The notes under the pieces were generated by a model. It did no database searches, was not told where the DNA came from, and saw only the letters and a list, made by a program, of their open reading frames with translations. Shown here piece after piece: positions 1 through 64,000 of a stretch of DNA of 64,000 nucleotides (position 1 is its first letter; every line of letters starts with the position of its first letter). Source of the stretch: Thalassotalea sp. LPB0316 (GTDB taxonomy: Bacteria; Pseudomonadota; Gammaproteobacteria; Enterobacterales; Alteromonadaceae); NCBI RefSeq assembly GCF_014898095.1, contig NZ_CP062946.1, positions 2,604,001 to 2,668,000 on the forward strand. The letters run 5' to 3'. Position numbers and translations under genes: made by a program.

Positions 1-1137
1 GGGATCTTGATTAAATTGGTGTAGTAACCAGTCATGCAAGCCTTGAATTTCACGCATTGCACTATGAGCTCGGGTAATGGTTATCGAATGATCTTTAACG
101 GTTTGTTGTTGCTGACGGGCATCTGTTAACGTCAAAATATCGCGTTGAATAAGCGATAGCACACTTTGCTCAGCAATATCTTTCGTTTCTTCAACGTCAT
201 CAAACGCGTCGATATTGATGGTCGAATAATTTTGCAACAAACTCAAAAACTCTTTGCCCTGCTGACCTAAGTTAGCGAGCAGCGGATTAGTGGATAACGC
301 CGATAGCTCATCTTGCGATAGCCATTGGTCAATATGTTTAAACGCGTGCTTTTCGGTTTGAATGTCGCCCCAATAATCGGCACAGGGATTGAGGTGGAAA
401 AAGTGAACTTGGCAATGTTCACTAATCGCATTAATAAAATCTAACCACATTGGCGCCATGGCATTAATGCCAAAAAAGGCGATGCGCTTGGGTAATTTAT
501 CGCTATTTTGGCCAAGATTAGCGATAGCGTGTTTAATAATAACTTGCGGATCGTAGGTAACTTCACGCGTTAATAACCGCCAGAGTTTTGCTTGCCAACG
601 CATTAACTGTTGGTTGGCATCAGTCAAGCTGATTTGCTCATCTTGCTGACAACTTAAATCGCCTTTATTCCAAGCAGCAATCCACTTTGGTCGATAGATT
701 AAATATTGCTCGAATAAATCGGCTAATTGACAAGCCAACTGGTAGCATCGTTGTTGCTGTAATCGTTCAACATTTTCACCGCGCCAAAACTGAGTGACTT
801 GGTCAAAATCTTCATCATTAATCACCTCATCACTCATTAAAAGCGCTAAGATACGCCAGCTTAACACCTCTCGAGAGAATAAGGTTTCATCTGGCACATT
901 CTCTTCGCCAGCTACCGTTCTAGCTAGCTTCCATAAAAACTGAGCTGGTAACGCGTAACTAAAATTAAAGCTTATTTTACGTGAGTTGGCCAGTGACATA
1001 CTCAGCCAATGCTGCATGCCAGCATTTTGAACAACGAGGGTTTCTTTTTCAAAAATAGGTAATGGTTCGAGCTGTTGGATTTTAAGATAAAGCTGCAACA
1101 AATGCTCCATTTTGTTGGCAGGATAGAGATAAATCAC
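1..1137 (-). CDS. recC: RecBCD enzyme subunit RecC (5' part; runs off the window)
   Basis: RecC is the Chi-recognising, non-motor subunit of the RecBCD helicase-nuclease that processes double-strand DNA ends. The first 379 residues are visible; the gene leaves the window at base 1. Landmarks recalled from E. coli RecC are present: VQNAGMQHWLSM near residue 35, YRPKWIAAW near residue 160, and a segment reading HLNPCADYWGDIQ near residue 255 (HLNPCADYWGD resembling TNPCRYYWGDI). I chose the GTG at 1137 because AAGGGGA lies just upstream and the N-terminus MIYLYPANKME aligns with the E. coli start; the next ATG at 1110 would cut that conserved edge. Family assignment is strong; the C-terminal part cannot be judged. 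Confidence 0.9.
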   Translation of the reverse strand, partial: MIYLYPANKMEHLLQLYLKIQQLEPLPIFEKETLVVQNAGMQHWLSMSLANSRKISFNFSYALPAQFLWKLARTVAGEENVPDETLFSREVLSWRILALLMSDEVINDEDFDQVTQFWRGENVERLQQQRCYQLACQLADLFEQYLIYRPKWIAAWNKGDLSCQQDEQISLTDANQQLMRWQAKLWRLLTREVTYDPQVIIKHAIANLGQNSDKLPKRIAFFGINAMAPMWLDFINAISEHCQVHFFHLNPCADYWGDIQTEKHAFKHIDQWLSQDELSALSTNPLLANLGQQGKEFLSLLQNYSTINIDAFDDVEETKDIAEQSVLSLIQRDILTLTDARQQQQTVKDHSITITRAHSAMREIQGLHDWLLHQFNQDP

Positions 1138-1290
1138 ACAGTCCCCTTGTCTTATTTTTCTTGTATTATTTTTCGGTAATGGCGATCAAGTTAGCTGTAA
1201 AAATATCAACTAAAGACAAGGAGAATTTAATCACACAGCCATGACAATGACTAGCGCTTTTTATCGTCTACACAACTAAACGAATTAATG

Positions 1291-1623
1291 TTAATCAATA
1301 AAATCAAAATAGCGCTGAAAGCGATCGCCAACATAAGGCAATGGTGTTTTATTTTGGTTGTATGCATGACAAACCGCGATACACCAAAAGACAAATAAGA
1401 CGACAGTCGCCAACCAACCAACAAGCGGCACAACACTAAAAACAGCGAACAGTAAAATCAACCCTAGCGATTGCCTCAGGTGAAAGCGCAGCAATGGACA
1501 ACGGTTCTTACCGTAACAAAACAAGCTGATTAACCAACCAATAATCGTAAAGTAACTGAGAACAGCGAGTAACCTTGCCGTATCTGCAGCAATTTCATCA
1601 GTTGAAGACGAATAATGTGCCAT
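1291..1623 (-). CDS. DUF4870/Tic20-like small membrane protein
   Basis: A 110-residue protein with three hydrophobic segments (about residues 17-37, 50-66 and 68-85) and the HLRQSLGLI element after the first hairpin, which is typical of DUF4870-like proteins. It presumably sits in the inner membrane; function is unknown. The ATG at 1623 has AAGGAG a few bases upstream. The gene lies upstream of recC on the same strand with about 150 bases between, and is divergent from the DUF2982-like gene. Family name is from memory of the motif. Confidence 0.75.
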   Translation of the reverse strand: MAHYSSSTDEIAADTARLLAVLSYFTIIGWLISLFCYGKNRCPLLRFHLRQSLGLILLFAVFSVVPLVGWLATVVLFVFWCIAVCHAYNQNKTPLPYVGDRFQRYFDFID

Positions 1624-1743
1624 ATTACACTCCTTAGAGATGACAAGTTGAGGCTTATTTGCGATAAATAAGACCTAATGTTAAGTATAGTGATAGGACT
1701 CAAAATCACTAAATTCAGTTTAGTGATAACCAATGAACTATTT

Positions 1744-2409
1744 ATGACAACTGAGATTAAAATTTTTCCCACATCAACGCGTCACAGCTTATTTCTCAGT
1801 GCTTTAGGTGCTGTTTTGTTGTTAATCTGCCTATTGCTGATTAATGCCTATTGGCAACAAGCAAAGCTAGTACTTATGTTTTTAACCTTAGCATCTGCTG
1901 TTGTACTTATTACTGGGTTAAGTAAACACATAGAGCCTAAATGTAGCTTTAATATCACGCCAGATGGTTTAACATATTTACATCGCTGTGGCCGTTGGCA
2001 ACTGTCTTGGCACGCGATCAAATATATCGCGCCACTTCGTTCGACTAGGGGCGTCGAGCAACAATCGCTCCCCTATGTTGGCATTGTTTTAACGCAGCTC
2101 ATCGATATCAGCACGGCTATCACGCCGCGTTTAGCCAACAAGCTATTACATGAACAAAAACCATTACTGATCCTTGCCGTTCAGCATGACTTATTAAAAG
2201 TCGAAGATATTACCTTGCGGTTTAGCCCGTATAAATCAGCAGCAGGCACTATTACGGGGCCGGTTGGTGAGTTTTTGCATCAATGCGAGAGTTTACACAA
2301 GGCATTCGGGTTTCACCTGTATATTCCGTCAACGGCACTTGATCGCAGTGTAGAAGACTTTAGCGCGCTGCTAAATCAGTGTAAAACCGCATCAAAAAAT
2401 TATGGCTAG
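1744..2409 (+). CDS. DUF2982-like membrane-anchored protein
   Basis: About 221 residues from the ATG at 1744. Two hydrophobic stretches follow one another (HSLFLSALGAVLLLICLLL and LVLMFLTLASAVVLI), then a soluble domain that ends FHLYIPSTALDRSVEDFSALLNQC. This layout resembles the DUF2982 family of Alteromonadales and Vibrionales, whose role is unknown. An in-frame ATG at 1678 would add 22 residues, but it has no ribosome site and moves the membrane segment away from the N-terminus. The stop codon overlaps the end of the convergent gene by four bases. Confidence 0.65.
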   Translation: MTTEIKIFPTSTRHSLFLSALGAVLLLICLLLINAYWQQAKLVLMFLTLASAVVLITGLSKHIEPKCSFNITPDGLTYLHRCGRWQLSWHAIKYIAPLRSTRGVEQQSLPYVGIVLTQLIDISTAITPRLANKLLHEQKPLLILAVQHDLLKVEDITLRFSPYKSAAGTITGPVGEFLHQCESLHKAFGFHLYIPSTALDRSVEDFSALLNQCKTASKNYG

Positions 2410-3707
2410 AATGGCGCTTGCTCGATAGCTTGGCGCAATGGCAAGTCATCAAAGCCCTGTCGCTTGATACTGTGAATAAATTTAAGGGTTTTGAAGGCAT
2501 CAAACCAATCATTGATTTGCTTGACGAGCTGGGCTTGATTGCCTGAATAACGATTGACTTGACCAATAATAAAGTCAGTAAAGCCGATTTCGTGTAAGGC
2601 ATGCTTTGAATATTTCGAAAGCGTTGAAGTGATTTGATTAAGTACTGCATTTAGGGTTTGTTCATCACCTTTACTCACTAACAGTTCGTTCATTACATCG
2701 CTTTGACTAAACCGGCCAAGTAGTAGCTGCGCCTGCCTCAGCTCAACAAAACACTGAAAATGATAATAACAATACGGTTGATTTTTTTCTTGTAGGTCAA
2801 TAATTGATTTAACTGCCGGCCCCGTGCCAAAAGGAACACGCTCAGATAGCCGAGGCGTTAAGGTGATCGGTTGACCATTTAGCAACTGAACACTACCGAG
2901 TTTTGCGAGTTTGTTTAGTGTGTAAAAATCTTCACCCGCTGACTTTTTAACAAAACCGCGCACGTCTACATAGGCCAATGGCGATAAGGCCAAAATACTG
3001 CCAATCGTATAAAAAGCATAATGTGAGCCCGCATAACGCAAACCGTTAACATAATAGCGCATTGCTTGTTGATAAGCTTGAGTTGCATTTTCGATCTGCT
3101 GCTCGCTTACGGTGAGTTTGTCTTTAATAAAGCGATGTTCAAATGGATAACACAAGGCGGCATCTTCAGCGATATTAGCCTGCGCCATTTCGCTAAAGTA
3201 ATCGTCAGGTAAATAAGCATCGGCATCACTTGAACCAATAAAACACGGTTTAATAATACCGGCATGTTGCAATGCGATGACCAGATCACAGCCTACTTTA
3301 CGAGCTAAGCCGACGCCCTGATGATCGGGCATGGGCTGCGTAAAACAATCCACTAAAATTAACAAAGAATGGCTATTTGCGAGCGATATCACGGTGATAT
3401 TTTGTTGCTCAGTGATTAACTCTCCGAGTTGACAAGCCTGATGATAGAGCGCTTGCTGACCACTTAAATCTTGTTGTGATTGCGGTTGATTAATGACCAG
3501 AACAAAGCAAGCAGACTGCTGAGCTAATGGCGCTTCTGTAAGACGCTGAATAAAGTCAGACGTTTCTTGATAGGCTGGAATAACTAGCGCGTTGGCTAAG
3601 TGGTAATCACTTAGCCGTGTTGCAAGTAACCCGACATCTTGAACAATAGGCTCGGCGTACTGTTTAAGATACTTGTCGCGTTTTTTTACTTGCTGTGCTG
3701 TGAGCAT
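2406..3707 (-). CDS. glycosyltransferase family 2-like protein
   Basis: About 433 residues from the ATG at 3707; a TTG at 3722 is the only alternative and neither has a clear ribosome site. The start reads LVIPAYQET, as in the GT-A nucleotide-sugar fold. Further on come GVGLARKVGCDLVIAL and IGSSDADAYLPDDYF, which look like the DxD metal and sugar-nucleotide segment. No membrane segment is seen, so a cytosolic enzyme is likely. Acceptor and donor are not predictable. It follows miaE on the same strand with a gap of about 30 bases and could be co-transcribed. Function is inferred from motifs only. Confidence 0.6.
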   Translation of the reverse strand: MLTAQQVKKRDKYLKQYAEPIVQDVGLLATRLSDYHLANALVIPAYQETSDFIQRLTEAPLAQQSACFVLVINQPQSQQDLSGQQALYHQACQLGELITEQQNITVISLANSHSLLILVDCFTQPMPDHQGVGLARKVGCDLVIALQHAGIIKPCFIGSSDADAYLPDDYFSEMAQANIAEDAALCYPFEHRFIKDKLTVSEQQIENATQAYQQAMRYYVNGLRYAGSHYAFYTIGSILALSPLAYVDVRGFVKKSAGEDFYTLNKLAKLGSVQLLNGQPITLTPRLSERVPFGTGPAVKSIIDLQEKNQPYCYYHFQCFVELRQAQLLLGRFSQSDVMNELLVSKGDEQTLNAVLNQITSTLSKYSKHALHEIGFTDFIIGQVNRYSGNQAQLVKQINDWFDAFKTLKFIHSIKRQGFDDLPLRQAIEQAPF

Positions 3708-3737
3708 ATATTGGCTTAGCAATAAATCGCGAACAAG

Positions 3738-4310
3738 CTAGTGAAGCGCAGCGCGATGTGGCAAGCTAGCACAAAGCTCGGCTTCAAATTCGAGAATTTC
3801 CTCTAAGCGCTGGTCTACTTCAGCTTTATCAAAATATTCGTAAGCGAGCTCAACAAATAAATTTTTGTGTTTTTCTTCGGATTTAGCGATAGCAACATAG
3901 AAGTCTTTCTCTTTGCCTGCTGGTAGCGCCTCGGCTACTAAAGCAAAACGCTCATGGCCACGCGCTTCGATAACCCCAGCGACGAGTAACCTATCTAAAA
4001 AGAAAACGTCTTTACCGTTGCGAAATAAACTGCGGATCTTTTTGATGTAGATGTCCTTTTCATCATTGGCCATGATGATATCTCTCGCCTGCATCAGCTT
4101 GAGCACTTGTTTAAAGTGGATCAACTCTTCAATCGCTAAATCGGTCATAGCGCGAACGAGTTTTTTGCGATCAGGGTAATGAGAAAGCATTGAAACCGCC
4201 ATGCCTGAGGCTTTTTTTTCTGCCGCGGCATGGTCTTGAAGGAAACTTGGGAAATCGGCAAGCACCGCCTCAGTCCATGAAAACGGTGTTTGGTACTTCA
4301 ATTCAAACAT
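3738..4310 (-). CDS. miaE: tRNA 2-methylthio-N6-isopentenyladenosine hydroxylase MiaE
   Basis: MiaE hydroxylates the isopentenyl side chain of ms2i6A at position 37 of tRNAs reading U-starting codons, using O2 and a diiron centre. The 190-residue protein is the short form of the family. The carboxylate/histidine ligands are visible: E31 in AAAEKKASG, E62..H65 in EELIH, E115 in VIEARGHE, and E145..H148 in SEEKH. This is the ferritin-like four-helix pattern. It stands just upstream of the glycosyltransferase-like gene. Other bacteria lacking this gene make ms2i6A only. Confidence 0.92.
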   Translation of the reverse strand: MFELKYQTPFSWTEAVLADFPSFLQDHAAAEKKASGMAVSMLSHYPDRKKLVRAMTDLAIEELIHFKQVLKLMQARDIIMANDEKDIYIKKIRSLFRNGKDVFFLDRLLVAGVIEARGHERFALVAEALPAGKEKDFYVAIAKSEEKHKNLFVELAYEYFDKAEVDQRLEEILEFEAELCASLPHRAALH

Positions 4311-4391
4311 AGTGATTAATACTTTATGGCTAAAAATTGCTGGCTATTCTACCTAGCTTAAAAATTAGGATAAAGCGTTAATCACCGATAT

Positions 4392-5456
4392 TTAGCTTTT
4401 TAAGGGCTTAACAATAACCTCTTGATCGTTGATACCTGAAATTACTTCTACCTGATCTTGCTCATCAACATGGCCCAATTTTACAAAGCGACGTGAAACG
4501 ACACCGTCTTTTTTAACCAAGACAATATCTAATTGGCCGAGTTTACTGACATAACTCATCGGCACTTTGATCACGTTCTCTTCTTCTGTGTTTAGCAACA
4601 CTGTAGCGTACATGCCAGGCTTTAACTCTATCGCCGTATTGATATTGGCTTTGATCAGAAAACTGCGAGCACCAATATTAGCCGAAGGAACAATTTCAGC
4701 AATGGTAGCAGTGGTCGTCAACTCAAGGCTTGGGATCACTATTTGTAGCGCTTCATCAATCGTTAAGCCAATGGCTAATTGCTCGCGAACATAAGCTTCA
4801 ACTTGCAAGGTACTTGGGTTGTAAATCGTTAGCAATGGCGTGCCGGGTTGAGCCGTATTACCGGGCTCTGCCAAGCGCTCAATCACTACGCCATCAATTG
4901 GCGCCGTTAATTTAGCAAAAGACAAGTTAGTTTTGGCTTGATTCAAGCCCTCTTGCGCCGCCATTTCTTCAGCTTTTAACGCATCAAAGTTTGCTTGAGA
5001 TTTATCTAACTCTTGGGTTGATAGCAAGTTTTGCTGATGTAACTGCTGTGCTCGTGCCAATAACTTATTCGCTTCCGACAACCGCGCAGACACAGCATTC
5101 TTTTGCTGCTCTAACTGTTTGACCCGTGCAATCAGCTCAGACTGCTCAAGGGTTACCAATAATTGGCCTCGTTCAACACGTTGCCCGGCTCTGACGTGAA
5201 TTGTTGAAATCCGCGCCATTATACGCGCTGAAATAACGGTGTCTTCCATTGGGCTTATCGTCGCTGAAATGGTTTCTTGGCGAACAATTGGCATCGAGCT
5301 AACTGTCCATTTTTCGCCGCCCGATAACGAGTGTGGTGCTTTGCTCGAAGGTGCCATTTTGTCATTAAAAAAGCCAGCTAACCAAGCGATACTCACCGCT
5401 AAAAAGACAAAGGCAATAATGGGTTTAATAAAAGGAACATTTGCTAAGTTTTTCAC
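4392..5456 (-). CDS. RND efflux periplasmic adaptor (HlyD/MFP family)
   Basis: A 354-residue membrane-fusion protein that links an inner-membrane RND pump to an outer-membrane channel. It has an N-terminal membrane anchor (IKPIIAFVFLAVSIAWLAGFF), the first half of a lipoyl/biotinyl-like domain (ARISTIHVRAGQRVERGQLLVTLE, residues about 78-102), a coiled-coil hairpin with leucine- and glutamine-rich helices (about 105-165), the second lipoyl half (LTAPIDGVVIERLAEPGNTAQPG) and a beta-barrel/MP domain. It is the last gene of the arsR-RND-MFP operon, nine bases after the pump gene. No outer-membrane channel gene is adjacent. Confidence 0.93.
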   Translation of the reverse strand: MKNLANVPFIKPIIAFVFLAVSIAWLAGFFNDKMAPSSKAPHSLSGGEKWTVSSMPIVRQETISATISPMEDTVISARIMARISTIHVRAGQRVERGQLLVTLEQSELIARVKQLEQQKNAVSARLSEANKLLARAQQLHQQNLLSTQELDKSQANFDALKAEEMAAQEGLNQAKTNLSFAKLTAPIDGVVIERLAEPGNTAQPGTPLLTIYNPSTLQVEAYVREQLAIGLTIDEALQIVIPSLELTTTATIAEIVPSANIGARSFLIKANINTAIELKPGMYATVLLNTEEENVIKVPMSYVSKLGQLDIVLVKKDGVVSRRFVKLGHVDEQDQVEVISGINDQEVIVKPLKS

Positions 5457-5465
5457 GTTCAGCTC

Positions 5466-8400
5466 CTATGCTTGTGTTAACGGTTGAGGTGAGTTTGTGT
5501 TGTCTAGATTACTTTGCTCTTCTTCTGGTGTGACAAACACCAAGTAGTAAACAATAGGCACCACAATTAAGGTGAATAATGTTGAGGCAATAATGCCAAA
5601 AATGATCGCTATCGCTAGCCCACTAAACACTGGATCTAACGTGATGACAATATTGCCGAGCAATGTGGTGCCCGCGGTGAGTAATACAGGACGCATTCTC
5701 ACTGCGCCAGCTTGTAGTACACTTTCTTTGATGGTTAAGCCTTCACTGCGCGCCTGAGTAATAAACTCAACTAAAATCAGAGAATTACGTACGACAATAC
5801 CAGCTAAGGCAATCATGCCGATCATCGCGGTTGCGGTAAATAATACGGGCTCAGGCGCACCAGCTATTTCTCTCACACCAAATTGATTTAGTAACCAAAA
5901 GCCCGGCATAATACCGATGATAGTCAAAGGTATTGACGACATAATGATCAATGACAGCGCCATTGATTGGGTTTGAATCCGCAGAACGAAATAAATACCA
6001 ACCAAAGCAAACATAAACGCTAGCCCCATATCGCGAAATACGCTGATGGTAATATCCCACTCGCCTTCACCAGAAAATACGACATTAATATGCTCAGGTA
6101 CCGACCAATAATCACCACCACCTGAGGTGAAGAAGGTTCTAGCTTGCCAATCTAGGTTTGGCTCACCTTGCTTTGGCTCAAGCGCTTTATCAGCTGAAAC
6201 ATCGGCGATGATCTCCGGTGGTGTTCTACCAGAAATTTCAGCATTAACATAGACCACCGGCTTGAGGTTCTTGTGGAAAATAGTGCCTTGTTGAGGCAAC
6301 TGGTTAAATTCACCAATTTCAGCTATTGAAACCACAGCTTGCGGGCTATCGCTAAAACCGAGTTCACTTTGCGCGGCAACAATACCTGGCCGCCCTTTAA
6401 CTAAAAAGCGCTCGATATCAGATAATTGTGCTCGCTCACTTTGCGCCATTTTTAACACCAGAGGGATTTCAGCAGCTTCATCTTCCTGCTGAAAAACGCC
6501 AACAGCCATTCCTTGCGTAGCGACATTGATGGTTTGGTTGACATCTGCCGTGGCAACGCCCGATAGCGCGGCTTTAGCTTTATCGACAACAAAGCGATAT
6601 TTTTCGACCGGTGCAATTTCATTGGTATCCACTTCAACCACATGGGGCTCACGACTTAAGCGCGTAGCTACTGTGCGAGCGGCAGATTGAAGCTCGTGAT
6701 ACTGGGTGTATTGATCGCCATAAACTTCCGCGACTAAAGTACTCAGCACAGGAGGCCCTGGCGGAACTTCAACCACTTTAATATGCGTGTCTTTTGCTTG
6801 CAGTGGCGCTAACAACTCGCGTAAACGCAGTAATATGTCATGCGAATAATGGACACGTTCAGTTTTATCGATCAAAAGTAGTCGTAAGTCGGCCTGATAC
6901 GGCTGGTTGCGCATATAATACTGGCGAACCATGCCATTAAAATCGATTGGTGAGCTAATGCCAACATAGCTAGCAACACCTTTAATTTCCGGCACAGTTT
7001 TTACAATATTCATGACATCGCGCGCCATTGCTCGGGTTTGCTCGAGTGATGCACTCTCTGGCATCTCGATTAAAATTTGCAATTCGTTCTTGTTGTCAAA
7101 CGGCAGCAGTTTGAGTGGCACTAGGCGCAAGGTTGGTAGCATAGCGGCAATAATAAACAAACCAAAAACCAACCACAGTGCTCGCTTGCCGTTTGCTTTA
7201 TTATCGATAAAGCGGCTCATAAAGCGATAATAAGCTTGTTCAAATCGACTGGGTTGATTTGCGCTAGTATCAGCATCAGCCGCTGGTTCCGGGTTATGCT
7301 TTAACAAGGCTTGGGCAAGCCATGGCGTTATCAAAAAGGCAACGAGTGTTGATAAAATTACGCTTACCGGGACGTTAAACGCCATCGGCGCCATATAAGG
7401 TCCCATCATGCCAGTAATAAACGCCAACGGGATAAACGCTAAAATAATGGTTAACGTTGACAGTAGTAATGGGGTTTTGATCTCTTCGATTGCACCAATA
7501 ATGTTGTCAAAAAGTGAACGCTGCGGATATTTCTTCATATAGCGTGAAATATTATCGACCCCAGTAATAGGATCATCGACTAATAAACCGAGTGATAAAA
7601 TTAACGCGAATAAGGTGACACGATTAATGGTATAACCAAATGCGAAGTCGAAAGCTAAGGTAAAGCCGTAACAAACAGGGACAGCTAAACCGACAACCAA
7701 GGCGGCACGCCAGCCCAAAAATACGCCAATAAAAATCACCACTGTAATCACGGCAAACACTAAAGAGCTCGTTAAATTATTGACCTTTTCATTAGCCGTT
7801 TGACCATAATCGCGCAGCGTTTCGACATGTACATGATCGGGTAAAATATTATCTTTGATCTGATCGACAAGCTCATGTACCTGATTAGCGACAGTCACCG
7901 CATTTGTGCCAGGCTGTTTAGCGACTGAAATAGTGACTAACGGGTGATCTGACACGCCATCACCAAATTGTTCATGGCTCGGCGTAAAATCGATAGTGCT
8001 GTAATGGTCAGCTTCTTGCGGGCCATCAGTGATTATGGCGACATCTTGTAATTGGACGATAGCACCGTTAATCACCTTGATTGGCGTTTGTTTAATGTCC
8101 GCCAAAGAGCGAAATACATCGCCACTTTCAATAACAATCGATTGATTATTCAACCGCACGATACCGTGATCTTGCAGTTGATTAGAAACGCGCAAGCCAT
8201 CGATAATTTCTTGTACTGAAATTTGGCGTGCTGCTAATTGCTCAGGATCTAAGAATATTTCGACTTGTCGACTACGGCCACCAATGACATTAACTTCACT
8301 GGTATTTTCCAATGACTTAAGAGCAATGGAAACTTCTTGCGCTAAGCGTTTGAGTTGATAGTCGTCGGTTAACTCGGGATTTTCACTCCACAAGCCAAGC

Positions 8401-8837
8401 ATGACAATGGCAATATCATCAACTTCATTTGGACTGACCATCCAATTGCTGACCACTGACGGTATTTTGTCTTGGTTAGAGTAAAGCTTGTTATAGGTGT
8501 TAAACAGCGAAGTTTGCCGTGATTCGCCAACAAAAAAACGCAGTGTCACTATCGCCTGGTTATTACTCGTTGCGCTATAAACATGCTCAACCCCTTGAAT
8601 TTGCGACAATAGCTTTTCGAGCGGCGTGGTCACTAAGCGCTCTACTTGACGAGCATCTAACCCTTGCGCCTGCACCATAACATCAATCATGGGGACAACA
8701 ATTTGCGGCTCTTCTTCGCGCGGTGTGACGTTTAACGCCGCCAACCCTAATAACAAGGAAGTGATCAATAAATACAAAGGGATTTTACTATTGAGCATGG
8801 TACTCAATAGCTTTCTGACAAAGCTCGCTTTAGCCAT
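5466..8837 (-). CDS. RND efflux pump inner-membrane permease
   Basis: A 1123-residue resistance-nodulation-division transporter; classic AcrB-type pumps are about 1050 residues. The usual order is visible: TM1 after the N-terminus (KIPLYLLITSLLLGLAAL), a large periplasmic porter domain, TM2-6 with the proton-relay aspartates in LSLGLLVDDPITGVDN, a second periplasmic loop, and TM8-12. The TM10 position that is lysine in AcrB (K940) reads R here in GIVVRNSLILVEF. Substrate cannot be read from the sequence. It begins two bases after the arsR stop, with a ribosome site inside the regulator's 3' end, so translation is probably coupled. Confidence 0.93.
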   Translation of the reverse strand: MAKASFVRKLLSTMLNSKIPLYLLITSLLLGLAALNVTPREEEPQIVVPMIDVMVQAQGLDARQVERLVTTPLEKLLSQIQGVEHVYSATSNNQAIVTLRFFVGESRQTSLFNTYNKLYSNQDKIPSVVSNWMVSPNEVDDIAIVMLGLWSENPELTDDYQLKRLAQEVSIALKSLENTSEVNVIGGRSRQVEIFLDPEQLAARQISVQEIIDGLRVSNQLQDHGIVRLNNQSIVIESGDVFRSLADIKQTPIKVINGAIVQLQDVAIITDGPQEADHYSTIDFTPSHEQFGDGVSDHPLVTISVAKQPGTNAVTVANQVHELVDQIKDNILPDHVHVETLRDYGQTANEKVNNLTSSLVFAVITVVIFIGVFLGWRAALVVGLAVPVCYGFTLAFDFAFGYTINRVTLFALILSLGLLVDDPITGVDNISRYMKKYPQRSLFDNIIGAIEEIKTPLLLSTLTIILAFIPLAFITGMMGPYMAPMAFNVPVSVILSTLVAFLITPWLAQALLKHNPEPAADADTSANQPSRFEQAYYRFMSRFIDNKANGKRALWLVFGLFIIAAMLPTLRLVPLKLLPFDNKNELQILIEMPESASLEQTRAMARDVMNIVKTVPEIKGVASYVGISSPIDFNGMVRQYYMRNQPYQADLRLLLIDKTERVHYSHDILLRLRELLAPLQAKDTHIKVVEVPPGPPVLSTLVAEVYGDQYTQYHELQSAARTVATRLSREPHVVEVDTNEIAPVEKYRFVVDKAKAALSGVATADVNQTINVATQGMAVGVFQQEDEAAEIPLVLKMAQSERAQLSDIERFLVKGRPGIVAAQSELGFSDSPQAVVSIAEIGEFNQLPQQGTIFHKNLKPVVYVNAEISGRTPPEIIADVSADKALEPKQGEPNLDWQARTFFTSGGGDYWSVPEHINVVFSGEGEWDITISVFRDMGLAFMFALVGIYFVLRIQTQSMALSLIIMSSIPLTIIGIMPGFWLLNQFGVREIAGAPEPVLFTATAMIGMIALAGIVVRNSLILVEFITQARSEGLTIKESVLQAGAVRMRPVLLTAGTTLLGNIVITLDPVFSGLAIAIIFGIIASTLFTLIVVPIVYYLVFVTPEEEQSNLDNTNSPQPLTQA

Positions 8838-8839
8838 GG

Positions 8840-9154
8840 CTACTCTCCCTGCCCTAGCTGACAGTAATTATCGTACAGCACGTTCATGACCTTGATCAGT
8901 TTAGGATCGGATAATCGGTAGTAAATCGTTTGCGAATCACGACGGGTGCTAACTAATTTTGCTTCGCGCAATTTAGCTAAATGTTGAGACAGCGCAGATT
9001 GAGACAAGTTAACACGCTCGTTGATCTCGCTCACAGACAATTCTTCTGATGATATCGCACACAAGATCATTAAACGATTGACGTTCGCCATTTGTTTTAA
9101 GATGCCAGCAACATGTGCTGCATTGTCAACTAAAAGGGTGGAATCAAATTTCAT
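8840..9154 (-). CDS. ArsR-family repressor, YgaV/BigR/SqrR-like
   Basis: A 104-residue winged-helix regulator. The recognition helix lies in VNLSQSALSQHLAKLREAKLV. Two cysteines, C32 (RLMILCAISS) and C98 (YDNYCQL), stand exactly where E. coli YgaV and the BigR/SqrR group carry their persulfide-sensing pair (LLILC...NVYC); the metal-binding CxC of true ArsR is absent. The gene heads the operon with the RND pump and adaptor and is divergent from DUF2892 and rhodanese genes, the two halves of E. coli YgaP, which YgaV controls. I infer repression of both sides, relieved by sulfane sulfur or oxidation. Confidence 0.88.
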   Translation of the reverse strand: MKFDSTLLVDNAAHVAGILKQMANVNRLMILCAISSEELSVSEINERVNLSQSALSQHLAKLREAKLVSTRRDSQTIYYRLSDPKLIKVMNVLYDNYCQLGQGE

Positions 9155-9203
9155 GTCTTACTCACTTGATTAATTTTAAATTAAGTATATTATATTTAAC
9201 TAA

Positions 9204-9219
9204 ATTAGCAAATGCTAAT
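9204..9219. promoter_or_regulatory. candidate operator 1 of the ArsR-type repressor
   Basis: Inverted repeat ATTAGC-4-GCTAAT in the AT-rich gap between arsR and the DUF2892 gene. It sits midway between the two start codons, a position from which one bound dimer could control both promoters. Binding is inferred from position and symmetry. Confidence 0.45.
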
Positions 9220-9232
9220 ATTTTATTTTTAG

Positions 9233-9252
9233 TTAACCTGAGTACAGGTTAA
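9233..9252. promoter_or_regulatory. candidate operator 2 (8-bp perfect inverted repeat)
   Basis: TTAACCTG-4-CAGGTTAA, with no following T-run, so it is not a terminator. It lies about 35 bases before the DUF2892 start codon and may be a second operator or a leader hairpin. Confidence 0.4.
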
Positions 9253-9287
9253 GTTAATCTGTGTTTAAAAATATGAGGATTAAGCAT

Positions 9288-9479
9288 ATGACAGTCGACG
9301 AAGGTTTGCGATTAATTGCTGGGACATTTATTCTGATTTCAGTGGCATTGGCGTTTTATGTATCACCACAGTGGTTGTGGTTTATTGGGTTTATTGGCTT
9401 AAACCTGTTGCAAAGTGCGTTTACTAAATGGTGCCCAATGATGGTTATCTTAAAAAAATTAGGTTTTAAACAGGGGTAA
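9288..9479 (+). CDS. DUF2892 inner-membrane protein (YgaP-like membrane half)
   Basis: A 63-residue protein with two membrane helices (LIAGTFILISVALAFYV and WLWFIGFIGLNLLQSAF) and the family signature MTVDEGLRLIAG followed by FTKWCPM. This is the DUF2892 domain, which in E. coli is fused to a rhodanese domain as YgaP. GTG 9261 and ATG 9273 are also in frame, but TGAGGATT at 9274-9281 points to the ATG at 9288. The rhodanese gene follows five bases after the stop, so the two together probably rebuild a YgaP-type unit at the inner face of the membrane. Confidence 0.85.
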   Translation: MTVDEGLRLIAGTFILISVALAFYVSPQWLWFIGFIGLNLLQSAFTKWCPMMVILKKLGFKQG

Positions 9480-9484
9480 GTCAG

Positions 9485-9835
9485 ATGCTAAAAACAGTTG
9501 CAGATTTAGTGAAAATTGCGCGTGAAAACCTGCGTGTTATTGACGCCAAAACAGCCAAACAAGAGCTTGAAAGTAATCAAGGCTTACTTATCGATGTCAG
9601 AGAAACACCCGAATATCAAAATGCCCCCGTAAATGGCGCAATACATATTCCTCGAGGGATTTTAGAGCCAACGATGTTAGCTAAGTACGCCAACCCACAA
9701 TTGCCTATTTATTTGCATTGCGCATCGGGCGCGCGCGCAACATTTGCTGGCGAACAATTACAAAAACTAGGCTATGAACACGTTAATGTTATCAGTTGTA
9801 AAAGCGATGATATTAAGGCCGCTTTTGCGAGTTAA
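9485..9835 (+). CDS. rhodanese-domain sulfurtransferase
   Basis: A 116-residue single-domain rhodanese. The N-terminal CH2A-like stretch LLIDVRETPEYQNAPVNGAIHIPRG (residues 34-58) and the active loop with C79 in LHCASGAR are intact. Such proteins carry a cysteine persulfide and pass sulfane sulfur to thiols or cyanide. It has no signal peptide, so it is cytosolic, perhaps held near the membrane by the DUF2892 protein encoded just before it. The context with a YgaV-like repressor points to sulfide or sulfane-sulfur handling. Confidence 0.9.
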   Translation: MLKTVADLVKIARENLRVIDAKTAKQELESNQGLLIDVRETPEYQNAPVNGAIHIPRGILEPTMLAKYANPQLPIYLHCASGARATFAGEQLQKLGYEHVNVISCKSDDIKAAFAS

Positions 9836-9879
9836 GCTGAGCTCGGTTTAGTTATTTGATTGAACAAGAGATTAACGAA

Positions 9880-10188
9880 TTACTCGCTAACCTCTTGTTT
9901 TTGATTCTCGTTGTTTGACTGAACGGGTGATTGCGTTGAAGATGTTTTTGCGCTTTCTGCAAGTTGATGTAAATTCTCGTGTATTTTAAATAGCACAATC
10001 ATTAACTCACACCAAATTCTTCCGCCAATAGCCCCTGCTAATGCAATGCCCAAACCAGAAAAAACATTACCGTGCATGCGAGTCATCTCGCTAATCCCTG
10101 ATACAAGTGACACGAGCAATATCAACCAATAAACCGCAGTAATAATTTTGGGTGTTAGCATAGTGTCAAAAAAGAAAATCGATTTCAT
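9880..10188 (-). CDS. DUF4282 membrane protein
   Basis: A 102-residue protein with two hydrophobic helices (IITAVYWLILLVSLVSGI and GNVFSGLGIALAGAIGGRI) followed by WCELMIVLFKIHENL and a polar, glutamine-rich tail. This is the DUF4282 pattern. Its role is unknown. It stands alone, convergent with the rhodanese gene, and downstream of a short tandem duplication. Confidence 0.8.
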   Translation of the reverse strand: MKSIFFFDTMLTPKIITAVYWLILLVSLVSGISEMTRMHGNVFSGLGIALAGAIGGRIWCELMIVLFKIHENLHQLAESAKTSSTQSPVQSNNENQKQEVSE

Positions 10189-10232
10189 TGTTTATACCTT
10201 GTTGTCTGTCATTAATATTAAGTTTTCACTAT

Positions 10233-10264
10233 ATTCAACGCCTTCGGAATTCAACGCCTTCGGA
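10233..10264. repeat. tandem 2 x 16-bp duplication
   Basis: The unit ATTCAACGCCTTCGGA occurs twice without a gap, just downstream of the OmpW-like gene's stop and upstream of the DUF4282 gene. It probably arose by slippage. No function is apparent. Confidence 0.8.
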
Positions 10265-10285
10265 GTGTTACTTAACTTGCCATAA

Positions 10286-10948
10286 TTAAAAACTACGGCC
10301 AATCTCGAACTTGTAGACTGACATATCACTCGTTTTCGCGTGGTCTAAATCCACCCAAATTTGACTGTAACTCGCACGTATAAAGGTTGTATTGTCGAGA
10401 TTATAACGAGCACCAACACTTGCACTATAGCTAAACTCACTTTTGCTATAGGTAGCACTAAATCCTTCACAAATATAACCAAACCATGGATCCCACCAAC
10501 AAATATTAATTGGCGGCCCAGAAATAATATTTGAATCAATGTAGCTAAATCCTGCGCCACCTTGCAGATAAAATGAAAAGTTTTCCGGGCTAAAATAGTA
10601 AGTACCATGAAGCTGGGCATGCGTAATACTCGCCGTGTGATCGACGGTATCGACAACCTCGCCTTCGTCATCGACTAAGTTTGACAGATAGTCTTGCCGA
10701 CCCGTTAACCAATCAAACTCAACAGCAAATTGGCTACTGTAGTTATAAATAATATTAAAGCCAATACTGTAATCGCTATCGAAATCAACTGACGAGCCTT
10801 GCTGACCATCTATCGTAAAGCTGTCGTTAAAGCCGATGATGAAACTTGCTTCCGTTGTTTGCTCTCGCTGTTTAGCCTGACCTTGCGTGGCAACGAGTAT
10901 TAATGAGACAGAACTCATTACAGTGATAAGTTTTAAGATAGCTTTCAT
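10286..10948 (-). CDS. outer-membrane beta-barrel protein (OmpW/OprF-barrel-like)
   Basis: A 220-residue protein with a signal peptide (MKAILKLITVMSSVSLILVATQGQAK), alternating beta strands with aromatic girdles, and a C-terminal phenylalanine (YKFEIGRSF), the usual sorting signal for the BAM machine. The pattern suits a small 8-stranded barrel. A GPPINICWWDPWFGYICEG loop near residues 143-161 has two cysteines that could form a disulfide at the surface. The specific subfamily is not certain. Confidence 0.7.
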   Translation of the reverse strand: MKAILKLITVMSSVSLILVATQGQAKQREQTTEASFIIGFNDSFTIDGQQGSSVDFDSDYSIGFNIIYNYSSQFAVEFDWLTGRQDYLSNLVDDEGEVVDTVDHTASITHAQLHGTYYFSPENFSFYLQGGAGFSYIDSNIISGPPINICWWDPWFGYICEGFSATYSKSEFSYSASVGARYNLDNTTFIRASYSQIWVDLDHAKTSDMSVYKFEIGRSF

Positions 10949-10957
10949 GCTCCCCCC

Positions 10958-10975
10958 TTAATTCACTTGGTATTA
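10958..10975. repeat. solo end of a MITE-like element
   Basis: The 18 bases TTAATTCACTTGGTATTA match the right end of the palindromic element at 50348-50615. Only this end is present, so it is either a remnant or chance similarity in AT-rich DNA. Confidence 0.35.
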
Positions 10976-10991
10976 GTTTAAGTACAAGGCG

Positions 10992-11022
10992 AAAAAAAAG
11001 CTAACGCGATAGGTTAGCTTTT
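10992..11022 (-). terminator. terminator of the OmpA-like gene
   Basis: On the minus strand AAAAGCTAACC-loop-GTTAGCTTTTTTTT, about 30 bases after the OmpA-like stop. The stem ends in a run of eight T. Confidence 0.85.
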
Positions 11023-11048
11023 CTCTTTAACAACCAAATGATATTGGT

Positions 11049-12158
11049 TTAGCGTTTAACCGCTTCTTTTACTTGCGTTTCAACAACCGCTTGAATACGA
11101 CGATTGGTTTGATGTGCTTGTGATGTATCACTTGTATCAAGTAAACGCTCTTCACCATAACCGACAGCAGTTAAGCGCGCTGGATCAATGCCAAACTCGT
11201 TAACTAACTTAGCAACTACTGCGTCAGCGCGCTTTTGCGATAACTTTTTGTTGTATGCAGCAGCACCTTGCGAAGACGTATGACCTTCGATCACTAGGTT
11301 TACATGTGGGTATGTTTTTAAGAACTGTGCTGCGCGTTCAATCTCTGGCAAATACTCATCTTTAACAACCGCTTTGTTGTTATCAAAATTCACCATTAAT
11401 TCCATTTTCGCTGTTTTCTCGGTGAAAATAGTACAACCTTCAGCGTCAACTTTATCTGTCATTGGGGTATTTGCACATAAATCTAGTGAGTCAACAACAC
11501 CGTCGTTATCACTGTCTTTTACTTCAGGTTTTGGTGCAACCGCTGCTGCCGCTACTGGCGCAGCTTCTTGCACAGGCGCTGCTGATTTAGCAGGCTTTTT
11601 ACTCTCGACACCAAAGAAGTAAATTAAACCTAGCTTGGCACTTACATCCTTCATGTTGGCGTCAAACTGGTAATGACCTGAGCCCTCAACGTAACCGGCA
11701 AAGCGCTCGCTAAAGTAATGACGGTAACCAGCACCTAAATTTACTGATAAATCTTCGCTTTCTAAATCGATAATATCGAAACCACCTTTACCGTAAAAGC
11801 TTTGTGCATTTGGAAAGTAAAGCATGTCAAACGACGTTAATGAGCCGTTGTCGGCATCAAATGCATCTGACTTAGTGCCAACATCACTAAAATTTGTATA
11901 AGCAATACGACCTTCCCATTTAGGCGTAAAGCGATAACCTAATTCCAAACCCAAGCCAACCGCTTCATCTAAGGTTGAGTTGATATCTGGAGTTGCTTTT
12001 CGATCGTCGTCAGCTTTTAAATAACCACCGTGTAAACCACCGTAATAATGACCCACTAGATCATCGGCATTTGGTGTGTTTTCAGCATATACATTGGCAG
12101 TAAAAGCTGCTGCTACAATAAGCGCAGCACTACTTTTAACAAACTTTTGATTTTTCAT
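11049..12158 (-). CDS. OmpA-family porin/peptidoglycan-anchor protein
   Basis: A 369-residue outer-membrane protein. A signal peptide ends near ANVYA. An 8-stranded barrel fills residues about 30-180. A proline/alanine-rich linker follows, then a thrombospondin-type-3-like calcium motif (DSDNDGVVDSLDLC). The OmpA C-terminal domain has FDNNKAVVKDEY, VNLVIEGHTSS, LSQKRADAVVAKL and QTNRRIQAVVE, the last two holding the Asp/Arg that grip diaminopimelate. It ties the outer membrane to the cell wall. It has its own promoter region and terminator. Confidence 0.93.
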   Translation of the reverse strand: MKNQKFVKSSAALIVAAAFTANVYAENTPNADDLVGHYYGGLHGGYLKADDDRKATPDINSTLDEAVGLGLELGYRFTPKWEGRIAYTNFSDVGTKSDAFDADNGSLTSFDMLYFPNAQSFYGKGGFDIIDLESEDLSVNLGAGYRHYFSERFAGYVEGSGHYQFDANMKDVSAKLGLIYFFGVESKKPAKSAAPVQEAAPVAAAAVAPKPEVKDSDNDGVVDSLDLCANTPMTDKVDAEGCTIFTEKTAKMELMVNFDNNKAVVKDEYLPEIERAAQFLKTYPHVNLVIEGHTSSQGAAAYNKKLSQKRADAVVAKLVNEFGIDPARLTAVGYGEERLLDTSDTSQAHQTNRRIQAVVETQVKEAVKR

Positions 12159-12311
12159 TTTTCATTTCCCTGTGTATAGTTTTGCTCATATTGTACAAGA
12201 TATTGTTACAAATACACATTTTATTAACACGAATATTACACTTTTATATTTGTTAACTTTTTATTAACATTACAACTAAATTCATACATGCAGGTACCTC
12301 AAAGGATGAAA

Positions 12312-15092
12312 ATGGACAAGATAAAAATAAGCGGGATTTCACTAGCCGTTGCGCTAGCACTGGGTTTAACAGGCTGTAACAGCACCAATAACCAAACAGC
12401 AGCAACGCCAACTGCCGTTGAGCAACAAGTTCAGCATGAACTGACCTTTGTTCGAAACGTTGAAGGCATCAATGAATACACCATGAGCAACGGCCTAAAA
12501 GTGTTGCTTTTTAAAGACGATGCGCAACCCAAAACCTTAGTTAACATTACTTACCGCGTAGGCTCGGTACATGAAAACTATGGCGAAACAGGTATGGCCC
12601 ATTTGCTTGAACACATGCTATTTAAAGGCTCAACTAACTATCAAGAAATTGACAAAGAGTTTACCAAGCGCGGTATGGCGACAAATGCGACAACTTGGCT
12701 AGATCGCACTAACTATTTTGAAGTGTTTGAGTCAAACGAAGAAAACTTAGCTTGGTCTATTGGCATGGAAGCGGATCGCATGATCAATGCAACCTTCACG
12801 GAAGATGAGCTAAAAAGTGAAATGACGGTTGTTCGCAACGAAATGGAGCGCGGTGAAAACAACCCTATTCGCATTCTTATTTCTCGTATGTCATCAATGG
12901 CTCACTTATGGCACAACTATGGTAACTCAACCATTGGCGCACGCTCAGACGTAGAAAATTTCCCATTTTCAAAACTTCGCGCATTTTATAATAAACACTA
13001 TCGCCCAGATAATGCGGTTTTAACCATTGCCGGTCGCTTCGACGAAGAAAAAACCATTGCGTTAATCAATCAGCACTTTGGTAAAATTAAACAGCCAGAA
13101 ACACCGGTAGAAGCGCTATACACGCAAGAGCCGACTCAAGATGGTGAACGTGTAGTCAACCTTCGCCGTACAGGTGATTTACCGTATATTGGCTTAATGT
13201 ATCACGCCCCTTCTGGCTTGCATCAAGATGCAGCCGCACTTGAAGTGTTGATGGAAATTTTGTCTGACGACAAACGTGGCCGCTTACAAAAACAACTCGT
13301 TGAAACAGGTATTTCAAGCAGTGCCTTTGCTTTCTCTTTTATGCTCAAAGACAGCTCACAAATGATCTTTTTAGCCCAAGGGGAAAAAGGCGAAGACACC
13401 ACCGAACTGGAGCAATCACTATTAAAGATTGCTGAAAATATTGAAGAGCAACCGATCACTGAAGCAGAATTAAAAGCGGCAAAAGCTAAATTTGCTAAGC
13501 AAGCAGAGCAAGCCATGCGCAATGTTACGGGTATTGGCATGAATTTATCTGAATACATCGCTAAAGGTGATTACCGCCACGCCTTCTACTTTAGAGACCA
13601 AGTCGCCGAAGTGAAATTAGAAGATGTGCAACGCGTTGCTGAAACTTACTTGATTTCAAGTAACCGTACACTTGGTCGCTTTATTCCAACCGACAACCCT
13701 GAGCGCGCTGAAATCCCAGAAGCACCAGATATGGATGAATTATTAAAGGATTATAAAGGCAAAGCGCAAATTGTTGCCGGTGAAAACTACGACAACACGG
13801 TGGCAAACATTAAAGCACGTTTAGTAGAGAAAACATGGCCGCAAGGTACAGAGTTTATGTTCTATCCTAAGCAATTGCGCGGCGATGAAGTATTAATAAA
13901 AATGGAATTCCCTACGGGTACACCAGAAACTTTGCACGGAAAAGCAGCAGAAATTGAAGTGCTTGCTCAAATGTTGCAACTTGGCACAACAACCATGGAC
14001 AAGGCCGAGATTGCCGGCAAATTAGATGAGCTCAAATCATCAGTGCGTTTTTCAGCGTCGAGTTCAGGTTTAGGTGTAAATATCAAAACCGATAAAAACA
14101 ATATGAATGCGACACTCGACTTGGTTAAAGAAATGCTTACCAATTCAACATTTTCGCAAACTGAGCTTGATATATTAAAGCCAACCTTGATCGCCGGTTA
14201 TGAGTCTGAGCGCAAAGATCCGTCGTCAATTGCGAATAACAGCTTTAGAGCAACACTCAATAGCTACCCTAAAGGTCACCCACGTGCTCATCGCTCTATT
14301 GACGAAAGTATTGAGCAATTGCAAGCCTTGACTAGTGACAGCATTAAATCAGTATTTACTCAACACATGAATATTTCGAACGGTTATATTGCTGCTGTCG
14401 GTAATGTTGATGGCAAAGCACTTGAGGCAAAACTGCAAGACACGGTTGGCCACTTAGTGACTGACACCCCATATGAATACATGCCAGCTGCATACAAAGA
14501 TGTGCATGGTTTAACGGTTAGTCACAACACACCAGACAAAGCTAATGCCCAACTTTACGTGATCAATCCAACCCAATTAACAACCCAAGACGAAGATTAC
14601 CTAGCTACACAAATTGCCGCGGAAATCTTTGGCGGCAGTACCTTTACCTCTCGCTTAGGTAAACGTATTCGCGTAACTGAAGGCTATAGTTATTCAGTTG
14701 GTGGTAACATCAGCGTAAGTGATCGCAATGAGCCAGGTATTGTTTGGGGTTACGCAATATCAGCACCTGAAAACATGGACAATGTGATTGCCGCATACAA
14801 AGAAGAAATTGCCAAAGTTGTTAAAGATGGCTTTACCGAAGAAGAGTTTGAAACCGCAAAATCAAACTTTATTAATTCGCGTAAACGCCGTTGGGCAAGT
14901 GATAGTGCGATTTTAAGTATGTTGATCGATAACAAAGAAATTGATCGCGATATCGCCTACTACCCGATGCTTGATGAGAAGCTTAACACGCTTACCCTAG
15001 AAGATGTTAAAGCAGCCTTTATTAAGTACATGGCAACTAATGAAATTAACGTATTTAAAGCCGGTGATTTCGAAAAAGTAGCTGAACAATAA
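12312..15092 (+). CDS. M16 family zinc metallopeptidase, lipoprotein
   Basis: About 926 residues, with two M16 repeats. The lipobox LGLTGC near residue 23 predicts anchoring in the envelope facing the periplasm. The inverted zinc motif HLLEH lies near residue 100, and the third ligand probably lies in the following ENxxxRN region (VVRNEMERGENNP). The C-terminal half has the inactive-type M16 fold (FGGSTFTSRLGKRIR). The ATG at 12312 has AAAGGA five bases before it; ATGs at 12288 and 12306 are in frame with weaker signals. Such enzymes degrade or process peptides; the substrate is unknown. Confidence 0.9.
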   Translation: MDKIKISGISLAVALALGLTGCNSTNNQTAATPTAVEQQVQHELTFVRNVEGINEYTMSNGLKVLLFKDDAQPKTLVNITYRVGSVHENYGETGMAHLLEHMLFKGSTNYQEIDKEFTKRGMATNATTWLDRTNYFEVFESNEENLAWSIGMEADRMINATFTEDELKSEMTVVRNEMERGENNPIRILISRMSSMAHLWHNYGNSTIGARSDVENFPFSKLRAFYNKHYRPDNAVLTIAGRFDEEKTIALINQHFGKIKQPETPVEALYTQEPTQDGERVVNLRRTGDLPYIGLMYHAPSGLHQDAAALEVLMEILSDDKRGRLQKQLVETGISSSAFAFSFMLKDSSQMIFLAQGEKGEDTTELEQSLLKIAENIEEQPITEAELKAAKAKFAKQAEQAMRNVTGIGMNLSEYIAKGDYRHAFYFRDQVAEVKLEDVQRVAETYLISSNRTLGRFIPTDNPERAEIPEAPDMDELLKDYKGKAQIVAGENYDNTVANIKARLVEKTWPQGTEFMFYPKQLRGDEVLIKMEFPTGTPETLHGKAAEIEVLAQMLQLGTTTMDKAEIAGKLDELKSSVRFSASSSGLGVNIKTDKNNMNATLDLVKEMLTNSTFSQTELDILKPTLIAGYESERKDPSSIANNSFRATLNSYPKGHPRAHRSIDESIEQLQALTSDSIKSVFTQHMNISNGYIAAVGNVDGKALEAKLQDTVGHLVTDTPYEYMPAAYKDVHGLTVSHNTPDKANAQLYVINPTQLTTQDEDYLATQIAAEIFGGSTFTSRLGKRIRVTEGYSYSVGGNISVSDRNEPGIVWGYAISAPENMDNVIAAYKEEIAKVVKDGFTEEEFETAKSNFINSRKRRWASDSAILSMLIDNKEIDRDIAYYPMLDEKLNTLTLEDVKAAFIKYMATNEINVFKAGDFEKVAEQ

Positions 15093-15111
15093 TCGCGCTA
15101 AACGCAGGACG

Positions 15112-15137
15112 AAAATACCGGCTTTTGCCGGTATTTT
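15112..15137. terminator. bidirectional terminator between M16 peptidase and intI
   Basis: AATACCGGC-tttt-GCCGGTATT followed by T-runs on both strands. It ends the M16 transcript and probably also the intI transcript, which converges on it. Confidence 0.9.
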
Positions 15138-15138
15138 T

Positions 15139-16155
15139 TTATTCCGATTTTGATGGCGCCTGGTAAATACTCCACGACTTGGTTATCGCAGCTTTATCCC
15201 GATCAATTGGGCTCATGGTGCCCGAAGAATGACTGCCAATAACATGGGTATATATTTGCGTGGTTTTTAAATCTTTATGACCAAGTAACTCTTGCACGGT
15301 TCTTATATCCGCACCATTTTTGAGTAGCTGGGTAGCAAAAGTATGGCGAAATGTATGTGCCGTGACATGTTTAGTAATACCGCTTGTTTTAACTGCCTCT
15401 CTCAACGCTTTTGTTAGCGCGGTCCAATGCAGATGGTGCCGACAAAAGTAGCCATCGCTTGGATGCTTAGAACGATTTCTTGAAGGAAAAACATACTGCC
15501 ATTTAAAATCAGTTATTGCATATGGGTACTTTCTTGCAAGCCCACTAGGTAAGCTTGTTTTGCCCTCTCCTTCTGCAAGATCCTTTTGGTGAATTTGACT
15601 GACACGGACAATTTGATCTTTTAATTCAGGGACAAGTGATTGCGGTAACATCGTCACCCTATCCTTTTTCCCCTTGCCTCGAAAAACAAAAATTGATTGG
15701 TTTTCAAAATCAATATCTTTCACTCTTAGGCGAAGTAATTCAGCTTTGCGAAGGCCTGCACCATATAACATCGAAAACATGAGTTTATATGGCGGGTTAA
15801 GTAGCTCGATTAAACACAACGCTTCTTGGTTTGACAGCACAACAGGCACTCGTGTTGGCGCTTTTGCCCGAACCGTACCTTCGAGTAACGTGAGTTTGCG
15901 ATCAAACATATGCTTATACATAAAAACAATCGCACAAAGCGCTAAATTTTGTGTTGACGAAGTAACGCCCCGATTCACCGCTAAATAAGACAAAAAATTA
16001 CTGACTTCCTGCTCAGCCATATCAGCAGGATGACGCTTATTGTTATAAAGAATAAAGCGTTTGATCCAAGTTAAATAAGCTTTCTCTGTTTGAATACTGT
16101 AATGCTTTGTTCGCAACACCTGGCGAACACTTTCTAAGAACGGCGACTGGCCCAT
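15139..16155 (-). CDS. intI: integron integrase (tyrosine recombinase)
   Basis: A 338-residue integron integrase. It recombines folded single-stranded attC sites with attI. Catalytic residues are all there: R136 ([10 protein letters not shown]), H267 and R270 (TAHTFRHTF), H293 ([11 protein letters not shown]) and nucleophile Y302 (IYTHV). The integron-specific insertion at about 205-225 ([19 protein letters not shown]) separates it from Xer recombinases. An ATG at 16185 would add ten residues but falls inside the LexA box; [11 protein letters not shown] aligns with the start of Vibrio IntIA as I recall it. The protein looks intact, so the array may still be mobile. Confidence 0.96.
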
Positions 16156-16171
16156 AACATCAAATCCATAT

Positions 16172-16191
16172 GACTGTATATACAAACAGTA
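16172..16191 (-). promoter_or_regulatory. LexA-type SOS box of intI
   Basis: CTGTATATACAAACAG at 16174-16189 fits the gammaproteobacterial SOS box CTG-N10-CAG, with favourable flanks (A before, TA after). It lies 19-34 bases before the chosen intI start and directly after the candidate -10, so LexA would block the promoter. LexA control of integron integrases is established for class 1 and Vibrio integrons. Confidence 0.85.
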
Positions 16192-16216
16192 TTATTACTA
16201 ATTTAACTTTTAGCAA
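16189..16216 (-). promoter_or_regulatory. candidate sigma-70 promoter of intI
   Basis: On the minus strand TTGCTA (16211-16216), a 16-base spacer and TAATAC (16189-16194). The LexA box begins at the -10. Prediction by eye. Confidence 0.55.
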
Positions 16217-16233
16217 ATTTTATTTGTTAAATA

Positions 16234-16255
16234 ATTACGCTGAATTCTCAGTAAT
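16234..16255. promoter_or_regulatory. imperfect copy of a 22-bp palindrome in the intI-attI gap
   Basis: Same 22-base element as at 16329-16350 except for three bases in its left arm. The right part GAATTCTCAGTAATATCC (16242-16259) is an exact 18-base repeat of 16337-16354. Together the two copies look like operators of an unidentified dimeric regulator. Confidence 0.6.
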
Positions 16256-16328
16256 ATCCTTAAGCAACCAACCTCCAAACATTAACGTATTAATTTAATT
16301 GATTTTTATCAGAAGATTACAGACCAGA

Positions 16329-16350
16329 ATTACTGAGAATTCTCAGTAAT
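16329..16350. promoter_or_regulatory. perfect 22-bp palindrome in the intI-attI gap
   Basis: Arms ATTACTGAGAA and TTCTCAGTAAT meet without a spacer. It lies about 95 bases from its imperfect copy, in the stretch where the cassette promoter Pc would be expected. No T-run follows, so it is not a terminator. Confidence 0.7.
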
Positions 16351-16436
16351 ATCCCACCTCCGAGTAAAATCGACTGCAAACACAATGATAAGTTGTTGAA
16401 TTAACGGTAGGTTCTGGTAGTTTAGAAAGGAAAGAA

Positions 16437-16480
16437 GTAGACGGACATTACTAAGACGTCTACATAATATACTGTTAGGT
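16437..16480 (+). other. attI recombination site
   Basis: The core GTTAGGT at 16474-16480 is the insertion point (G/TT) of the first cassette. Just before it an inverted repeat GTAGACG-13-CGTCTAC (16437-16463) may hold integrase-binding boxes. The outer limits of attI are not defined. The remaining gap 16192-16436 holds only the palindromes above and no gene. Confidence 0.75.
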
Positions 16481-16495
16481 GTTTATCAGGGGCAG

Positions 16496-16807
16496 ATGAA
16501 AAAATTAATATTGGTTTTCTTACTCTTAAGCTTTAATGCTTTTTCTATCGTTCCAAATGCAAAGTATTTCGAGGGTGAAGAGGCACGCATTTTAACTTTG
16601 AAAGCTCAATTAAATAATTTATCCCAATCTGAAGAAACTCCAGAGTTATTGAAATTAAAATCAAATATAAAAAGTGAAATTGAATTAATCGAAGAACGAT
16701 TGGCGTTATATAAAAAACTAGAAGCAGAACATTTGATTATGTACGCTAATCCAAATGGTGTAGATGTAAAAACACCTAACAAGAGAATAAATAGTGATTC
16801 ACAGTAG
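16496..16807 (+). CDS. cassette 1: secreted small protein
   Basis: A 103-residue protein with a signal peptide (MKKLILVFLLLSFNAFS) and a mature part that is mostly one charged helix (residues 28-78, leucine/glutamate/lysine-rich, probably a coiled coil). It is expected in the periplasm. I do not recognise a family. The last nine residues, NKRINSDSQ, are encoded by the attC site itself, so the native C-terminus was probably changed when the cassette formed. As first cassette it is the best placed for transcription from attI. Confidence 0.65.
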   Translation: MKKLILVFLLLSFNAFSIVPNAKYFEGEEARILTLKAQLNNLSQSEETPELLKLKSNIKSEIELIEERLALYKKLEAEHLIMYANPNGVDVKTPNKRINSDSQ

Positions 16808-16879
16808 TTTGTCATTTTTAGTTGCAAACAGCGCAATAAAATTGCCAAACTAAGCTCACACATTATTCAGGCGTTATAT
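16774..16879 (+). repeat. attC site 1 (type A, 106 bp)
   Basis: R'' ACCTAAC at 16774-16780, R' GTTATAT at 16873-16879. Imperfect inverted arms built around AGTAGTTTG and CAAACTA. Ends cassette 1 (16475-16873). Confidence 0.93.
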
Positions 16880-16912
16880 GCACTTGAGATTTATTCTGCC
16901 AAAAGGAATTAA

Positions 16913-17227
16913 ATGAAACTTTATCCATATTCGAAAATTGAAACATCTAACTTAAAGTCTTTATTACTTGCCGCAAGACTGTTAGGAATGTTCAGCTATA
17001 TCTTAATTGTAATTGCAATAGTCATTACAATCGCGGGATTCTCAACCGCTTTTTTTCAACCCTTTGACTTGGGTAGAGGTATGACAGCGACAATGTCTAA
17101 CTTAGCAGGAGGCTCTATTGTTATCGGCTTGTGGCTTATAGTCCCTTCATTGTTTTTATTAGCGTTTAGTGGAATATGCGCGGCAATTGTATCGTGTGAA
17201 AATAAATTTACTTCAAAAGTTAGTTAA
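16913..17227 (+). CDS. cassette 2: small membrane protein
   Basis: A 104-residue protein with two long hydrophobic helices (LGMFSYILIVIAIVITIAGF and LAGGSIVIGLWLIVPSLFLL, continuing into AFSGICAAIVS). It starts 34 bases into the cassette behind AAAGGAATTAA. No family recognised. Confidence 0.6.
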   Translation: MKLYPYSKIETSNLKSLLLAARLLGMFSYILIVIAIVITIAGFSTAFFQPFDLGRGMTATMSNLAGGSIVIGLWLIVPSLFLLAFSGICAAIVSCENKFTSKVS

Positions 17228-17233
17228 CTATGC

Positions 17234-17339
17234 ATATAACAAGAGAATAAATAGTGATTCACAGTAGTTTGTCATTTTTAGTTGCAAACAACGCAATAAA
17301 ATTGCCAAACTAGGCTCACACATTATTCAGGCGTTAGGT
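17234..17339 (+). repeat. attC site 2 (type A, 106 bp)
   Basis: R'' ATATAAC at 17234-17240, R' GTTAGGT at 17333-17339. Ends cassette 2 (16874-17333). Confidence 0.93.
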
Positions 17340-17357
17340 GAACTAAGGAAGGTTTAG

Positions 17358-17798
17358 ATGAAATCTCAAGTATTAAAGTTAATATCAATTTTGCCAATCG
17401 TAATTGTAACTAGTGCGAATGCAAATCACGCTGATGTAAAGCTCACTCATATCACCCCTGAAAAGTCAGACGCTCGTTGGATTAGAACTAAACAATTCAC
17501 ACCTCGATACCCTGTCGAGCTAGCAATGAAAGGTATTACAGGCTGCGGTGTATTTAAAGTTACTGTAGATGAAAACGGTAAAACAGATAATGTTGAATTA
17601 GTTAGTTCAATACCAAAGAAAGTCATTTATAAACCAGCAAAAAAGGTTATAAAAAGTTGGGCGTGGAAAAATATTTCTGGTGAGCCTAACCTAGTTGAAG
17701 AAAAACTTATTCGCTTAGACTTTTGTATGGGCGGTAAAACAGAAGCTGAAGCAAAAGCTAGGTGTGCTGAGCAAGCTAAATTAGAGTGTAGTGCGTAA
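17358..17798 (+). CDS. cassette 3: secreted TonB C-terminal-like domain protein
   Basis: A 146-residue protein with a signal peptide (ending TSANA) and a TonB C-terminal-type domain: TPRYPVELAMKGITGCGVFKVTVDENGKTDNVELV, residues 48-82, followed by helix KPAKKVIKSWAWK. It lacks the TonB membrane anchor and proline-rich spacer, so it cannot energise a receptor in the usual way; it may be a periplasmic domain that binds a partner. The tail holds a cysteine/alanine-rich helix (TEAEAKARCAEQAKLEC). AAGGAAGG precedes the ATG. Confidence 0.75.
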   Translation: MKSQVLKLISILPIVIVTSANANHADVKLTHITPEKSDARWIRTKQFTPRYPVELAMKGITGCGVFKVTVDENGKTDNVELVSSIPKKVIYKPAKKVIKSWAWKNISGEPNLVEEKLIRLDFCMGGKTEAEAKARCAEQAKLECSA

Positions 17799-17802
17799 GT
17801 TC

Positions 17803-17900
17803 ACCTAACAAAGTACTCAAAAGGACGCAAAATGCTTGGCTTGCGCTCCTTCGTAGCGATTTTAGCCAAGTATTTTCCGCCTCTTAGTAAGGCGTTAGCT
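17803..17900 (+). repeat. attC site 3 (type B, 98 bp)
   Basis: R'' ACCTAAC at 17803-17809, R' GTTAGCT at 17894-17900, with inner arms AATGCTTGGCT and AGCCAAGTATT. Ends cassette 3 (17334-17894). Confidence 0.9.
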
Positions 17901-17905
17901 GTTTC

Positions 17906-18289
17906 ATGAACAAAGCGAAATATTTAGGCCTAGTTTTTTTATTACCAGTAATCCTGTATCCGCTGAAAATAGATCACTTTCAAGATATTTGGATTTGGTA
18001 TTACCTTCCTTTTGCGTTTTGTTATTCCGTTTATGTTTGGTTTAAACCCACTGAAAATATTTCGAAATACATAATTTTTACACCGATAGCATTTTTAATT
18101 TTCTTTATTTCTGGCTTTACAATTCAAATAGCAATTTCAGAAGGTGTAAATTCAGCGTTGGAGTTTTTACCAATAATGCTTATTTTCGCAATACCGTTCA
18201 GCTTTGTTACTGGGCTTATTTATGTTTTACTAGCCTTATTAATTCTTAAAGCATTTGAGTCTTTAGGTTACGGTTTAAAAAACAGCTAA
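17906..18289 (+). CDS. cassette 4: four-helix membrane protein (copy 1)
   Basis: A 127-residue, highly hydrophobic protein with four probable membrane helices (about residues 7-20, 28-46, 55-76 and 86-116). The ATG stands six bases after the cassette junction with no ribosome site, so it may rely on re-initiation from the cassette before it. The stop codon is formed by the attC R'' core. The whole cassette recurs unchanged as cassette 8. No family recognised. Confidence 0.65.
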   Translation: MNKAKYLGLVFLLPVILYPLKIDHFQDIWIWYYLPFAFCYSVYVWFKPTENISKYIIFTPIAFLIFFISGFTIQIAISEGVNSALEFLPIMLIFAIPFSFVTGLIYVLLALLILKAFESLGYGLKNS

Positions 18290-18389
18290 CAAGAGAATAA
18301 ATAGTGATTCACAGTAGTTTGTCACTTTTAGTTGCAAACAACGCAATAAAATTGCCAAACTAGGCTCACACATTATTCAGGCGTTATAT
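18284..18389 (+). repeat. attC site 4 (type A, 106 bp)
   Basis: R'' AGCTAAC at 18284-18290, R' GTTATAT at 18383-18389. Ends cassette 4 (17895-18383). Confidence 0.93.
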
Positions 18390-18422
18390 ACCAATAGTTG
18401 CATTTAACCAAGGAAGAAGAAA

Positions 18423-18725
18423 ATGAAGAAATTGACTATGTTAACAGGCATAATTACTCTATCAATTACAGCGGCCAGTGCTATGGCTGATTCATCAACA
18501 AAGTCGGTTTATGAGTGCAAACCCAACGGCTGTGTACTAGAGATACTATCTCTGGATAGAAAAGTTATAGTGCATCAAAATGACATTTCTTCAATCACCA
18601 TTAATCACATTACAGATTCAGCCGTAGAAGTTACGTACATTCAAAACAAGCAGGTTAAGTATGTAACAACAAGCCTTTTAAGCTCTAATATTCATGTTAG
18701 TAATGGTCAGAAACTTGGTATATAA
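18423..18725 (+). CDS. cassette 5: secreted 100-residue protein (copy 1 of 3)
   Basis: A signal peptide (cleavage near ASAMA-DSS) precedes a mature chain of about 77 residues with two cysteines (C31 and C36 in YECKPNGCVLEIL) that could form one disulfide. The rest is beta-rich (SVYECKPNGCVLEILSLD, SAVEVTYIQNKQVKYVTT), suggesting a compact periplasmic domain. AAGGAAG lies before the ATG. Identical in cassette 7 and nearly identical in cassette 13. No family recognised. Confidence 0.7.
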   Translation: MKKLTMLTGIITLSITAASAMADSSTKSVYECKPNGCVLEILSLDRKVIVHQNDISSITINHITDSAVEVTYIQNKQVKYVTTSLLSSNIHVSNGQKLGI

Positions 18726-18825
18726 CAAGAGAATAAATAGTGATTCACAGTAGTTTGTCACTTTTAGTTGCAAACAACGCAATAAAATTGCCAAACTAAG
18801 CTCACACATTATTCAGGCGTTAGTT
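18720..18825 (+). repeat. attC site 5 (type A, 106 bp)
   Basis: R'' ATATAAC at 18720-18726, R' GTTAGTT at 18819-18825. Ends cassette 5 (18384-18819). Confidence 0.93.
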
Positions 18826-18867
18826 TGCAATGGATAAGCTGTAACTTATAAATTTAAGGAAATTCAA

Positions 18868-19107
18868 ATGTTTGTTCTTTTATGGGTATTATTTACTTTA
18901 TTGATTATCGTTTGGGCTAAAAGGTGGAATCACTCAGTTATTTTATGGGGGATAACCTCTCTAATTATTAGCCCTTTAATAACGGGGGTTATTCTTTTAA
19001 TCGTAGGTTCAGCCCACCCAAAGTGCCCTTCATGCAAAGAGGTTGTTAAATCTGGCTCTCGTATTTGTAAGCACTGTGGTCAAAAGTTTAAAGAAAGCAC
19101 GACTTAA
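18868..19107 (+). CDS. cassette 6: membrane protein with C-terminal zinc ribbon
   Basis: A 79-residue protein: two membrane helices (residues 2-18 and 25-47) and then a cysteine-pair ribbon, CPSC at 53-56 and CKHC at 68-71 (HPKCPSCKEVVKSGSRICKHCGQKF). The ribbon resembles the double-pair zinc ribbons at the ends of many small bacterial membrane proteins. It may bind zinc on the cytosolic side. The ATG follows TTAAGGAAA. Confidence 0.7.
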   Translation: MFVLLWVLFTLLIIVWAKRWNHSVILWGITSLIISPLITGVILLIVGSAHPKCPSCKEVVKSGSRICKHCGQKFKESTT

Positions 19108-19114
19108 AATTGCA

Positions 19115-19220
19115 AACTAACAAGAGAATAAATAGTGATTCACAGTAGTTTGTCACTTTTAGTTGCAAACAGCGCAATAAAATTGCCAAACTAAGTTCAC
19201 ACATTATTCAGGCGTTATAT
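19115..19220 (+). repeat. attC site 6 (type A, 106 bp)
   Basis: R'' AACTAAC at 19115-19121, R' GTTATAT at 19214-19220. Ends cassette 6 (18820-19214). Confidence 0.93.
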
Positions 19221-19253
19221 ACCAATAGTTGCATTTAACCAAGGAAGAAGAAA

Positions 19254-19556
19254 ATGAAGAAATTGACTATGTTAACAGGCATAATTACTCTATCAATTAC
19301 AGCGGCCAGTGCTATGGCTGATTCATCAACAAAGTCGGTTTATGAGTGCAAACCCAACGGCTGTGTACTAGAGATACTATCTCTGGATAGAAAAGTTATA
19401 GTGCATCAAAATGACATTTCTTCAATCACCATTAATCACATTACAGATTCAGCCGTAGAAGTTACGTACATTCAAAACAAGCAGGTTAAGTATGTAACAA
19501 CAAGCCTTTTAAGCTCTAATATTCATGTTAGTAATGGTCAGAAACTTGGTATATAA
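19254..19556 (+). CDS. cassette 7: secreted 100-residue protein (copy 2 of 3)
   Basis: Same protein as at 18423-18725, residue for residue, inside a 436-base cassette that also matches cassette 5 in leader and attC. Such identity points to recent copying by the integrase or by recombination between cassettes. Confidence 0.7.
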   Translation: MKKLTMLTGIITLSITAASAMADSSTKSVYECKPNGCVLEILSLDRKVIVHQNDISSITINHITDSAVEVTYIQNKQVKYVTTSLLSSNIHVSNGQKLGI

Positions 19557-19656
19557 CAAGAGAATAAATAGTGATTCACAGTAGTTTGTCACTTTTAGTT
19601 GCAAACAACGCAATAAAATTGCCAAACTAAGCTCACACATTATTCAGGCGTTAGCT
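19551..19656 (+). repeat. attC site 7 (type A, 106 bp)
   Basis: R'' ATATAAC at 19551-19557, R' GTTAGCT at 19650-19656. Ends cassette 7 (19215-19650). Confidence 0.93.
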
Positions 19657-19661
19657 GTTTC

Positions 19662-20045
19662 ATGAACAAAGCGAAATATTTAGGCCTAGTTTTTTTATTA
19701 CCAGTAATCCTGTATCCGCTGAAAATAGATCACTTTCAAGATATTTGGATTTGGTATTACCTTCCTTTTGCGTTTTGTTATTCCGTTTATGTTTGGTTTA
19801 AACCCACTGAAAATATTTCGAAATACATAATTTTTACACCGATAGCATTTTTAATTTTCTTTATTTCTGGCTTTACAATTCAAATAGCAATTTCAGAAGG
19901 TGTAAATTCAGCGTTGGAGTTTTTACCAATAATGCTTATTTTCGCAATACCGTTCAGCTTTGTTACTGGGCTTATTTATGTTTTACTAGCCTTATTAATT
20001 CTTAAAGCATTTGAGTCTTTAGGTTACGGTTTAAAAAACAGCTAA
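19662..20045 (+). CDS. cassette 8: four-helix membrane protein (copy 2)
   Basis: Protein identical to that at 17906-18289. The 489-base cassette, including its attC, repeats cassette 4. As in copy 1 the ATG is six bases behind the junction and lacks a ribosome site. Confidence 0.65.
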   Translation: MNKAKYLGLVFLLPVILYPLKIDHFQDIWIWYYLPFAFCYSVYVWFKPTENISKYIIFTPIAFLIFFISGFTIQIAISEGVNSALEFLPIMLIFAIPFSFVTGLIYVLLALLILKAFESLGYGLKNS

Positions 20046-20145
20046 CAAGAGAATAAATAGTGATTCACAGTAGTTTGTCACTTTTAGTTGCAAACAACGC
20101 AATAAAATTGCCAAACTAGGCTCACACATTATTCAGGCGTTAGGT
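20040..20145 (+). repeat. attC site 8 (type A, 106 bp)
   Basis: R'' AGCTAAC at 20040-20046, R' GTTAGGT at 20139-20145. Ends cassette 8 (19651-20139). Confidence 0.93.
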
Positions 20146-20158
20146 ACTTATCGAAGTT

Positions 20159-20671
20159 ATGAGTTTTAAACGAGTGCGATGGGAACAAGGAAGCGTTTAT
20201 GCAATTCCTCTGAAAGACGGAAGTTTCGGTGTTTGCCAAGCCATCGACTTAATGATGCCCAATGTTGTGTATATCGCAGTATTTTCCTATCGGTTCAAAG
20301 AGCTTCCTGAAACTATTCCGCCTTTAAGTAGAAATGACGTTTTGTCTCTCGGCGCAACATGGAAGCAAGAATTAAATAACGGAACATGGGCATCATTAGG
20401 CAAACGCGAACCTGTTGTACTTAAATCAGACTTCCCTAATGAAGAATTTGCAGAAGACGGCTATATTGGTGCAGTTACATCGGATGCAGGCTTATTTTCG
20501 AATTTCTTAGCAGCATGTTTTGGTTTAACTCCGTGGAATACCATGTTCGATCCTGAATATTGGGATGAATACTTAAATTCAGGAAATTCTCGCCCGAGTT
20601 CAGTTAAAATCTTGAGTGAAGAAGCACGTAATAAATATCGTAGCGAAGAATTGGGTATAAAAAGTACCTAA
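20159..20671 (+). CDS. cassette 9: Imm26-like immunity protein
   Basis: A 170-residue cytosolic protein. Its start, RVRWEQGSVYAIPLKDGSFGVCQAID, has the pattern WxxGxVxAIPLxDGxFGxxxV of immunity protein 26, a family that protects cells against polymorphic or contact-dependent toxins. No toxin gene is next to it, so it would be an orphan immunity gene, as also found in other integrons. The C-terminal half (LTPWNTMFDPEYWDEYLN) is not one I recognise. The ribosome site is weak. Function is inferred from the N-terminal pattern. Confidence 0.6.
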   Translation: MSFKRVRWEQGSVYAIPLKDGSFGVCQAIDLMMPNVVYIAVFSYRFKELPETIPPLSRNDVLSLGATWKQELNNGTWASLGKREPVVLKSDFPNEEFAEDGYIGAVTSDAGLFSNFLAACFGLTPWNTMFDPEYWDEYLNSGNSRPSSVKILSEEARNKYRSEELGIKST

Positions 20672-20771
20672 CAAGCGCATAAAGTGATTGGGACTGCTAA
20701 CGCTTGGCTCGGTTCCGCTTCGCTGCACAAGTTTAGCCAAGCATTATCAGCCCCTTATTGGGGCGTTAGGT
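20666..20771 (+). repeat. attC site 9 (type B, 106 bp)
   Basis: R'' ACCTAAC at 20666-20672, R' GTTAGGT at 20765-20771; inner arms GCTTGGCT and AGCCAAGC. Ends cassette 9 (20140-20765). Confidence 0.92.
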
Positions 20772-20790
20772 GCACAAGGAGCCTCGTCAA

Positions 20791-21000
20791 ATGGAATCAG
20801 ACTTATCTTTCGCAATATTCTTAGCTTGGTTACCCGCTCTTCTAGTATTTTTAATTTGGTTAACACCGTTAGTTTTGATTGGTCGTTCAGATAAAGTAGT
20901 TCCAAAGGAGAAAGCAGCTTGGATTGTTGCTACTATTTTTATTAGCTGGTTTTCATGGATTCTGTTCATGCTTCTAGCTCCAATCAAAGATAAAGAATAG
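20791..21000 (+). CDS. cassette 10: small two-helix membrane protein
   Basis: A 69-residue protein with two membrane helices (FAIFLAWLPALLVFLIWL and AAWIVATIFISWFSWILFML) joined by a charged loop GRSDKVVPKEK. AAGGAG precedes the ATG at 20791; a GTG at 20770 inside the R' core is less likely. The TPLVLIGRSDKVVPKEKAAW part recalls small phospholipase-D-nuclease-N-like or superinfection-immunity-like proteins, but not enough for a call. Confidence 0.6.
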   Translation: MESDLSFAIFLAWLPALLVFLIWLTPLVLIGRSDKVVPKEKAAWIVATIFISWFSWILFMLLAPIKDKE

Positions 21001-21005
21001 AGTTC

Positions 21006-21111
21006 ACCTAACAAGAGAATAAATAGTGATTCACAGTAGTTTGTCACTTTTAGTTGCAAACAACGCAATAAAATTGCCAAACTAGGCTCACACATTATTC
21101 AGGCGTTAGGT
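21006..21111 (+). repeat. attC site 10 (type A, 106 bp)
   Basis: R'' ACCTAAC at 21006-21012, R' GTTAGGT at 21105-21111. Ends cassette 10 (20766-21105). Confidence 0.93.
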
Positions 21112-21116
21112 GTTTC

Positions 21117-21479
21117 ATGAAGCTTTGGTCAATTATTTTACTTGCAGGCTCTTTACTTTCTAATTCTTCTATTGCCGCAGAATGCCCTGTGGAAAGCGAT
21201 ACAGAGCATATGTATTCCATCTTTTTTCGTACCGCTTATAAGCCAAATCCTGAAGAGCCGGGAACATATATCTATCAAATTCCAGATAAAACCAAAGGTA
21301 ACATTGCTTGGGCCTGTCTGGAAAAAGCGGCAAGCTTAAATAGTTGTCCAGCAATTCGATCAATGGAAATGTATTATAAACACGGCGTAGGGCTCAAAAC
21401 TTTTGGAATTGCAGCTAACCCTAAAAAAGCTGAATTTTACGCTAATAAGCGGATAAAGTACTGTAATAACAACACCTAA
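21117..21479 (+). CDS. cassette 11: secreted Sel1-like repeat protein
   Basis: A 120-residue protein with a signal peptide (MKLWSIILLAGSLLSNSSIAA). The mature part has five cysteines and one probable Sel1-type helical hairpin (KGNIAWACLEKAASLNSCPAIRSMEMYYKHGVGL followed by NPKKAEFYANKRIKYC). Sel1 repeats are protein-binding scaffolds. The ATG lies six bases behind the cassette junction without a ribosome site, as in cassettes 4 and 8. Confidence 0.6.
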   Translation: MKLWSIILLAGSLLSNSSIAAECPVESDTEHMYSIFFRTAYKPNPEEPGTYIYQIPDKTKGNIAWACLEKAASLNSCPAIRSMEMYYKHGVGLKTFGIAANPKKAEFYANKRIKYCNNNT

Positions 21480-21578
21480 CAAGCCAATAAAGCATGGGAC
21501 TGCTAAAGCTTGGCTCGGTTCCGCTTCGCTTCACAATTATAGCCAAGCTTTATCAGCCTCTTATTAGGGGCGTTATGT
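21474..21578 (+). repeat. attC site 11 (type B, 105 bp)
   Basis: R'' ACCTAAC at 21474-21480, R' GTTATGT at 21572-21578. Its interior is identical to that of attC site 14 although the cassettes differ. Ends cassette 11 (21106-21572). Confidence 0.92.
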
Positions 21579-21595
21579 GTCTAGGAGATTATGGA

Positions 21596-21814
21596 GTGAT
21601 CATCAAGTTTAATGTGTTTGGTAAGCCTATGTCTGTTCTTAAAAAGGAGCATGAATGGCAGTTGTTTAATGAATCAGATACAGGTATTCGCTCTAGAGTT
21701 TATGACGTAGTAATACCATCCGATATGGACGCCTCTGAACTGGCATCTTACCTTGATGATATTTACCATGAATATTCGTCAGAAAAACACCCAAAGGTAA
21801 TTAAATTAGGTTAG
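21596..21814 (+). CDS. cassette 12: small cytosolic protein, DUF7661-like
   Basis: A 72-residue protein from a GTG at 21596, eight bases behind AGGAG; an ATG at 21575 inside the R' core is also in frame. The sequence KFNVFGKPMSV, VVIPSDMDASELASYLDDIYHEYSS and HPKVIKL fits a small conserved family that I recall as DUF7661, of unknown role. No membrane segment or signal peptide. Confidence 0.55.
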   Translation: MIIKFNVFGKPMSVLKKEHEWQLFNESDTGIRSRVYDVVIPSDMDASELASYLDDIYHEYSSEKHPKVIKLG

Positions 21815-21824
21815 CGTAATAGCC

Positions 21825-21928
21825 ACATAACAAGCAGTTAAAGGATTGGACGTCTAAAGCTTGGCTGATGTTCGTTCCTCACAAAAGTATAGCCAAGCTT
21901 TAGCCGCCCCTTAACGTGGGCGTTATAT
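21825..21928 (+). repeat. attC site 12 (type B, 104 bp)
   Basis: R'' ACATAAC at 21825-21831, R' GTTATAT at 21922-21928; inner arms AAAGCTTGGCT and AGCCAAGCTTT. Ends cassette 12 (21573-21922). Confidence 0.92.
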
Positions 21929-21961
21929 ACCAATAGTTGCATTTAACCAAGGAAGAAGAAA

Positions 21962-22264
21962 ATGAAGAAATTGACTATGTTAACAGGCATAATTACTCTA
22001 TCAATTACAGCGGCCAGTGCTATGGCTGATTCATCAACAAAGTCGGTTTATGAGTGCAAACCCAACGGCTGTGTACTAGAGATACTATCTCTGGATAGAA
22101 AAGTTATAGTGCATCAAAATGACATTTCTTCAATCACCATTAATCACATTACAGATTCAGCCGTAGAAGTTACATACATTCAAAACAAGCAGGTTATGTA
22201 TGTAACAACAAGCCTTTTAAGCTCTAATATTCATGTTAGTAATGGTCAGAAGCTTGGTATATAA
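21962..22264 (+). CDS. cassette 13: secreted 100-residue protein (copy 3, diverged)
   Basis: Third copy of the cassette 5/7 protein. It differs by one residue (lysine to methionine in NKQVMYV) and a few silent bases, and its attC differs slightly from those of copies 1 and 2. It stands apart from them, behind a type B attC, so it was inserted in a separate event. Confidence 0.7.
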   Translation: MKKLTMLTGIITLSITAASAMADSSTKSVYECKPNGCVLEILSLDRKVIVHQNDISSITINHITDSAVEVTYIQNKQVMYVTTSLLSSNIHVSNGQKLGI

Positions 22265-22364
22265 CAAGAGAATAAATAGTGATTCACCATAGTTTGTCAT
22301 TTTTAGTTGCAAACAACGCAATAAAATTGCCAAACTAGGCTCACACATTATTCAGGCGTTATAT
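22259..22364 (+). repeat. attC site 13 (type A variant, 106 bp)
   Basis: R'' ATATAAC at 22259-22265, R' GTTATAT at 22358-22364; CACCATAG replaces CACAGTAG in the left arm. Ends cassette 13 (21923-22358). Confidence 0.92.
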
Positions 22365-22382
22365 TTCCATACGGATAGTGAG

Positions 22383-22712
22383 ATGAATTCTCAAGATATT
22401 GAAAAACTAAACGAGAAGAAAGCTTTGGAAGAATCCCTCAAAGGCTTGGAAGCTTTCGATGAAGAAAGGTTAAAAAACAAGCGAACAAAGTTTCTAGCTT
22501 TGGGAGCTTTATTGTTTTTAATATCTTTCGCTACACTTATTAATCTTAATCTACCTTTTGAAGCATTTCTTGTCGGCGCGGGTATTGCTATAAGTATTGT
22601 ATTTACCCACTTTGCTACCTTTGTTGGCAAAACAACTTTTTACGCTAAGTATACCAATAGCTATGTGGATATTAAGGCAATGCGTAAAAGGCTAGATGAA
22701 TTGGAAATATAA
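22383..22712 (+). CDS. cassette 14: coiled-coil membrane protein
   Basis: A 109-residue protein. Residues 1-33 are charged and helical (NEKKALEESLKGLEAFDEERLKNK), then come two membrane helices (FLALGALLFLISFATLI and AFLVGAGIAISIVFTHFATF) and a polar tail ending IKAMRKRLDELEI. The layout suggests both ends face the cytosol. No family recognised. Confidence 0.6.
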   Translation: MNSQDIEKLNEKKALEESLKGLEAFDEERLKNKRTKFLALGALLFLISFATLINLNLPFEAFLVGAGIAISIVFTHFATFVGKTTFYAKYTNSYVDIKAMRKRLDELEI

Positions 22713-22811
22713 CAAGCCAATAAAGCATGGGACTGCTAAAGCTTGGCTCGGTTCCGCTTCGCTTCACAATTATAGCCAAGCTTTATCAGCCTCTTATTAG
22801 GGGCGTTAGGT
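22707..22811 (+). repeat. attC site 14 (type B, 105 bp)
   Basis: R'' ATATAAC at 22707-22713, R' GTTAGGT at 22805-22811. Ends cassette 14 (22359-22805). Confidence 0.92.
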
Positions 22812-22830
22812 TACTTAGAGGGTACATTCT

Positions 22831-23094
22831 GTGCAGAACAAGGAATCAGTTACAAACTCCGGCTCAATAATGAACGATCTTATATGGTTAGGCGTTCCAA
22901 TTATCATGTTCGTTCAGAGTGGTAGCAAAGTTGCCTTAGTAATTTTAGCTTTTGCACTGCTAGCGGTAATATCTGGTCGTATCAAAGTAAAGATACCTGA
23001 GTCTGTTTGGCTAGAGAAAGTAGAAAAAGCTGCAACTTGGGCTATGTATGGTTCTTACTTATCGTGGCTGGCGAAAATAATAATACAACCGTAA
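22831..23094 (+). CDS. cassette 15: small membrane protein
   Basis: An 87-residue protein from a GTG at 22831 with GAGGGT eight bases before; an ATG at 22870 would remove 13 residues. Two hydrophobic segments (LIWLGVPIIMFVQSG and VALVILAFALLAVI) precede an amphipathic stretch WLEKVEKAATWAMYGSYLSWL. No family recognised. Confidence 0.55.
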   Translation: MQNKESVTNSGSIMNDLIWLGVPIIMFVQSGSKVALVILAFALLAVISGRIKVKIPESVWLEKVEKAATWAMYGSYLSWLAKIIIQP

Positions 23095-23196
23095 CCTAAC
23101 AAGCAACTAAAGTGGGACTGCTAATACTTGGCTCAGTTCCGCTTGGCTCCACAAGTTTAGCCAAGTATTATCAGCCCCGTAGTGTGGGCGTTAGTT
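23094..23196 (+). repeat. attC site 15 (type B, 103 bp)
   Basis: R'' ACCTAAC at 23094-23100, R' GTTAGTT at 23190-23196; inner arms AATACTTGGCT and AGCCAAGTATT. Ends cassette 15 (22806-23190). Confidence 0.92.
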
Positions 23197-23230
23197 GTAA
23201 TGAAAGTTTGGATGTAAATTGTTAATCAGG

Positions 23231-23590
23231 ATGATACATATTGGATTGTGTAAGTCAGTAATGCACTGGAATGATCAATCCAAAAATGAATACTGCGCAA
23301 AAATTCTGATCGTAATCGGATTGAGTTTTTATCTCTGGTCAGTCTCAACTCTACTTCTGAGTCACTTTGAAATTCAAATTTCTATTGAATCAAATCTAAG
23401 GCTTATAGAGCCTTTTGTATATTTGTGTTTAGCCTCGCTGATAACCATTTATTCAGTGGATAATAAAGAAAAATATGAACAATCATTGGAGTTGTATAAC
23501 AAACTACCTAAATTCGTGGCATATGTAATAAATGCAATGTCTGTTATTTTTGTTTTTTCAGGCTCTATAGTTCACACAAGCTTACTTTAA
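23231..23590 (+). CDS. cassette 16: membrane protein
   Basis: About 119 residues from the ATG at 23231; a TTG at 23219 and an ATG at 23261 are also in frame. Three hydrophobic helices (IVIGLSFYLWSVSTLLL, PFVYLCLASLITIYSV and FVAYVINAMSVIFVFSG). No family recognised and no strong ribosome site. Confidence 0.55.
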   Translation: MIHIGLCKSVMHWNDQSKNEYCAKILIVIGLSFYLWSVSTLLLSHFEIQISIESNLRLIEPFVYLCLASLITIYSVDNKEKYEQSLELYNKLPKFVAYVINAMSVIFVFSGSIVHTSLL

Positions 23591-23601
23591 GGTTAAGTTA
23601 C

Positions 23602-23707
23602 AACTAACAAGAGAATAAATGGTGATTCACAGTAGTTTGTCACTTTTAGTTGCAAACAACGCAATAAAATTGCCAAACTAAGCTCACACATTATTCAGGC
23701 GTTATGT
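23602..23707 (+). repeat. attC site 16 (type A, 106 bp)
   Basis: R'' AACTAAC at 23602-23608, R' GTTATGT at 23701-23707. Ends cassette 16 (23191-23701). Confidence 0.93.
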
Positions 23708-23723
23708 TTTTTCGAGAGATTAG

Positions 23724-24113
23724 ATGGGTAATTGGGATAATGCACTTATAAGAAGCATTATATTTGTTGGCCTTGGTTCGACACTTTATCTATTGGTGAT
23801 GGCTTTTATTGATAACTATGAGCCACATGAGTTCATGTTAATTTTAGTTTTATACGGTCTAGGGTATTTGTTAATTTCGTTTGTTGGCTGGGTATAAATC
23901 GGCATACCAACCCACTATGTAATCTCAAAATATACAAATGCAGCTTACCTATATTACATTACCGTCATTGTTGTATTAACCCTAATCTATTGGTTCTTTG
24001 AAAATAAAGGCGACGCCTTGTTTTTTGGTTTTTTTGCAGCAGCACAAGCATTAATATTTCGATACTATGCGTATAAAAAACATAACAAGGCAGTAAATAG
24101 TGATTCACAGTAG
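23724..24113 (+). pseudogene. cassette 17: membrane protein gene broken by one in-frame stop
   Basis: One reading frame runs from ATG 23724 to TAG 24111-24113 and is interrupted only by TAA at 23895-23897. The first part gives 57 residues (MGNWDNALIRSIIFVGLG to LISFVGWV); after the stop the same frame continues for 71 codons, IGIPTHYVISKY to RYYAYKKHN, and into attC-encoded KAVNSDSQ. Membrane helices lie on both sides of the stop (LGSTLYLLVMAFI, FMLILVLYGLGYLLISF, YYITVIVVLTLIYWF), so the unbroken form would be a four-helix protein of about 129 residues. No frameshift is needed. Either the gene is dead, or the short form is made. Confidence 0.75.
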
Positions 24114-24185
24114 TTTGTCACTTTTAGTTGCAAACAACGCAATAAAATTGCCAAACCAAGCTCACACATTATTCAGGCGTTATGT
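24080..24185 (+). repeat. attC site 17 (type A, 106 bp)
   Basis: R'' ACATAAC at 24080-24086, R' GTTATGT at 24179-24185. Ends cassette 17 (23702-24179). Confidence 0.93.
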
Positions 24186-24188
24186 TTC

Positions 24189-24476
24189 TCAATCATTGCG
24201 TTTCATCGCAACTTTATAGACTTTTCCTTTGTCTCGCTTACCTACAGAGATTACGGTTACTGTAATTATTTCATCGTTTACTTCATAAACTAGTCGGTAA
24301 CCAGCTTGTCGTAGCTTTATTTTATAGAGTTCATTGGCGCCAGATAACTTTGCACTTGGTATGTGTGGATTAACTAAAATTTCTGCTAACTTCTTTTTAA
24401 ACTGAGTTTGAATAGTGGCGCCAAGTTTTTTCCACTCTTTCAGAGCTGACTTTTTAAATTCCAGTTCATAACTCAT
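24189..24476 (-). CDS. cassette 18: RelE/ParE-type toxin
   Basis: A 95-residue toxin of the RelE superfamily. RelE proteins cut mRNA in the ribosomal A site. The typical order is present: ELEFKKSALKEWKKL at the start, then SGANELYKIKLRQAGYRLVYEVND and the C-terminal VISVGKRDKGKVYKVA with the basic and tyrosine residues that act in catalysis. It overlaps the antitoxin gene by 11 bases. The pair runs against the direction of all other cassette genes, so it depends on its own promoter. Confidence 0.9.
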   Translation of the reverse strand: MSYELEFKKSALKEWKKLGATIQTQFKKKLAEILVNPHIPSAKLSGANELYKIKLRQAGYRLVYEVNDEIITVTVISVGKRDKGKVYKVAMKRND

Positions 24477-24714
24477 CTAGGCTAACCTTAATGCTTTCTT
24501 CATTTTTTCTGCTTTCGGCAATTTGCATTAGCTCTAAATCTTCTAAATGATCCATTAAAAATTCATACGTTTCTGCAGGTATGCAATAGAACGCTGGCTC
24601 ATTTCTATTTAATATAGCGATCGGTTCGCCATTTGCGCTTAAAGCAACTTTCATGGGGTTAGCTTTTAATTCACTAATACTTGCTGCTGTTTCTGTTAAA
24701 ATCCTAGTAGTCAT
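24466..24714 (-). CDS. cassette 18: Phd/YefM-type antitoxin
   Basis: An 82-residue antitoxin with the Phd/YefM DNA-binding N-terminus: ILTETAASISELKANPMKVALSANGEPIAILNRNEPAFYCIP. The C-terminal half is the acidic, toxin-wrapping part. It would neutralise the RelE-like toxin and repress its own operon. GAGG lies before the ATG. Loss of the cassette would free the toxin, so the pair may stabilise the array. Confidence 0.9.
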   Translation of the reverse strand: MTTRILTETAASISELKANPMKVALSANGEPIAILNRNEPAFYCIPAETYEFLMDHLEDLELMQIAESRKNEESIKVSLDEL

Positions 24715-24729
24715 ACAAACCTCGGCACA

Positions 24730-24753
24730 TTTAATAGGTCTTTAATTAGGTCT
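24730..24753 (-). promoter_or_regulatory. tandem 12-bp operator-like repeats before the antitoxin
   Basis: TTTAATAGGTCT followed without a gap by TTAATTAGGTCT, between the antitoxin start and its -10. Such repeats suit autoregulation by the antitoxin. Inferred from position. Confidence 0.5.
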
Positions 24754-24754
24754 C

Positions 24755-24783
24755 ATTGTAATCCTCAAAATATAACAAGGCAA
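24755..24783 (-). promoter_or_regulatory. toxin-antitoxin promoter with its -35 inside attC
   Basis: Minus strand TTGCCT (24778-24783), 17-base spacer, TACAAT (24755-24760). The -35 falls in attC site 18, just outside the R'' core. Confidence 0.65.
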
Positions 24784-24868
24784 TTAATCGGACAAAAATC
24801 TATTGGCTGTTCTCACTTCGTTCGTTATTCTAGCCAAAAGTTTTTAGCCGTTTATTCAGGCGTTGGTT
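24770..24868 (+). repeat. attC site 18 (type B, 99 bp)
   Basis: R'' ATATAAC at 24770-24776, R' GTTGGTT at 24862-24868; inner arms TATTGGCT and AGCCAAAA. Ends cassette 18 (24180-24862), the last with a good attC. Confidence 0.88.
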
Positions 24869-24882
24869 TACAAGGAAAGATT

Positions 24883-25119
24883 ATGAATCCTCCATGGAAT
24901 GGTGAGAAAGTTAATTTATTTATCCGCTTATTAGCAATTACTTTTATTGTGTGTGCTTTATTCGCGTTTAACGCACTTATCGAAAAGGGTAATCTCACAA
25001 CAGTCGGCGGGGACTGGCGAGATTATATTGCTATTGCTTTTACGCCATACTGTTTTATTCTATTTTTAAAAGTTGCTATTACTGGTCATGCTCCCAAAAC
25101 GTGGCTACCTTGGAAGTAA
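24883..25119 (+). CDS. cassette 19: small membrane protein
   Basis: A 78-residue protein with two membrane helices (FIRLLAITFIVCALFAFNAL and YIAIAFTPYCFILFLKVAI) and a C-terminus HAPKTWLPWK. AAGGAAAG lies before the ATG. Its attC is decayed, so it can no longer leave easily as a cassette. No family recognised. Confidence 0.6.
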   Translation: MNPPWNGEKVNLFIRLLAITFIVCALFAFNALIEKGNLTTVGGDWRDYIAIAFTPYCFILFLKVAITGHAPKTWLPWK

Positions 25120-25124
25120 TGTAA

Positions 25125-25220
25125 ACATACAAGCAGTTAAAGGTTTGGACGCCTTAAGCTTGGCTGGTGTTCATTCCTCACAAATTACAGAAAAGCAACA
25201 CCTTAACGGCAGTGTTACCG
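25125..25220 (+). repeat. degenerate attC site 19
   Basis: The left half follows attC site 12 (AAGCAGTTAAAGG, AGCTTGGCTG, TTCCTCACAAA). R'' is ACATACA in place of ACATAAC, R' is GTTACCG, and the right inner arm AGCCAAGC is missing. Confidence 0.7.
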
Positions 25221-25247
25221 CAAAGAGAAACTAAGCTAGATAAACGT

Positions 25248-25664
25248 ATGACGATAAAATTCAGTGATGTGTTAGATCTATTTGAATTGGTGAATTTTGG
25301 TTCTCCATACGATCATGAAGGATACATCTGTAAGTCGTCCGGCAAAACTTACTTTTATTCAGCGTTCGGAGATAACGAAGAAGAGCTTCCTGACGATATT
25401 AATGAAGAAAAATATTTGATGATCCCTCATAAAAGTGAGTTAAATCTTGGCAGAGATCTGGTCTTTGATTTTGCACTGGAATATTTACCATCAGAATATG
25501 AAAATATCCGTTCGATTTTCCGCTCTAAAGGCGCTTACGCTAGGTTTAAGTCACTGCTAGAGGCTTCAGGAAAAGTTGAGCAGTGGTATAAATATGAAAC
25601 AGAGCGCACGGAAAAAGCGTTACGCGATTGGTGCTCAATACAAGATGTTGAAATTAGCGGCTAA
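25248..25664 (+). CDS. UPF0158 family protein (former cassette)
   Basis: A 138-residue protein from the ATG at 25248. It opens with KFSDVLDLFELVNF and carries the acidic stretch DNEEELPDDINEEKYLMIPHKSELNLGRDLVFDFA. It ends with AYARFKSLLEASGKVEQWYKYETERTEKALRDWC, the helical signature of UPF0158. These proteins are cytosolic and uncharacterised. An upstream ATG at 25167 would run through the attC remnant and is unlikely. It lies between two decayed attC sites. Confidence 0.8.
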   Translation: MTIKFSDVLDLFELVNFGSPYDHEGYICKSSGKTYFYSAFGDNEEELPDDINEEKYLMIPHKSELNLGRDLVFDFALEYLPSEYENIRSIFRSKGAYARFKSLLEASGKVEQWYKYETERTEKALRDWCSIQDVEISG

Positions 25665-25760
25665 CAAGCGGTGAGTAGAGTGAATGCCTAAAATTTAGCT
25701 GATGTTCGATCCTCACACAGTACCCCAAGTATTATCAACCACTCATATAGCGATTTAGAG
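25659..25760 (+). repeat. degenerate attC site 20
   Basis: Starts at GGCTAAC, the end of the UPF0158 gene, and keeps traces of type B arms (TTAGCTGATGTTCGATCCTC, CCCAAGTATTATCA). The R' position reads GATTTAG instead of GTTRRRY. Probably no longer recombines. The metallo-beta-lactamase gene starts just after it. Confidence 0.65.
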
Positions 25761-25777
25761 GCCAATCGGAGGCTAGT

Positions 25778-26494
25778 TTGAAGTTTTACGTATTATTACT
25801 TTTACTTTTTTGTGTAAGCAGCGCAAAAGCTAATGATTCAAAATTCAATGTAACGCCTATAGCTGAAAACGTATATCAACATATTTCCTTTCTTGAAATA
25901 GAACCTTGGGGCCTTATAGGGGCTTCTGGACTTGTATTGGTTGAAGGCGAAGATGCATACCTCATCGATACACCATGGACTAACCAAGATACTCAAAAAC
26001 TCATAGCATGGGTAAAATCTAAAGGGTTAAATATTAAAGGTGCGATTGTGACTCATTTCCATCAGGATGCTAGCGGTGGATTGCTCGCACTGAATAATGC
26101 CAAGATAAAAACATATGCAACGTCGTTAACAAATAAACTACTTCGTGAACAGGGACGTGAAATTGCTAACAATGAGATAAATTCAGTCACATTTGAGTTT
26201 GCTGAAAGCGCTTTAGAGACTTTTTATCCCGGTGCAGGCCACAGTCGCGACAATATCGTAATCTGGCTCCCAAAACAAAGCATACTATTTGGCGGCTGCT
26301 TCGTGAAAAGTCTAACAAGTAAAAGTTTAGGTAATATTGCAGATGCATCAGTCAACGAGTGGCCCAATTCAATACACAAAATTTTAAATAAGTACCCGAC
26401 TATTCAATGGGTGGTGCCTGGCCATGGCAAAGTCGGCGGGGTTGAGTTGTTAGAGCACACCGAGCAGCTTGTCATTGATAAAATTGGCCGCTAG
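25778..26494 (+). CDS. subclass B1 metallo-beta-lactamase, IMP-like
   Basis: A 238-residue periplasmic zinc beta-lactamase. The signal peptide is MKFYVLLLLLFCVSSAKA. Zinc ligands are complete: H93, H95, D97 (HFHQD), H155 (GAGHSRDN), C174 (GGCFVK) and H216 (VPGH). B1 substrate-contact features are also present: loop tryptophan W44 (EPWGLIG), K177 and N186 (LGNIADA). Whole blocks recall IMP-1 (AYLIDTP, LTNKLL, ILFGGCF, VVWLP-like VIWLP). From the family, hydrolysis of carbapenems and other beta-lactams is expected but not proven. The start is TTG at 25778 with GGAGG five bases before; no ATG is in frame. It follows a decayed attC in the integron tail. Confidence 0.93.
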   Translation: MKFYVLLLLLFCVSSAKANDSKFNVTPIAENVYQHISFLEIEPWGLIGASGLVLVEGEDAYLIDTPWTNQDTQKLIAWVKSKGLNIKGAIVTHFHQDASGGLLALNNAKIKTYATSLTNKLLREQGREIANNEINSVTFEFAESALETFYPGAGHSRDNIVIWLPKQSILFGGCFVKSLTSKSLGNIADASVNEWPNSIHKILNKYPTIQWVVPGHGKVGGVELLEHTEQLVIDKIGR

Positions 26495-26675
26495 TAATTG
26501 TGGTCCTGGCTTTTAGGTTAAACCACGATAATACTCACTAGCTTTGTTGGCGTGAGTTAATCTCTTTATATTTTTCTAATAATTGTTGTAACACATACCT
26601 TGCAAGTGATTTTCATTTGAACCAAGTCGCTAATTTCATCGTAATAAGCGTATTTAAAAAAAGAGGTTGTGAAGC

Positions 26676-26927
26676 ATGGAACTGACGTCGGAAATAGAGT
26701 CAAGGATCATAGAAATGGCATGGGAAGACCGCACGCCATTTGAGGCGATAGAATTACAATTTGGTTTGAATGAGCCCAACGTTATTCAGTTTATGCGCAG
26801 ACGACTAAAACCAAGTAGTTTTAAATTGTGGCGCACACGAGTGTCGGGTCGTAAAACAAAGCACAAGCGACTGCGAAGTTCAGCTATAACCCGAGGTTAT
26901 TGTCCAACCCAGTATAAGCGACGTTAG
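26676..26927 (+). CDS. TIGR03643/DUF2805 family protein
   Basis: An 83-residue basic protein. Its core, RIIEMAWEDRTPFEAIELQFGLNEPNVIQFMRRRLKPSSFKLWRTRVSGRKTKH, is the full TIGR03643 signature and looks like a helix-turn-helix. Function is unknown. AAGAGG stands before the ATG. Such genes are normally chromosomal, not cassette genes, so this one may mark a break within the integron tail. A hairpin AACAACG-CGTTGTT with a T-run downstream (26942-26986) may end the transcript. Confidence 0.85.
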   Translation: MELTSEIESRIIEMAWEDRTPFEAIELQFGLNEPNVIQFMRRRLKPSSFKLWRTRVSGRKTKHKRLRSSAITRGYCPTQYKRR

Positions 26928-27064
26928 CTGATACCAGTTAACAACGTATTTCAGTGCAGCTTGCTCCCTCGTTGTTTTTTCCAAAAAGGTGTTATAGTTT
27001 GGTGATGCCGTCGTATTGCTGGCACCTCAGAACGACCCGATTGTTACATACATGGAAAGCTATA

Positions 27065-27472
27065 ATGACAATTTTTAAATCAAAACAAGATGCATGGTTA
27101 ATCGCCGTAGTTTATACAAGCAGTTTTATTTGCTTTATCGCCAGTGGCTATGTGTTAGCGCAAGGCCTGTCTATTACAAATATTATCATTGCCGCTGTTA
27201 CCGCGCTTGTTGGCGGCGTATTCCCGATTTGGCTCATTGTATCGCTGAAATATGTAGTTGATGAAAAATTGCTAAAGATTATTTGCGGCCCATTTAAATG
27301 GCATATTGAACTATCTGCAATTAATTCGGTAGTGCCTTCGTCTGACTTAGTTTCCAGCCCCGCCCTATCTCTAGATAGGCTATTAATTAACTATGGCTTT
27401 GGCAAAACAGTGCTAGTTTCGCCAAAAGATAAAAAAGGCTTTATTGGCGCAATAGGTTTAAATAAAGTATAA
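27065..27472 (+). CDS. membrane protein with bacterial PH (bPH_4) domain
   Basis: About 135 residues from the ATG at 27065, behind GGAAAG. Two membrane helices (LIAVVYTSSFICFIASGYVL and IIIAAVTALVGGVFPIWLIV) precede a domain reading YVVDEKLLKIICGPFKWHIELSAINSVVPSSDLVSSPALSLDRLLINYG, then VLVSPKDKKGFIGAIG. This is the YyaB-like bPH_4 pattern. Function is unknown. The gene ends inside a decayed attC, so it is probably a former cassette. Upstream in-frame starts exist but lack support. Confidence 0.75.
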   Translation: MTIFKSKQDAWLIAVVYTSSFICFIASGYVLAQGLSITNIIIAAVTALVGGVFPIWLIVSLKYVVDEKLLKIICGPFKWHIELSAINSVVPSSDLVSSPALSLDRLLINYGFGKTVLVSPKDKKGFIGAIGLNKV

Positions 27473-27564
27473 GTGATTGAACTGCTAGCGATTGGCTTAG
27501 CTCAGCCCTACTTTGCTAGCCAGTTAAGTCAAACTTTTTCAGCCTTTTAACAAGGGCGTAACGG
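27466..27564 (+). repeat. degenerate attC site 21, right-hand limit of the integron
   Basis: Keeps the type B order: AAGTGATTG-ACTGCTA-CGATTGGCT...GCTAGCC...TTTTTCAGCC-TTTTAACAAGGGC. R'' reads AGTATAA and R' GTAACGG, both altered. About 99 bases. Confidence 0.65.
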
Positions 27565-27581
27565 CCGAAGGGATTGCACGG

Positions 27582-28298
27582 ATGAACTCACCTACAAAGC
27601 TTATTACACCAGAAAACGCGATACATAAGCCGTCTCCTCTTGCATTTTTGTTAGACTTAGTTATCTATATTTCGATAATGTTTCTCGTCAGGGAGATATA
27701 CTTTTCACAGTTTAACTTTATCACCAATGGCCTTTTTTGGTCCTTTGTTATGTTGCTTACGGCAACGATTTTAATGCGCTTGCGAAATGTTTCTTGGAAA
27801 GAAATAGGTTTATTCAAGCCGAGCAATGTAAAAAAATCATTATTGGCAACTATTTTTATTTTTGCCTTCACAATTATTTCAATATTAATTTTTCAAACCT
27901 TAAAAGATCAATTAGGCCTGCAACTTTCTCCTGATATGTCGAATGAAACAGCAGTATCTAAATTTGGTGATTTGTCAGGGAATTGGAAATTATTTTTCAC
28001 CATAATGCCATTTATTTGGTTGCAGTCTGCACTAGAAGAAATACTAGATAGAGGGTTTCTGATCAACTGGATTGAAAAAGCACTCTCTAGCACTTGGTTT
28101 GCAACAATTTTTGCTGTTTTGGCTCAGGCCCTAATTTTTGGGTTTAGGCATTCTTATGATATATCAGAACGCTCAATAACTGTTGCAATTATTGGTCTCG
28201 CTATGGGCATAGGTTATGTCGCGTTTGGCAGGAACTTATGGCCACTTATTTTTGTCCATTGCCTACTTAATACAATGTCTATGTTAGACCGAGTTTAA
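27582..28298 (+). CDS. CPBP family intramembrane protease-like protein
   Basis: A 238-residue membrane protein with about seven helices. The three CPBP (Abi/CAAX protease) motifs are present in order: EEILDR (residues about 150-155), FGFRH (about 183-187) and HCLLN near the C-terminus (about 226-230). Known relatives are glutamic-type proteases that process prenylated proteins or act in bacteriocin immunity. It is the first gene right of the decayed integron tail; whether it is cassette-derived is open, as no attC follows it. Confidence 0.85.
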   Translation: MNSPTKLITPENAIHKPSPLAFLLDLVIYISIMFLVREIYFSQFNFITNGLFWSFVMLLTATILMRLRNVSWKEIGLFKPSNVKKSLLATIFIFAFTIISILIFQTLKDQLGLQLSPDMSNETAVSKFGDLSGNWKLFFTIMPFIWLQSALEEILDRGFLINWIEKALSSTWFATIFAVLAQALIFGFRHSYDISERSITVAIIGLAMGIGYVAFGRNLWPLIFVHCLLNTMSMLDRV

Positions 28299-28368
28299 GC
28301 AAGACAGCTAAAAACCAATGACATTGCTTCGAAATGTTACGCTTCTTTAGTGTCGTGTAATTGTAGGT

Positions 28369-28524
28369 ATGATCTGCTCATTGTCTATTATATGCTTGCT
28401 ATTTCAAATCGTAATTTTAGCGAGTTGTTGGTTATTTTATAAAATGAACGCCCGCATAAGTGGCTTAAAGGTTGGTGGTACATTGTCAATTAATGGCAGG
28501 CATCGATTACCAATTAAAAGTTAA
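28369..28524 (+). CDS. possible small membrane protein
   Basis: A 51-codon reading frame, MICSLSIICLLFQIVILASCWLF followed by a basic tail NARISGLKVGG...GRHRLPIKS. The single strong hydrophobic helix and lysine/arginine-rich tail suit a small membrane protein, but the ribosome site (TGTAGG, one base from the ATG) is poor. It fills most of the gap between the CPBP gene and the next gene. Confidence 0.3.
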   Translation: MICSLSIICLLFQIVILASCWLFYKMNARISGLKVGGTLSINGRHRLPIKS

Positions 28525-28551
28525 TAAATAACAACATGACATGGAGTTAAC

Positions 28552-29166
28552 GTGGTATTTAACAAATCATTCTTATCTGGGGTAGTTTTTGGTTTTATAA
28601 TTGCAACATGCTTACGGCTCACTCTGCAATGCACTGCTAGCAGCGATGATGAACAATCACGTTTAGGTGACACAGTCTCAGTTCAGCGCGATGATATTGA
28701 TTTGCAACATAGCTACGTTAATAAAGATATTGCTCCTCCCTCCTTCGAACGAGAAACAGCAACTAACAAGCCTGAAAATCAATTAAATCAAACACACGAA
28801 AGCGCAATAGCTGTAGATCACCCAAAGCAATTAGCAAATCAGGGATTTACCCCAATAGATGAACAAGTTGTCGATGATGAGTGGGCGCCAGCGTTCACCA
28901 ACCAATTACTTGATACTTTTCAATTGTCTGATGAATTATATGCTTTGGGGATAGTCACAGCTATTGAATGTAAAACAACCTTATGTGAAATCGAATTTGA
29001 CCTAAACACTCATGAGGACGAAAATGTGGTTTTCAAAATTAGAGAGGCATTTAGCCAAACAGCGCTGAAACAGCACGGCTTAGTTTTTGAATTTTTAGCG
29101 AGTGAGAATAGCGTTAAAATTTTAGTCGGCAGACATAACGATAGCTTTGAAGGCATCTACCAATAA
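28552..29166 (+). CDS. membrane-anchored protein of unknown function
   Basis: A 204-residue protein from a GTG at 28552, with ATGGAG before it. It has one N-terminal membrane segment (FLSGVVFGFIIATCLRL), a polar unstructured linker to about residue 105, and a small folded domain at about 110-200 with two cysteines (VTAIECKTTLCEIEFDL). The domain is probably periplasmic and held by a disulfide. This layout occurs in many Alteromonadales; I cannot name a family. Confidence 0.65.
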   Translation: MVFNKSFLSGVVFGFIIATCLRLTLQCTASSDDEQSRLGDTVSVQRDDIDLQHSYVNKDIAPPSFERETATNKPENQLNQTHESAIAVDHPKQLANQGFTPIDEQVVDDEWAPAFTNQLLDTFQLSDELYALGIVTAIECKTTLCEIEFDLNTHEDENVVFKIREAFSQTALKQHGLVFEFLASENSVKILVGRHNDSFEGIYQ

Positions 29167-29339
29167 GGCATAGCAAGCACTAAGTCACACATTGTAAATT
29201 AAAGGCTTTATTAATCAGATTATCTGATAGCCAATTAAAACGCCTAGTACATATTGCACTTATCATTATTAAAAACAATTTTTGTGTCTATAATTTAGAC
29301 GAACATTGTTTTAAATAAAAATGGAGTTAATAAACGCGT

Positions 29340-29711
29340 ATGGATACACAAGTTAAAATAATTGAAGCCCTTGCTAATGGTGTTAATCCACTAACTGGCG
29401 AAATACTACCCAATGAGTCGCTTTACAATAGTCCTGATGTTATCAGAGCGCTATTCACCGCTTTAGAGCACGTAAAAAAACCAGCGAAACGACGACCGCG
29501 AACAAAAAAGTCAATTGAGGATAAACAAGCAGAAAATCAATCGCTTGGCCTGCCAAAAAACGCTGGTTTACCGTGGTCTGAACAGCAGAGAAACGAGTTG
29601 GCAGAGCAGTTTAAAGGTGGTGAGAATGTTTCTGAACTAGCTAGTGTGTTTGAACGCACAAACGGCGCCATTACCGCGGAGTTAAAGAAGCAAGGCCTCA
29701 TTGACTACTAG
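29340..29711 (+). CDS. putative helix-turn-helix protein
   Basis: A 123-residue protein with a conserved-looking N-terminus (IIEALANGVNPLTGEILPNESLYNSPDVIRALFTAL), a basic linker (KKPAKRRPRTKKS), and a C-terminal segment PWSEQQRNELAEQFKGGENVSELASVFERTNGAITAELKKQGLI that folds like a helix-turn-helix. DNA binding is likely; targets are unknown. ATGGAG lies 14 bases before the ATG. Confidence 0.65.
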   Translation: MDTQVKIIEALANGVNPLTGEILPNESLYNSPDVIRALFTALEHVKKPAKRRPRTKKSIEDKQAENQSLGLPKNAGLPWSEQQRNELAEQFKGGENVSELASVFERTNGAITAELKKQGLIDY

Positions 29712-29973
29712 TTTTACCATCAGATAAAAAAGCAAAACTAGGTAACCCCTTTGTTTATCAATGGTTACTTGGTTTTCGCTCTTAAGCTGTTATTAAAGTG
29801 AGGTATTGATGAGATGTTGAGTAATCTTCAATTCGATTAGGCCTCAGTAGTCGTCTTGTTTTTAATGTTACATTGGTTGATATTCCCTTTTAGTATCAAA
29901 GGGTAATGCAATGTTCCATCACAATGTCGGTTATGTTAGATTTAAGTCGTTGTTAGCGGTATCAAGGAAAGAG

Positions 29974-30261
29974 ATGAAACTTTATATTGCATTAGTCATT
30001 GTCGCAGCATTACTCAATGGCTGTGTCGTCGCCCCGATAACCGACAAAGCCCACAGCAGTAAGTGCATGATTTCAACCGATAGAAAGGTGTTGAAGATCA
30101 TTGATGTTGCCAAAGAGTCCAATACCTTTTATTCGATCAGTGGGCTTATTATCTCCCCTATTCTGGTACCAACAACCGCGATCATCTCAGGAACGTACGT
30201 TTTAGTAAACAATACATACCGTCTTGGTGAAGAAACCATTAAATGTCGCAGTGAAGCCTAA
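29974..30261 (+). CDS. small lipoprotein
   Basis: A 95-residue protein from the ATG at 29974 behind AAGGAAAG. The lipobox ALLNGC puts the lipidated cysteine at residue 17. The mature part has a hydrophobic middle (SISGLIISPILVPTTAIISGTYVLV) and cysteines at both ends. An upstream in-frame start at 29911 would hide the signal peptide. No family recognised. Confidence 0.65.
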   Translation: MKLYIALVIVAALLNGCVVAPITDKAHSSKCMISTDRKVLKIIDVAKESNTFYSISGLIISPILVPTTAIISGTYVLVNNTYRLGEETIKCRSEA

Positions 30262-30320
30262 ATAAAGGTCAAAGACAAGGCTTAGGTAAGTAACACTATA
30301 ACTGCGCTAGCTTGCATGAG

Positions 30321-30345
30321 ATCCCCTGCAATAACATCAGGGGAT
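30321..30345. terminator. hairpin between convergent genes
   Basis: ATCCCCTG-9-CAGGGGAT stem between the lipoprotein gene and the convergent formylglutathione hydrolase gene. There is no clear T-run, so termination is only possible. Confidence 0.4.
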
Positions 30346-30391
30346 GACACGTATTTTACGTCAAGTGCAGGGTGACAGTTACTAACTTAAA

Positions 30392-31228
30392 CTATCGCGC
30401 TAAGTTTTGAGCGTGAAAGCGCAGATGATCTTCAATAAAGCTCGAAATAAAGTAATAACTGTGATCATAGCCAGGTTGCATTCTTATTTGCATGGCTAGA
30501 TCAAATTGTTGAGCCAATGATACAATCGTCGGCGTTTGTAGCTGCTCAGTAAGAAACTGATCGGCATCGCCTTGATCAATCAAAGTAGGCACAATCCGTT
30601 TATTTGCTTTGAGCAATTCACAGCTATCATATTGTCGCCAATCTTGCTCATGTTCACCTAAATAAGCGGTAAACGCTTTTCTGCCCCAAGGGCAGTTTTC
30701 CGGGTTTACGATAGGGCTAAACGCCGAAATAGACTGATAAGCGTCGCTATTTCGCAAACCAATCATCAGTGCACCATGGCCACCCATACTATGGCCTGAG
30801 ATTGATTTTTTCTGGGTTACCGGAAAGTGTTGCTCAATAATTGAAGGTAGCTCTTGGGTAATGTAATCGTACATCTGAAAGTGCTCGGCCCATGGCGCTT
30901 GTGTCGCATTAACATAAAAGCCCGCACCTTGCCCCAAATCGTAATTATCATCATCTGGTACGCCCTCACCTCGTGGGCTAGTGTCAGGCGCAACAATTGC
31001 GATACCAAGCTCTGCTGCAACGCGAAATGCCCCGGCTTTTTGCATGAAGTTTTCATCGCTGCAGGTTAAACCTGATAACCAGTATAAAACGGGCACTTTT
31101 TCACCTGCCAAAGCTTTCGGCGGTAAGTAGATAGCAAAACGCATCTGGCATTTATTACTAGCTGATTGATGGCGATATTGCTGATGTATGCCACCAAATG
31201 CTTTATTTTCACTTAATTTTTCTAACAT
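30392..31228 (-). CDS. fghA: S-formylglutathione hydrolase
   Basis: A 278-residue esterase-D-type alpha/beta hydrolase that splits S-formylglutathione into formate and glutathione, the second step of glutathione-dependent formaldehyde removal. The nucleophile serine lies in SGHSMGGHGA (near residue 148); the acid is in DQGDADQFL and the histidine in PGYDHSYYF. LYWLSGLTCSDENF near the start forms the oxyanion region. It follows the class III alcohol dehydrogenase gene after six bases, so the two steps are made from one transcript. Cytosolic. Confidence 0.95.
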   Translation of the reverse strand: MLEKLSENKAFGGIHQQYRHQSASNKCQMRFAIYLPPKALAGEKVPVLYWLSGLTCSDENFMQKAGAFRVAAELGIAIVAPDTSPRGEGVPDDDNYDLGQGAGFYVNATQAPWAEHFQMYDYITQELPSIIEQHFPVTQKKSISGHSMGGHGALMIGLRNSDAYQSISAFSPIVNPENCPWGRKAFTAYLGEHEQDWRQYDSCELLKANKRIVPTLIDQGDADQFLTEQLQTPTIVSLAQQFDLAMQIRMQPGYDHSYYFISSFIEDHLRFHAQNLAR

Positions 31229-31234
31229 TTTCTT

Positions 31235-32395
<1,161 letters not shown>

Positions 32396-32596
32396 TTATG
32401 GATTTGTAATTTATTGATTATACGAGAAGTTTACATTTTCGTATCACAATAATGTAGGGGAAATTTTTTAATAAGTTAAGACGAATAAGCAGGATAAGGC
32501 AAGCAGGTTGCGAAAGTAGATGTTATTTAACCAAAGCACTGGTTACATAGTAAGAAAAGATGGGCGCTGATGAATATCAACACCCAACAAATAGGA

Positions 32597-33610
32597 TTAT
32601 AAGCTTTTGACGATGTTGCGGATTAAATCAGGCCCTTCGTAAATAAAACCGGTATATAACTGCACTAATGAAGCGCCGGCTTCAATTTTTGCTTTAGCGT
32701 CTTCAACACTGTGAATACCACCAACACCAATAATTGGCATTTTACCATCAAGTGCTTTCGCTAACACGCGGATGACTTCGGTACTTTTTTCGGTTACTGG
32801 CTTACCGCTCAGGCCGCCAGCCTCATTACCATGAGCTAAGTGTTCAACCTTATCTCTATCTAGCGTGGTATTGGTTGCGATCACACCGTCAATGTTATTA
32901 GCAAGCAAACATTGCGCAATCGATTCAATTTCTTCTACGGTTAAATCTGGCGCAATTTTTACCGCAACAGGTACATATTTACCGTACTGCTCTGCCAGTT
33001 TCGCCTGCTCAGCTTTAATTTCAGCTAATAATTCATTTAACGCATCACCATATTGCAGTGAACGCAAGCCCGGCGTGTTTGGCGATGAAATATTAATCGC
33101 GATGTAGCTAGCAACATCGTATACCTTGCGCATACAAAAGATGTAATCGTCTTTAGCATTTTCCTCTGGCGTCACTTTGTTTTTACCAATGTTAATGCCG
33201 ACAACACCATCAAAGTTGGCTTTGCGAACTTGTTCAACGAGGTAATCCACGCCTTTGTTGTTAAAGCCCATGCGATTAATAATAGCATTGGCTTCTGGCA
33301 AGCGGAAAATACGGAGTTTTTCGTTACCCGGTTGAGGTTTTGGTGTCACTGTACCAACTTCAACAAAGCCAAAGCCCATACCTGTAAACGCGTTAATACA
33401 CTCGCCGTTTTTATCTAAACCCGCTGCTAAACCGACAGGGTTAGGAAATTTAATACCCATTACTTCAACTTCTTTGTTCGGCACGCGTGACTTATACAAC
33501 CAACTTAGTGGCGCTTGCCCCATATGTTTTAACGAGCCAATGGTGAAATCGTGAATTTTTTCAGGATCAAATTGAAAAAGAACTTTGCGAATTAATGGAT
33601 ACAAGGTCAA
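32597..33610 (-). CDS. pyrD: dihydroorotate dehydrogenase (quinone)
   Basis: A 337-residue class 2 enzyme. It oxidises dihydroorotate to orotate in pyrimidine synthesis and passes electrons through FMN to membrane quinone. The N-terminal helices [25 protein letters not shown] form the membrane-binding cap typical of class 2. [28 protein letters not shown] binds FMN, and the catalytic serine is in [11 protein letters not shown]. It lies downstream of the NAD-GDH gene on the same strand, but a terminator separates them. Confidence 0.96.
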
Positions 33611-33661
33611 CTCCGGCTTTTACAGTCAATTTTTACAGTTAATGGTGAAAAGGATAAAAAA

Positions 33662-33685
33662 ATCCCCGCGTTTTACGGCGGGGAT
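33662..33685 (-). terminator. terminator of the NAD-glutamate dehydrogenase gene
   Basis: ATCCCCGC-8-GCGGGGAT, followed on the minus strand by a run of T. It lies just after the gdh stop. Confidence 0.9.
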
Positions 33686-33693
33686 AATAACAT

Positions 33694-36600
33694 TTATTTG
33701 CTAGGATCGCAGTGTAAACTTAGTAACATTAATTCCCTTAATGCGACCGAGAATTTAGCAAATTCGTGGGTCTGACTCGTTCTGAAGTCAGATAAAATGT
33801 GCTGCCAGCGCTCAAGTGGCTGTTGAGATTGCTCAAACCATAAATCTAACATTTTGTCAGTAGATTGTTCTGATTTGTAATTTTTCAATACCACAGAGGT
33901 CAATGAGCGTTGCTGCCAGTCGAGCTCTTCTCTAAATGACGCTCTTGCTAACGCTTGCCAATGGTTAGTGACGGGCTGACGGGTGATCTGATCTAAGAAC
34001 CAGTGTAACGACAATCTATCACCTAATTGGAAGTATAGTTGTGCTACTTGATCAACGTCACAGCTTTCCATTTGCGAAATTTCAGCAATATCCATCACTG
34101 AGAAGATCGTGCTTAGCTGAGAAATACGCTTGGCGATTTCTTTTGGCGCGCCGGCATTCGCTAAATCAGTTTCAACTTTTGTTAAGCCGGCTAATTCGTC
34201 ACTCGCCAAATACTTATCTAAGTTTTGCGTCATTATCGCAAACGTAGGTTTGAAGAACGCAATGGTTTGCTCAATTGACAACGACTTGTTGCGATGACGC
34301 AAGAACCAGCGGGTGGCACGGCGAACATTACGACGCAATTGGAATAACATTTCCGTTTGAACTGCCGTAGTAAGCTTATTATCTAAGTCTGAAATCGCTT
34401 GCCAGGTTTGTGGCATTTCAAAAATTTCACTTGCTATTGCATAACTGATTGCCACTTCTGCAACTGTTGCACCGGTCTCTTCCATCATGCGGTTAACGAA
34501 GTTAAAGCCCATGTCATTGCCAATATTATTAGCTAAACGCGTTGCAATAATTTCTGCACGTAGCGGGTGATCTTGCATTTGCGCGGCGTACTTCTTCTGC
34601 AGTTGCTCAGGGAAAGCTTCAATTAATAAGCTTTGGAAGTACGGGTTGTCGGTGATTTCATTGCAAACCAACTGCTCTTTTAACACCATCTTGTTATAAG
34701 CAAGTAACACTGATAATTCTGGACGTGTTAAGCCTTTGTTTTGCGCTAAACGCTCAGCAATTTCATCGTCACTTGGGATGAATTCTAGCGCTCTGTCGAG
34801 CTTACCTGTGCGCTCCATTTCTTGAATAAAGCGGGTTTGCTCTTTCAACTGGCTTGCACCGCGCAACTCAGTAATTGAAATTGAATGAGTTTGACGGTAA
34901 CAGTCGTGTAATACGATGTCTGATACTTCATCGGTCATATCGTACAATAGCTTATTGCGCTGCTTCACGGTTAAATCGCCGTTTTGTACTAAGCCGTTAA
35001 GTAAAATCTTGATGTTTACTTCGTTGTCAGAACAATCTACACCACCTACGTTATCAACCGAGTCGGTGTTCATGCGGCCGCCCTTCAAGGTGTATTCAAT
35101 ACGACCTAATTGGGTTAAACCCAAGTTACCACCTTCACCAACGATTTTCGCACGTAATTCTTTACCATTGATACGCAATGAGTCATTGGCTCTGTCACCA
35201 ACTTCTAAATGACTTTCTTTAGAGCCTTTAACGTAAGTACCGATACCGCCGTTCCAAATTAAATCAACTTTGGTCTTTAACAACTCTTTAATCAGTTCAT
35301 TTGGCGCTAATGATTGCTTTTGCGTGCCTAACATTTTCTTGATTTGCGGTGTCAATTTAATTGATTTCGCCGCACGAGAGAAAATACCACCACCCTCAGA
35401 AATGAGGTCTTTGTTGTAATCTTCCCATGAGCAACCCGGTAGATTAAACAAACGCTCGCGCTCTTTCCACGATGAAGCGGCATCAGGATTCGGATCAATA
35501 AAAATGTGTAAGTGGTTAAACGCCGCCTGCAAGCGAATGTGTTTTGATAACAACATACCGTTACCAAATACATCACCTGCCATATCACCGATACCTATAC
35601 AGGTGAAATCTGTCGTTTGACAATCAATATCCATTTCGCGGAAATGACGTTTAACAGATTCCCAAGCACCTTTAGCCGTAATACCCATGCCTTTGTGGTC
35701 GTAACCGACTGAGCCACCTGAGGCAAACGCATCGCCCATCCAGAAATTGTATTCTTCTGAAATACCATTAGCGATGTCAGAGAATGTTGCTGTACCTTTG
35801 TCGGCTGCAACAACTAAGTACGGATCATCTTCGTCGTGGCGCACGACATTTTGTGGTGGTACTAATTCACCGGCAACAATGTTATCTGTGATATCTAATA
35901 AACCGCGGATAAATGTACGGTAGCATTCTTTACCCGCCTCAAAGATTTCTTCACGGGTACCGTGCTCAGGTAATTGTTTACACACAAAGCCACCTTTAGC
36001 ACCAACCGGCACGATTACCGTATTCTTAACTTGTTGTGCTTTTACTAGGCCTAAAACTTCAGTACGGAAATCTTCACGACGATCTGACCAACGCAGGCCA
36101 CCACGAGCAACTTTACCACCGCGCAAGTGAACACCTTCAACTTGAGGTGAGTAAACAAAGATTTCAAAGGCAGGAATCGGCTGCGGCATCTCGGTAATGC
36201 GTTTTGGTACGATTTTAAATGAAATATACGGCTTAAACGCTTCTACCTCACCTTTTTGGAAGTAGTTGGTACGAATGGTCGCATTAATCATTTCGGCAAA
36301 TCGGCGAATAATACGATCATCGTCAAGGTTAGCGACTTTATCTAACGACTCTTCAATTTCTGCTTCAACTTTGGCAATCGTTTTTTCCGACTGCTTGCCT
36401 TTCGGATCGAAGCGCAAGTTAAATAATTTAATTAATAACTCAGCTAAATTCGGGTAACGTGAAAAGGTATCTTCAATGTAGTTTTGGCTGAAAGTACCAC
36501 CAATTTGACGCTCGTACTTAGCATAAGCACGTAAAATGGATACTTCACGACCTTCAAGACCAGCACCTAGAATTAAACGATTAAAGCCGTCATCTTCTAA

Positions 36601-38538
36601 CACACCGCGCCATACTTTAGCGAAGGCATCTTGGAATAACTGCTGTACCTTAGCTAGGCTAAATGTGCCCTCGCCCGTTAAGATCATTGAGAAATCTAAG
36701 ATCCAGTACATTTCACCTTTTGCCGAACGAACTGCATAAGGACTTTCGCCAATAACGCGCAAACCAAAGTTTTCTAACATAGGTAAGACGTCTGATAAAT
36801 GCAGTGGCTCACCGGTGTGGAATAGTTTTAATTTAACGAAACGGCTACCCGCTTTTTCTTCTTGCGGTTGGTAAAACAGCATTTCAAGCTGATTGTCTTC
36901 TGATATCGCTTCAAGTTTGGCGATATCAACAATCGCAGAACCTGGTAGTACTTCGTCTTTGTAGGCTTGTGGAAAACTTGCATATTTCGCCATCAAACTT
37001 TTCGCTTTTGATTCACCTTGGTTAGACGTTAATGCATCAGCTAATTTGTCGTCCCAACTTCTCGCGGCTTGGTTTAGGTTTTTTTCTATTTCTTTCACAT
37101 TAATATCTGCTTTAGTTGAGTCAACACGAACAATGTAATGAGTACGGGCTTGAACGGATTCAGAGAAGTAAGTGTTGAACTCGACTTCTTTGGTACTACC
37201 AAAAGCTTCTTGTAAAAGCTTTTGCGTTTCGATACGCAATTTCGTGTTATAGCGCTCACGCGGCACATAAACCATACAAGAGTAGAAACGGTCAAAGGCA
37301 TCACGACGAACAAATAAACCAGAATAGTCGCGTTCTTGCATCCGCAAAATACCCAAGACATTATTGAGTAATTCTTCAGTGCGAGATTGAAGGATCTCAT
37401 CGCGAGGGTAAGTTTCTAAGATATTAATTAGGGTTTTAAACGAGTGTGAACCTGGCGCAAAACCTGAAGCTTTACAAACGCTGTTCACTTTGTCTGAAAT
37501 TAACGGTAAATCTACGGCGCTACTCGTATAGTAGGCAGAGCCAAATAGGCCGATAAAACGCTCTTCACCAACCACTTTGCCGTTTTTGTCAAAGCGTTTG
37601 ATCCCGATGTAATCAAGGTGTGCTGGACGATGCACACGAGAGCGAGAATTGGTTTTGGTTAAAATTAGTGCGTTATCGCCTAAGGCAATTTCTCGCGCCG
37701 TCGCACTTAATGTCGACAGTAATCGCTTATCTGTGCCTTTTGAGTTTTTCATTAAACCTAAGCTAGATTTAACATTGGCGGTCAGTGCTAAATCACCTTT
37801 TAAAGTTTCAACATCGTATGAGCGGTAGCCCATTAAGGTGAAATTATTATTGGCAATCCACTTTAAAAATTTGAGCGCTTCTTCTTTGTTACTCTTATCA
37901 CCTGGTACATTTGACTTACCAAAGTCTTCAATCACTTCGTTTAAACGCGTGAGCATTGGCTGCCAGTCGTTTACGGTTAACGAAATATCGCTAACAACCG
38001 ACTCTAGTTCCGCTTTTAGTGAAGCGAGTTTCTTTTCACTGGTGATGCGGTCAATCTCAATAAAGAATACCGTTTCATTGACGGCGCCTTTGGCGTTGTT
38101 TTCACTGGCATTGGCGATTTGAGTTACATTATTACTTTTATCTCTAACCACCTGAATTGGGCAGTTAAGCATTAAATGTGGACTTAACCCTTGTCGATTT
38201 AACGCGATGCGCACTGAATCAACAAGAAATGGCATATCATCGACAATCACTTCAATAATGGTGTGGCTTGATTTCCAACCATTTTGTGAAACTTCTGGAT
38301 TAAAAACCTTGATCAGCGCATTGCCGTGTTTAAATTCATTCAATGAATTCCACAAACTTAAGGTTGCGCCGTACATATCGCTTTCGTTGCGATTGGTAAG
38401 GTCTGATGATGAGATATTGCCGTAAAGAATTTCTGCAAACTTTTCGACTAGTGGGGCCGTTTCTTTAGAAACTTTTTGTTGTATTAATTGTGATACGTTT
38501 TTCAGTATTACTGATGGTAGACCGTCTACTAACGCCAT
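33694..38538 (-). CDS. gdhB: NAD-specific glutamate dehydrogenase, large (180-kDa) class
   Basis: A 1614-residue enzyme that deaminates glutamate to 2-oxoglutarate with NAD; the usual length of this class is about 1600. The N-terminal half holds ACT-like regulatory segments (VDDMPFLVDSVRIALNRQGL). The catalytic core begins near residue 800 (LRGGKVARGGLRWSDRREDFRTEVLGLVKAQQVKNTVIVPVGAKGGF, with the substrate lysines) and the NAD-binding part has GIGDMAGDVFGNGMLLS. Its role is mostly glutamate breakdown for carbon. It has its own terminator and about 260 bases of leader. Confidence 0.96.
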   Translation of the reverse strand: MALVDGLPSVILKNVSQLIQQKVSKETAPLVEKFAEILYGNISSSDLTNRNESDMYGATLSLWNSLNEFKHGNALIKVFNPEVSQNGWKSSHTIIEVIVDDMPFLVDSVRIALNRQGLSPHLMLNCPIQVVRDKSNNVTQIANASENNAKGAVNETVFFIEIDRITSEKKLASLKAELESVVSDISLTVNDWQPMLTRLNEVIEDFGKSNVPGDKSNKEEALKFLKWIANNNFTLMGYRSYDVETLKGDLALTANVKSSLGLMKNSKGTDKRLLSTLSATAREIALGDNALILTKTNSRSRVHRPAHLDYIGIKRFDKNGKVVGEERFIGLFGSAYYTSSAVDLPLISDKVNSVCKASGFAPGSHSFKTLINILETYPRDEILQSRTEELLNNVLGILRMQERDYSGLFVRRDAFDRFYSCMVYVPRERYNTKLRIETQKLLQEAFGSTKEVEFNTYFSESVQARTHYIVRVDSTKADINVKEIEKNLNQAARSWDDKLADALTSNQGESKAKSLMAKYASFPQAYKDEVLPGSAIVDIAKLEAISEDNQLEMLFYQPQEEKAGSRFVKLKLFHTGEPLHLSDVLPMLENFGLRVIGESPYAVRSAKGEMYWILDFSMILTGEGTFSLAKVQQLFQDAFAKVWRGVLEDDGFNRLILGAGLEGREVSILRAYAKYERQIGGTFSQNYIEDTFSRYPNLAELLIKLFNLRFDPKGKQSEKTIAKVEAEIEESLDKVANLDDDRIIRRFAEMINATIRTNYFQKGEVEAFKPYISFKIVPKRITEMPQPIPAFEIFVYSPQVEGVHLRGGKVARGGLRWSDRREDFRTEVLGLVKAQQVKNTVIVPVGAKGGFVCKQLPEHGTREEIFEAGKECYRTFIRGLLDITDNIVAGELVPPQNVVRHDEDDPYLVVAADKGTATFSDIANGISEEYNFWMGDAFASGGSVGYDHKGMGITAKGAWESVKRHFREMDIDCQTTDFTCIGIGDMAGDVFGNGMLLSKHIRLQAAFNHLHIFIDPNPDAASSWKERERLFNLPGCSWEDYNKDLISEGGGIFSRAAKSIKLTPQIKKMLGTQKQSLAPNELIKELLKTKVDLIWNGGIGTYVKGSKESHLEVGDRANDSLRINGKELRAKIVGEGGNLGLTQLGRIEYTLKGGRMNTDSVDNVGGVDCSDNEVNIKILLNGLVQNGDLTVKQRNKLLYDMTDEVSDIVLHDCYRQTHSISITELRGASQLKEQTRFIQEMERTGKLDRALEFIPSDDEIAERLAQNKGLTRPELSVLLAYNKMVLKEQLVCNEITDNPYFQSLLIEAFPEQLQKKYAAQMQDHPLRAEIIATRLANNIGNDMGFNFVNRMMEETGATVAEVAISYAIASEIFEMPQTWQAISDLDNKLTTAVQTEMLFQLRRNVRRATRWFLRHRNKSLSIEQTIAFFKPTFAIMTQNLDKYLASDELAGLTKVETDLANAGAPKEIAKRISQLSTIFSVMDIAEISQMESCDVDQVAQLYFQLGDRLSLHWFLDQITRQPVTNHWQALARASFREELDWQQRSLTSVVLKNYKSEQSTDKMLDLWFEQSQQPLERWQHILSDFRTSQTHEFAKFSVALRELMLLSLHCDPSK

Positions 38539-38741
38539 GCCGTTTTCCTTATGTGAAAAAACGATTATTTATTATTTGATACTGACTTTTAATCAAAGCA
38601 GTTGAACTGTCTATTAGGATAGACTATTTCCGAGATTTTATTAGCTATTTTAAGGTTTTGCGAGTGTTTTTTTATAGATTAGACCACTGATATTAGCGGC
38701 TGTAACAAGATTTTGTGAATATATTCATTAGTTATAAATAG

Positions 38742-38764
38742 AAAATGGCCTTTCGGCCATTTTC
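38742..38764 (-). terminator. terminator of the MMPL transporter gene
   Basis: AAAATGGCC-5-GGCCATTTT stem just after the transporter stop on the minus strand. The rest of the 38539-38800 gap is AT-rich leader of the gdh gene with no further feature seen. Confidence 0.85.
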
Positions 38765-38800
38765 TTGATTAATTATTCAATAATACGTTACCAAATAATT

Positions 38801-41122
38801 TTATTTGTGGTGCTTATCTTCTCGCCATAATACTGAAGCGAGTGCTGGTAACACCACAATCGCCGCTAGCATGTTAACCAAGAACATAAAGGTCATTAAA
38901 ATCCCCATATCGACTTGGAATTTCAGATCAGAGAAGAACCAAGTTGAAACCCCGATAGCCAGTGTAATACCTGTAATAAGTACAGCACTACCGCGCTCTG
39001 TTAAGGCAGCTAAATAAGCTTGGTAAACCGTATCACCACTGCGCAAGCGCGCTGCCATGGTTGATAAAATATAAATACCGTAATCGACACCGATACCAAC
39101 ACCTAGCGCAATAACTGGTAGGGTTGATACCGTTAGGCCAATATTTAATTCGGTCATTAACCATTGTGCTAGTGTTGAAACCACATATAACGGCAAGACC
39201 ACCGAAATTGTCGCTCGCAAGCTTCTAAAGCTAATTAAACAAAGCACAATTACCGCGGCATAAACATATAACATCATAGGTAATTGAGCGGCTTCGACGG
39301 CTTCATTAGTTGCCGCCATTACACCAACAGGGCCTGAGGCTAACTTAAACTGCAATTGCTCATTATTGAGCTCACTCGCGTAAAGTTTAACTTTATCAAC
39401 CACGCGGTTAATGGTTTCAGCCTTGTGATCTTCTAAGAATAAAATCACTGGCATTACGCTACAGTTTCTATCGAGTAAACCACTTGAGGTTGGCACGCGA
39501 GAAATTGATTGCACCAACGACTGTTGGTTGCGTGATAAACTGCGCCATTTCGGATTACCTTCGTTGTAGCCCGCATTTACGATTTTCGCAACACTTGCCA
39601 AGCTAATCGCTGAATCTACGCCCGGTACATTTTCCATCTTCCATTGGAATTCATCCATTACCGCAAGTGTTTCGTGTGAGGTACATGCATCTGGATAGGC
39701 TTCAACAATCACCGAAATGTAGTCAACGGTAATGGCGTATTTGTCGGTGATCAAAAAAGTATCTTGGTTATAGCGAGAATCTTCATGAAGCGCCGGTGCA
39801 CCCGCGTGCAGTTCGCCAATTTTCATTTGTTGTGAGAAATGCAAGCCAACAACAAACAACAAGGCCGTCACGGCTAAAATAATTCGCGCTGCTTTTGGCG
39901 TGGCAAAAACAGCTAACTTTTGCCAGATTTCGTTATTATTCGTTTTCGCAATTTGTTCATCGCTGTCTTTGTGTAACTTCATGTATGAAATCAACACAGG
40001 TAACAAAATCAGGTTGGTTAAAATAATCATAGCCACGCCCAATGATGCGGTAATAGCAAGCTCTCGGATCACACCGATATCGATAGCTAACAGTGTTAAG
40101 AAACCCACGGTATCTGATAGCAACGCCACCATCCCCGGTACGAGCAATGTTCTAAAACTAAACTGCGCTGACTCTTTGGCACTGTAGCCTTGGTTAACGA
40201 GTTTCTTCACTGAGTTGATCATCTGTACCGCATGGCTCACACCAATCGCGAAGACCAAGAATGGTACCAAAATCGACATCGGATCTAAGCCAAAACCAAT
40301 CACCGTTAACATGCCCATTTGCCATACAACAGTGACCAATGAACAGAATATCGGTAAAATCGTTAGCTTGAATGATTTACAAAAGAAAAACACCATTAGC
40401 GCGGTGATTGCAATAGCGACACCAAAGAAAGCGACCACCCCTTTTGCACCAAGTGCAACGTCGCCGACCATTTTGGCAAAGCCAATAATATGGATACTAA
40501 TATTGCCCTGCTCATACTTACCGCGAATTTGCTCTTCTAACTGGTTGGCTAAGTTGATGGTATCAAGTTTTTCGCCGGTATTAGGGTCAATATCTAGCAA
40601 TGAAGTTTGTACCATTGCACAGGTGTAGTCATCTGATACCGTGCGTCCAACAATACCTGCTTTTTCAATATTCGCTTTAACGATCGCTAAACCGTTGGCA
40701 TCAGGTTTAAAGTTTGCTGGGATCACTGGCCCACCGGCAAAACCATCTTCAACCACTTCGACAAATCGCGTACTTGGTGAATATAAAGACTTCACTTGAA
40801 TGCGATCGACACCAGGTATGAAGAACAATTGGTCGTGAACACCTTTAAGTGAACTGAAGAACTCTTCAGTAAAAATATCACCCTCTGTATTACATACTGA
40901 AATCAACACGTTATTTGCGCCACCAAAATTTTCTTGGTGTTTCAAATACGTTTTCATATAGCTGTGATTTAACGGAATATTTTTGATAAATGACGCATCA
41001 AGGCGGATTTGACTTGCTTGATACGCTAAAAAGACGGTTGACACCAAAAACAGAAATAACACCGTTAAGCGGTGTCGGAAAATGCCAACTTCTATACGAT
41101 TAATAAAAGACTCAGAATTCAT
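38801..41122 (-). CDS. RND superfamily (MMPL-type) transporter
   Basis: A 773-residue transporter with 12 predicted helices in two halves, each led by a periplasmic loop: TM1 at about 17-35, TM2-6 at about 225-390, TM7 at about 410-430 and TM8-12 at about 620-760. It is shorter than drug pumps and fits the MMPL/hydrophobe-exporter branch, which moves lipids or other hydrophobic molecules. SSD-like helices read LALGVGIGVDYGIYIL. It is the last gene of a cluster with YCF48-like, DUF1329 and DUF1302 proteins. Substrate unknown. Confidence 0.88.
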   Translation of the reverse strand: MNSESFINRIEVGIFRHRLTVLFLFLVSTVFLAYQASQIRLDASFIKNIPLNHSYMKTYLKHQENFGGANNVLISVCNTEGDIFTEEFFSSLKGVHDQLFFIPGVDRIQVKSLYSPSTRFVEVVEDGFAGGPVIPANFKPDANGLAIVKANIEKAGIVGRTVSDDYTCAMVQTSLLDIDPNTGEKLDTINLANQLEEQIRGKYEQGNISIHIIGFAKMVGDVALGAKGVVAFFGVAIAITALMVFFFCKSFKLTILPIFCSLVTVVWQMGMLTVIGFGLDPMSILVPFLVFAIGVSHAVQMINSVKKLVNQGYSAKESAQFSFRTLLVPGMVALLSDTVGFLTLLAIDIGVIRELAITASLGVAMIILTNLILLPVLISYMKLHKDSDEQIAKTNNNEIWQKLAVFATPKAARIILAVTALLFVVGLHFSQQMKIGELHAGAPALHEDSRYNQDTFLITDKYAITVDYISVIVEAYPDACTSHETLAVMDEFQWKMENVPGVDSAISLASVAKIVNAGYNEGNPKWRSLSRNQQSLVQSISRVPTSSGLLDRNCSVMPVILFLEDHKAETINRVVDKVKLYASELNNEQLQFKLASGPVGVMAATNEAVEAAQLPMMLYVYAAVIVLCLISFRSLRATISVVLPLYVVSTLAQWLMTELNIGLTVSTLPVIALGVGIGVDYGIYILSTMAARLRSGDTVYQAYLAALTERGSAVLITGITLAIGVSTWFFSDLKFQVDMGILMTFMFLVNMLAAIVVLPALASVLWREDKHHK

Positions 41123-41126
41123 AAGA

Positions 41127-42149
41127 CTACTTCAACGTTGTAATTGTTTTAATACCAACATCAGAGACGACAATAAGTTTTCCTTGGAAAACTGCACCAG
41201 CGATCAATGCCTTGCCGTCTGCTTGGGGATATTGGGTGAATGTTTGGCCATCGTCATCGCTAGCCAATAACATGCCTGCGTTACCAAGCACATAAAGAAG
41301 ATTGGTGTCTGTTAAGACAATTGAATTAAGTAAGGCTTTTGTGCCTGTATCAGCGCGCTCCCAAGGCGTGCCGTTGCGCAGGCTTCTAAACGCATTACCG
41401 CGCAAGCCAACCACCAGTAAATTGCCTTTGCGAGTGCGTGCTAAATCAAAAAACGAGCCTTGATAAATATCGTCGAATTGCTCCCATGACTCACCAAAAT
41501 CATTACTTTTGGCAATAAGGCCTATTTCACCCACCATATACAACGTGCGACCATCGCGAGTAACGCGATTAAAGTGCGGCAATATACTGCTGCGCTCATC
41601 TAAATATGCTTCTTCATCGTCTTTTTTAAGTTCATTGAGGTAATCAATGTCATCTTGGAATAAGAAGCTTTCATGAAATTGATTTTGCCATGTCTCACCA
41701 CCATCACTGGTTCGATAAAACATGCCATAAGCCCCTATCGCGATACCATTTTTATCGTCTTTAAATACAACATCTAATAAAGGTTTTTCTAACTCAGGCA
41801 AGTATTGTTGGATAGACCATGTGCTACCACCATCACTTGAATGTAAGATTGTCGCATCGTGACCAACGGCCCAGCCTTTCATACTGTTAACAAAAAACAC
41901 GGCAGTTAATGTCGAGGTTACTGGCACACTGGCCTGTTGCCATTGCTGACCATCACTAGACACTAAGATATGACCGTACTCACCAACAGCAACTAATCGT
42001 TCGTTATTTACTGAGGTGATATCGAGTAATAGGGATTTATTTGCCAAAGGCGCTTGCCATGAAGGAGAAGGAGTTTGGTCGGCAAGAACAACGAAACTCA
42101 ACACACTAAAAACTAAAGCCAACAATTGCTTCATTGGTAATACTCTCAA
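41127..42149 (-). CDS. YCF48/BNR-repeat periplasmic protein
   Basis: A 340-residue protein with a signal peptide (ending VVLA) and repeated Asp-box-like blades: WAVGHDATILHSSDGGSTWS, GAYGMFYRTSDGGETWQ, GEIGLIAKSNDFGESWE, ASDDDGQTF. This predicts a beta-propeller related to YCF48/HCF136. In bacteria such genes often stand beside an RND/MMPL transporter, as here, four bases before it. A partner role for that transporter is inferred. Confidence 0.85.
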   Translation of the reverse strand: MRVLPMKQLLALVFSVLSFVVLADQTPSPSWQAPLANKSLLLDITSVNNERLVAVGEYGHILVSSDGQQWQQASVPVTSTLTAVFFVNSMKGWAVGHDATILHSSDGGSTWSIQQYLPELEKPLLDVVFKDDKNGIAIGAYGMFYRTSDGGETWQNQFHESFLFQDDIDYLNELKKDDEEAYLDERSSILPHFNRVTRDGRTLYMVGEIGLIAKSNDFGESWEQFDDIYQGSFFDLARTRKGNLLVVGLRGNAFRSLRNGTPWERADTGTKALLNSIVLTDTNLLYVLGNAGMLLASDDDGQTFTQYPQADGKALIAGAVFQGKLIVVSDVGIKTITTLK

Positions 42150-42158
42150 ATTAATACA

Positions 42159-42187
42159 AAAAACGGCTGTTTATACAGCCGTTTTTA
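42159..42187 (-). terminator. hairpin terminator/attenuator inside the DUF1302 cluster
   Basis: AAAACGGCTG-6-CAGCCGTTTT with a following T-run on the minus strand, in the 58-base gap between the DUF1329 and YCF48-like genes. It would end part of the transcripts, so the outer-membrane genes may be made in excess over the transporter. Confidence 0.85.
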
Positions 42188-42207
42188 ACTAACGATAACA
42201 GCCGTGC

Positions 42208-43572
42208 TTAACGACGTCCCTCACGACGCAATGCCGCAGGTGTAAATGATTTTTCATCTAAAGTAGCTGAGAAATCATACATCTTAGCTTGGTTATCTAA
42301 ACCAATGGCAATATAACGACGTGATTGAAGATCATGGAATACTTCAAGCGTAGACCATTGCGCCGGTAATTCATAATAGTTCAAGCCATGGGCAACACCA
42401 ACACGGTATAATTGATCACGGTTATCGTAAATATCGGTTACCGCAATTTGCCAGCTATCTTCATCGATAAAGAATACGCGCTTCTTGTAGATATGACGGG
42501 TATCGCCTTTTAGGTTAGCTTCAACAACCCAAACACGGTGTTTTTCATAACGAACATGCTCAGGGTTGATATGACCTGGCTTAATAATGTCGCTATAAGC
42601 TAACTTGTCGCTGTGTAAACGGTAATCGTTATATGGAATTAATAACTCTTGTTTACCTTTTAATGTCCAGTTGTAGCGATCTGGTGCGCCGTTATACATA
42701 TCAAAGTCATCAGTGGTTCTCAAACCATCTGACGCTGTACCTGGTGCATCATAAGCAACATTTGGCGCACGACGAACGCGACGTTGACCTGTGTTGTATG
42801 TCCACGCTTGACGAGGCGTTTTAATTTGGTCCATTGTTTCATGAACTAGTAGTGCAGTACCCGCTAAACGCGCTGGTTCAGACACTTTTTGCTTGAACTT
42901 AAACAAGATATTTGACTCTTGTAATTGCTCAGGCTCCGCGCCTTTAACGTTATATGGCAAAATGAGTTCTTCTTCAAAACCAATGTATGTGAAGTCACCT
43001 CTTGCTGTTGGTGCCGCTTGACCACCTTGACGTGTAACACTCTCACCGCGATAACGCAAAATGTGGTTCCAGATTGCTTCTAAACCCGTTTGTGGTACCG
43101 GGAATGGCACACCAACTGCAGCTTGAGTAATACCATTACCACCTTCAATTAACTCTGAACGCGTTGCATTTTTGATGGTTGCGTCATACACGTGCTGTGG
43201 AAATGATGCACTACGACGCGTTTGATATACGTTCATTTTGAATGTATCAGGATACGTTTCAAATAATTTAATTTGACCTGGTGTTAAGAAGTCACGGTAC
43301 TCTGACATATTTTGCGCTGTCACCGTGTACTGTACTTTGTCATCAGCAAAAGGGTCGATATGGTGTTGACCTGGGGTGTAACCAGCAGGTGCTGAAGTAA
43401 TACCACCTGTCCACGCAGGGATCGAACCATCAGCGTTGGCCCCCTGAACAGCGCCCATTGGAGTGAGGCTTTTACCTAGCTTTGCCGCTTCATCTGCAGA
43501 AACTTTTGCCATTGCGCCTGTTGTAGCCAATGCACATGATACTGCTAACGACAATAATGTAATCTTTTTCAT
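42208..43572 (-). CDS. DUF1329 periplasmic protein
   Basis: A 454-residue protein with a signal peptide (MKKITLLSLAVSCALATTGAMA) and family landmarks LTPMGAVQGANADGSIPAWTGG near the mature start, FKQKVSEPARLAGTALLVHE and TYNTGQRRVRRAPNVAYDAPG. DUF1329 proteins are LolB/LppX-like periplasmic folds thought to bind hydrophobic ligands. It follows the DUF1302 gene after ten bases; the two families almost always occur together. Confidence 0.93.
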   Translation of the reverse strand: MKKITLLSLAVSCALATTGAMAKVSADEAAKLGKSLTPMGAVQGANADGSIPAWTGGITSAPAGYTPGQHHIDPFADDKVQYTVTAQNMSEYRDFLTPGQIKLFETYPDTFKMNVYQTRRSASFPQHVYDATIKNATRSELIEGGNGITQAAVGVPFPVPQTGLEAIWNHILRYRGESVTRQGGQAAPTARGDFTYIGFEEELILPYNVKGAEPEQLQESNILFKFKQKVSEPARLAGTALLVHETMDQIKTPRQAWTYNTGQRRVRRAPNVAYDAPGTASDGLRTTDDFDMYNGAPDRYNWTLKGKQELLIPYNDYRLHSDKLAYSDIIKPGHINPEHVRYEKHRVWVVEANLKGDTRHIYKKRVFFIDEDSWQIAVTDIYDNRDQLYRVGVAHGLNYYELPAQWSTLEVFHDLQSRRYIAIGLDNQAKMYDFSATLDEKSFTPAALRREGRR

Positions 43573-43582
43573 GTTAATTGCC

Positions 43583-45631
43583 TTAGATTGAATACTTGAT
43601 GTTGAAAGAAACGTAATCGCGATCTTCCAGTTTGTTTGTTGTACCTACGCCATCAAAGAACGTATTGTAGGTAATGTCAGCAGCCCAGCGGCTTTGATAA
43701 TCAAATGACACACCTAAAGATACCGATTTACGCTTCTCGATGAATAAGAACAATGGATCTGGTGTAATACCATCAACATCGTGTGAGAAAACAATGCGCG
43801 GTGACATGTTAATGCCAGCAAAGACATTGTTATAATCTAGCTTACCTAATAAACGGTAACCCCATGCAAAATCTGTTGGGAATGGGTTGGTTTCAACGCC
43901 ATCTTGAATCGCAAGCTCTAAACCTTCTTTACCTTCAATACCACCGTTACGGGCAGTACCTGGGCCATTTAAACGAAGTTCGCTTTGCGCTGGCATATCG
44001 TTAATGTTAATACCACCAACCTCAAGTAAACCCGTTACTTGGCTAGCACCAAACATTGGGCCAAACAAGTGTGTAAAGGTCATTTGCGCTTGAATCGTGT
44101 CTGACAAAATATAACCGTCTGCACGTTCACCTTGACCGAACACAGGCATTTGTGAAATACCGTCTAAATCAGGGCGTAAACCAGCATTGGCTAATTGTTG
44201 CGGCATTGCAGCAAATAACAACTCAACGTCATCAATCTGTAGCGGCTCGTCTTGACGGAATGACACTTCACCAGCAACAGCCGTTGTACCTGCTGTTGTG
44301 TTAAAGCTCAATGCGTATAACTTGATATCTTCTACATAATCTAATTCTACTTTAGAGAACGATCTTAACATGTGATAGCTATCTTCAGTCACTGGACCGG
44401 CAGCTAGCATACCTAAGTCATGCTGAATTGCACCATCAGAAAAGTCAGCCGTAACACCAGAGAACACTGGACGACGACTGTGGTAATTCATGTAATACAA
44501 GCTTAATTCTGTATCGTTTAATTCCGGTAAGAACCAAGATAAACGCAAACCGTACTGGCCGCCGTCATCTGGTTCAACTTCGGCCAAGCTTCCAGGCGCT
44601 TTTAACGTTAACTTCGTTGGGTAAGCTAAGTACATAGCACCTGCTTGAGCTGGCGAAATTTGACCACTTCTCAATGCGCTACCTAAACCGTTCAAGCTCG
44701 CCATTAAGAAGTCTAGATCCATGTCTGGGTTACCAGAGAAGCCGAGTTGCACATTGTTATAATGACCACCGTCACCAGCGAAATCATTTGTTGAGAAATA
44801 AGTACCCGGTGCTGGTAGCACTGTTTTTTCCCAACGGTATTGATAGAAAGCTTCAATGTTGAAGTTTTCAGTTACACCTAATGATGCCCAAACCGCACCA
44901 AATGGAATAAACGCTTCTTTAAGTTCTGCACCTGGCGCGCGAAGACGAGCAATATCAACTGGGTTCAACTCACTAATACCGTGAGAAATTAAGGCACTTT
45001 CACCCCAGCTAATGACTTGGTCACCAATGCGAACAGACAGTGGCATTTCGCCAACATCAAGGTCGGCATAGAAGAAAGCATCTAACAAGCGAATATCTCG
45101 ACAGACTTGGTCTTTTGCTTCGTCGTCTCGACAAACGTCGTTATTTTGTTGTGATGTTGGATTAACCCAAGGGCGCTCACTATCCATTAACTCGAAATCG
45201 TAGAAATACATGCCACGAGCAAAGAAACCAAAGTTGTCGTAACGAATATCTAATTCATGTGAGCCTTTGAATACAGAAGAAAATGCTTCGCCCGCGTCAT
45301 AATTAAGGTTACCGTTGTCGCCGTTGTTTGAGTAGCCACCGGCACCTCGCCAGATATCGGCATTAATGGGTGTAGGGTTTGTTGCCGCGTTGTAATTACT
45401 AAAGTCAAAACCGTTGTGTAAATTGTTTGACTTACCAATGTTGTCGTTCCAGTTTCTGTTTTCAACACGCCAACTTTGACCGTAACTGAATGTTGAATCG
45501 AAACTGATATCAAAATTCCCTACTTGGAAATTTGCCGCTAAAGCATTATTAGCAGATAAAGCTAACATAGCTGCTGCTATGCCAAGCGCTACCGGCTTTT
45601 TATAAAACTTTGCGTGAGGGCTATGTTTCAT
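43583..45631 (-). CDS. DUF1302 outer-membrane protein
   Basis: About 682 residues from the ATG at 45631, which has GGGGAGAG before it; an ATG at 45697 would add 22 polar residues before the signal peptide. The signal peptide (KKPVALGIAAAMLALSANNALA) is followed by FDISFDSTFSYGQSWRVENRN, typical of DUF1302, and many amphipathic strands ending NIKYSI. It is probably a large beta-barrel in the outer membrane. Together with DUF1329, the propeller protein and the MMPL transporter it may span the envelope for a hydrophobic compound. Confidence 0.9.
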   Translation of the reverse strand: MKHSPHAKFYKKPVALGIAAAMLALSANNALAANFQVGNFDISFDSTFSYGQSWRVENRNWNDNIGKSNNLHNGFDFSNYNAATNPTPINADIWRGAGGYSNNGDNGNLNYDAGEAFSSVFKGSHELDIRYDNFGFFARGMYFYDFELMDSERPWVNPTSQQNNDVCRDDEAKDQVCRDIRLLDAFFYADLDVGEMPLSVRIGDQVISWGESALISHGISELNPVDIARLRAPGAELKEAFIPFGAVWASLGVTENFNIEAFYQYRWEKTVLPAPGTYFSTNDFAGDGGHYNNVQLGFSGNPDMDLDFLMASLNGLGSALRSGQISPAQAGAMYLAYPTKLTLKAPGSLAEVEPDDGGQYGLRLSWFLPELNDTELSLYYMNYHSRRPVFSGVTADFSDGAIQHDLGMLAAGPVTEDSYHMLRSFSKVELDYVEDIKLYALSFNTTAGTTAVAGEVSFRQDEPLQIDDVELLFAAMPQQLANAGLRPDLDGISQMPVFGQGERADGYILSDTIQAQMTFTHLFGPMFGASQVTGLLEVGGININDMPAQSELRLNGPGTARNGGIEGKEGLELAIQDGVETNPFPTDFAWGYRLLGKLDYNNVFAGINMSPRIVFSHDVDGITPDPLFLFIEKRKSVSLGVSFDYQSRWAADITYNTFFDGVGTTNKLEDRDYVSFNIKYSI

Positions 45632-45795
45632 TAATTCTCTCCCCAAATGCGAAACAATTTTTATTTTTTTATTTCCACGAGGTTGTGGATGAAACAATAA
45701 TTACATCATTTTAACGAACTAGCAAGCGTTAAAATCAACGCTAAAGCCCACTATTTACAATGACTTTAGCTAGAGATCAAACCAGAAACAAGGCA

Positions 45796-45820
45796 GTGTT
45801 TAAAACACCTGTTTCAAACA
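45796..45820. promoter_or_regulatory. tandem palindromes upstream of the DUF1302 gene
   Basis: TGTTTAAAACA (45797-45807) and TGTTTCAAACA (45810-45820), both perfect about their central base and 13 bases apart. They lie about 165-190 bases before the DUF1302 start, in the 323-base gap 45632-45954, which holds no gene. They look like two operator sites for one dimeric regulator, possibly of the TetR kind. Confidence 0.55.
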
Positions 45821-45954
45821 TAAGTTACTAAGATGTGAATTTTTCGACAAGCTATGCTTTAACTCTGTGGTTAGCGATTGTTGGTAGCAAATAACACAGT
45901 GTAACAGATTACTCACAAGATGGTCTGACCACTGTTTAAAGCAATAGCTCTAAT

Positions 45955-46176
45955 CTATTTAATACGCGTTAAAGAAACAAACTTGCCATGCTCGGTTTTT
46001 AGGCAAAAAAAGCCGCGTACGCCGAGCGAGTCGACGTACTTGCGTAAACGCATAGCGGGAAATTCGACACGAATGCCGGTAGTAGTCGTTACAACCAAGC
46101 TTTGTACCCTACCCTGATAGTAGGGTAAAAAGTCTTGTGTTGACATGTTAAGTGAAAAGTAAAAGGTCTGGCTCAT
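45955..46176 (-). CDS. DUF2835 protein
   Basis: A 73-residue PilZ-like small protein: FYFSLNMSTQDFLPYYQGRVQSLVVTTTTGIRVEFPAMRLRKYVDSLGVRG is the DUF2835 signature. Function is unknown. It stands 19 bases after pepN on the same strand, a frequent arrangement in Alteromonadales, and is probably co-transcribed. Confidence 0.9.
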   Translation of the reverse strand: MSQTFYFSLNMSTQDFLPYYQGRVQSLVVTTTTGIRVEFPAMRLRKYVDSLGVRGFFCLKTEHGKFVSLTRIK

Positions 46177-46195
46177 AAAAAACCATACAAGCTAA

Positions 46196-48754
46196 CTAAT
46201 CTAATGCAGCGTTAATTTTCTCGGTTAAATCTTTTGACAGATTATCTAAGCCTCTGACTTTAACTAATTGTGCTTTCATCATTGCTTGACGCTGCGGTTC
46301 AAACTGCTTGAACGCCAGCAGTGGCGTAATCAAACGGCTTGCGACTTGTGGGTTAATGGTATTAAGCTCAATTAATTGAGTCGTCAAGAACTCGTAGCCG
46401 CGACCCGATGCGCAATGAAAGTATTTAGGATTGTTCATCGAAAATGCGCCGAGTAATGAGCGTGCGCGATTAGGGTTAGTTAAACTAAAATCGCTGCGTT
46501 TAAGTAAATCAGCTAAATTTTCAAAGACCTGATCACCCTGTTGCATCGCTTGCAGTGAATACCACTTATCCATCACTAGGGTTGTATCAAACCATTTTTG
46601 TTCGAAATCAGACATCAGTTGACTTCGACAAGCCAGATCTTGATGGGTCACCGCATTAAGTGCCGCTAAATGTTCGGTCATATTCTGACCATCGTAATAA
46701 TGCGCTTCAACGAGCGGTTGCGCTTGTGAGTGCAGCGCTAAATAACTTAAACATGTGCTGGCTAGTGCCCGCGTCTGCGCTGTTCTTGGCTCGGCTTGCT
46801 GACAACGTTGGTAACAAGTCGTTAAAGCTTCGTGTAATCCTGATGCCAAAAACTGTTTTAATATTTTTAACGCTGCAAGGATTTTTTCTGGCTCAATCAC
46901 ACTCATGTTATCAGCAACTTCACCAAAGCTCGGTAAAGTTAACTGCTCAGCTTTAAGTGCATCATCTAATTGCGGATTGTCTAATACCGCTTCGAACGTG
47001 TTAATCAGCTGTTCAGGCAATTGGTAATTCGGTGTTTCAATTAACCTAAAGATATAGCGCATAAATAACTTTTGTCCGGCATCCCACTGACAAAAGGTAT
47101 TGTTAGCTTGCTTCATTATGGCAATCAATTCATCATCAGATTGGTCAAAAGTTACTTTTACCGGCGCACTAAAATCACCTAAAAAGGCCATTACCGGCTT
47201 AGTGGTAAAACCGTTAAATGTCCAAGACTGACTTTCCTGTGTTAACTCAAGCAAATGTGTTTGAGTTTTCCCTGTGTCGGTATCTAGCAACTCGATTTTT
47301 ATTGGAATATGTAGGGCGAGTTTCTCCGGCTGCTGCTTGGTTGGCTCAGTTTTTTGTGCGACCTCGATAACATACTGTTGAGAACTTGCATCATAGCTTT
47401 CCTTAACCGTTAACATCGGTGTGCCTGATTGTGAGTACCAGCGCTTAAACAAGCTGAGATCTTTATTTGACGCGTCAGCCATGGCATTAACAAAGTCATC
47501 ACAGGTAACGGCCATACCATCAAAACGCTCAAAGTAGAGATCCATACCTTTGCGAAAATTGTCTTGCCCTAACAAGGTGTGGATCATGCGAATGACTTCT
47601 GCGCCTTTTTCATACACAGTTAAGGTATAAAAGTTATTCATTTCCATCACTTTTTCAGGGCGAATAGGATGTGCCATTGGGCTTGCATCTTCAGCAAATT
47701 GATGGGCGCGTAATACCCGAACATTTTGAATTCGCGTTACTGCACCGCTGTGCATATCAGCACTAAATTGTTGATCGCGAAATACCGTTAAACCTTCTTT
47801 TAAACTCAGTTGAAACCAGTCGCGACATGTTACGCGATTACCCGTCCAGTTGTGGAAGTATTCATGAGCGATCACCGCTTCTACATTAAAGTAATCGGTA
47901 TCGGTTGCCGTTTCTTCATTTGCCAGCACGTATTTCGAGTTAAAGACATTTAAGCCTTTGTTTTCCATCGCGCCCATATTAAAGAAATCGACAGCAACAA
48001 TCATGTAAATATCGAGATCATAAGCAAGGCCAAACACTTCTTCATCCCACTGCATTGACTTTTTCAATGAATTCATCGCGTGGTGTGCTTTCGACAAGTT
48101 CCCCTTATCAACAAAAATCTCTAATGCAACATCTCGCCCCTGAATCGTTGTGTAACTGTCTCTAAGTAGATCAAAATCACCGGCAACTAAGGCAAATAAA
48201 TAAGCGGGTTTGGGATAGGGATCATGCCAAGTAACGAAATGCTTACCGTTTGCTAATGTGCCTGATTCAATTTTATTGCCATTGGCCAGTAATTGTGGGT
48301 AAGTTGCTTGATCGGCGATTACCTTGGTAGTAAAAGTTGCCATCACGTCTGGTCTATCAAGGTAGTAGGTGATCCGTCTAAAGCCTTCAGCTTCACACTG
48401 AGTACAAAAAGCACCACCTGACTTGAACAAACCTTCAAGCGCTGTGTTATTAATCGGATCAATTTGAGTTTCAATTAATAACCGACTTTCTTTTTCGACA
48501 AGCGATAAAGTTAATGTACTGTCAGTGAGTTGGTATTGCGATGGGCTGAGTTGTTCCCCGTTTAGCTCCACCCGAATCAAGGTGAGATGTTCACCATCTA
48601 ACACCAATTTAGTTTCACCTGATAACCGAGTGATCTGCATTTCATTAACCACACGGGTTTCGCTGTCTTCAAGCTCAAAGCTTAAATTAACGGTACTAAT
48701 GTTAAATTGTGGTGCTTGATAATCTGATAAATAGCGCGTTGTTGAGTCAGTCAT
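46196..48754 (-). CDS. pepN: aminopeptidase N
   Basis: An 852-residue M1 zinc aminopeptidase that removes N-terminal residues from peptides in the cytosol. GAMENKG (substrate N-terminus binding) and HEYFHNWTGNR (zinc ligands HExxH plus downstream E) lie near residues 265-310. Length and order match E. coli PepN. A longer frame from 48820 runs through a terminator hairpin at 48777-48797, so the ATG at 48754 (MTDSTTRYLSDYQAP), with GGAAC before it, is the true start. Confidence 0.96.
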   Translation of the reverse strand: MTDSTTRYLSDYQAPQFNISTVNLSFELEDSETRVVNEMQITRLSGETKLVLDGEHLTLIRVELNGEQLSPSQYQLTDSTLTLSLVEKESRLLIETQIDPINNTALEGLFKSGGAFCTQCEAEGFRRITYYLDRPDVMATFTTKVIADQATYPQLLANGNKIESGTLANGKHFVTWHDPYPKPAYLFALVAGDFDLLRDSYTTIQGRDVALEIFVDKGNLSKAHHAMNSLKKSMQWDEEVFGLAYDLDIYMIVAVDFFNMGAMENKGLNVFNSKYVLANEETATDTDYFNVEAVIAHEYFHNWTGNRVTCRDWFQLSLKEGLTVFRDQQFSADMHSGAVTRIQNVRVLRAHQFAEDASPMAHPIRPEKVMEMNNFYTLTVYEKGAEVIRMIHTLLGQDNFRKGMDLYFERFDGMAVTCDDFVNAMADASNKDLSLFKRWYSQSGTPMLTVKESYDASSQQYVIEVAQKTEPTKQQPEKLALHIPIKIELLDTDTGKTQTHLLELTQESQSWTFNGFTTKPVMAFLGDFSAPVKVTFDQSDDELIAIMKQANNTFCQWDAGQKLFMRYIFRLIETPNYQLPEQLINTFEAVLDNPQLDDALKAEQLTLPSFGEVADNMSVIEPEKILAALKILKQFLASGLHEALTTCYQRCQQAEPRTAQTRALASTCLSYLALHSQAQPLVEAHYYDGQNMTEHLAALNAVTHQDLACRSQLMSDFEQKWFDTTLVMDKWYSLQAMQQGDQVFENLADLLKRSDFSLTNPNRARSLLGAFSMNNPKYFHCASGRGYEFLTTQLIELNTINPQVASRLITPLLAFKQFEPQRQAMMKAQLVKVRGLDNLSKDLTEKINAALD

Positions 48755-48776
48755 AGAAGTTCCGCTGAGCAAATAA

Positions 48777-48797
48777 AAGCCTGCATCACACAGGCTT
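48777..48797 (-). terminator. terminator of nhaC
   Basis: AAGCCTG-7-CAGGCTT with TTATTTG after it on the minus strand, between the nhaC stop and the pepN start. Confidence 0.7.
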
Positions 48798-48858
48798 GAA
48801 TTTTTGAGAGTTTTAGCCAATAAAACGTAGCTAATGAATAATTATTTATTTAGCAGTT

Positions 48859-50310
48859 TTATTGAGTTTTTACTAATTTTTTAATTTGAAAGCCAATGAA
48901 ACCATAAACCACGGCTAAGATTGGGTTAATGATGTTAAAGAAACAATAGAAAATATAATCCAATGGGTTAACCATTAGCACACTGTACATATAAGCACCA
49001 CATGTATTCCATGGGATAAGTGGTGAAGTGATAGTACCAGAGTCTTCTAATGTCCGGCTAAGCACTACGGGATCTAAACCTCTGCGTTCATATTCTTCTT
49101 TATACATCCTACCTGGCATGACAATCGCCATATATTGGTCAGCGGTAATAAGGTTTGTACTGATACACGTTGCGACAGTTGATGCGATCAAACTGCCAGT
49201 TGACTTAGCTGTTTTCAAAATAGCGTTAACAAATACCTTTAACATGCCTAAGTGTTCAAGTACCGCACCAAAACTCAAGGCACACATAATCAGCCACGTC
49301 GTGTTAAGCATACTCGACATGCCGCCACCGCTTAATAGGTCATTAAGCTCACTGTTACCGGTTTCGATGGAGACACCGTCAAAAAATGCCGTCCATACCA
49401 CGCGTATATTTGCTTCAGATTGGCTAAAGCCCTCGCCTGCGAGTCGCTCGATGAGCTCTGGCTGAAAAATTACCGCCCAAATCGCACCGATAATTGCACC
49501 AATAGATACTGCGATAAACGCTGGCGCTTTTCTAATCGCAAGCACCAACAAAACAACTAATGGGATCAAGTTAAAAATACTTAAATTAAATTGCGCAGCC
49601 AATTGTTCATTTAACGAATCAATCGCTTCAGTTGACGCTGTAGTCGACTCGGTAAAGCCTAAGATGGTAAACAGCACAAGCGCGGTTGAAATAGAGGGTA
49701 CGGTTGTCCACAACATGTAGCGAATATGAGCAAAAAGTTCACTACCTGCAATCGCTGGTGCTAAGTTAGTTGTTTCAGATAACGGCGAAATTTTATCGCC
49801 AAAATAAGCGCCTGAAATAACGGCACCAGCGGTGATCGCCGGTGATAATTCCAGCCCTTGAGAAATACCGAGTAAGGCGACACCTATGGTTGCAGCCGTT
49901 GTCCACGAGCTGCCAATACTCATCGCGACAATACCACAGATAATACATGATGCTGCATAAAACCATGATGGATTAAGTATCTGTAAACCATAGTAAATCA
50001 TGGTCGGGACGGTACCCGAAAGCAACCAAGTACCAATAAGCGCACCAACTGATAATAAAATCAAAATGGCGCCAAGTGACAACGATATACCGTTAACTAT
50101 CGCTTTTTCTATCTCAGCCCAAGAAAAGCCGTTTTTTATCCCGATAACAACCGCAATCCCCATAGCAACAAGTAGCGCGATTTGGTTTGGACCATAAGAC
50201 GAGTTGTCACCAAATAGTGTTACCGCCCCTGCAAGCATAATAACAAGCGCAATAACGGGTATCGCCGAATCAAACATACTTGGCGTGCGTGGTGATGAAT
50301 CTACTGACAT
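48859..50310 (-). CDS. nhaC: Na+/H+ antiporter, NhaC family
   Basis: A 483-residue inner-membrane antiporter with about 11-12 helices. Typical NhaC segments are SIGSSWTTAATIGVALLGISQGL, AGAVISGAYFGDKISPLSETTNLAP and DSGTITSPLIPWNTCGAYM. It would expel sodium, as expected of a marine cell. A related substrate (for example malate/lactate exchange) cannot be excluded for this family. A MITE-like element lies before it. Confidence 0.9.
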   Translation of the reverse strand: MSVDSSPRTPSMFDSAIPVIALVIMLAGAVTLFGDNSSYGPNQIALLVAMGIAVVIGIKNGFSWAEIEKAIVNGISLSLGAILILLSVGALIGTWLLSGTVPTMIYYGLQILNPSWFYAASCIICGIVAMSIGSSWTTAATIGVALLGISQGLELSPAITAGAVISGAYFGDKISPLSETTNLAPAIAGSELFAHIRYMLWTTVPSISTALVLFTILGFTESTTASTEAIDSLNEQLAAQFNLSIFNLIPLVVLLVLAIRKAPAFIAVSIGAIIGAIWAVIFQPELIERLAGEGFSQSEANIRVVWTAFFDGVSIETGNSELNDLLSGGGMSSMLNTTWLIMCALSFGAVLEHLGMLKVFVNAILKTAKSTGSLIASTVATCISTNLITADQYMAIVMPGRMYKEEYERRGLDPVVLSRTLEDSGTITSPLIPWNTCGAYMYSVLMVNPLDYIFYCFFNIINPILAVVYGFIGFQIKKLVKTQ

Positions 50311-50347
50311 GTGAAATTTAAAACCTATTATTTTTTAATATTTATTG

Positions 50348-50615
50348 TTATACCAATTGAAATTAATATTTGACCAACTCAGAGCTGCGTCAGGGAAGTT
50401 AGAATAAAGGAAATTTATACAGATGTAGTCATTCTCCATCAAATAAATTTGCGAAATTATCACTTTTCTGACGAGCTCCCAAGGGCGAGTTTAAAAGACT
50501 TTTATGCTTCGTTACTGATTTTGATAAGGGAATAACCATTATCGGCAATCAAAGCCTTGCCTAAAAGCCTTTTAAATCTCGCTGAGTGATCAAATATTTA
50601 ATTCACTTGGTATTA
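50348..50615. repeat. MITE-like palindromic element
   Basis: About 268 bases bounded by imperfect inverted ends of about 35 bases: left end TTATACCAATTGAAATTAAT..., right end reading on the other strand TAATACCAAGTGAATTAAAT.... Both ends continue to a shared ATATTTGA and CTCAGC/CTCAGAGC part. No reading frame. It fills most of the 487-base gap 50311-50797; the remainder holds the prc terminator. Confidence 0.65.
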
Positions 50616-50741
50616 TGACAAGTAAAATGCCTGTTGTTGACGCTAAGTGCAAGTCACAAATTATTAACTGTAAGGCTGTCCATCAATAAATATTCGATAA
50701 AACTGCATAGATGATACCACTTATACTAATCATGCAGAAAC

Positions 50742-50767
50742 AAAAAAGCCGCCCTAATGGACGGCTT
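50742..50767 (-). terminator. terminator of prc
   Basis: Minus strand AAGCCGTCC-4-GGGCGGCTT followed by TTTTT, about 30 bases after the prc stop. Confidence 0.9.
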
Positions 50768-50797
50768 GACTGATTTTTAAACATTATACCCAGTGAT

Positions 50798-52831
50798 TTA
50801 CCTGTTTTTCGCGAGCTTATTAAGCTCGATTAAATCAAAGGTAATTTGCGCCGTTTCATCTAAGAAAATATCAAGCTCTTCGAGCTCTTCTGGTAAATCG
50901 TCAAGTGCTTCGATCGGCTCTTTGCCCATCCTTGCTAATCGTTCGTTGGCACGCGCTAAACGCTGGGCTTTACGAGTTTCGCTTTTCTGTTTCCGCTCTT
51001 CAATATTCAGTGAAATTGATTTGTCGTCTTTTTCAGCTTTGTATTGTGCGATATCTTTCTGCAGGTATTCAAACTCAATATTAGCCTTAATCCGCTCTTG
51101 ATGTAGGCCTTCTAGGTAGGCGATATCAAAAGGCGTTGTGTTAACCTGGCGGTAGTTAGCACGTGGCACCTGATCCCATACTAACGCATTTTCTTCCTTG
51201 CTCTCACCCCACTCTGCAGGGTCAATCGCAGATGGAAACGCAATATCTGGCGCTACCCCTTTGTGTTGCGTACTGCCACCATTGATTCGATAAAACTTTG
51301 CAATAGTGTATTGAATCGAACCAAGTGGTTTTTCATAAAGATCATAGACACGACCTAAGCCACGGTGCTGCTGAACAGTGCCCTTACCAAAGGTATTTTC
51401 ACCAACAATGATACCGCGGTTGTAATCTTGGATCGCCGCTGAGAAAATTTCCGAAGCTGATGCACTGTAACGATCAACCATGACTGTCAGAGGCCCATCG
51501 TAGTGCACGATACCATCGCGATCAGCATTTACCGCGATGCGATCTGCGCTGTCTCTAACCTGAACAACAGGACCTTTTTCAATGAATAAGCCCGTTAATA
51601 GTGTTGCTTCCGTTAATGAACCACCACCGTTACCACGTAAGTCAACGATAATACCTTCGACATTTTCAGCTTTTAACTTTTCAATTTCATTTTTAACATC
51701 TTTTGATAAGTTATTGTAAAAGCTAGGTATTTCAATAACACCAAGTTTACGAGGCTGTCCTTCTATTGACTCGTCAATATAAACCTCAGATTTGGCCGCG
51801 CGATCTTCAAGTTTAATTTTATCGCGAACGATCGACACGGTTTTCAGGCTATCTAAACTATCTGATTCACCCGGTAAGACTTGTAACCGTACTTTGGTAC
51901 CTTTGGGCCCTTTGATTAAATCAACCACATCATCTAAGCGCCAACCAATGACATCGACAAATTCATCGTCATCTTGTGAAACGCCAACGATGCGATCTTT
52001 GGGTTTTAATTGATTTGACTTATCAGCTGGGCCACCCGAAACAACACTTTGAATCACGGTATAATCATCTTCGGCACGCAACACCGCGCCAATACCTTCG
52101 AGTGATAGGTTCATTTCCATCTGGAAACGTTCAGCATTGCGCGGCGATAAATACGAGGTATGCGGTTCGACTACGCGAGAAAAGCTGTTCATCACGAGTT
52201 GATAGACATCTTCGCTTTCGCTTTGTTTTAAGCGCTTAATCGTCGATTTGTAGCGTTTCGTCAGTAGCTCTTGAATTTTCGGCCACTCTTTATCAGCTAA
52301 GGTTAAATTTAACGCATCATATTTAACTTTCTGACGCCATAACTCGTTGAGCTCTTCAGTCGTTTCTGGGTAGCTGGCATTTTCACGGTCGAAGTGATAG
52401 CGCTCTTTAACCGTAAAATCAAACGGCTTGTCAAGTAGCGTCAGTGCATATTCATAGCGCTCAACACGGCGTTGTAAATTCAAATTATAAATGTCGTAAG
52501 CTACCTGCAGTTGACCTTTGGCAATGACCGCATCAAAAGCATCGCGATATTGTTCAAAACTCGCTACGTCTGAAGCGAGAAAGATATTTTTGTTAAAGTC
52601 GAGTTGCTTGATGTAACGATCAAAAATCTGGTTAGATAACGCATCGTCAATTTTGAACTTCTTGTAGTGAGCACGCATAAACTGTGCAGTGATGCGCTTT
52701 GTCGATACAGCGTGTTGGCTCTCTGGACTGAGTACGGGCAGTTCTGCTGGTATTTGAACGTCTTTACCAAAACTAACTACTGAAACGACTGATAGAGAAA
52801 CAGCGATCGCGATACGACAAAATTTATGCAT
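50798..52831 (-). CDS. prc: carboxy-terminal (tail-specific) protease Prc/Tsp
   Basis: A 677-residue periplasmic S41 protease with a signal peptide (ending VSFG), a PDZ domain at about residues 240-330 (GIGAVLRAEDDYTVIQSVVSGGPADKSNQLKPKDRIVGV), and the catalytic serine/lysine pair in YSASASEIFSAAI and FGKGTVQ. The C-terminal region is the DUF3340 extension with a charged helix. It degrades proteins with non-polar tails and trims lipoprotein and wall-enzyme precursors. It follows proQ after 17 bases, as in E. coli. Confidence 0.96.
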   Translation of the reverse strand: MHKFCRIAIAVSLSVVSVVSFGKDVQIPAELPVLSPESQHAVSTKRITAQFMRAHYKKFKIDDALSNQIFDRYIKQLDFNKNIFLASDVASFEQYRDAFDAVIAKGQLQVAYDIYNLNLQRRVERYEYALTLLDKPFDFTVKERYHFDRENASYPETTEELNELWRQKVKYDALNLTLADKEWPKIQELLTKRYKSTIKRLKQSESEDVYQLVMNSFSRVVEPHTSYLSPRNAERFQMEMNLSLEGIGAVLRAEDDYTVIQSVVSGGPADKSNQLKPKDRIVGVSQDDDEFVDVIGWRLDDVVDLIKGPKGTKVRLQVLPGESDSLDSLKTVSIVRDKIKLEDRAAKSEVYIDESIEGQPRKLGVIEIPSFYNNLSKDVKNEIEKLKAENVEGIIVDLRGNGGGSLTEATLLTGLFIEKGPVVQVRDSADRIAVNADRDGIVHYDGPLTVMVDRYSASASEIFSAAIQDYNRGIIVGENTFGKGTVQQHRGLGRVYDLYEKPLGSIQYTIAKFYRINGGSTQHKGVAPDIAFPSAIDPAEWGESKEENALVWDQVPRANYRQVNTTPFDIAYLEGLHQERIKANIEFEYLQKDIAQYKAEKDDKSISLNIEERKQKSETRKAQRLARANERLARMGKEPIEALDDLPEELEELDIFLDETAQITFDLIELNKLAKNR

Positions 52832-52848
52832 GCTTCGAACTCCAACTA

Positions 52849-53496
52849 TTATGAGAAGATATTTTCTACTTGTGTTTTGATAACCATACCAGACTGAAGT
52901 TGAACGTGTACATCGTTGCCATCCACTTCTGTAATCACGGCATCCATTGGGGCATTACCAAACTTAACCTTAACTTTAGCACCCTCTTTAACAGTAGACG
53001 AGTCGATTGGTGTTAAGTTCACTGGTTCTTGTGGCTTTTTCGCTACTCGCTTAGTTGATTTTACATTTTTGAATTTTTGTTTTTTATCGGCTACGCCTTT
53101 GTTTTTAGGCGCTTGACCTGTTTTCGCCGAGTTTTTTTGACCTTCGCTTTTTGCTTTAGTATTTTTGTTACCAAATTTTTCCTGGCTTTCTTTGAGCGTT
53201 TTTGCAGCGTAATCTGCTTGCTCTTGATCGATTTCGGCAACTTGCTCACCTAACAGATCAACGCGATGACTACCCACTTTTACCGACTTTAAGTAACGCC
53301 AGCTACTTGTATAGTGTCTTAACGCTTGACGCAAACGCGTTTTACTGACCGTTTCATCTTCAGCTAACTGCTCAGCTAAGTCTTGAAAAATACCCACTTT
53401 AAGTGGTTTAGCTGGGCCTTCAATTGAGAAACACGCAGGAAATTTCTCCACCAACAAAGCGATGATTTCTTTACTTGTGTTACGTTTGTTTTCCAT
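52849..53496 (-). CDS. proQ: RNA chaperone ProQ
   Basis: A 215-residue RNA-binding protein. The FinO/ProQ domain covers residues 5-110 (EIIALLVEKFPACFSIEGPAKPLKVGIFQDLAE, LRQALRHYTSSWRYLKSV), followed by a long basic linker and a C-terminal Tudor/SH3-like domain (KVKVKFGNAPMDAVITEVDGNDVHVQLQSGMVIK). It stabilises many small RNAs and mRNA 3' ends. Operon order is fRMsr gene, small ORF, proQ, prc. Confidence 0.96.
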   Translation of the reverse strand: MENKRNTSKEIIALLVEKFPACFSIEGPAKPLKVGIFQDLAEQLAEDETVSKTRLRQALRHYTSSWRYLKSVKVGSHRVDLLGEQVAEIDQEQADYAAKTLKESQEKFGNKNTKAKSEGQKNSAKTGQAPKNKGVADKKQKFKNVKSTKRVAKKPQEPVNLTPIDSSTVKEGAKVKVKFGNAPMDAVITEVDGNDVHVQLQSGMVIKTQVENIFS

Positions 53497-53515
53497 AAAT
53501 ACTACTTACAAATTT

Positions 53516-53803
53516 TTAATTTAAATCTTCAAGATATTGCGAACGATTGTCTAAGACATTTTGACACCATTCATAAATATCATCTGTTTCTAGTTCTGGC
53601 AAGGCAGGTTCGCCTATCCAGTGATGCCAAATCAACTCTAATAAATTAGCAAGTTCATCTGGCGAAATATCTTCTTCAGCTAAATCATACATTGTATGAT
53701 AGAACTCATTGAGCTTTTCGGCGACTAACTCTTCTTCGCCATCCCAATCGCCAACAACGGCTTCTGAGACTAAAAAGTCATGAATAACCACAAACTCTTT
53801 CAT
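53516..53803 (-). CDS. small acidic conserved protein of unknown function
   Basis: A 95-residue, strongly acidic, helical protein (EEELVAEKLNEFYHTMYDLAEEDISPDELANLLELIWHHWIGEPALPELETDDIYEWC). No signal peptide or membrane segment. It is locked in the operon: the end of the fRMsr gene overlaps its start by one base, and proQ follows 19 bases later. Family not recognised. Confidence 0.7.
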   Translation of the reverse strand: MKEFVVIHDFLVSEAVVGDWDGEEELVAEKLNEFYHTMYDLAEEDISPDELANLLELIWHHWIGEPALPELETDDIYEWCQNVLDNRSQYLEDLN

Positions 53804-54267
53804 TACTTACTCAACTGTTGTTCGAATAATGCAACAATTGCTTCGAGGCCTTGTTGATCTGTTTCATCAAAACGCTCAAAAACGACACTATCGATATCTA
53901 ACACAGCGACGACTTTTCCGTTTTGATGCACAGGGATGACAATTTCCGCGTTTGAAGCCGCATCGCAAGCAATATGCCCCTCAAATGCATGAACATCGGC
54001 AATGCGCTGTGTTTCATCTTTTGCCGCTGCTGTACCACAAACACCTTTACCTAAGGGGATGCGAATACACGCAACCTTACCCTGAAACGGACCAAGGATC
54101 AGCTGTTCATCAACCAAACGATAAAAACCTACCCAGTTTACACCTTCTAAACGCTCAAAAAGCAAGGCACTGATATTAGCCATATTCGCGATTGTGTCTG
54201 TTTCATCACCAATAATAGCTTGAACTTGAGCATGTAATTCTTGGTAAAAGCTCTCTTTTGTCATCAA
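53803..54267 (-). CDS. msrC: free methionine-(R)-sulfoxide reductase (GAF domain)
   Basis: A 154-residue GAF-fold enzyme that reduces free methionine-R-sulfoxide. The three active cysteines are C67, C77 and C101 (KVACIRI, GVCGTA, HIACDA), spaced 10 and 24 as in E. coli YebR. The pocket tryptophan is in NWVGFYRL. Cytosolic; thioredoxin is the usual electron donor. It heads the operon with proQ and prc. Confidence 0.93.
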   Translation of the reverse strand: MMTKESFYQELHAQVQAIIGDETDTIANMANISALLFERLEGVNWVGFYRLVDEQLILGPFQGKVACIRIPLGKGVCGTAAAKDETQRIADVHAFEGHIACDAASNAEIVIPVHQNGKVVAVLDIDSVVFERFDETDQQGLEAIVALFEQQLSK

Positions 54268-54282
54268 AGTTACTATCTATAA

Positions 54283-54322
54283 TAAAAAAGGCGCCTAACA
54301 TACCTTGAAAAGCGCCTTTTTT
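54283..54322 (-). terminator. terminator after the SIMPL-domain gene
   Basis: AAAAAGGCGC...GCGCCTTTTTT in the gap between the SIMPL stop and the msrC start. The stem is short (GGCGC/GCGCC) with T-runs on both strands. Confidence 0.75.
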
Positions 54323-54343
54323 AAAGTGTTTATCCGATTTTTC

Positions 54344-55099
54344 TTAATGTTCAATGGCAAAGTGAACAGAAACTTCTGCTGATAGGGTATCGCTGCCACT
54401 ATAAGATTGATGAAAACGAGCAGACTCGGCTGCCATCATTCTTGGTCTGGCTTGAAAATGTGATAGCTCCTCTAACGCGATCACCCGGCCTAGTTTGCCC
54501 CCCGCACTATCTACTAACGTTTGTGCTTTACTTCTGGCATTGGCAACTGCTTGTTTTAACAACGCTTGATAAACCTCTTCGTTATCACGCGTTAAACTTT
54601 GCACAGGATCAATCCGAGTAGCGCCAATTTTTACGCTGTTATCGAGCAGTTTGTCGTAATCGCGCAAATTAGTTAAATTTATTTCTACTGTCCTACTGAC
54701 AACAAACTCTACTTGTGTCATCGGGGCTTTAGTTGTCGCCACCTCAGTTTTGACTATAGTGCTTTTCGCTTGTGGTGCCGGCGCGTATACTTGATTAACG
54801 CGCTCATTAGGATTTGGATAACGGATATGGACAGATAATTGACTCGACTTAATCTGTTCAGCAGCCACGCCCAAACTTCTGGCATAATTAGTTAACGCCG
54901 TGGTTTGGCCATCAACAACCGTCTTCAGTTTACTCGCACTAATACCTCGCTGCTCAAAGCCAAAACGAATGAGAAAAGTATCAGGCGCTACACTGGTACT
55001 GGCTTTACCAACGACTTTGACACTCTCTTGGGCATATCCTGTCGAGTGAATAACTAATAAACTTGCGCATATCACTGCACCAAACCAAAGCTTTTTCAT
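54344..55099 (-). CDS. SIMPL (DUF541, YggE-like) periplasmic protein
   Basis: A 251-residue protein with a signal peptide (ending TGYAQ). The SIMPL landmarks are VKVVGKASTSVAPDTFLIRFGFEQRG, AEQIKSSQLSVHIRYPN, and ARSKAQTLVDSAGGKLGRVIALEE. E. coli YggE of this family forms periplasmic oligomers linked with oxidative stress. It follows the DUF2057 gene by 11 bases, so they form a two-gene unit. Confidence 0.9.
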   Translation of the reverse strand: MKKLWFGAVICASLLVIHSTGYAQESVKVVGKASTSVAPDTFLIRFGFEQRGISASKLKTVVDGQTTALTNYARSLGVAAEQIKSSQLSVHIRYPNPNERVNQVYAPAPQAKSTIVKTEVATTKAPMTQVEFVVSRTVEINLTNLRDYDKLLDNSVKIGATRIDPVQSLTRDNEEVYQALLKQAVANARSKAQTLVDSAGGKLGRVIALEELSHFQARPRMMAAESARFHQSYSGSDTLSAEVSVHFAIEH

Positions 55100-55110
55100 C
55101 TGTATTATCC

Positions 55111-55728
55111 TTATTGATTGATCTGAGCTAGAAAAGCCTGTCTTTCTGTTTCACTAGCTTGTTGCCACCAGTAAGTAAGCATAGATAATGCAGTTGGAGA
55201 TTGCTTGCTTATCGCAATATTTTCTTGTTTTGATTGTTCCTGTAAAACGGGGGTTTTGGCATTGGATTGTTTTTGCTGTGCCGCGCTCGGTGTACCAACA
55301 GTTGGCGCAGTGAGTGGCGCTGTCGACGAAAGCATACTAACTTGTGAAGCAACTGGCTCGGCATCAGTGCTGGTGATAATCACTTGAGGTTGTTTTGCAA
55401 ACGCTTTGCCCTCGCGTTCATTATCAAGCTCGGGGGTCGCTAGCTGGTAATCTTGATCACCATTGGCGTAAAAGCTGAATAAGAATGGCTTAGAGCGAAT
55501 CGTCGCAAAGTTCTCAAAGTCTTCTTCGAAAAACTCTTGGTACTTCAATAGTAGTTTTTGTTCACCGGGTTGAATATCAAAAGTAGTATCTTTGGCAAGA
55601 AAGCCGCCATTGTGTTCTTTGCCATTAATTTCTAGGACCTTCAAGGTTTCACTCACCATTAACTGGCCAGCAATCGCTGGCGCACAGATAAAGCAAGTAC
55701 TCAAGACTAAGTGCTTAAATTTGATCAT
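55111..55728 (-). CDS. DUF2057 (YccT-like) periplasmic protein
   Basis: A 205-residue protein with a signal peptide (ending APAIAG). The DUF2057 domain covers about residues 20-125 (LKVLEINGKEHNGGF, DIQPGEQKLLLKYQEFFEEDFENFATIRSKPFLFSF). A serine/proline/glutamine-rich linker and a C-terminal helix (TYWWQQASETERQAFLAQI) follow. Function unknown. Confidence 0.85.
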   Translation of the reverse strand: MIKFKHLVLSTCFICAPAIAGQLMVSETLKVLEINGKEHNGGFLAKDTTFDIQPGEQKLLLKYQEFFEEDFENFATIRSKPFLFSFYANGDQDYQLATPELDNEREGKAFAKQPQVIITSTDAEPVASQVSMLSSTAPLTAPTVGTPSAAQQKQSNAKTPVLQEQSKQENIAISKQSPTALSMLTYWWQQASETERQAFLAQINQ

Positions 55729-55852
55729 GTTATGCTCAATACGTTGAATATTAATATTATCTTATGAGAACAAAAAACAAATGAAAAGTTTCATTAATAC
55801 TCTACGCTTGGTAATCTTTTAAACAACCACCTCAAAGAGTTATTATCCTTTT

Positions 55853-56461
55853 ATGAGTTCCTGCCGCTGCCCATGGTTAGATACCAGTAAACCCGATTAC
55901 GTTAAATATCACGATGAAGAATGGGGAGTGCCTGTATACGATGACAAAAAAATGTTTGAGTGTTTGGTGCTAGAGTCAGCCCAAGCAGGCTTGAGTTGGT
56001 ACACCATTTTGAAAAAGCGTGATGGCTATCGACAAGCGTTCGCTAATTTCGATGTCGAGCAAGTCGCTAAATTTACCGATGAAGACATCGAAGAACTAAT
56101 CCAAAACCCTGCCATTGTTCGTAATCGATTAAAAATAGCAGCAACGATAAATAACGCGAAGCGCTTTATCGAAATACAGCGAGAGTTTGGCAGTTTTTGT
56201 CACTATCTCTGGGCGTTCGTTGATCACCAACCGATAGTGAATGCCATGGCTAAGCTTGATGATTATGTTGCGACTTCTGAGGTGAGCGACACGCTTGCCA
56301 AGGATATGAAAAAGCGAGGCTTTAAGTTTTTAGGTTCAACAACCTTGTACTCTCACTTGCAAGCAACCGGCTTGATCAATGATCACAGTACAAATTGTTA
56401 CAGAAGAAAAGAAATTATTTGTCAATATAATGATAAAGATTCGGTTAAAATGAAAACTTAA
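55853..56461 (+). CDS. tag: DNA-3-methyladenine glycosylase I
   Basis: A 202-residue helix-hairpin-helix glycosylase that removes 3-methyladenine from alkylated DNA. Landmarks: RCPWLDT, YHDEEWGVPVYDDKKMFECLVLESAQAGLSWYTILKKR (base-binding pocket), and FVGTT-like FLGSTTLYSHLQATGLINDH. Zinc-snap ligands are an N-terminal cysteine (C4 or C6) and H18-type, with NDHSTNC at the C-terminus. No adaptive-response gene is next to it. Confidence 0.95.
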   Translation: MSSCRCPWLDTSKPDYVKYHDEEWGVPVYDDKKMFECLVLESAQAGLSWYTILKKRDGYRQAFANFDVEQVAKFTDEDIEELIQNPAIVRNRLKIAATINNAKRFIEIQREFGSFCHYLWAFVDHQPIVNAMAKLDDYVATSEVSDTLAKDMKKRGFKFLGSTTLYSHLQATGLINDHSTNCYRRKEIICQYNDKDSVKMKT

Positions 56462-56588
56462 TGCTTGGTTGAATTAAACTTTTTATGTCATTATATGTCA
56501 AAGACATGAGTGGTATGATAGATTTAACCCTTGAAAAACTACTCGGTAGTCTATAAATACAAGATTAAACATTCTCAGAGGAATATTT

Positions 56589-57248
56589 ATGCAAACAATC
56601 AATACGGCGAGTCAAAGCTCGTCAATCGAGATTAACAAGGTACTCAAGAATACCTACATGCTGTTAGGTATGACATTAGCTTGGAGTGCTGTGTGTGCTG
56701 GCATCTCTATGGCAATGAATCTGTCACCTGTGGCAGCTTTAGTGATGACTATTGTTGCTTTCGTTTTATTGTTTGTTGTTCAAAAACAGGCAGATAAAGC
56801 GAGTGGCCTAATTTGGATTTTCGCCTTTACCGGCTTAATGGGCGCATCGTTAGGGCCAATGTTAAATGCCTACGCAGGTTTGCCTAATGGCGGCTCACTC
56901 ATCATGCAAGCACTTGGTGGCACTGCACTGATTTTCTTTGCGCTATCAGCATACGCATTAACCAGTAAGAAAGACTTCTCATTTATGGGTGGCTTTTTAA
57001 TGGTTGGTTTGATTGTGGTTGTAGTTGCTGCGATTGCCAACATTTTCTTCCAGGTGCCTGCTGTTTCACTTGCGTTAAATGCAGCAATCATCATGATTAT
57101 GTCGGGTTTAATTTTGTTCGACACGAGCCGAATTATCCACGGTGGCGAAACAAACTATATCCGCGCAACGGTTTCTTTATACCTAAACATCTACAACATT
57201 TTTGTAAGCTTATTACAATTATTAGGTGTTTTCGGTAGCGACGATTAA
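56589..57248 (+). CDS. yccA: Bax inhibitor-1/YccA family membrane protein
   Basis: A 219-residue protein with seven hydrophobic helices. It follows E. coli YccA closely: VLKNTYMLLGMTLAWSAV at the start and IIHGGETNYIRATVSLYLNIYNIFVSLLQLLG at the end. YccA modulates the membrane protease FtsH. As in E. coli it lies upstream of tus genes, although a terminator separates them here. Confidence 0.94.
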   Translation: MQTINTASQSSSIEINKVLKNTYMLLGMTLAWSAVCAGISMAMNLSPVAALVMTIVAFVLLFVVQKQADKASGLIWIFAFTGLMGASLGPMLNAYAGLPNGGSLIMQALGGTALIFFALSAYALTSKKDFSFMGGFLMVGLIVVVVAAIANIFFQVPAVSLALNAAIIMIMSGLILFDTSRIIHGGETNYIRATVSLYLNIYNIFVSLLQLLGVFGSDD

Positions 57249-57272
57249 TTTTCGTCAACATACTGTTATAAT

Positions 57273-57299
57273 AAAAGCCTCGAATCTCGAGGCTTTTTT
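57273..57299 (+). terminator. terminator of yccA
   Basis: AAAAGCCTCGA-3-TCGAGGCTTTTTT, immediately before tusD. Confidence 0.95.
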
Positions 57300-57315
57300 A
57301 TTTTAAGGGGTACAC

Positions 57316-57687
57316 TTGAAAACTATCGCCGTGATGATCACTTCATCGCCTTTATCAAATTTAACAGCAACGAGTATCGCATTAGTTGAACAGCTAGCAG
57401 CCCGGTACGATACTGAAGTTATCGGCGTGTTCTTTTATCAAGAAGGCGCACTGAATGCCAGCGCAAGCACAGCTATTCCTGCTGATGAATACCAAACAAT
57501 AAAGCAATGGCAAACGCTACATCAAGCACATAGTATTCCACTGCATTTATGTATAACCGCAGCCGAAAAACGCGGACTTAGCGATGACTGGCAAGATAGC
57601 ACCAATATTTTGCCGGAGTTTACCGTATCAGGGTTAGGTGAATTTGTTAGCCTCTACTCTGCTGCCGACCAAGTGATCCAGCTGTAG
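57316..57687 (+). CDS. tusD: sulfurtransferase TusD
   Basis: A 123-residue DsrE-fold subunit of the TusBCD complex, which accepts persulfide sulfur from TusA and hands it to TusE for 2-thiouridine in tRNA. The active cysteine is in LCITAAEKRG (residue about 79). The start is TTG at 57316, with AAGGGG before it. tusC follows after eight bases. Confidence 0.93.
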   Translation: MKTIAVMITSSPLSNLTATSIALVEQLAARYDTEVIGVFFYQEGALNASASTAIPADEYQTIKQWQTLHQAHSIPLHLCITAAEKRGLSDDWQDSTNILPEFTVSGLGEFVSLYSAADQVIQL

Positions 57688-57695
57688 AGGTGATG

Positions 57696-58052
57696 ATGGA
57701 AAAATCGATAGCCATTATTAATTCGCATGCCCCGCTCAATTCAACTCATGCCAAAGAGTCGTTAGATTTGGCATTAATTTTAGGTTCCTACGAGCAAGCC
57801 ACAAGTTTGTTTTTTATCGGCGATGGCGTTTGGCAACTCATACCTCAAGCCATTAGCCAAACAGGCGCTAAGGATTTCCTAAAAACCTTAAATGCCCTTG
57901 AGTTTTATGACATTGAGCATATATACGTATGCAAAAACTCTTTATTGCAACGTCAATTATCTGAACACTTTGCGCTCGATAATGTGCAGGTGTTATCACC
58001 AGACGTGCTCGCCAACAAAGTGGCTGAATTTACCACAATATTAAAATTTTAA
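57696..58052 (+). CDS. tusC: sulfur relay protein TusC
   Basis: A 118-residue DsrF-like subunit of TusBCD. KSIAIINSHAPLNSTHAKESLDLALILGSYEQATSLFFIGDGVWQL is the family signature. GAGG ends five bases before the ATG at 57696; ATG 57693 and GTG 57690 are also in frame. Confidence 0.92.
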   Translation: MEKSIAIINSHAPLNSTHAKESLDLALILGSYEQATSLFFIGDGVWQLIPQAISQTGAKDFLKTLNALEFYDIEHIYVCKNSLLQRQLSEHFALDNVQVLSPDVLANKVAEFTTILKF

Positions 58053-58061
58053 GGCTACATT

Positions 58062-58346
58062 GTGCTACACATTATCCGTCAATCTCCATTTCAACAAGAC
58101 ATAAGCCATGAGCTAGCTTGTTTATTAACATCACATGACGAAGTGGTGCTTATCGATGATGGGGTTTATTTTTGTCAATGCTTACATTTGCAATTATTGC
58201 TCGATAAATCAAAAACGGTATATCTTGTCCAAGAACATGCTCAAGCTCGTGGTATTAGTGCCGCTAAAGGCACCTTAGGGATAACATTTGACGAGTTATC
58301 GACACTTATTTTAGAGGCAAACAAAACGTTAACATGGCAAACATGA
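58062..58346 (+). CDS. tusB: sulfur relay protein TusB
   Basis: A 94-residue DsrH-like subunit with [10 protein letters not shown] at the start and [11 protein letters not shown] in the core. The start is a GTG nine bases after the tusC stop. Its stop overlaps the tusE start (ATGA). Confidence 0.9.
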
Positions 58347-58672
58347 TTGAATTTAACCAACAGACCATTGAAACTGATAAGCAAGGCTACCTGCTCGATT
58401 ATACAATTTGGACACCGGCACTTGGTGAGTATATGGCTGGCCTTGATAATATTGTCTTAACGCCAGAGCATTGGGAAGTGATCAATTTTGTTAGAGCGTT
58501 TTATTTAACTTATAACACCTCTCCAGCTATTCGCGCATTAACCAAAGCGATGAAAGCTGAATTTGGTGAAGAAAAGGCAAGCTCACGCTACCTTTATCGA
58601 TTGTTCAAAGAGGGGCCGGCAAAACAAGCAACAAAATATGCTGGTTTACCTAAACCAGCACGCTGTATTTAA
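58343..58672 (+). CDS. tusE: sulfurtransferase TusE (DsrC family)
   Basis: A 109-residue DsrC-type protein, the last carrier before MnmA in 2-thiouridylation. The swinging C-terminal arm ends GLPKPARCI with the active penultimate cysteine. [33 protein letters not shown] is the core. I place the start at 58343, which gives the same length as E. coli TusE and an ATGA overlap with tusB; 58334 is also in frame. Confidence 0.95.
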
Positions 58673-58681
58673 CTCAACAAC

Positions 58682-58885
58682 TTACACTTTGATATTAACA
58701 TTATTACCGCTCGAAGCTGTTGGTGCCGGCAAGCTATCTAAGCTACTCGCAGCCGCTTCGATAAGTTGAACAGCCATCTGGCCTTCAATCTCTTGTTGAT
58801 TCTGTGCCTTCTTTGCAACGGCAATTTCTAAAGCATCACCTGAAGCCGTTTGCACCGCGCTTGATGAGTGGATGGTAATTGACAT
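58682..58885 (-). CDS. YjfB-like putative motility protein
   Basis: A 67-residue protein. The pattern IAVAKKAQNQQEIEGQMAVQLIEAA followed by a proline/serine linker and NNVNIKV fits the small YjfB family (putative motility protein). Those proteins are often linked to flagellar regulons; no flagellar gene is near. CTCCTAA (i.e. GGAG on this strand) precedes the start. Confidence 0.7.
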   Translation of the reverse strand: MSITIHSSSAVQTASGDALEIAVAKKAQNQQEIEGQMAVQLIEAAASSLDSLPAPTASSGNNVNIKV

Positions 58886-58944
58886 AAATACTTCTCCTAA
58901 AATATATCTATGTATTGTATCGGTCGTGTTTCAAATAATTTTAG

Positions 58945-58985
58945 TAAAAAAAAATGGGATCTAAGTGAAAAACTCAGACCCCATT
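58945..58985 (-). terminator. terminator of the long-form GAPDH gene
   Basis: Minus strand AATGGGGTCTGAGT-5-ACTTAGATCCCATT (two mismatches) followed by TTTTTTTT. Confidence 0.85.
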
Positions 58986-59011
58986 GATTTAATTAGTAAA
59001 CTAAATTTGAA

Positions 59012-60460
59012 TTATTTTACTGGTAACGTAGGAACATGAACGCCGGCCATTTCGTGCATTACACGCACAACCTGGCAACTGTAACCAAATTCATTATCGT
59101 ACCATACGTATAACACTGCGCGGTCTTCATCAACAATCGTTGCTTGCGAGTCAACCACACCAGCAAAACGAGAACCGACTAAGTCAGTAGAAACAATTTC
59201 AGTTGATGCAGTGTAGTCGATTTGATCTTGTAACTTCGAGTTTAACGAGATCTCACGTAAGTAGTTGTTTAAACCTTCAGCACTTGTCGCTTTCTTGAGG
59301 TTAAGGTTCATGATCGCCATTGAAACGTTCGGCGTAGGTACACGAATTGCGTTACCTGTTAATAAACCCTTCAATTCTGGTAGTGCTTTAGCTACCGCTT
59401 TAGCTGCACCAGTAGAAGTAATAACCATGTTAAGTGGTGCACTGCGACCACGACGTGGTGATTTGTGGTAGTTGTCAATCAAGTTTTGGTCATTTGTATA
59501 TGAGTGAACCGTTTCAACGTGACCGTTCTTGATGCCAAACTCGTCATTGATGGCTTTTAATACTGGCGTAATCGCATTCGTTGTACAACTTGCTGCTGAT
59601 ACGATTTTATCTTCAGGTAAAATCATATCTTCGTTTACACCGTATACGATGTTTTTAATATCGCCTTTTGCAGGAGCAGTTAACAATACTTTCGAAACAC
59701 CAGTAGATTGTAAATGCTGACCCAAACCTTCTTCGTCAGACCAAATACCTGTGTTATCGACAACTAGGGCATTGTTAATACCGTATGCTGTGTAATCAAT
59801 TTCTGAAGGTGATTTAGCGTAAATCACTTTGATGAAGGCACCGTTTGCTTTGATTACATTATTTTCTTCATCGATAGAAATGCTACCGTTGAAAGCACCA
59901 TGAACTGAATCGCGACGCAATAAGCTTGCACGCTTCGCTAAGTCGCCATCTTTACCGGGACGAATAACAATGGCGCGTAAACGAAGTTTTGAATTTGGAC
60001 CTTCACGTTCAATCAATAAACGCGCTAGTAAACGACCAATACGACCAAAACCGTATAACACGACATCTTGTGCGCCGTTATCATCACTTGATTTTTGAAT
60101 GTCTGCTAATTCTTTTTCTAAATATTGTTCAATTGATAAACCGTTCGCATCACCTTTAAATAAATAGTTGTATGCTAGTTTACCAACATCGATGCGCGCA
60201 GGCGCTAATGACATTTTGTTTAACGCTTCAACAAATGGGAAGCTCTCACGCAAACGCAACTTGCTTTCTTCGTGTAAAGCAACTGATTTATGAGCCTTAA
60301 TAATATCGATAGGCGTAGCCGTTACTAATGGACGACCATATACTGAAATTTCAATACCTTTGTTACGGTATAGCTGACCAATAAGTGGTTGCATGTTTTC
60401 AGCAAATGTTTGACGCTCTTGCCAACTAGCTTGATATTCTTTTTCCGTTTGGAATGTCAT
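59012..60460 (-). CDS. gapB: glyceraldehyde-3-phosphate dehydrogenase, long form
   Basis: A 482-residue GAPDH-family enzyme with an N-terminal extension of about 125 residues (WQERQTFAENMQPLIGQLYRNKGIEISVYGRPLV) that normal 330-residue GAPDH lacks. The Rossmann motif is LYGFGRIGRLLARLL (about residue 135) and the catalytic cysteine is in SAASCTTNAITPVLKAI. This long type stands next to a normal gapA in Shewanella and relatives and is probably used for gluconeogenesis or NADP; coenzyme choice is not certain. Confidence 0.9.
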   Translation of the reverse strand: MTFQTEKEYQASWQERQTFAENMQPLIGQLYRNKGIEISVYGRPLVTATPIDIIKAHKSVALHEESKLRLRESFPFVEALNKMSLAPARIDVGKLAYNYLFKGDANGLSIEQYLEKELADIQKSSDDNGAQDVVLYGFGRIGRLLARLLIEREGPNSKLRLRAIVIRPGKDGDLAKRASLLRRDSVHGAFNGSISIDEENNVIKANGAFIKVIYAKSPSEIDYTAYGINNALVVDNTGIWSDEEGLGQHLQSTGVSKVLLTAPAKGDIKNIVYGVNEDMILPEDKIVSAASCTTNAITPVLKAINDEFGIKNGHVETVHSYTNDQNLIDNYHKSPRRGRSAPLNMVITSTGAAKAVAKALPELKGLLTGNAIRVPTPNVSMAIMNLNLKKATSAEGLNNYLREISLNSKLQDQIDYTASTEIVSTDLVGSRFAGVVDSQATIVDEDRAVLYVWYDNEFGYSCQVVRVMHEMAGVHVPTLPVK

Positions 60461-60561
60461 TTTTTAAACCTTTATATTTAAGTCAATTGAACAGTAAGCT
60501 ATTATCACTATTATTGTTATTGTTGAAATGAAAATAGTCTCAACCTCGTTGCGGCGCACAT

Positions 60562-60597
60562 TGTAATCGAACATGAAAGATTTCTCTAGCGATTACA
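60562..60597. promoter_or_regulatory. 8-bp inverted repeat upstream of the long-form GAPDH gene
   Basis: TGTAATCG (60562-60569) and CGATTACA (60590-60597), perfect arms with a 20-base spacer, between the divergent GAPDH and DUF2989 genes. Candidate operator. The half-site TGTAAT resembles that of HexR, but the spacing does not fit. Confidence 0.35.
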
Positions 60598-60626
60598 TAA
60601 AATTTTCATTATTTAAGTGAAGCCAT

Positions 60627-61427
60627 ATGCGTTCAGTATTACCCTTGATAATTGGTGTTAGTTTTCTCTCCGGCTGTGAGCAAGGCCCAACCATAGCAAC
60701 TATGTGTGCGGCCGACCCACAAATTTGCCTTGATATTCATGATGACAACTGGTGTCGGAAGGAGCGCAAAGCCCTGTTATTACATAACTATAATGTCAAA
60801 CAAACTAACGATGACGCCGACAAATACAAAGAGCTACTAGCTTATGAAGATTACATTGGCTGTATGTCGCTGGCCTCGCAAATAGAACATATCAAATTAA
60901 AAGAGAAAAAGACTAATCGCGTTAACAGTCTACTTAACGCTGAACGACGCTTTGAACAATTAGCACAAAACACAAAAACATCGGACAACCCTTACCTACT
61001 CTATTTTCATTGGTCGCGGTTTCTTGATGAAGACGCGATGAACAAGTTTACCGCTATGGAAGGCAGTGCGGCATTAGAAACACCAGAGTTACAGCAGTTT
61101 TTAGCCAGTTATTACATTAAACGCGATCCAGACAAAACCCTGGGTATACTATTTCACTCATTAGAACTCACGCCCTCTGGTGCCCAGTTAAATCACGAAG
61201 TTTTTGAATCGATTGCCAACATTTTTAACGATAAAGACGAACATAAACAAACATATATCTGGTTAAAAGTACTGCAATTATACAAACCCGACGATCAGCA
61301 CTTAAATCAAGCATTAATCGCTATGTATGTTGAAAAGCACGGTTTGGATATTAACTTTTTAGATACGGTTGCCACCGTCACCTTGAAGAATATTGAAGAA
61401 GGTAAATTTAAAGCACCGCAGTACTAA
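60627..61427 (+). CDS. DUF2989 lipoprotein
   Basis: A 266-residue protein with lipobox FLSGC (cysteine at residue 17). The DUF2989 signature is TIATMCAADPQICLDIHDDNWCRKERKALLLHNY. Helical, tetratricopeptide-like repeats follow (DKTLGILFHSLELTPSG, IWLKVLQLYKPDDQHLNQALIAM). Probably an outer-membrane lipoprotein; role unknown. Confidence 0.85.
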   Translation: MRSVLPLIIGVSFLSGCEQGPTIATMCAADPQICLDIHDDNWCRKERKALLLHNYNVKQTNDDADKYKELLAYEDYIGCMSLASQIEHIKLKEKKTNRVNSLLNAERRFEQLAQNTKTSDNPYLLYFHWSRFLDEDAMNKFTAMEGSAALETPELQQFLASYYIKRDPDKTLGILFHSLELTPSGAQLNHEVFESIANIFNDKDEHKQTYIWLKVLQLYKPDDQHLNQALIAMYVEKHGLDINFLDTVATVTLKNIEEGKFKAPQY

Positions 61428-61450
61428 TTATCACCTGAGAGAAAAGTCTA

Positions 61451-61480
61451 AAAAAACGCACTCAATGGGGTGCGTTTTTT
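61451..61480. terminator. bidirectional terminator
   Basis: AAAAAACGCAC-8-GTGCGTTTTTT between the convergent DUF2989 and msrB genes. Confidence 0.93.
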
Positions 61481-61481
61481 A

Positions 61482-61850
61482 TTATTTGAACAGTAAACTG
61501 AGTGAGTTAACACAATAGCGCTTACCCGTCGGCTTAGGGCCATCATCAAAAACATGACCTAAATGACTTTGGCAATTAGCGCATTGAATTTCAATACGTT
61601 GCATATTGTGAGAGTTGTCTTGATGATAGCTAACTTGGCCTTCGCGACTTTGCCAAAAGCTAGGCCAACCACAGCCGGCATTAAATTTAGTTGCAGAGTC
61701 AAATAATGGCTGTTCGCAGTAGGCACAATGATAGATACCGTCTAACCAATGATCATTATATTTACCCGTAAAAGGATGCTCAGTAGCCGCTAAGCGACAA
61801 ATTCGGTACGCATCCTCAGAAAGCTCATTTCTATGATCTTTATCTACCAT
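61482..61850 (-). CDS. msrB: peptide-methionine (R)-S-oxide reductase MsrB
   Basis: A 122-residue repair enzyme for methionine-R-sulfoxide in proteins. Zinc cysteines are C42, C45 (HCAYC) and C90, C93 (QCANC); the catalytic cysteine is C113 in [16 protein letters not shown] forms the pocket. It follows gnd by about 30 bases on the same strand and may be co-transcribed. Confidence 0.96.
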
Positions 61851-61880
61851 TGCTAACCCTTTTTAACCTTTATTGAAAGA

Positions 61881-63407
61881 CTAAACCTCGATTAAACGAC
61901 GTGCCTGGGTCGACCATTCAACGTGGAACTTTTTACCTGCTGGCGTATCAACACGCTCAAAAGTATGAGCGCCAAAGAAATCACGTTGCCCCTGTAATAG
62001 ATTAGCAGGCAATACACCGCAACGAACCGAGTCATAGTATGACAACGACGATGAAATAGCACCAATTGGCACACCTAAAATCGTTGCATCAGCAATCGAT
62101 TGACGCCAATTAAGTTGATGCTTATTGAGTTGCTCGATGAAAAATTCGTCAACCAGTAAGTTTTCAAGTTCGCTATCGCGCTCAAATGCTTCAGTGATCG
62201 ACTGCAAGAATACCGCACGAATAATACAACCAGCACGCCAAATTTTGGCAATATTGGCAAAATTTAATGTCCAGTTGTACTCTTTTGCTGCCAAGCTCAT
62301 TAATTGAAAACCTTGAGCGTAAGCACAGATTTTCGAACAGTAAATAGCATCGTGTAAACGATCGACATAAGCTTGTTTTTCGTCTGAAGATAATACCGGT
62401 AACTGAGGTCCCGCTAATTTAGTACTCGCTTCAACACGCAGTTTCTTAAACGATGAAATTGAACGAGCAAACACTGCCTGGGCGATGGTTGGCGCAGGGC
62501 AACCAACTTCAAGCGCACTAATAGCCGTCCACAAGCCAGTTCCTTTTTGGCCTGCTTTGTCGAGAATCAAATCAACTAATGGCGTTTGGTCATTGTTTGG
62601 CTTATGACGAAGTACTTCAACAGAGATTTCCATTAAATAACTGTCTAATGGTCCCTTGTTCCAGTTTTCAAAAATATCAGCAATTTCATCAGGGGTGTAA
62701 CCAAGACCTGCGCGCAATACGTGATATGCCTCACAAATAATTTGCATGTCAGCATATTCAATACCGTTGTGTACCATTTTAACGAAGTGACCAGCACCTG
62801 CTGGGCCAATATACGCTGCACAAGGATCGCCTTTTTCAACAATTTGTCCTGGCTCAGTGCGCTCAATTGGCTTACCCGTTTTAGGATCAACTTTAGCGGC
62901 AATGGCTTCCCAAATAGGTTTTATACGTGTCCATGCATACGGAGAACCACTAGGCATTAGTGCTGGACCAAAGCGGGCACCGGTTTCACCACCTGAAACC
63001 GCTGAAGAGAACAAAATAAAATTGTTTTTATATTTCTTTTCTCTCTCCACGGTATCAACCCATAAGCTGTTGCCTGTATCTATAACGATATCATCAGGTT
63101 GGATACCCGCTCCAATCAAACTCTCACAAACGTGATCTACTGGCGCTCCGGCTGGTACTGATAACACAATGGTATGTGGCGCTTTTAAACGAGAAAATAA
63201 CTCAGTGTATGAGCTACAACCAACAACACGCGGACTGCCCGACTTATTTTCTAATGCATCTTGGGCGATCGCATCATTAACTTTATCTGTACTGAGATCA
63301 AAAGCAGCAACGGTATAGCCATTGTCAGCAAGGTTCAATACTAGGTTTTTACCCATAACACCTAAGCCAATAAAGCCGATATCACACGTCATATTTTCTG
63401 TTGTCAT
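61881..63407 (-). CDS. gnd: 6-phosphogluconate dehydrogenase, decarboxylating
   Basis: A 508-residue enzyme of the oxidative pentose-phosphate pathway; it turns 6-phosphogluconate into ribulose 5-phosphate, CO2 and NADPH. The Rossmann start is IGFIGLGVMGKNLVLNLADNGY. SSAVSGGETGARFGPALMPSG and HFVKMVHNGIEYADMQ hold the catalytic serine/lysine and substrate sites. The C-terminus (HVEWSTQARRLIEV) closes the dimer. It is divergent from gapA. Confidence 0.96.
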   Translation of the reverse strand: MTTENMTCDIGFIGLGVMGKNLVLNLADNGYTVAAFDLSTDKVNDAIAQDALENKSGSPRVVGCSSYTELFSRLKAPHTIVLSVPAGAPVDHVCESLIGAGIQPDDIVIDTGNSLWVDTVEREKKYKNNFILFSSAVSGGETGARFGPALMPSGSPYAWTRIKPIWEAIAAKVDPKTGKPIERTEPGQIVEKGDPCAAYIGPAGAGHFVKMVHNGIEYADMQIICEAYHVLRAGLGYTPDEIADIFENWNKGPLDSYLMEISVEVLRHKPNNDQTPLVDLILDKAGQKGTGLWTAISALEVGCPAPTIAQAVFARSISSFKKLRVEASTKLAGPQLPVLSSDEKQAYVDRLHDAIYCSKICAYAQGFQLMSLAAKEYNWTLNFANIAKIWRAGCIIRAVFLQSITEAFERDSELENLLVDEFFIEQLNKHQLNWRQSIADATILGVPIGAISSSLSYYDSVRCGVLPANLLQGQRDFFGAHTFERVDTPAGKKFHVEWSTQARRLIEV

Positions 63408-63650
63408 GTAAGTGTCCGAATTGTAAATATTTGGGCAAAGTACGATTGAACTAGCTCAATTATAGTTGCACTTAATACCCCTTAAAAAATTGCAGGCATT
63501 TTATCATGCACAGCTAAAATTAATACACTAAAATCAATATTTCCTGCGGAAAATGCCGCTATATTTGTGTAAACATTCGCAACACCAAAGGCGCAAATGT
63601 AATAAAAACACGTTTTAGTCGCTTTTTATGTTGAAAAAATCTGAATTTGA

Positions 63651-63665
63651 TGTAATTTTACTACA
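63651..63665. promoter_or_regulatory. HexR-type operator upstream of gapA
   Basis: TGTAATTTTACTACA fits the HexR consensus TGTARTNNNAYTACA as I recall it from Shewanella and Vibrio. It is 38 bases before the gapA start, in the gnd-gapA gap. HexR is the 2-keto-3-deoxy-6-phosphogluconate-sensing regulator of central carbon genes. Confidence 0.65.
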
Positions 63666-63703
63666 AAAGATATTTTGCCGAATAATAGCAATTAGGAATA
63701 AAC

Positions 63704-64000
63704 ATGACAGTTAGAATAGGTATCAACGGTTTCGGACGCATTGGTCGTTTTGTATTTAGAGAAGCTTTTTCACGAGATAATGTCGAAGTTGTTGGCATTA
63801 ACGATTTAATTGATGTTGATTACATGGCTTACATGCTTAAATATGACTCTACTCACGGTCGTTTTAATGGCAGCGTAGAGGTAGTAGACGGTAATCTAGT
63901 GGTAAATGGAAAAACCGTTAGGGTGACGAGTGAACGTGACCCAGCTAACTTGAAGTGGAATGAGATTGACGCCCAGGTAGTTGTTGAATCAACAGGGTTA
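63704..64000 (+). CDS. gapA: glyceraldehyde-3-phosphate dehydrogenase (5' part)
   Basis: The first 99 residues of a normal glycolytic GAPDH; the gene leaves the window before the catalytic cysteine. [19 protein letters not shown] is the NAD-binding start, and [13 protein letters not shown] and VVESTGL are typical. ATTAGGAATAAAC precedes the ATG. Confidence 0.95.

What the first reader, a model, noticed from the sequence alone, without database searches (positions are those of the whole stretch)
25778..26494. A complete IMP-like subclass B1 metallo-beta-lactamase in the tail of a chromosomal integron
All six zinc ligands, the B1 loop tryptophan, the lysine after the zinc cysteine and the B1 asparagine are present, together with a signal peptide and good ribosome site. 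Blocks such as AYLIDTP and ILFGGCF recall IMP enzymes. IMP genes travel as integron cassettes, so a B1 gene sitting between decayed attC sites of a marine sedentary integron is a plausible relative of their source. It starts with TTG, which might keep expression low. Cassette origin is inferred; no intact attC follows the gene.
Basis: partly seen in the sequence, partly recalled or inferred. Interest (0 to 1): 0.88.

Follow-up and report, generated by a model that had tools for sequence, protein, structure and literature searches.

The report
VMB-type beta-lactamase stranded in integron
A bacterium carries an intact-looking gene for an antibiotic-destroying zinc enzyme that once arrived as a movable integron cassette, and intact cassettes of the same kind sit in chromosomal integrons of related bacteria, which may be where at least one plasmid-borne enzyme came from.

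Summary
It is not IMP-like: its nearest named relatives are VMB-1 (56.8%) and VAM-1 (54.3%), and a 73-protein tree puts it in a 36-row VMB clade (100/97), apart from IMP/KHM. It fails the curated VMB and IMP cut-offs, so it is a new VMB-type B1 protein. No attC follows the gene; the next relic is 1 kb on.

The relatives tell more. In the sampled set, 17 of 36 VMB-clade rows have an attC-like flank (7 on both sides), against 2 of 37 other rows and 0 of 50 control flanks. Gene similarity does not follow host relatedness. Chromosomal integrons of this family are thus a plausible reservoir of VMB-type enzymes. Activity and expression are untested; IMP has a closer relative elsewhere.

The parts
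25778..26494 (+). VMB-type subclass B1 metallo-beta-lactamase gene, TTG start, 238 aa
25650..25777 (+). Decayed attC directly 5' of the gene, followed by the kept cassette leader (TTAGAG, 23 nt before the start)
   Evidence: z 12.2, 0 of 60 shuffles as good; leader
25115..25240 (+). Another decayed attC, overlapping the called start of the UPF0158 ORF
   Evidence: z 18.5
25167..25664 (+). UPF0158-family ORF, preceding cassette
26676..26927 (+). DUF2805 ORF between the gene and the next relic attC
26954..27472 (+). bPH_4 (bacterial PH domain) ORF between the gene and the next relic attC
27460..27581 (+). Next decayed attC downstream
   Evidence: z 8.8
16774..24868 (+). Array with 18 intact attC sites (each hit on the bottom strand)
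15139..16185 (-). Integron integrase IntI, 348 aa

Best explanation
A subclass B1 metallo-beta-lactamase of the VMB clade that entered this chromosome as an integron cassette near the far end of an array. The recombination sites around it have since decayed, so it is probably fixed in place, while the protein kept its active site. It most likely is a secreted zinc enzyme that hydrolyses beta-lactams, probably weakly expressed. Shown: family, active-site residues, clade, relic attC, kept leader, homologous intact cassettes in related genomes, movement of such genes between genera. Inferred: secretion, zinc chemistry, hydrolysis, weak expression, immobility.
For: B1 cut-off passed; all B1 ligands kept; 0 of 38 columns invariant in the other 35 VMB-clade proteins are broken; VMB clade 100/97; relic attC 5' z 12.2; leader TTAGAG within 60 nt of the start in 15 of 36 VMB-clade rows including the window, 0 of 37 others, 30 of 607 control ORFs; congeners have only 45-48% identical MBLs but 94.9% pyrD.
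Against: No attC behind the gene (z -0.3). 19 of 36 clade rows, including the window's sister L058, show no attC flank at z >= 5. No assay. No sigma-70-like promoter in 25100-27100 (0; shuffles mean 5.0). A review passage says a VAM-1-bearing isolate was not resistant to imipenem or meropenem.
Confidence: 0.85

Rival explanations
1. The gene is intact but silent: about 20 attC sites away from the integrase end, with a TTG start and no recognisable promoter, it gives its host no resistance.
For: No promoter-like site in 25100-27100; TTG start; 9.6 kb from IntI.
Against: Open frame and active site kept while the neighbouring attC decayed: in simulation the ORF stays stop-free in 4.9% of runs at 0.1 changes per site and 0.05% at 0.3. 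The promoter scan covers only sigma-70-like sites.
Confidence: 0.3
2. A metallo-hydrolase of B1 fold whose real substrate is not a beta-lactam.
For: General knowledge only: the superfamily holds many non-lactamases; no assay exists here.
Against: B1 cut-off passed, all ligands and pocket residues kept, inside the clade of VMB-1 and VAM-1.
Confidence: 0.06
3. Not a former cassette: an ordinary chromosomal gene that came to lie beside the array end.
For: No attC behind it; two non-cassette-like ORFs follow before the next relic; sister gene L058 has no attC flank.
Against: Relic attC and cassette leader in the exact place seen in front of intact cassettes; congener G001 lacks the whole region between M16 peptidase and pyrD.
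Confidence: 0.07
4. An IMP-lineage enzyme, relative of the IMP source.
For: Shared blocks and B1 residues; IMP is the sister-group range at 43-46% identity.
Against: Separate clades, AU p 0.0496, IMP cut-off not met (230.3 of 460).
Confidence: 0.04

Closest known systems
VMB-1 (Vibrio alginolyticus plasmid pVb1796, NZ_MH113855.1)
   Same: Closest named enzyme by tblastn (56.8%); integron cassette with the same leader start and an attC of the window's type (66.8 bits with the window-built model)
   Different: On a conjugative plasmid with its own intact attC and integrase; NCBI VMB cut-off not met by the window protein (321.2 of 500)
VAM-1 (V. alginolyticus plasmid pC704, NZ_OP958859.1)
   Same: Same clade; 54.3%
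   Different: Beside ISCR1; no attC flank found. A clade of only window, L058, VMB-1, L042 and VAM-1 is rejected (AU p 0.0095)
IMP-1 / IMP-68 / KHM-1
   Same: B1 enzymes, IMP as integron cassettes
   Different: 41-46% identity, separate clade 100/99; IMP attC only 24-32 bits with model R2
AMM-1 (Alteromonas mangrovi; PMC12238668, abstract and passages)
   Same: Chromosomal B1.2 enzyme of a marine bacterium, active when expressed in E. coli
   Different: 36.6% to VMB-1 and reported without mobile elements; its comparison names VMB-1 alone as integron-borne

Membership tests
Subclass B1 metallo-beta-lactamases (NF033088) | Curated score cut-off 200 bits | tested here: met
   262.5 bits
Subclass B1 metallo-beta-lactamases (NF033088) | Zinc ligands HxHxD, H, C, H | tested here: met
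   H93 H95 D97 H155 C174 H216
Subclass B1 metallo-beta-lactamases (NF033088) | Zinc-dependent beta-lactam hydrolysis | not testable with these tools
   needs purified protein
VMB family (NF038184) | Curated score cut-off 500 bits | tested here: not met
   321.2 bits, best of the named families
VMB clade in the broad sense | Groups with VMB-1 apart from IMP/KHM | tested here: met
   36-row clade 100/97
IMP family (NF012147) and DIM/SIM/IMP (NF012145) | Curated cut-offs 460 and 288 bits | tested here: not met
   230.3 and 264.9 bits
Integron gene cassette | Integrase and attC array at the same locus | tested here: met
Integron gene cassette | Cassette 5' boundary: preceding attC and leader | tested here: met
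   attC decayed but recognisable, leader kept
Integron gene cassette | Own attC behind the gene | tested here: not met
   z -0.3 and -0.1; no model hit: a former, not a working, cassette

The most novel reading that the evidence does not exclude
Chromosomal integrons of this bacterial family are the standing reservoir in which VMB-type B1 metallo-beta-lactamases live, diversify and move between genera as cassettes; plasmid VMB-1 was captured from that pool, and the IMP lineage may have a similar cassette past in a neighbouring family.
Probability: 0.5. Interest if true: 0.78.

Novelty: new member of a known kind. Interest (0 to 1): 0.6.

Why it matters
Where integron-borne B1 carbapenemases come from is an open question. 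One large screen pointed to chromosomal genes of Shewanella and other Proteobacteria (PMC5637372, passages). An attC study put most beta-lactamase cassettes in a marine cluster but assigned resistance cassettes to three taxa only, and VMB does not occur in its text (PMC8352920, passages). Here VMB-type genes are seen as intact cassettes in chromosomal arrays, and VMB-1 has a 94% identical relative with the same leader in a genome of this family. The source question for this enzyme can thus be tested by sampling this family. The window gene is a fossil of the process: the sites decayed, the enzyme gene stayed open.

Tried and rejected
Rejected: an IMP identity and a plain non-cassette origin. 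A phage link was sought and not found: no match in phages and no pattern match in viral contigs. A 3' attC behind the gene was looked for by covariance model and by alignment and not found. Window 22000-30300 has no near DNA match in plasmids. Rfam and ARAGORN found nothing in the window. The source of the integrase beside VMB-1 was sought in 395 family genomes: best 65%. A first attempt to pair strict R box patterns found only chance or few sites; a looser pattern worked.

Rows taken and dropped: 61 of 395 genomes have a match at E <= 1e-30 by my count of the listing (own genome included); 20-kb regions were fetched for 39 of them (40 regions), the best-scoring ones, so the share of attC-flanked genes is for the top of the list. 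G005, whose match is in two pieces with stops, was left out. Of the order search (44 of 394 at E <= 1e-30) the loci L083-L106 without L092 (duplicate of L077) entered the tree: 23 rows. The tree lacks GIM, DIM, SIM, TMB, SFB, SLB and ALI. Model R2 was built from sites that include several flanks it was then used on; R1, built from the window alone, saw both flanks in G223, G053, G177 and G106 but only 20-bit hits in G095. The attC library came from R1 hits in the window and 13 relatives; near-identical pieces were left out, and its 25 control ORFs (50 flanks; highest z 4.6) came from the window alone.

Full report
What is there. The ORF at 25778-26494 encodes 238 residues from a TTG start with a good ribosome site. 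It passes NCBI's subclass B1 equivalog cut-off (262.5 bits, cut-off 200). Its closest solved relative is VMB-1, E 3e-90. Aligned with VMB-1, VAM-1, IMP-1, IMP-68 and KHM-1 it shows the six zinc ligands, the loop tryptophan, the lysine after the zinc cysteine and the asparagine. In plasmid records the best identities are VMB-1 56.8%, VAM-1 54.3%, IMP-68 45.9% and KHM-1 44.2%.

Which family. A maximum-likelihood tree of 73 proteins holds the window protein, 40 from regions of the family search, 23 from the order search, 8 plasmid references and one Maribacter. The window protein falls in a clade of 36 rows with VMB-1 and VAM-1 (100/97); its sister is L058 (100/90). Holding the window protein with the IMP/KHM clade is borderline rejected (AU p 0.0496). 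Holding it in one small clade with L058, VMB-1, L042 and VAM-1 is rejected too (p 0.0095), so it is not a direct sister of VMB-1. It fails the curated VMB and IMP cut-offs. The tree lacks GIM, DIM, SIM, TMB, SFB and SLB; NCBI's GIM, DIM, SIM and TMB models score lower than the VMB model.

The integron. IntI lies at 15139-16185 and 18 intact attC at 16774-24868. Beyond that the array decays. Local alignment to a library of 114 attC finds relics within 25115-25240 (z 18.5), 25650-25777 (z 12.2) and 27460-27581 (z 8.8). It finds none behind the gene (z -0.3), in five other distal stretches or in three control stretches. So the gene directly follows a decayed attC, and the next relic comes after two more ORFs. 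In the congener G001 the flanking genes, M16 peptidase and pyrD, are 75 nt apart, so the region is absent there. In G002 an integron with another integrase lies on the other side of the RND genes.

Why a former cassette. Bases just inside the crossover point travel with a cassette (established integron knowledge). The motif TTAGAG lies within 60 nt upstream of the start in 15 of 36 VMB-clade rows, the window among them, in 0 of 37 other rows and in 30 of 607 control ORFs of the same loci. In 10 of the 15 it begins 17 nt before the start. The window keeps this leader although the box next to it is altered.

The wider pattern. attC-like flanks at z >= 5 occur in 17 of 36 VMB-clade rows, 7 of them on both sides, in 2 of 37 other rows (L079, L101) and in 0 of 50 control flanks. 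With the model built from the window alone, G223, G053, G177 and G106 have attC on both sides of the gene; with R2, G095 as well. In G223 and G177, each one contig, IntI lies about 17 and 9 kb away in the expected orientation. In G053, G062 and G015 the best IntI is 73 kb or more away, so those are attC clusters without a nearby integrase. Over 105 pairs of 15 genomes, MBL identity is unrelated to pyrD identity (Spearman 0.018). G106 and G085, of different genera, share 88.6% in the MBL and 65.6% in pyrD; the window genome and its two congeners share 45-48% in the MBL and 94.9% in pyrD. The 12 non-congeners were chosen for their MBL loci. Against this reading, 19 of 36 rows have no attC flank at z >= 5.

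Link to plasmid VMB-1. VMB-1 is 94.3% identical to the MBL of L042 (G159, same family, another genus). The two share the 29 nt from the leader to the start codon and have visibly similar attC sites. VMB-1 is the first gene behind an integrase of its own. That integrase is at best 65% identical to one in 395 family genomes, so the source of the mobile platform was not found. The direction of transfer is inferred. The L042 contig (878 kb) begins 1.8 kb before the gene, so its place in an array is not seen.

Function. Secretion, zinc use and hydrolysis are inferred. The protein breaks 0 of 38 positions invariant in the other 35 clade members, and simulated neutral change rarely leaves the ORF stop-free (4.9% at 0.1 changes per site, 0.05% at 0.3). 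No sigma-70-like promoter was found in 25100-27100 (0; shuffles mean 5.0, sd 2.8). Weak expression is likely but untested. A review passage reports that recipients of a VMB-1 plasmid had raised imipenem MICs and that a VAM-1 isolate was not carbapenem resistant.

Literature. Searches listed no paper whose title or shown abstract start describes VMB-type genes as intact cassettes of chromosomal integrons. Most listed papers were not opened. The VMB-2 and VAM-1 papers are not held, and the VMB-1 paper was seen only as a reference, so an earlier statement cannot be excluded. Passages of PMC12238668 (with abstract), PMC8352920, PMC5637372, PMC9604146 and PMC12286353 were read.

Verdict. A real B1 metallo-beta-lactamase gene, VMB-type rather than IMP-like, of cassette origin and now probably immobile. 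Alone it is a new member of a known kind; the cassette pattern among its relatives is the more interesting result. The family's and host's names are not known from any call.

Noticed in passing
L101 and L127:9573-10352 (G555, same order, other family): An IMP-type gene, 73.5% to IMP-68 and 67.9% to IMP-1, with an attC-like site directly 5' (z 25.5; 25.7 bits partial), 0.2 kb from a contig end. The nearest IMP relative in this tree.
   Followed up: partly
L042:1834-2577 (G159): MBL 94.3% identical to plasmid VMB-1, same 29-nt leader, attC behind it.
   Followed up: yes
L036:2655-3623, L160, L161: The integrase beside VMB-1 is at least 99% identical in 8 plasmid records of Vibrio, Providencia and Marinobacter; in two looked at it stands beside other cassettes such as qnrVC1 or dfrA.
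   Followed up: partly
window 17884-22264: Near-identical duplicate cassettes: three copies of one 100-aa ORF (18423, 19254, 21962) and two of a 127-aa ORF (17906, 19662).
   Followed up: no
window 24189-24714: ParE/Phd-type toxin-antitoxin pair on the minus strand within the array.
   Followed up: no
window 27582-28298 and L107:2842-3513: CPBP-type membrane protease gene past the last relic attC; a 77% homologue lies some 6 kb beyond the end of the array of congener G002.
   Followed up: no
L005:312-2247 (G002): The 47% MBL of congener G002 lies beside a serine-hydrolase ORF that looks beta-lactamase-like by eye (not searched), about 19 kb beyond its last detected attC.
   Followed up: no
G000:C1:736583-737542: A second integron-integrase-like gene in the window's own genome, 42% to the integrase beside VMB-1.
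   Followed up: no
L079 (G158), MBL at 9.7-10.4 kb: A 43% relative outside the VMB clade, also with an attC directly 5' (68.8 bits, z 20.0).
   Followed up: partly
G005:C3:215600-216294: A VMB-like gene in two pieces with stops, apparently broken.
   Followed up: no
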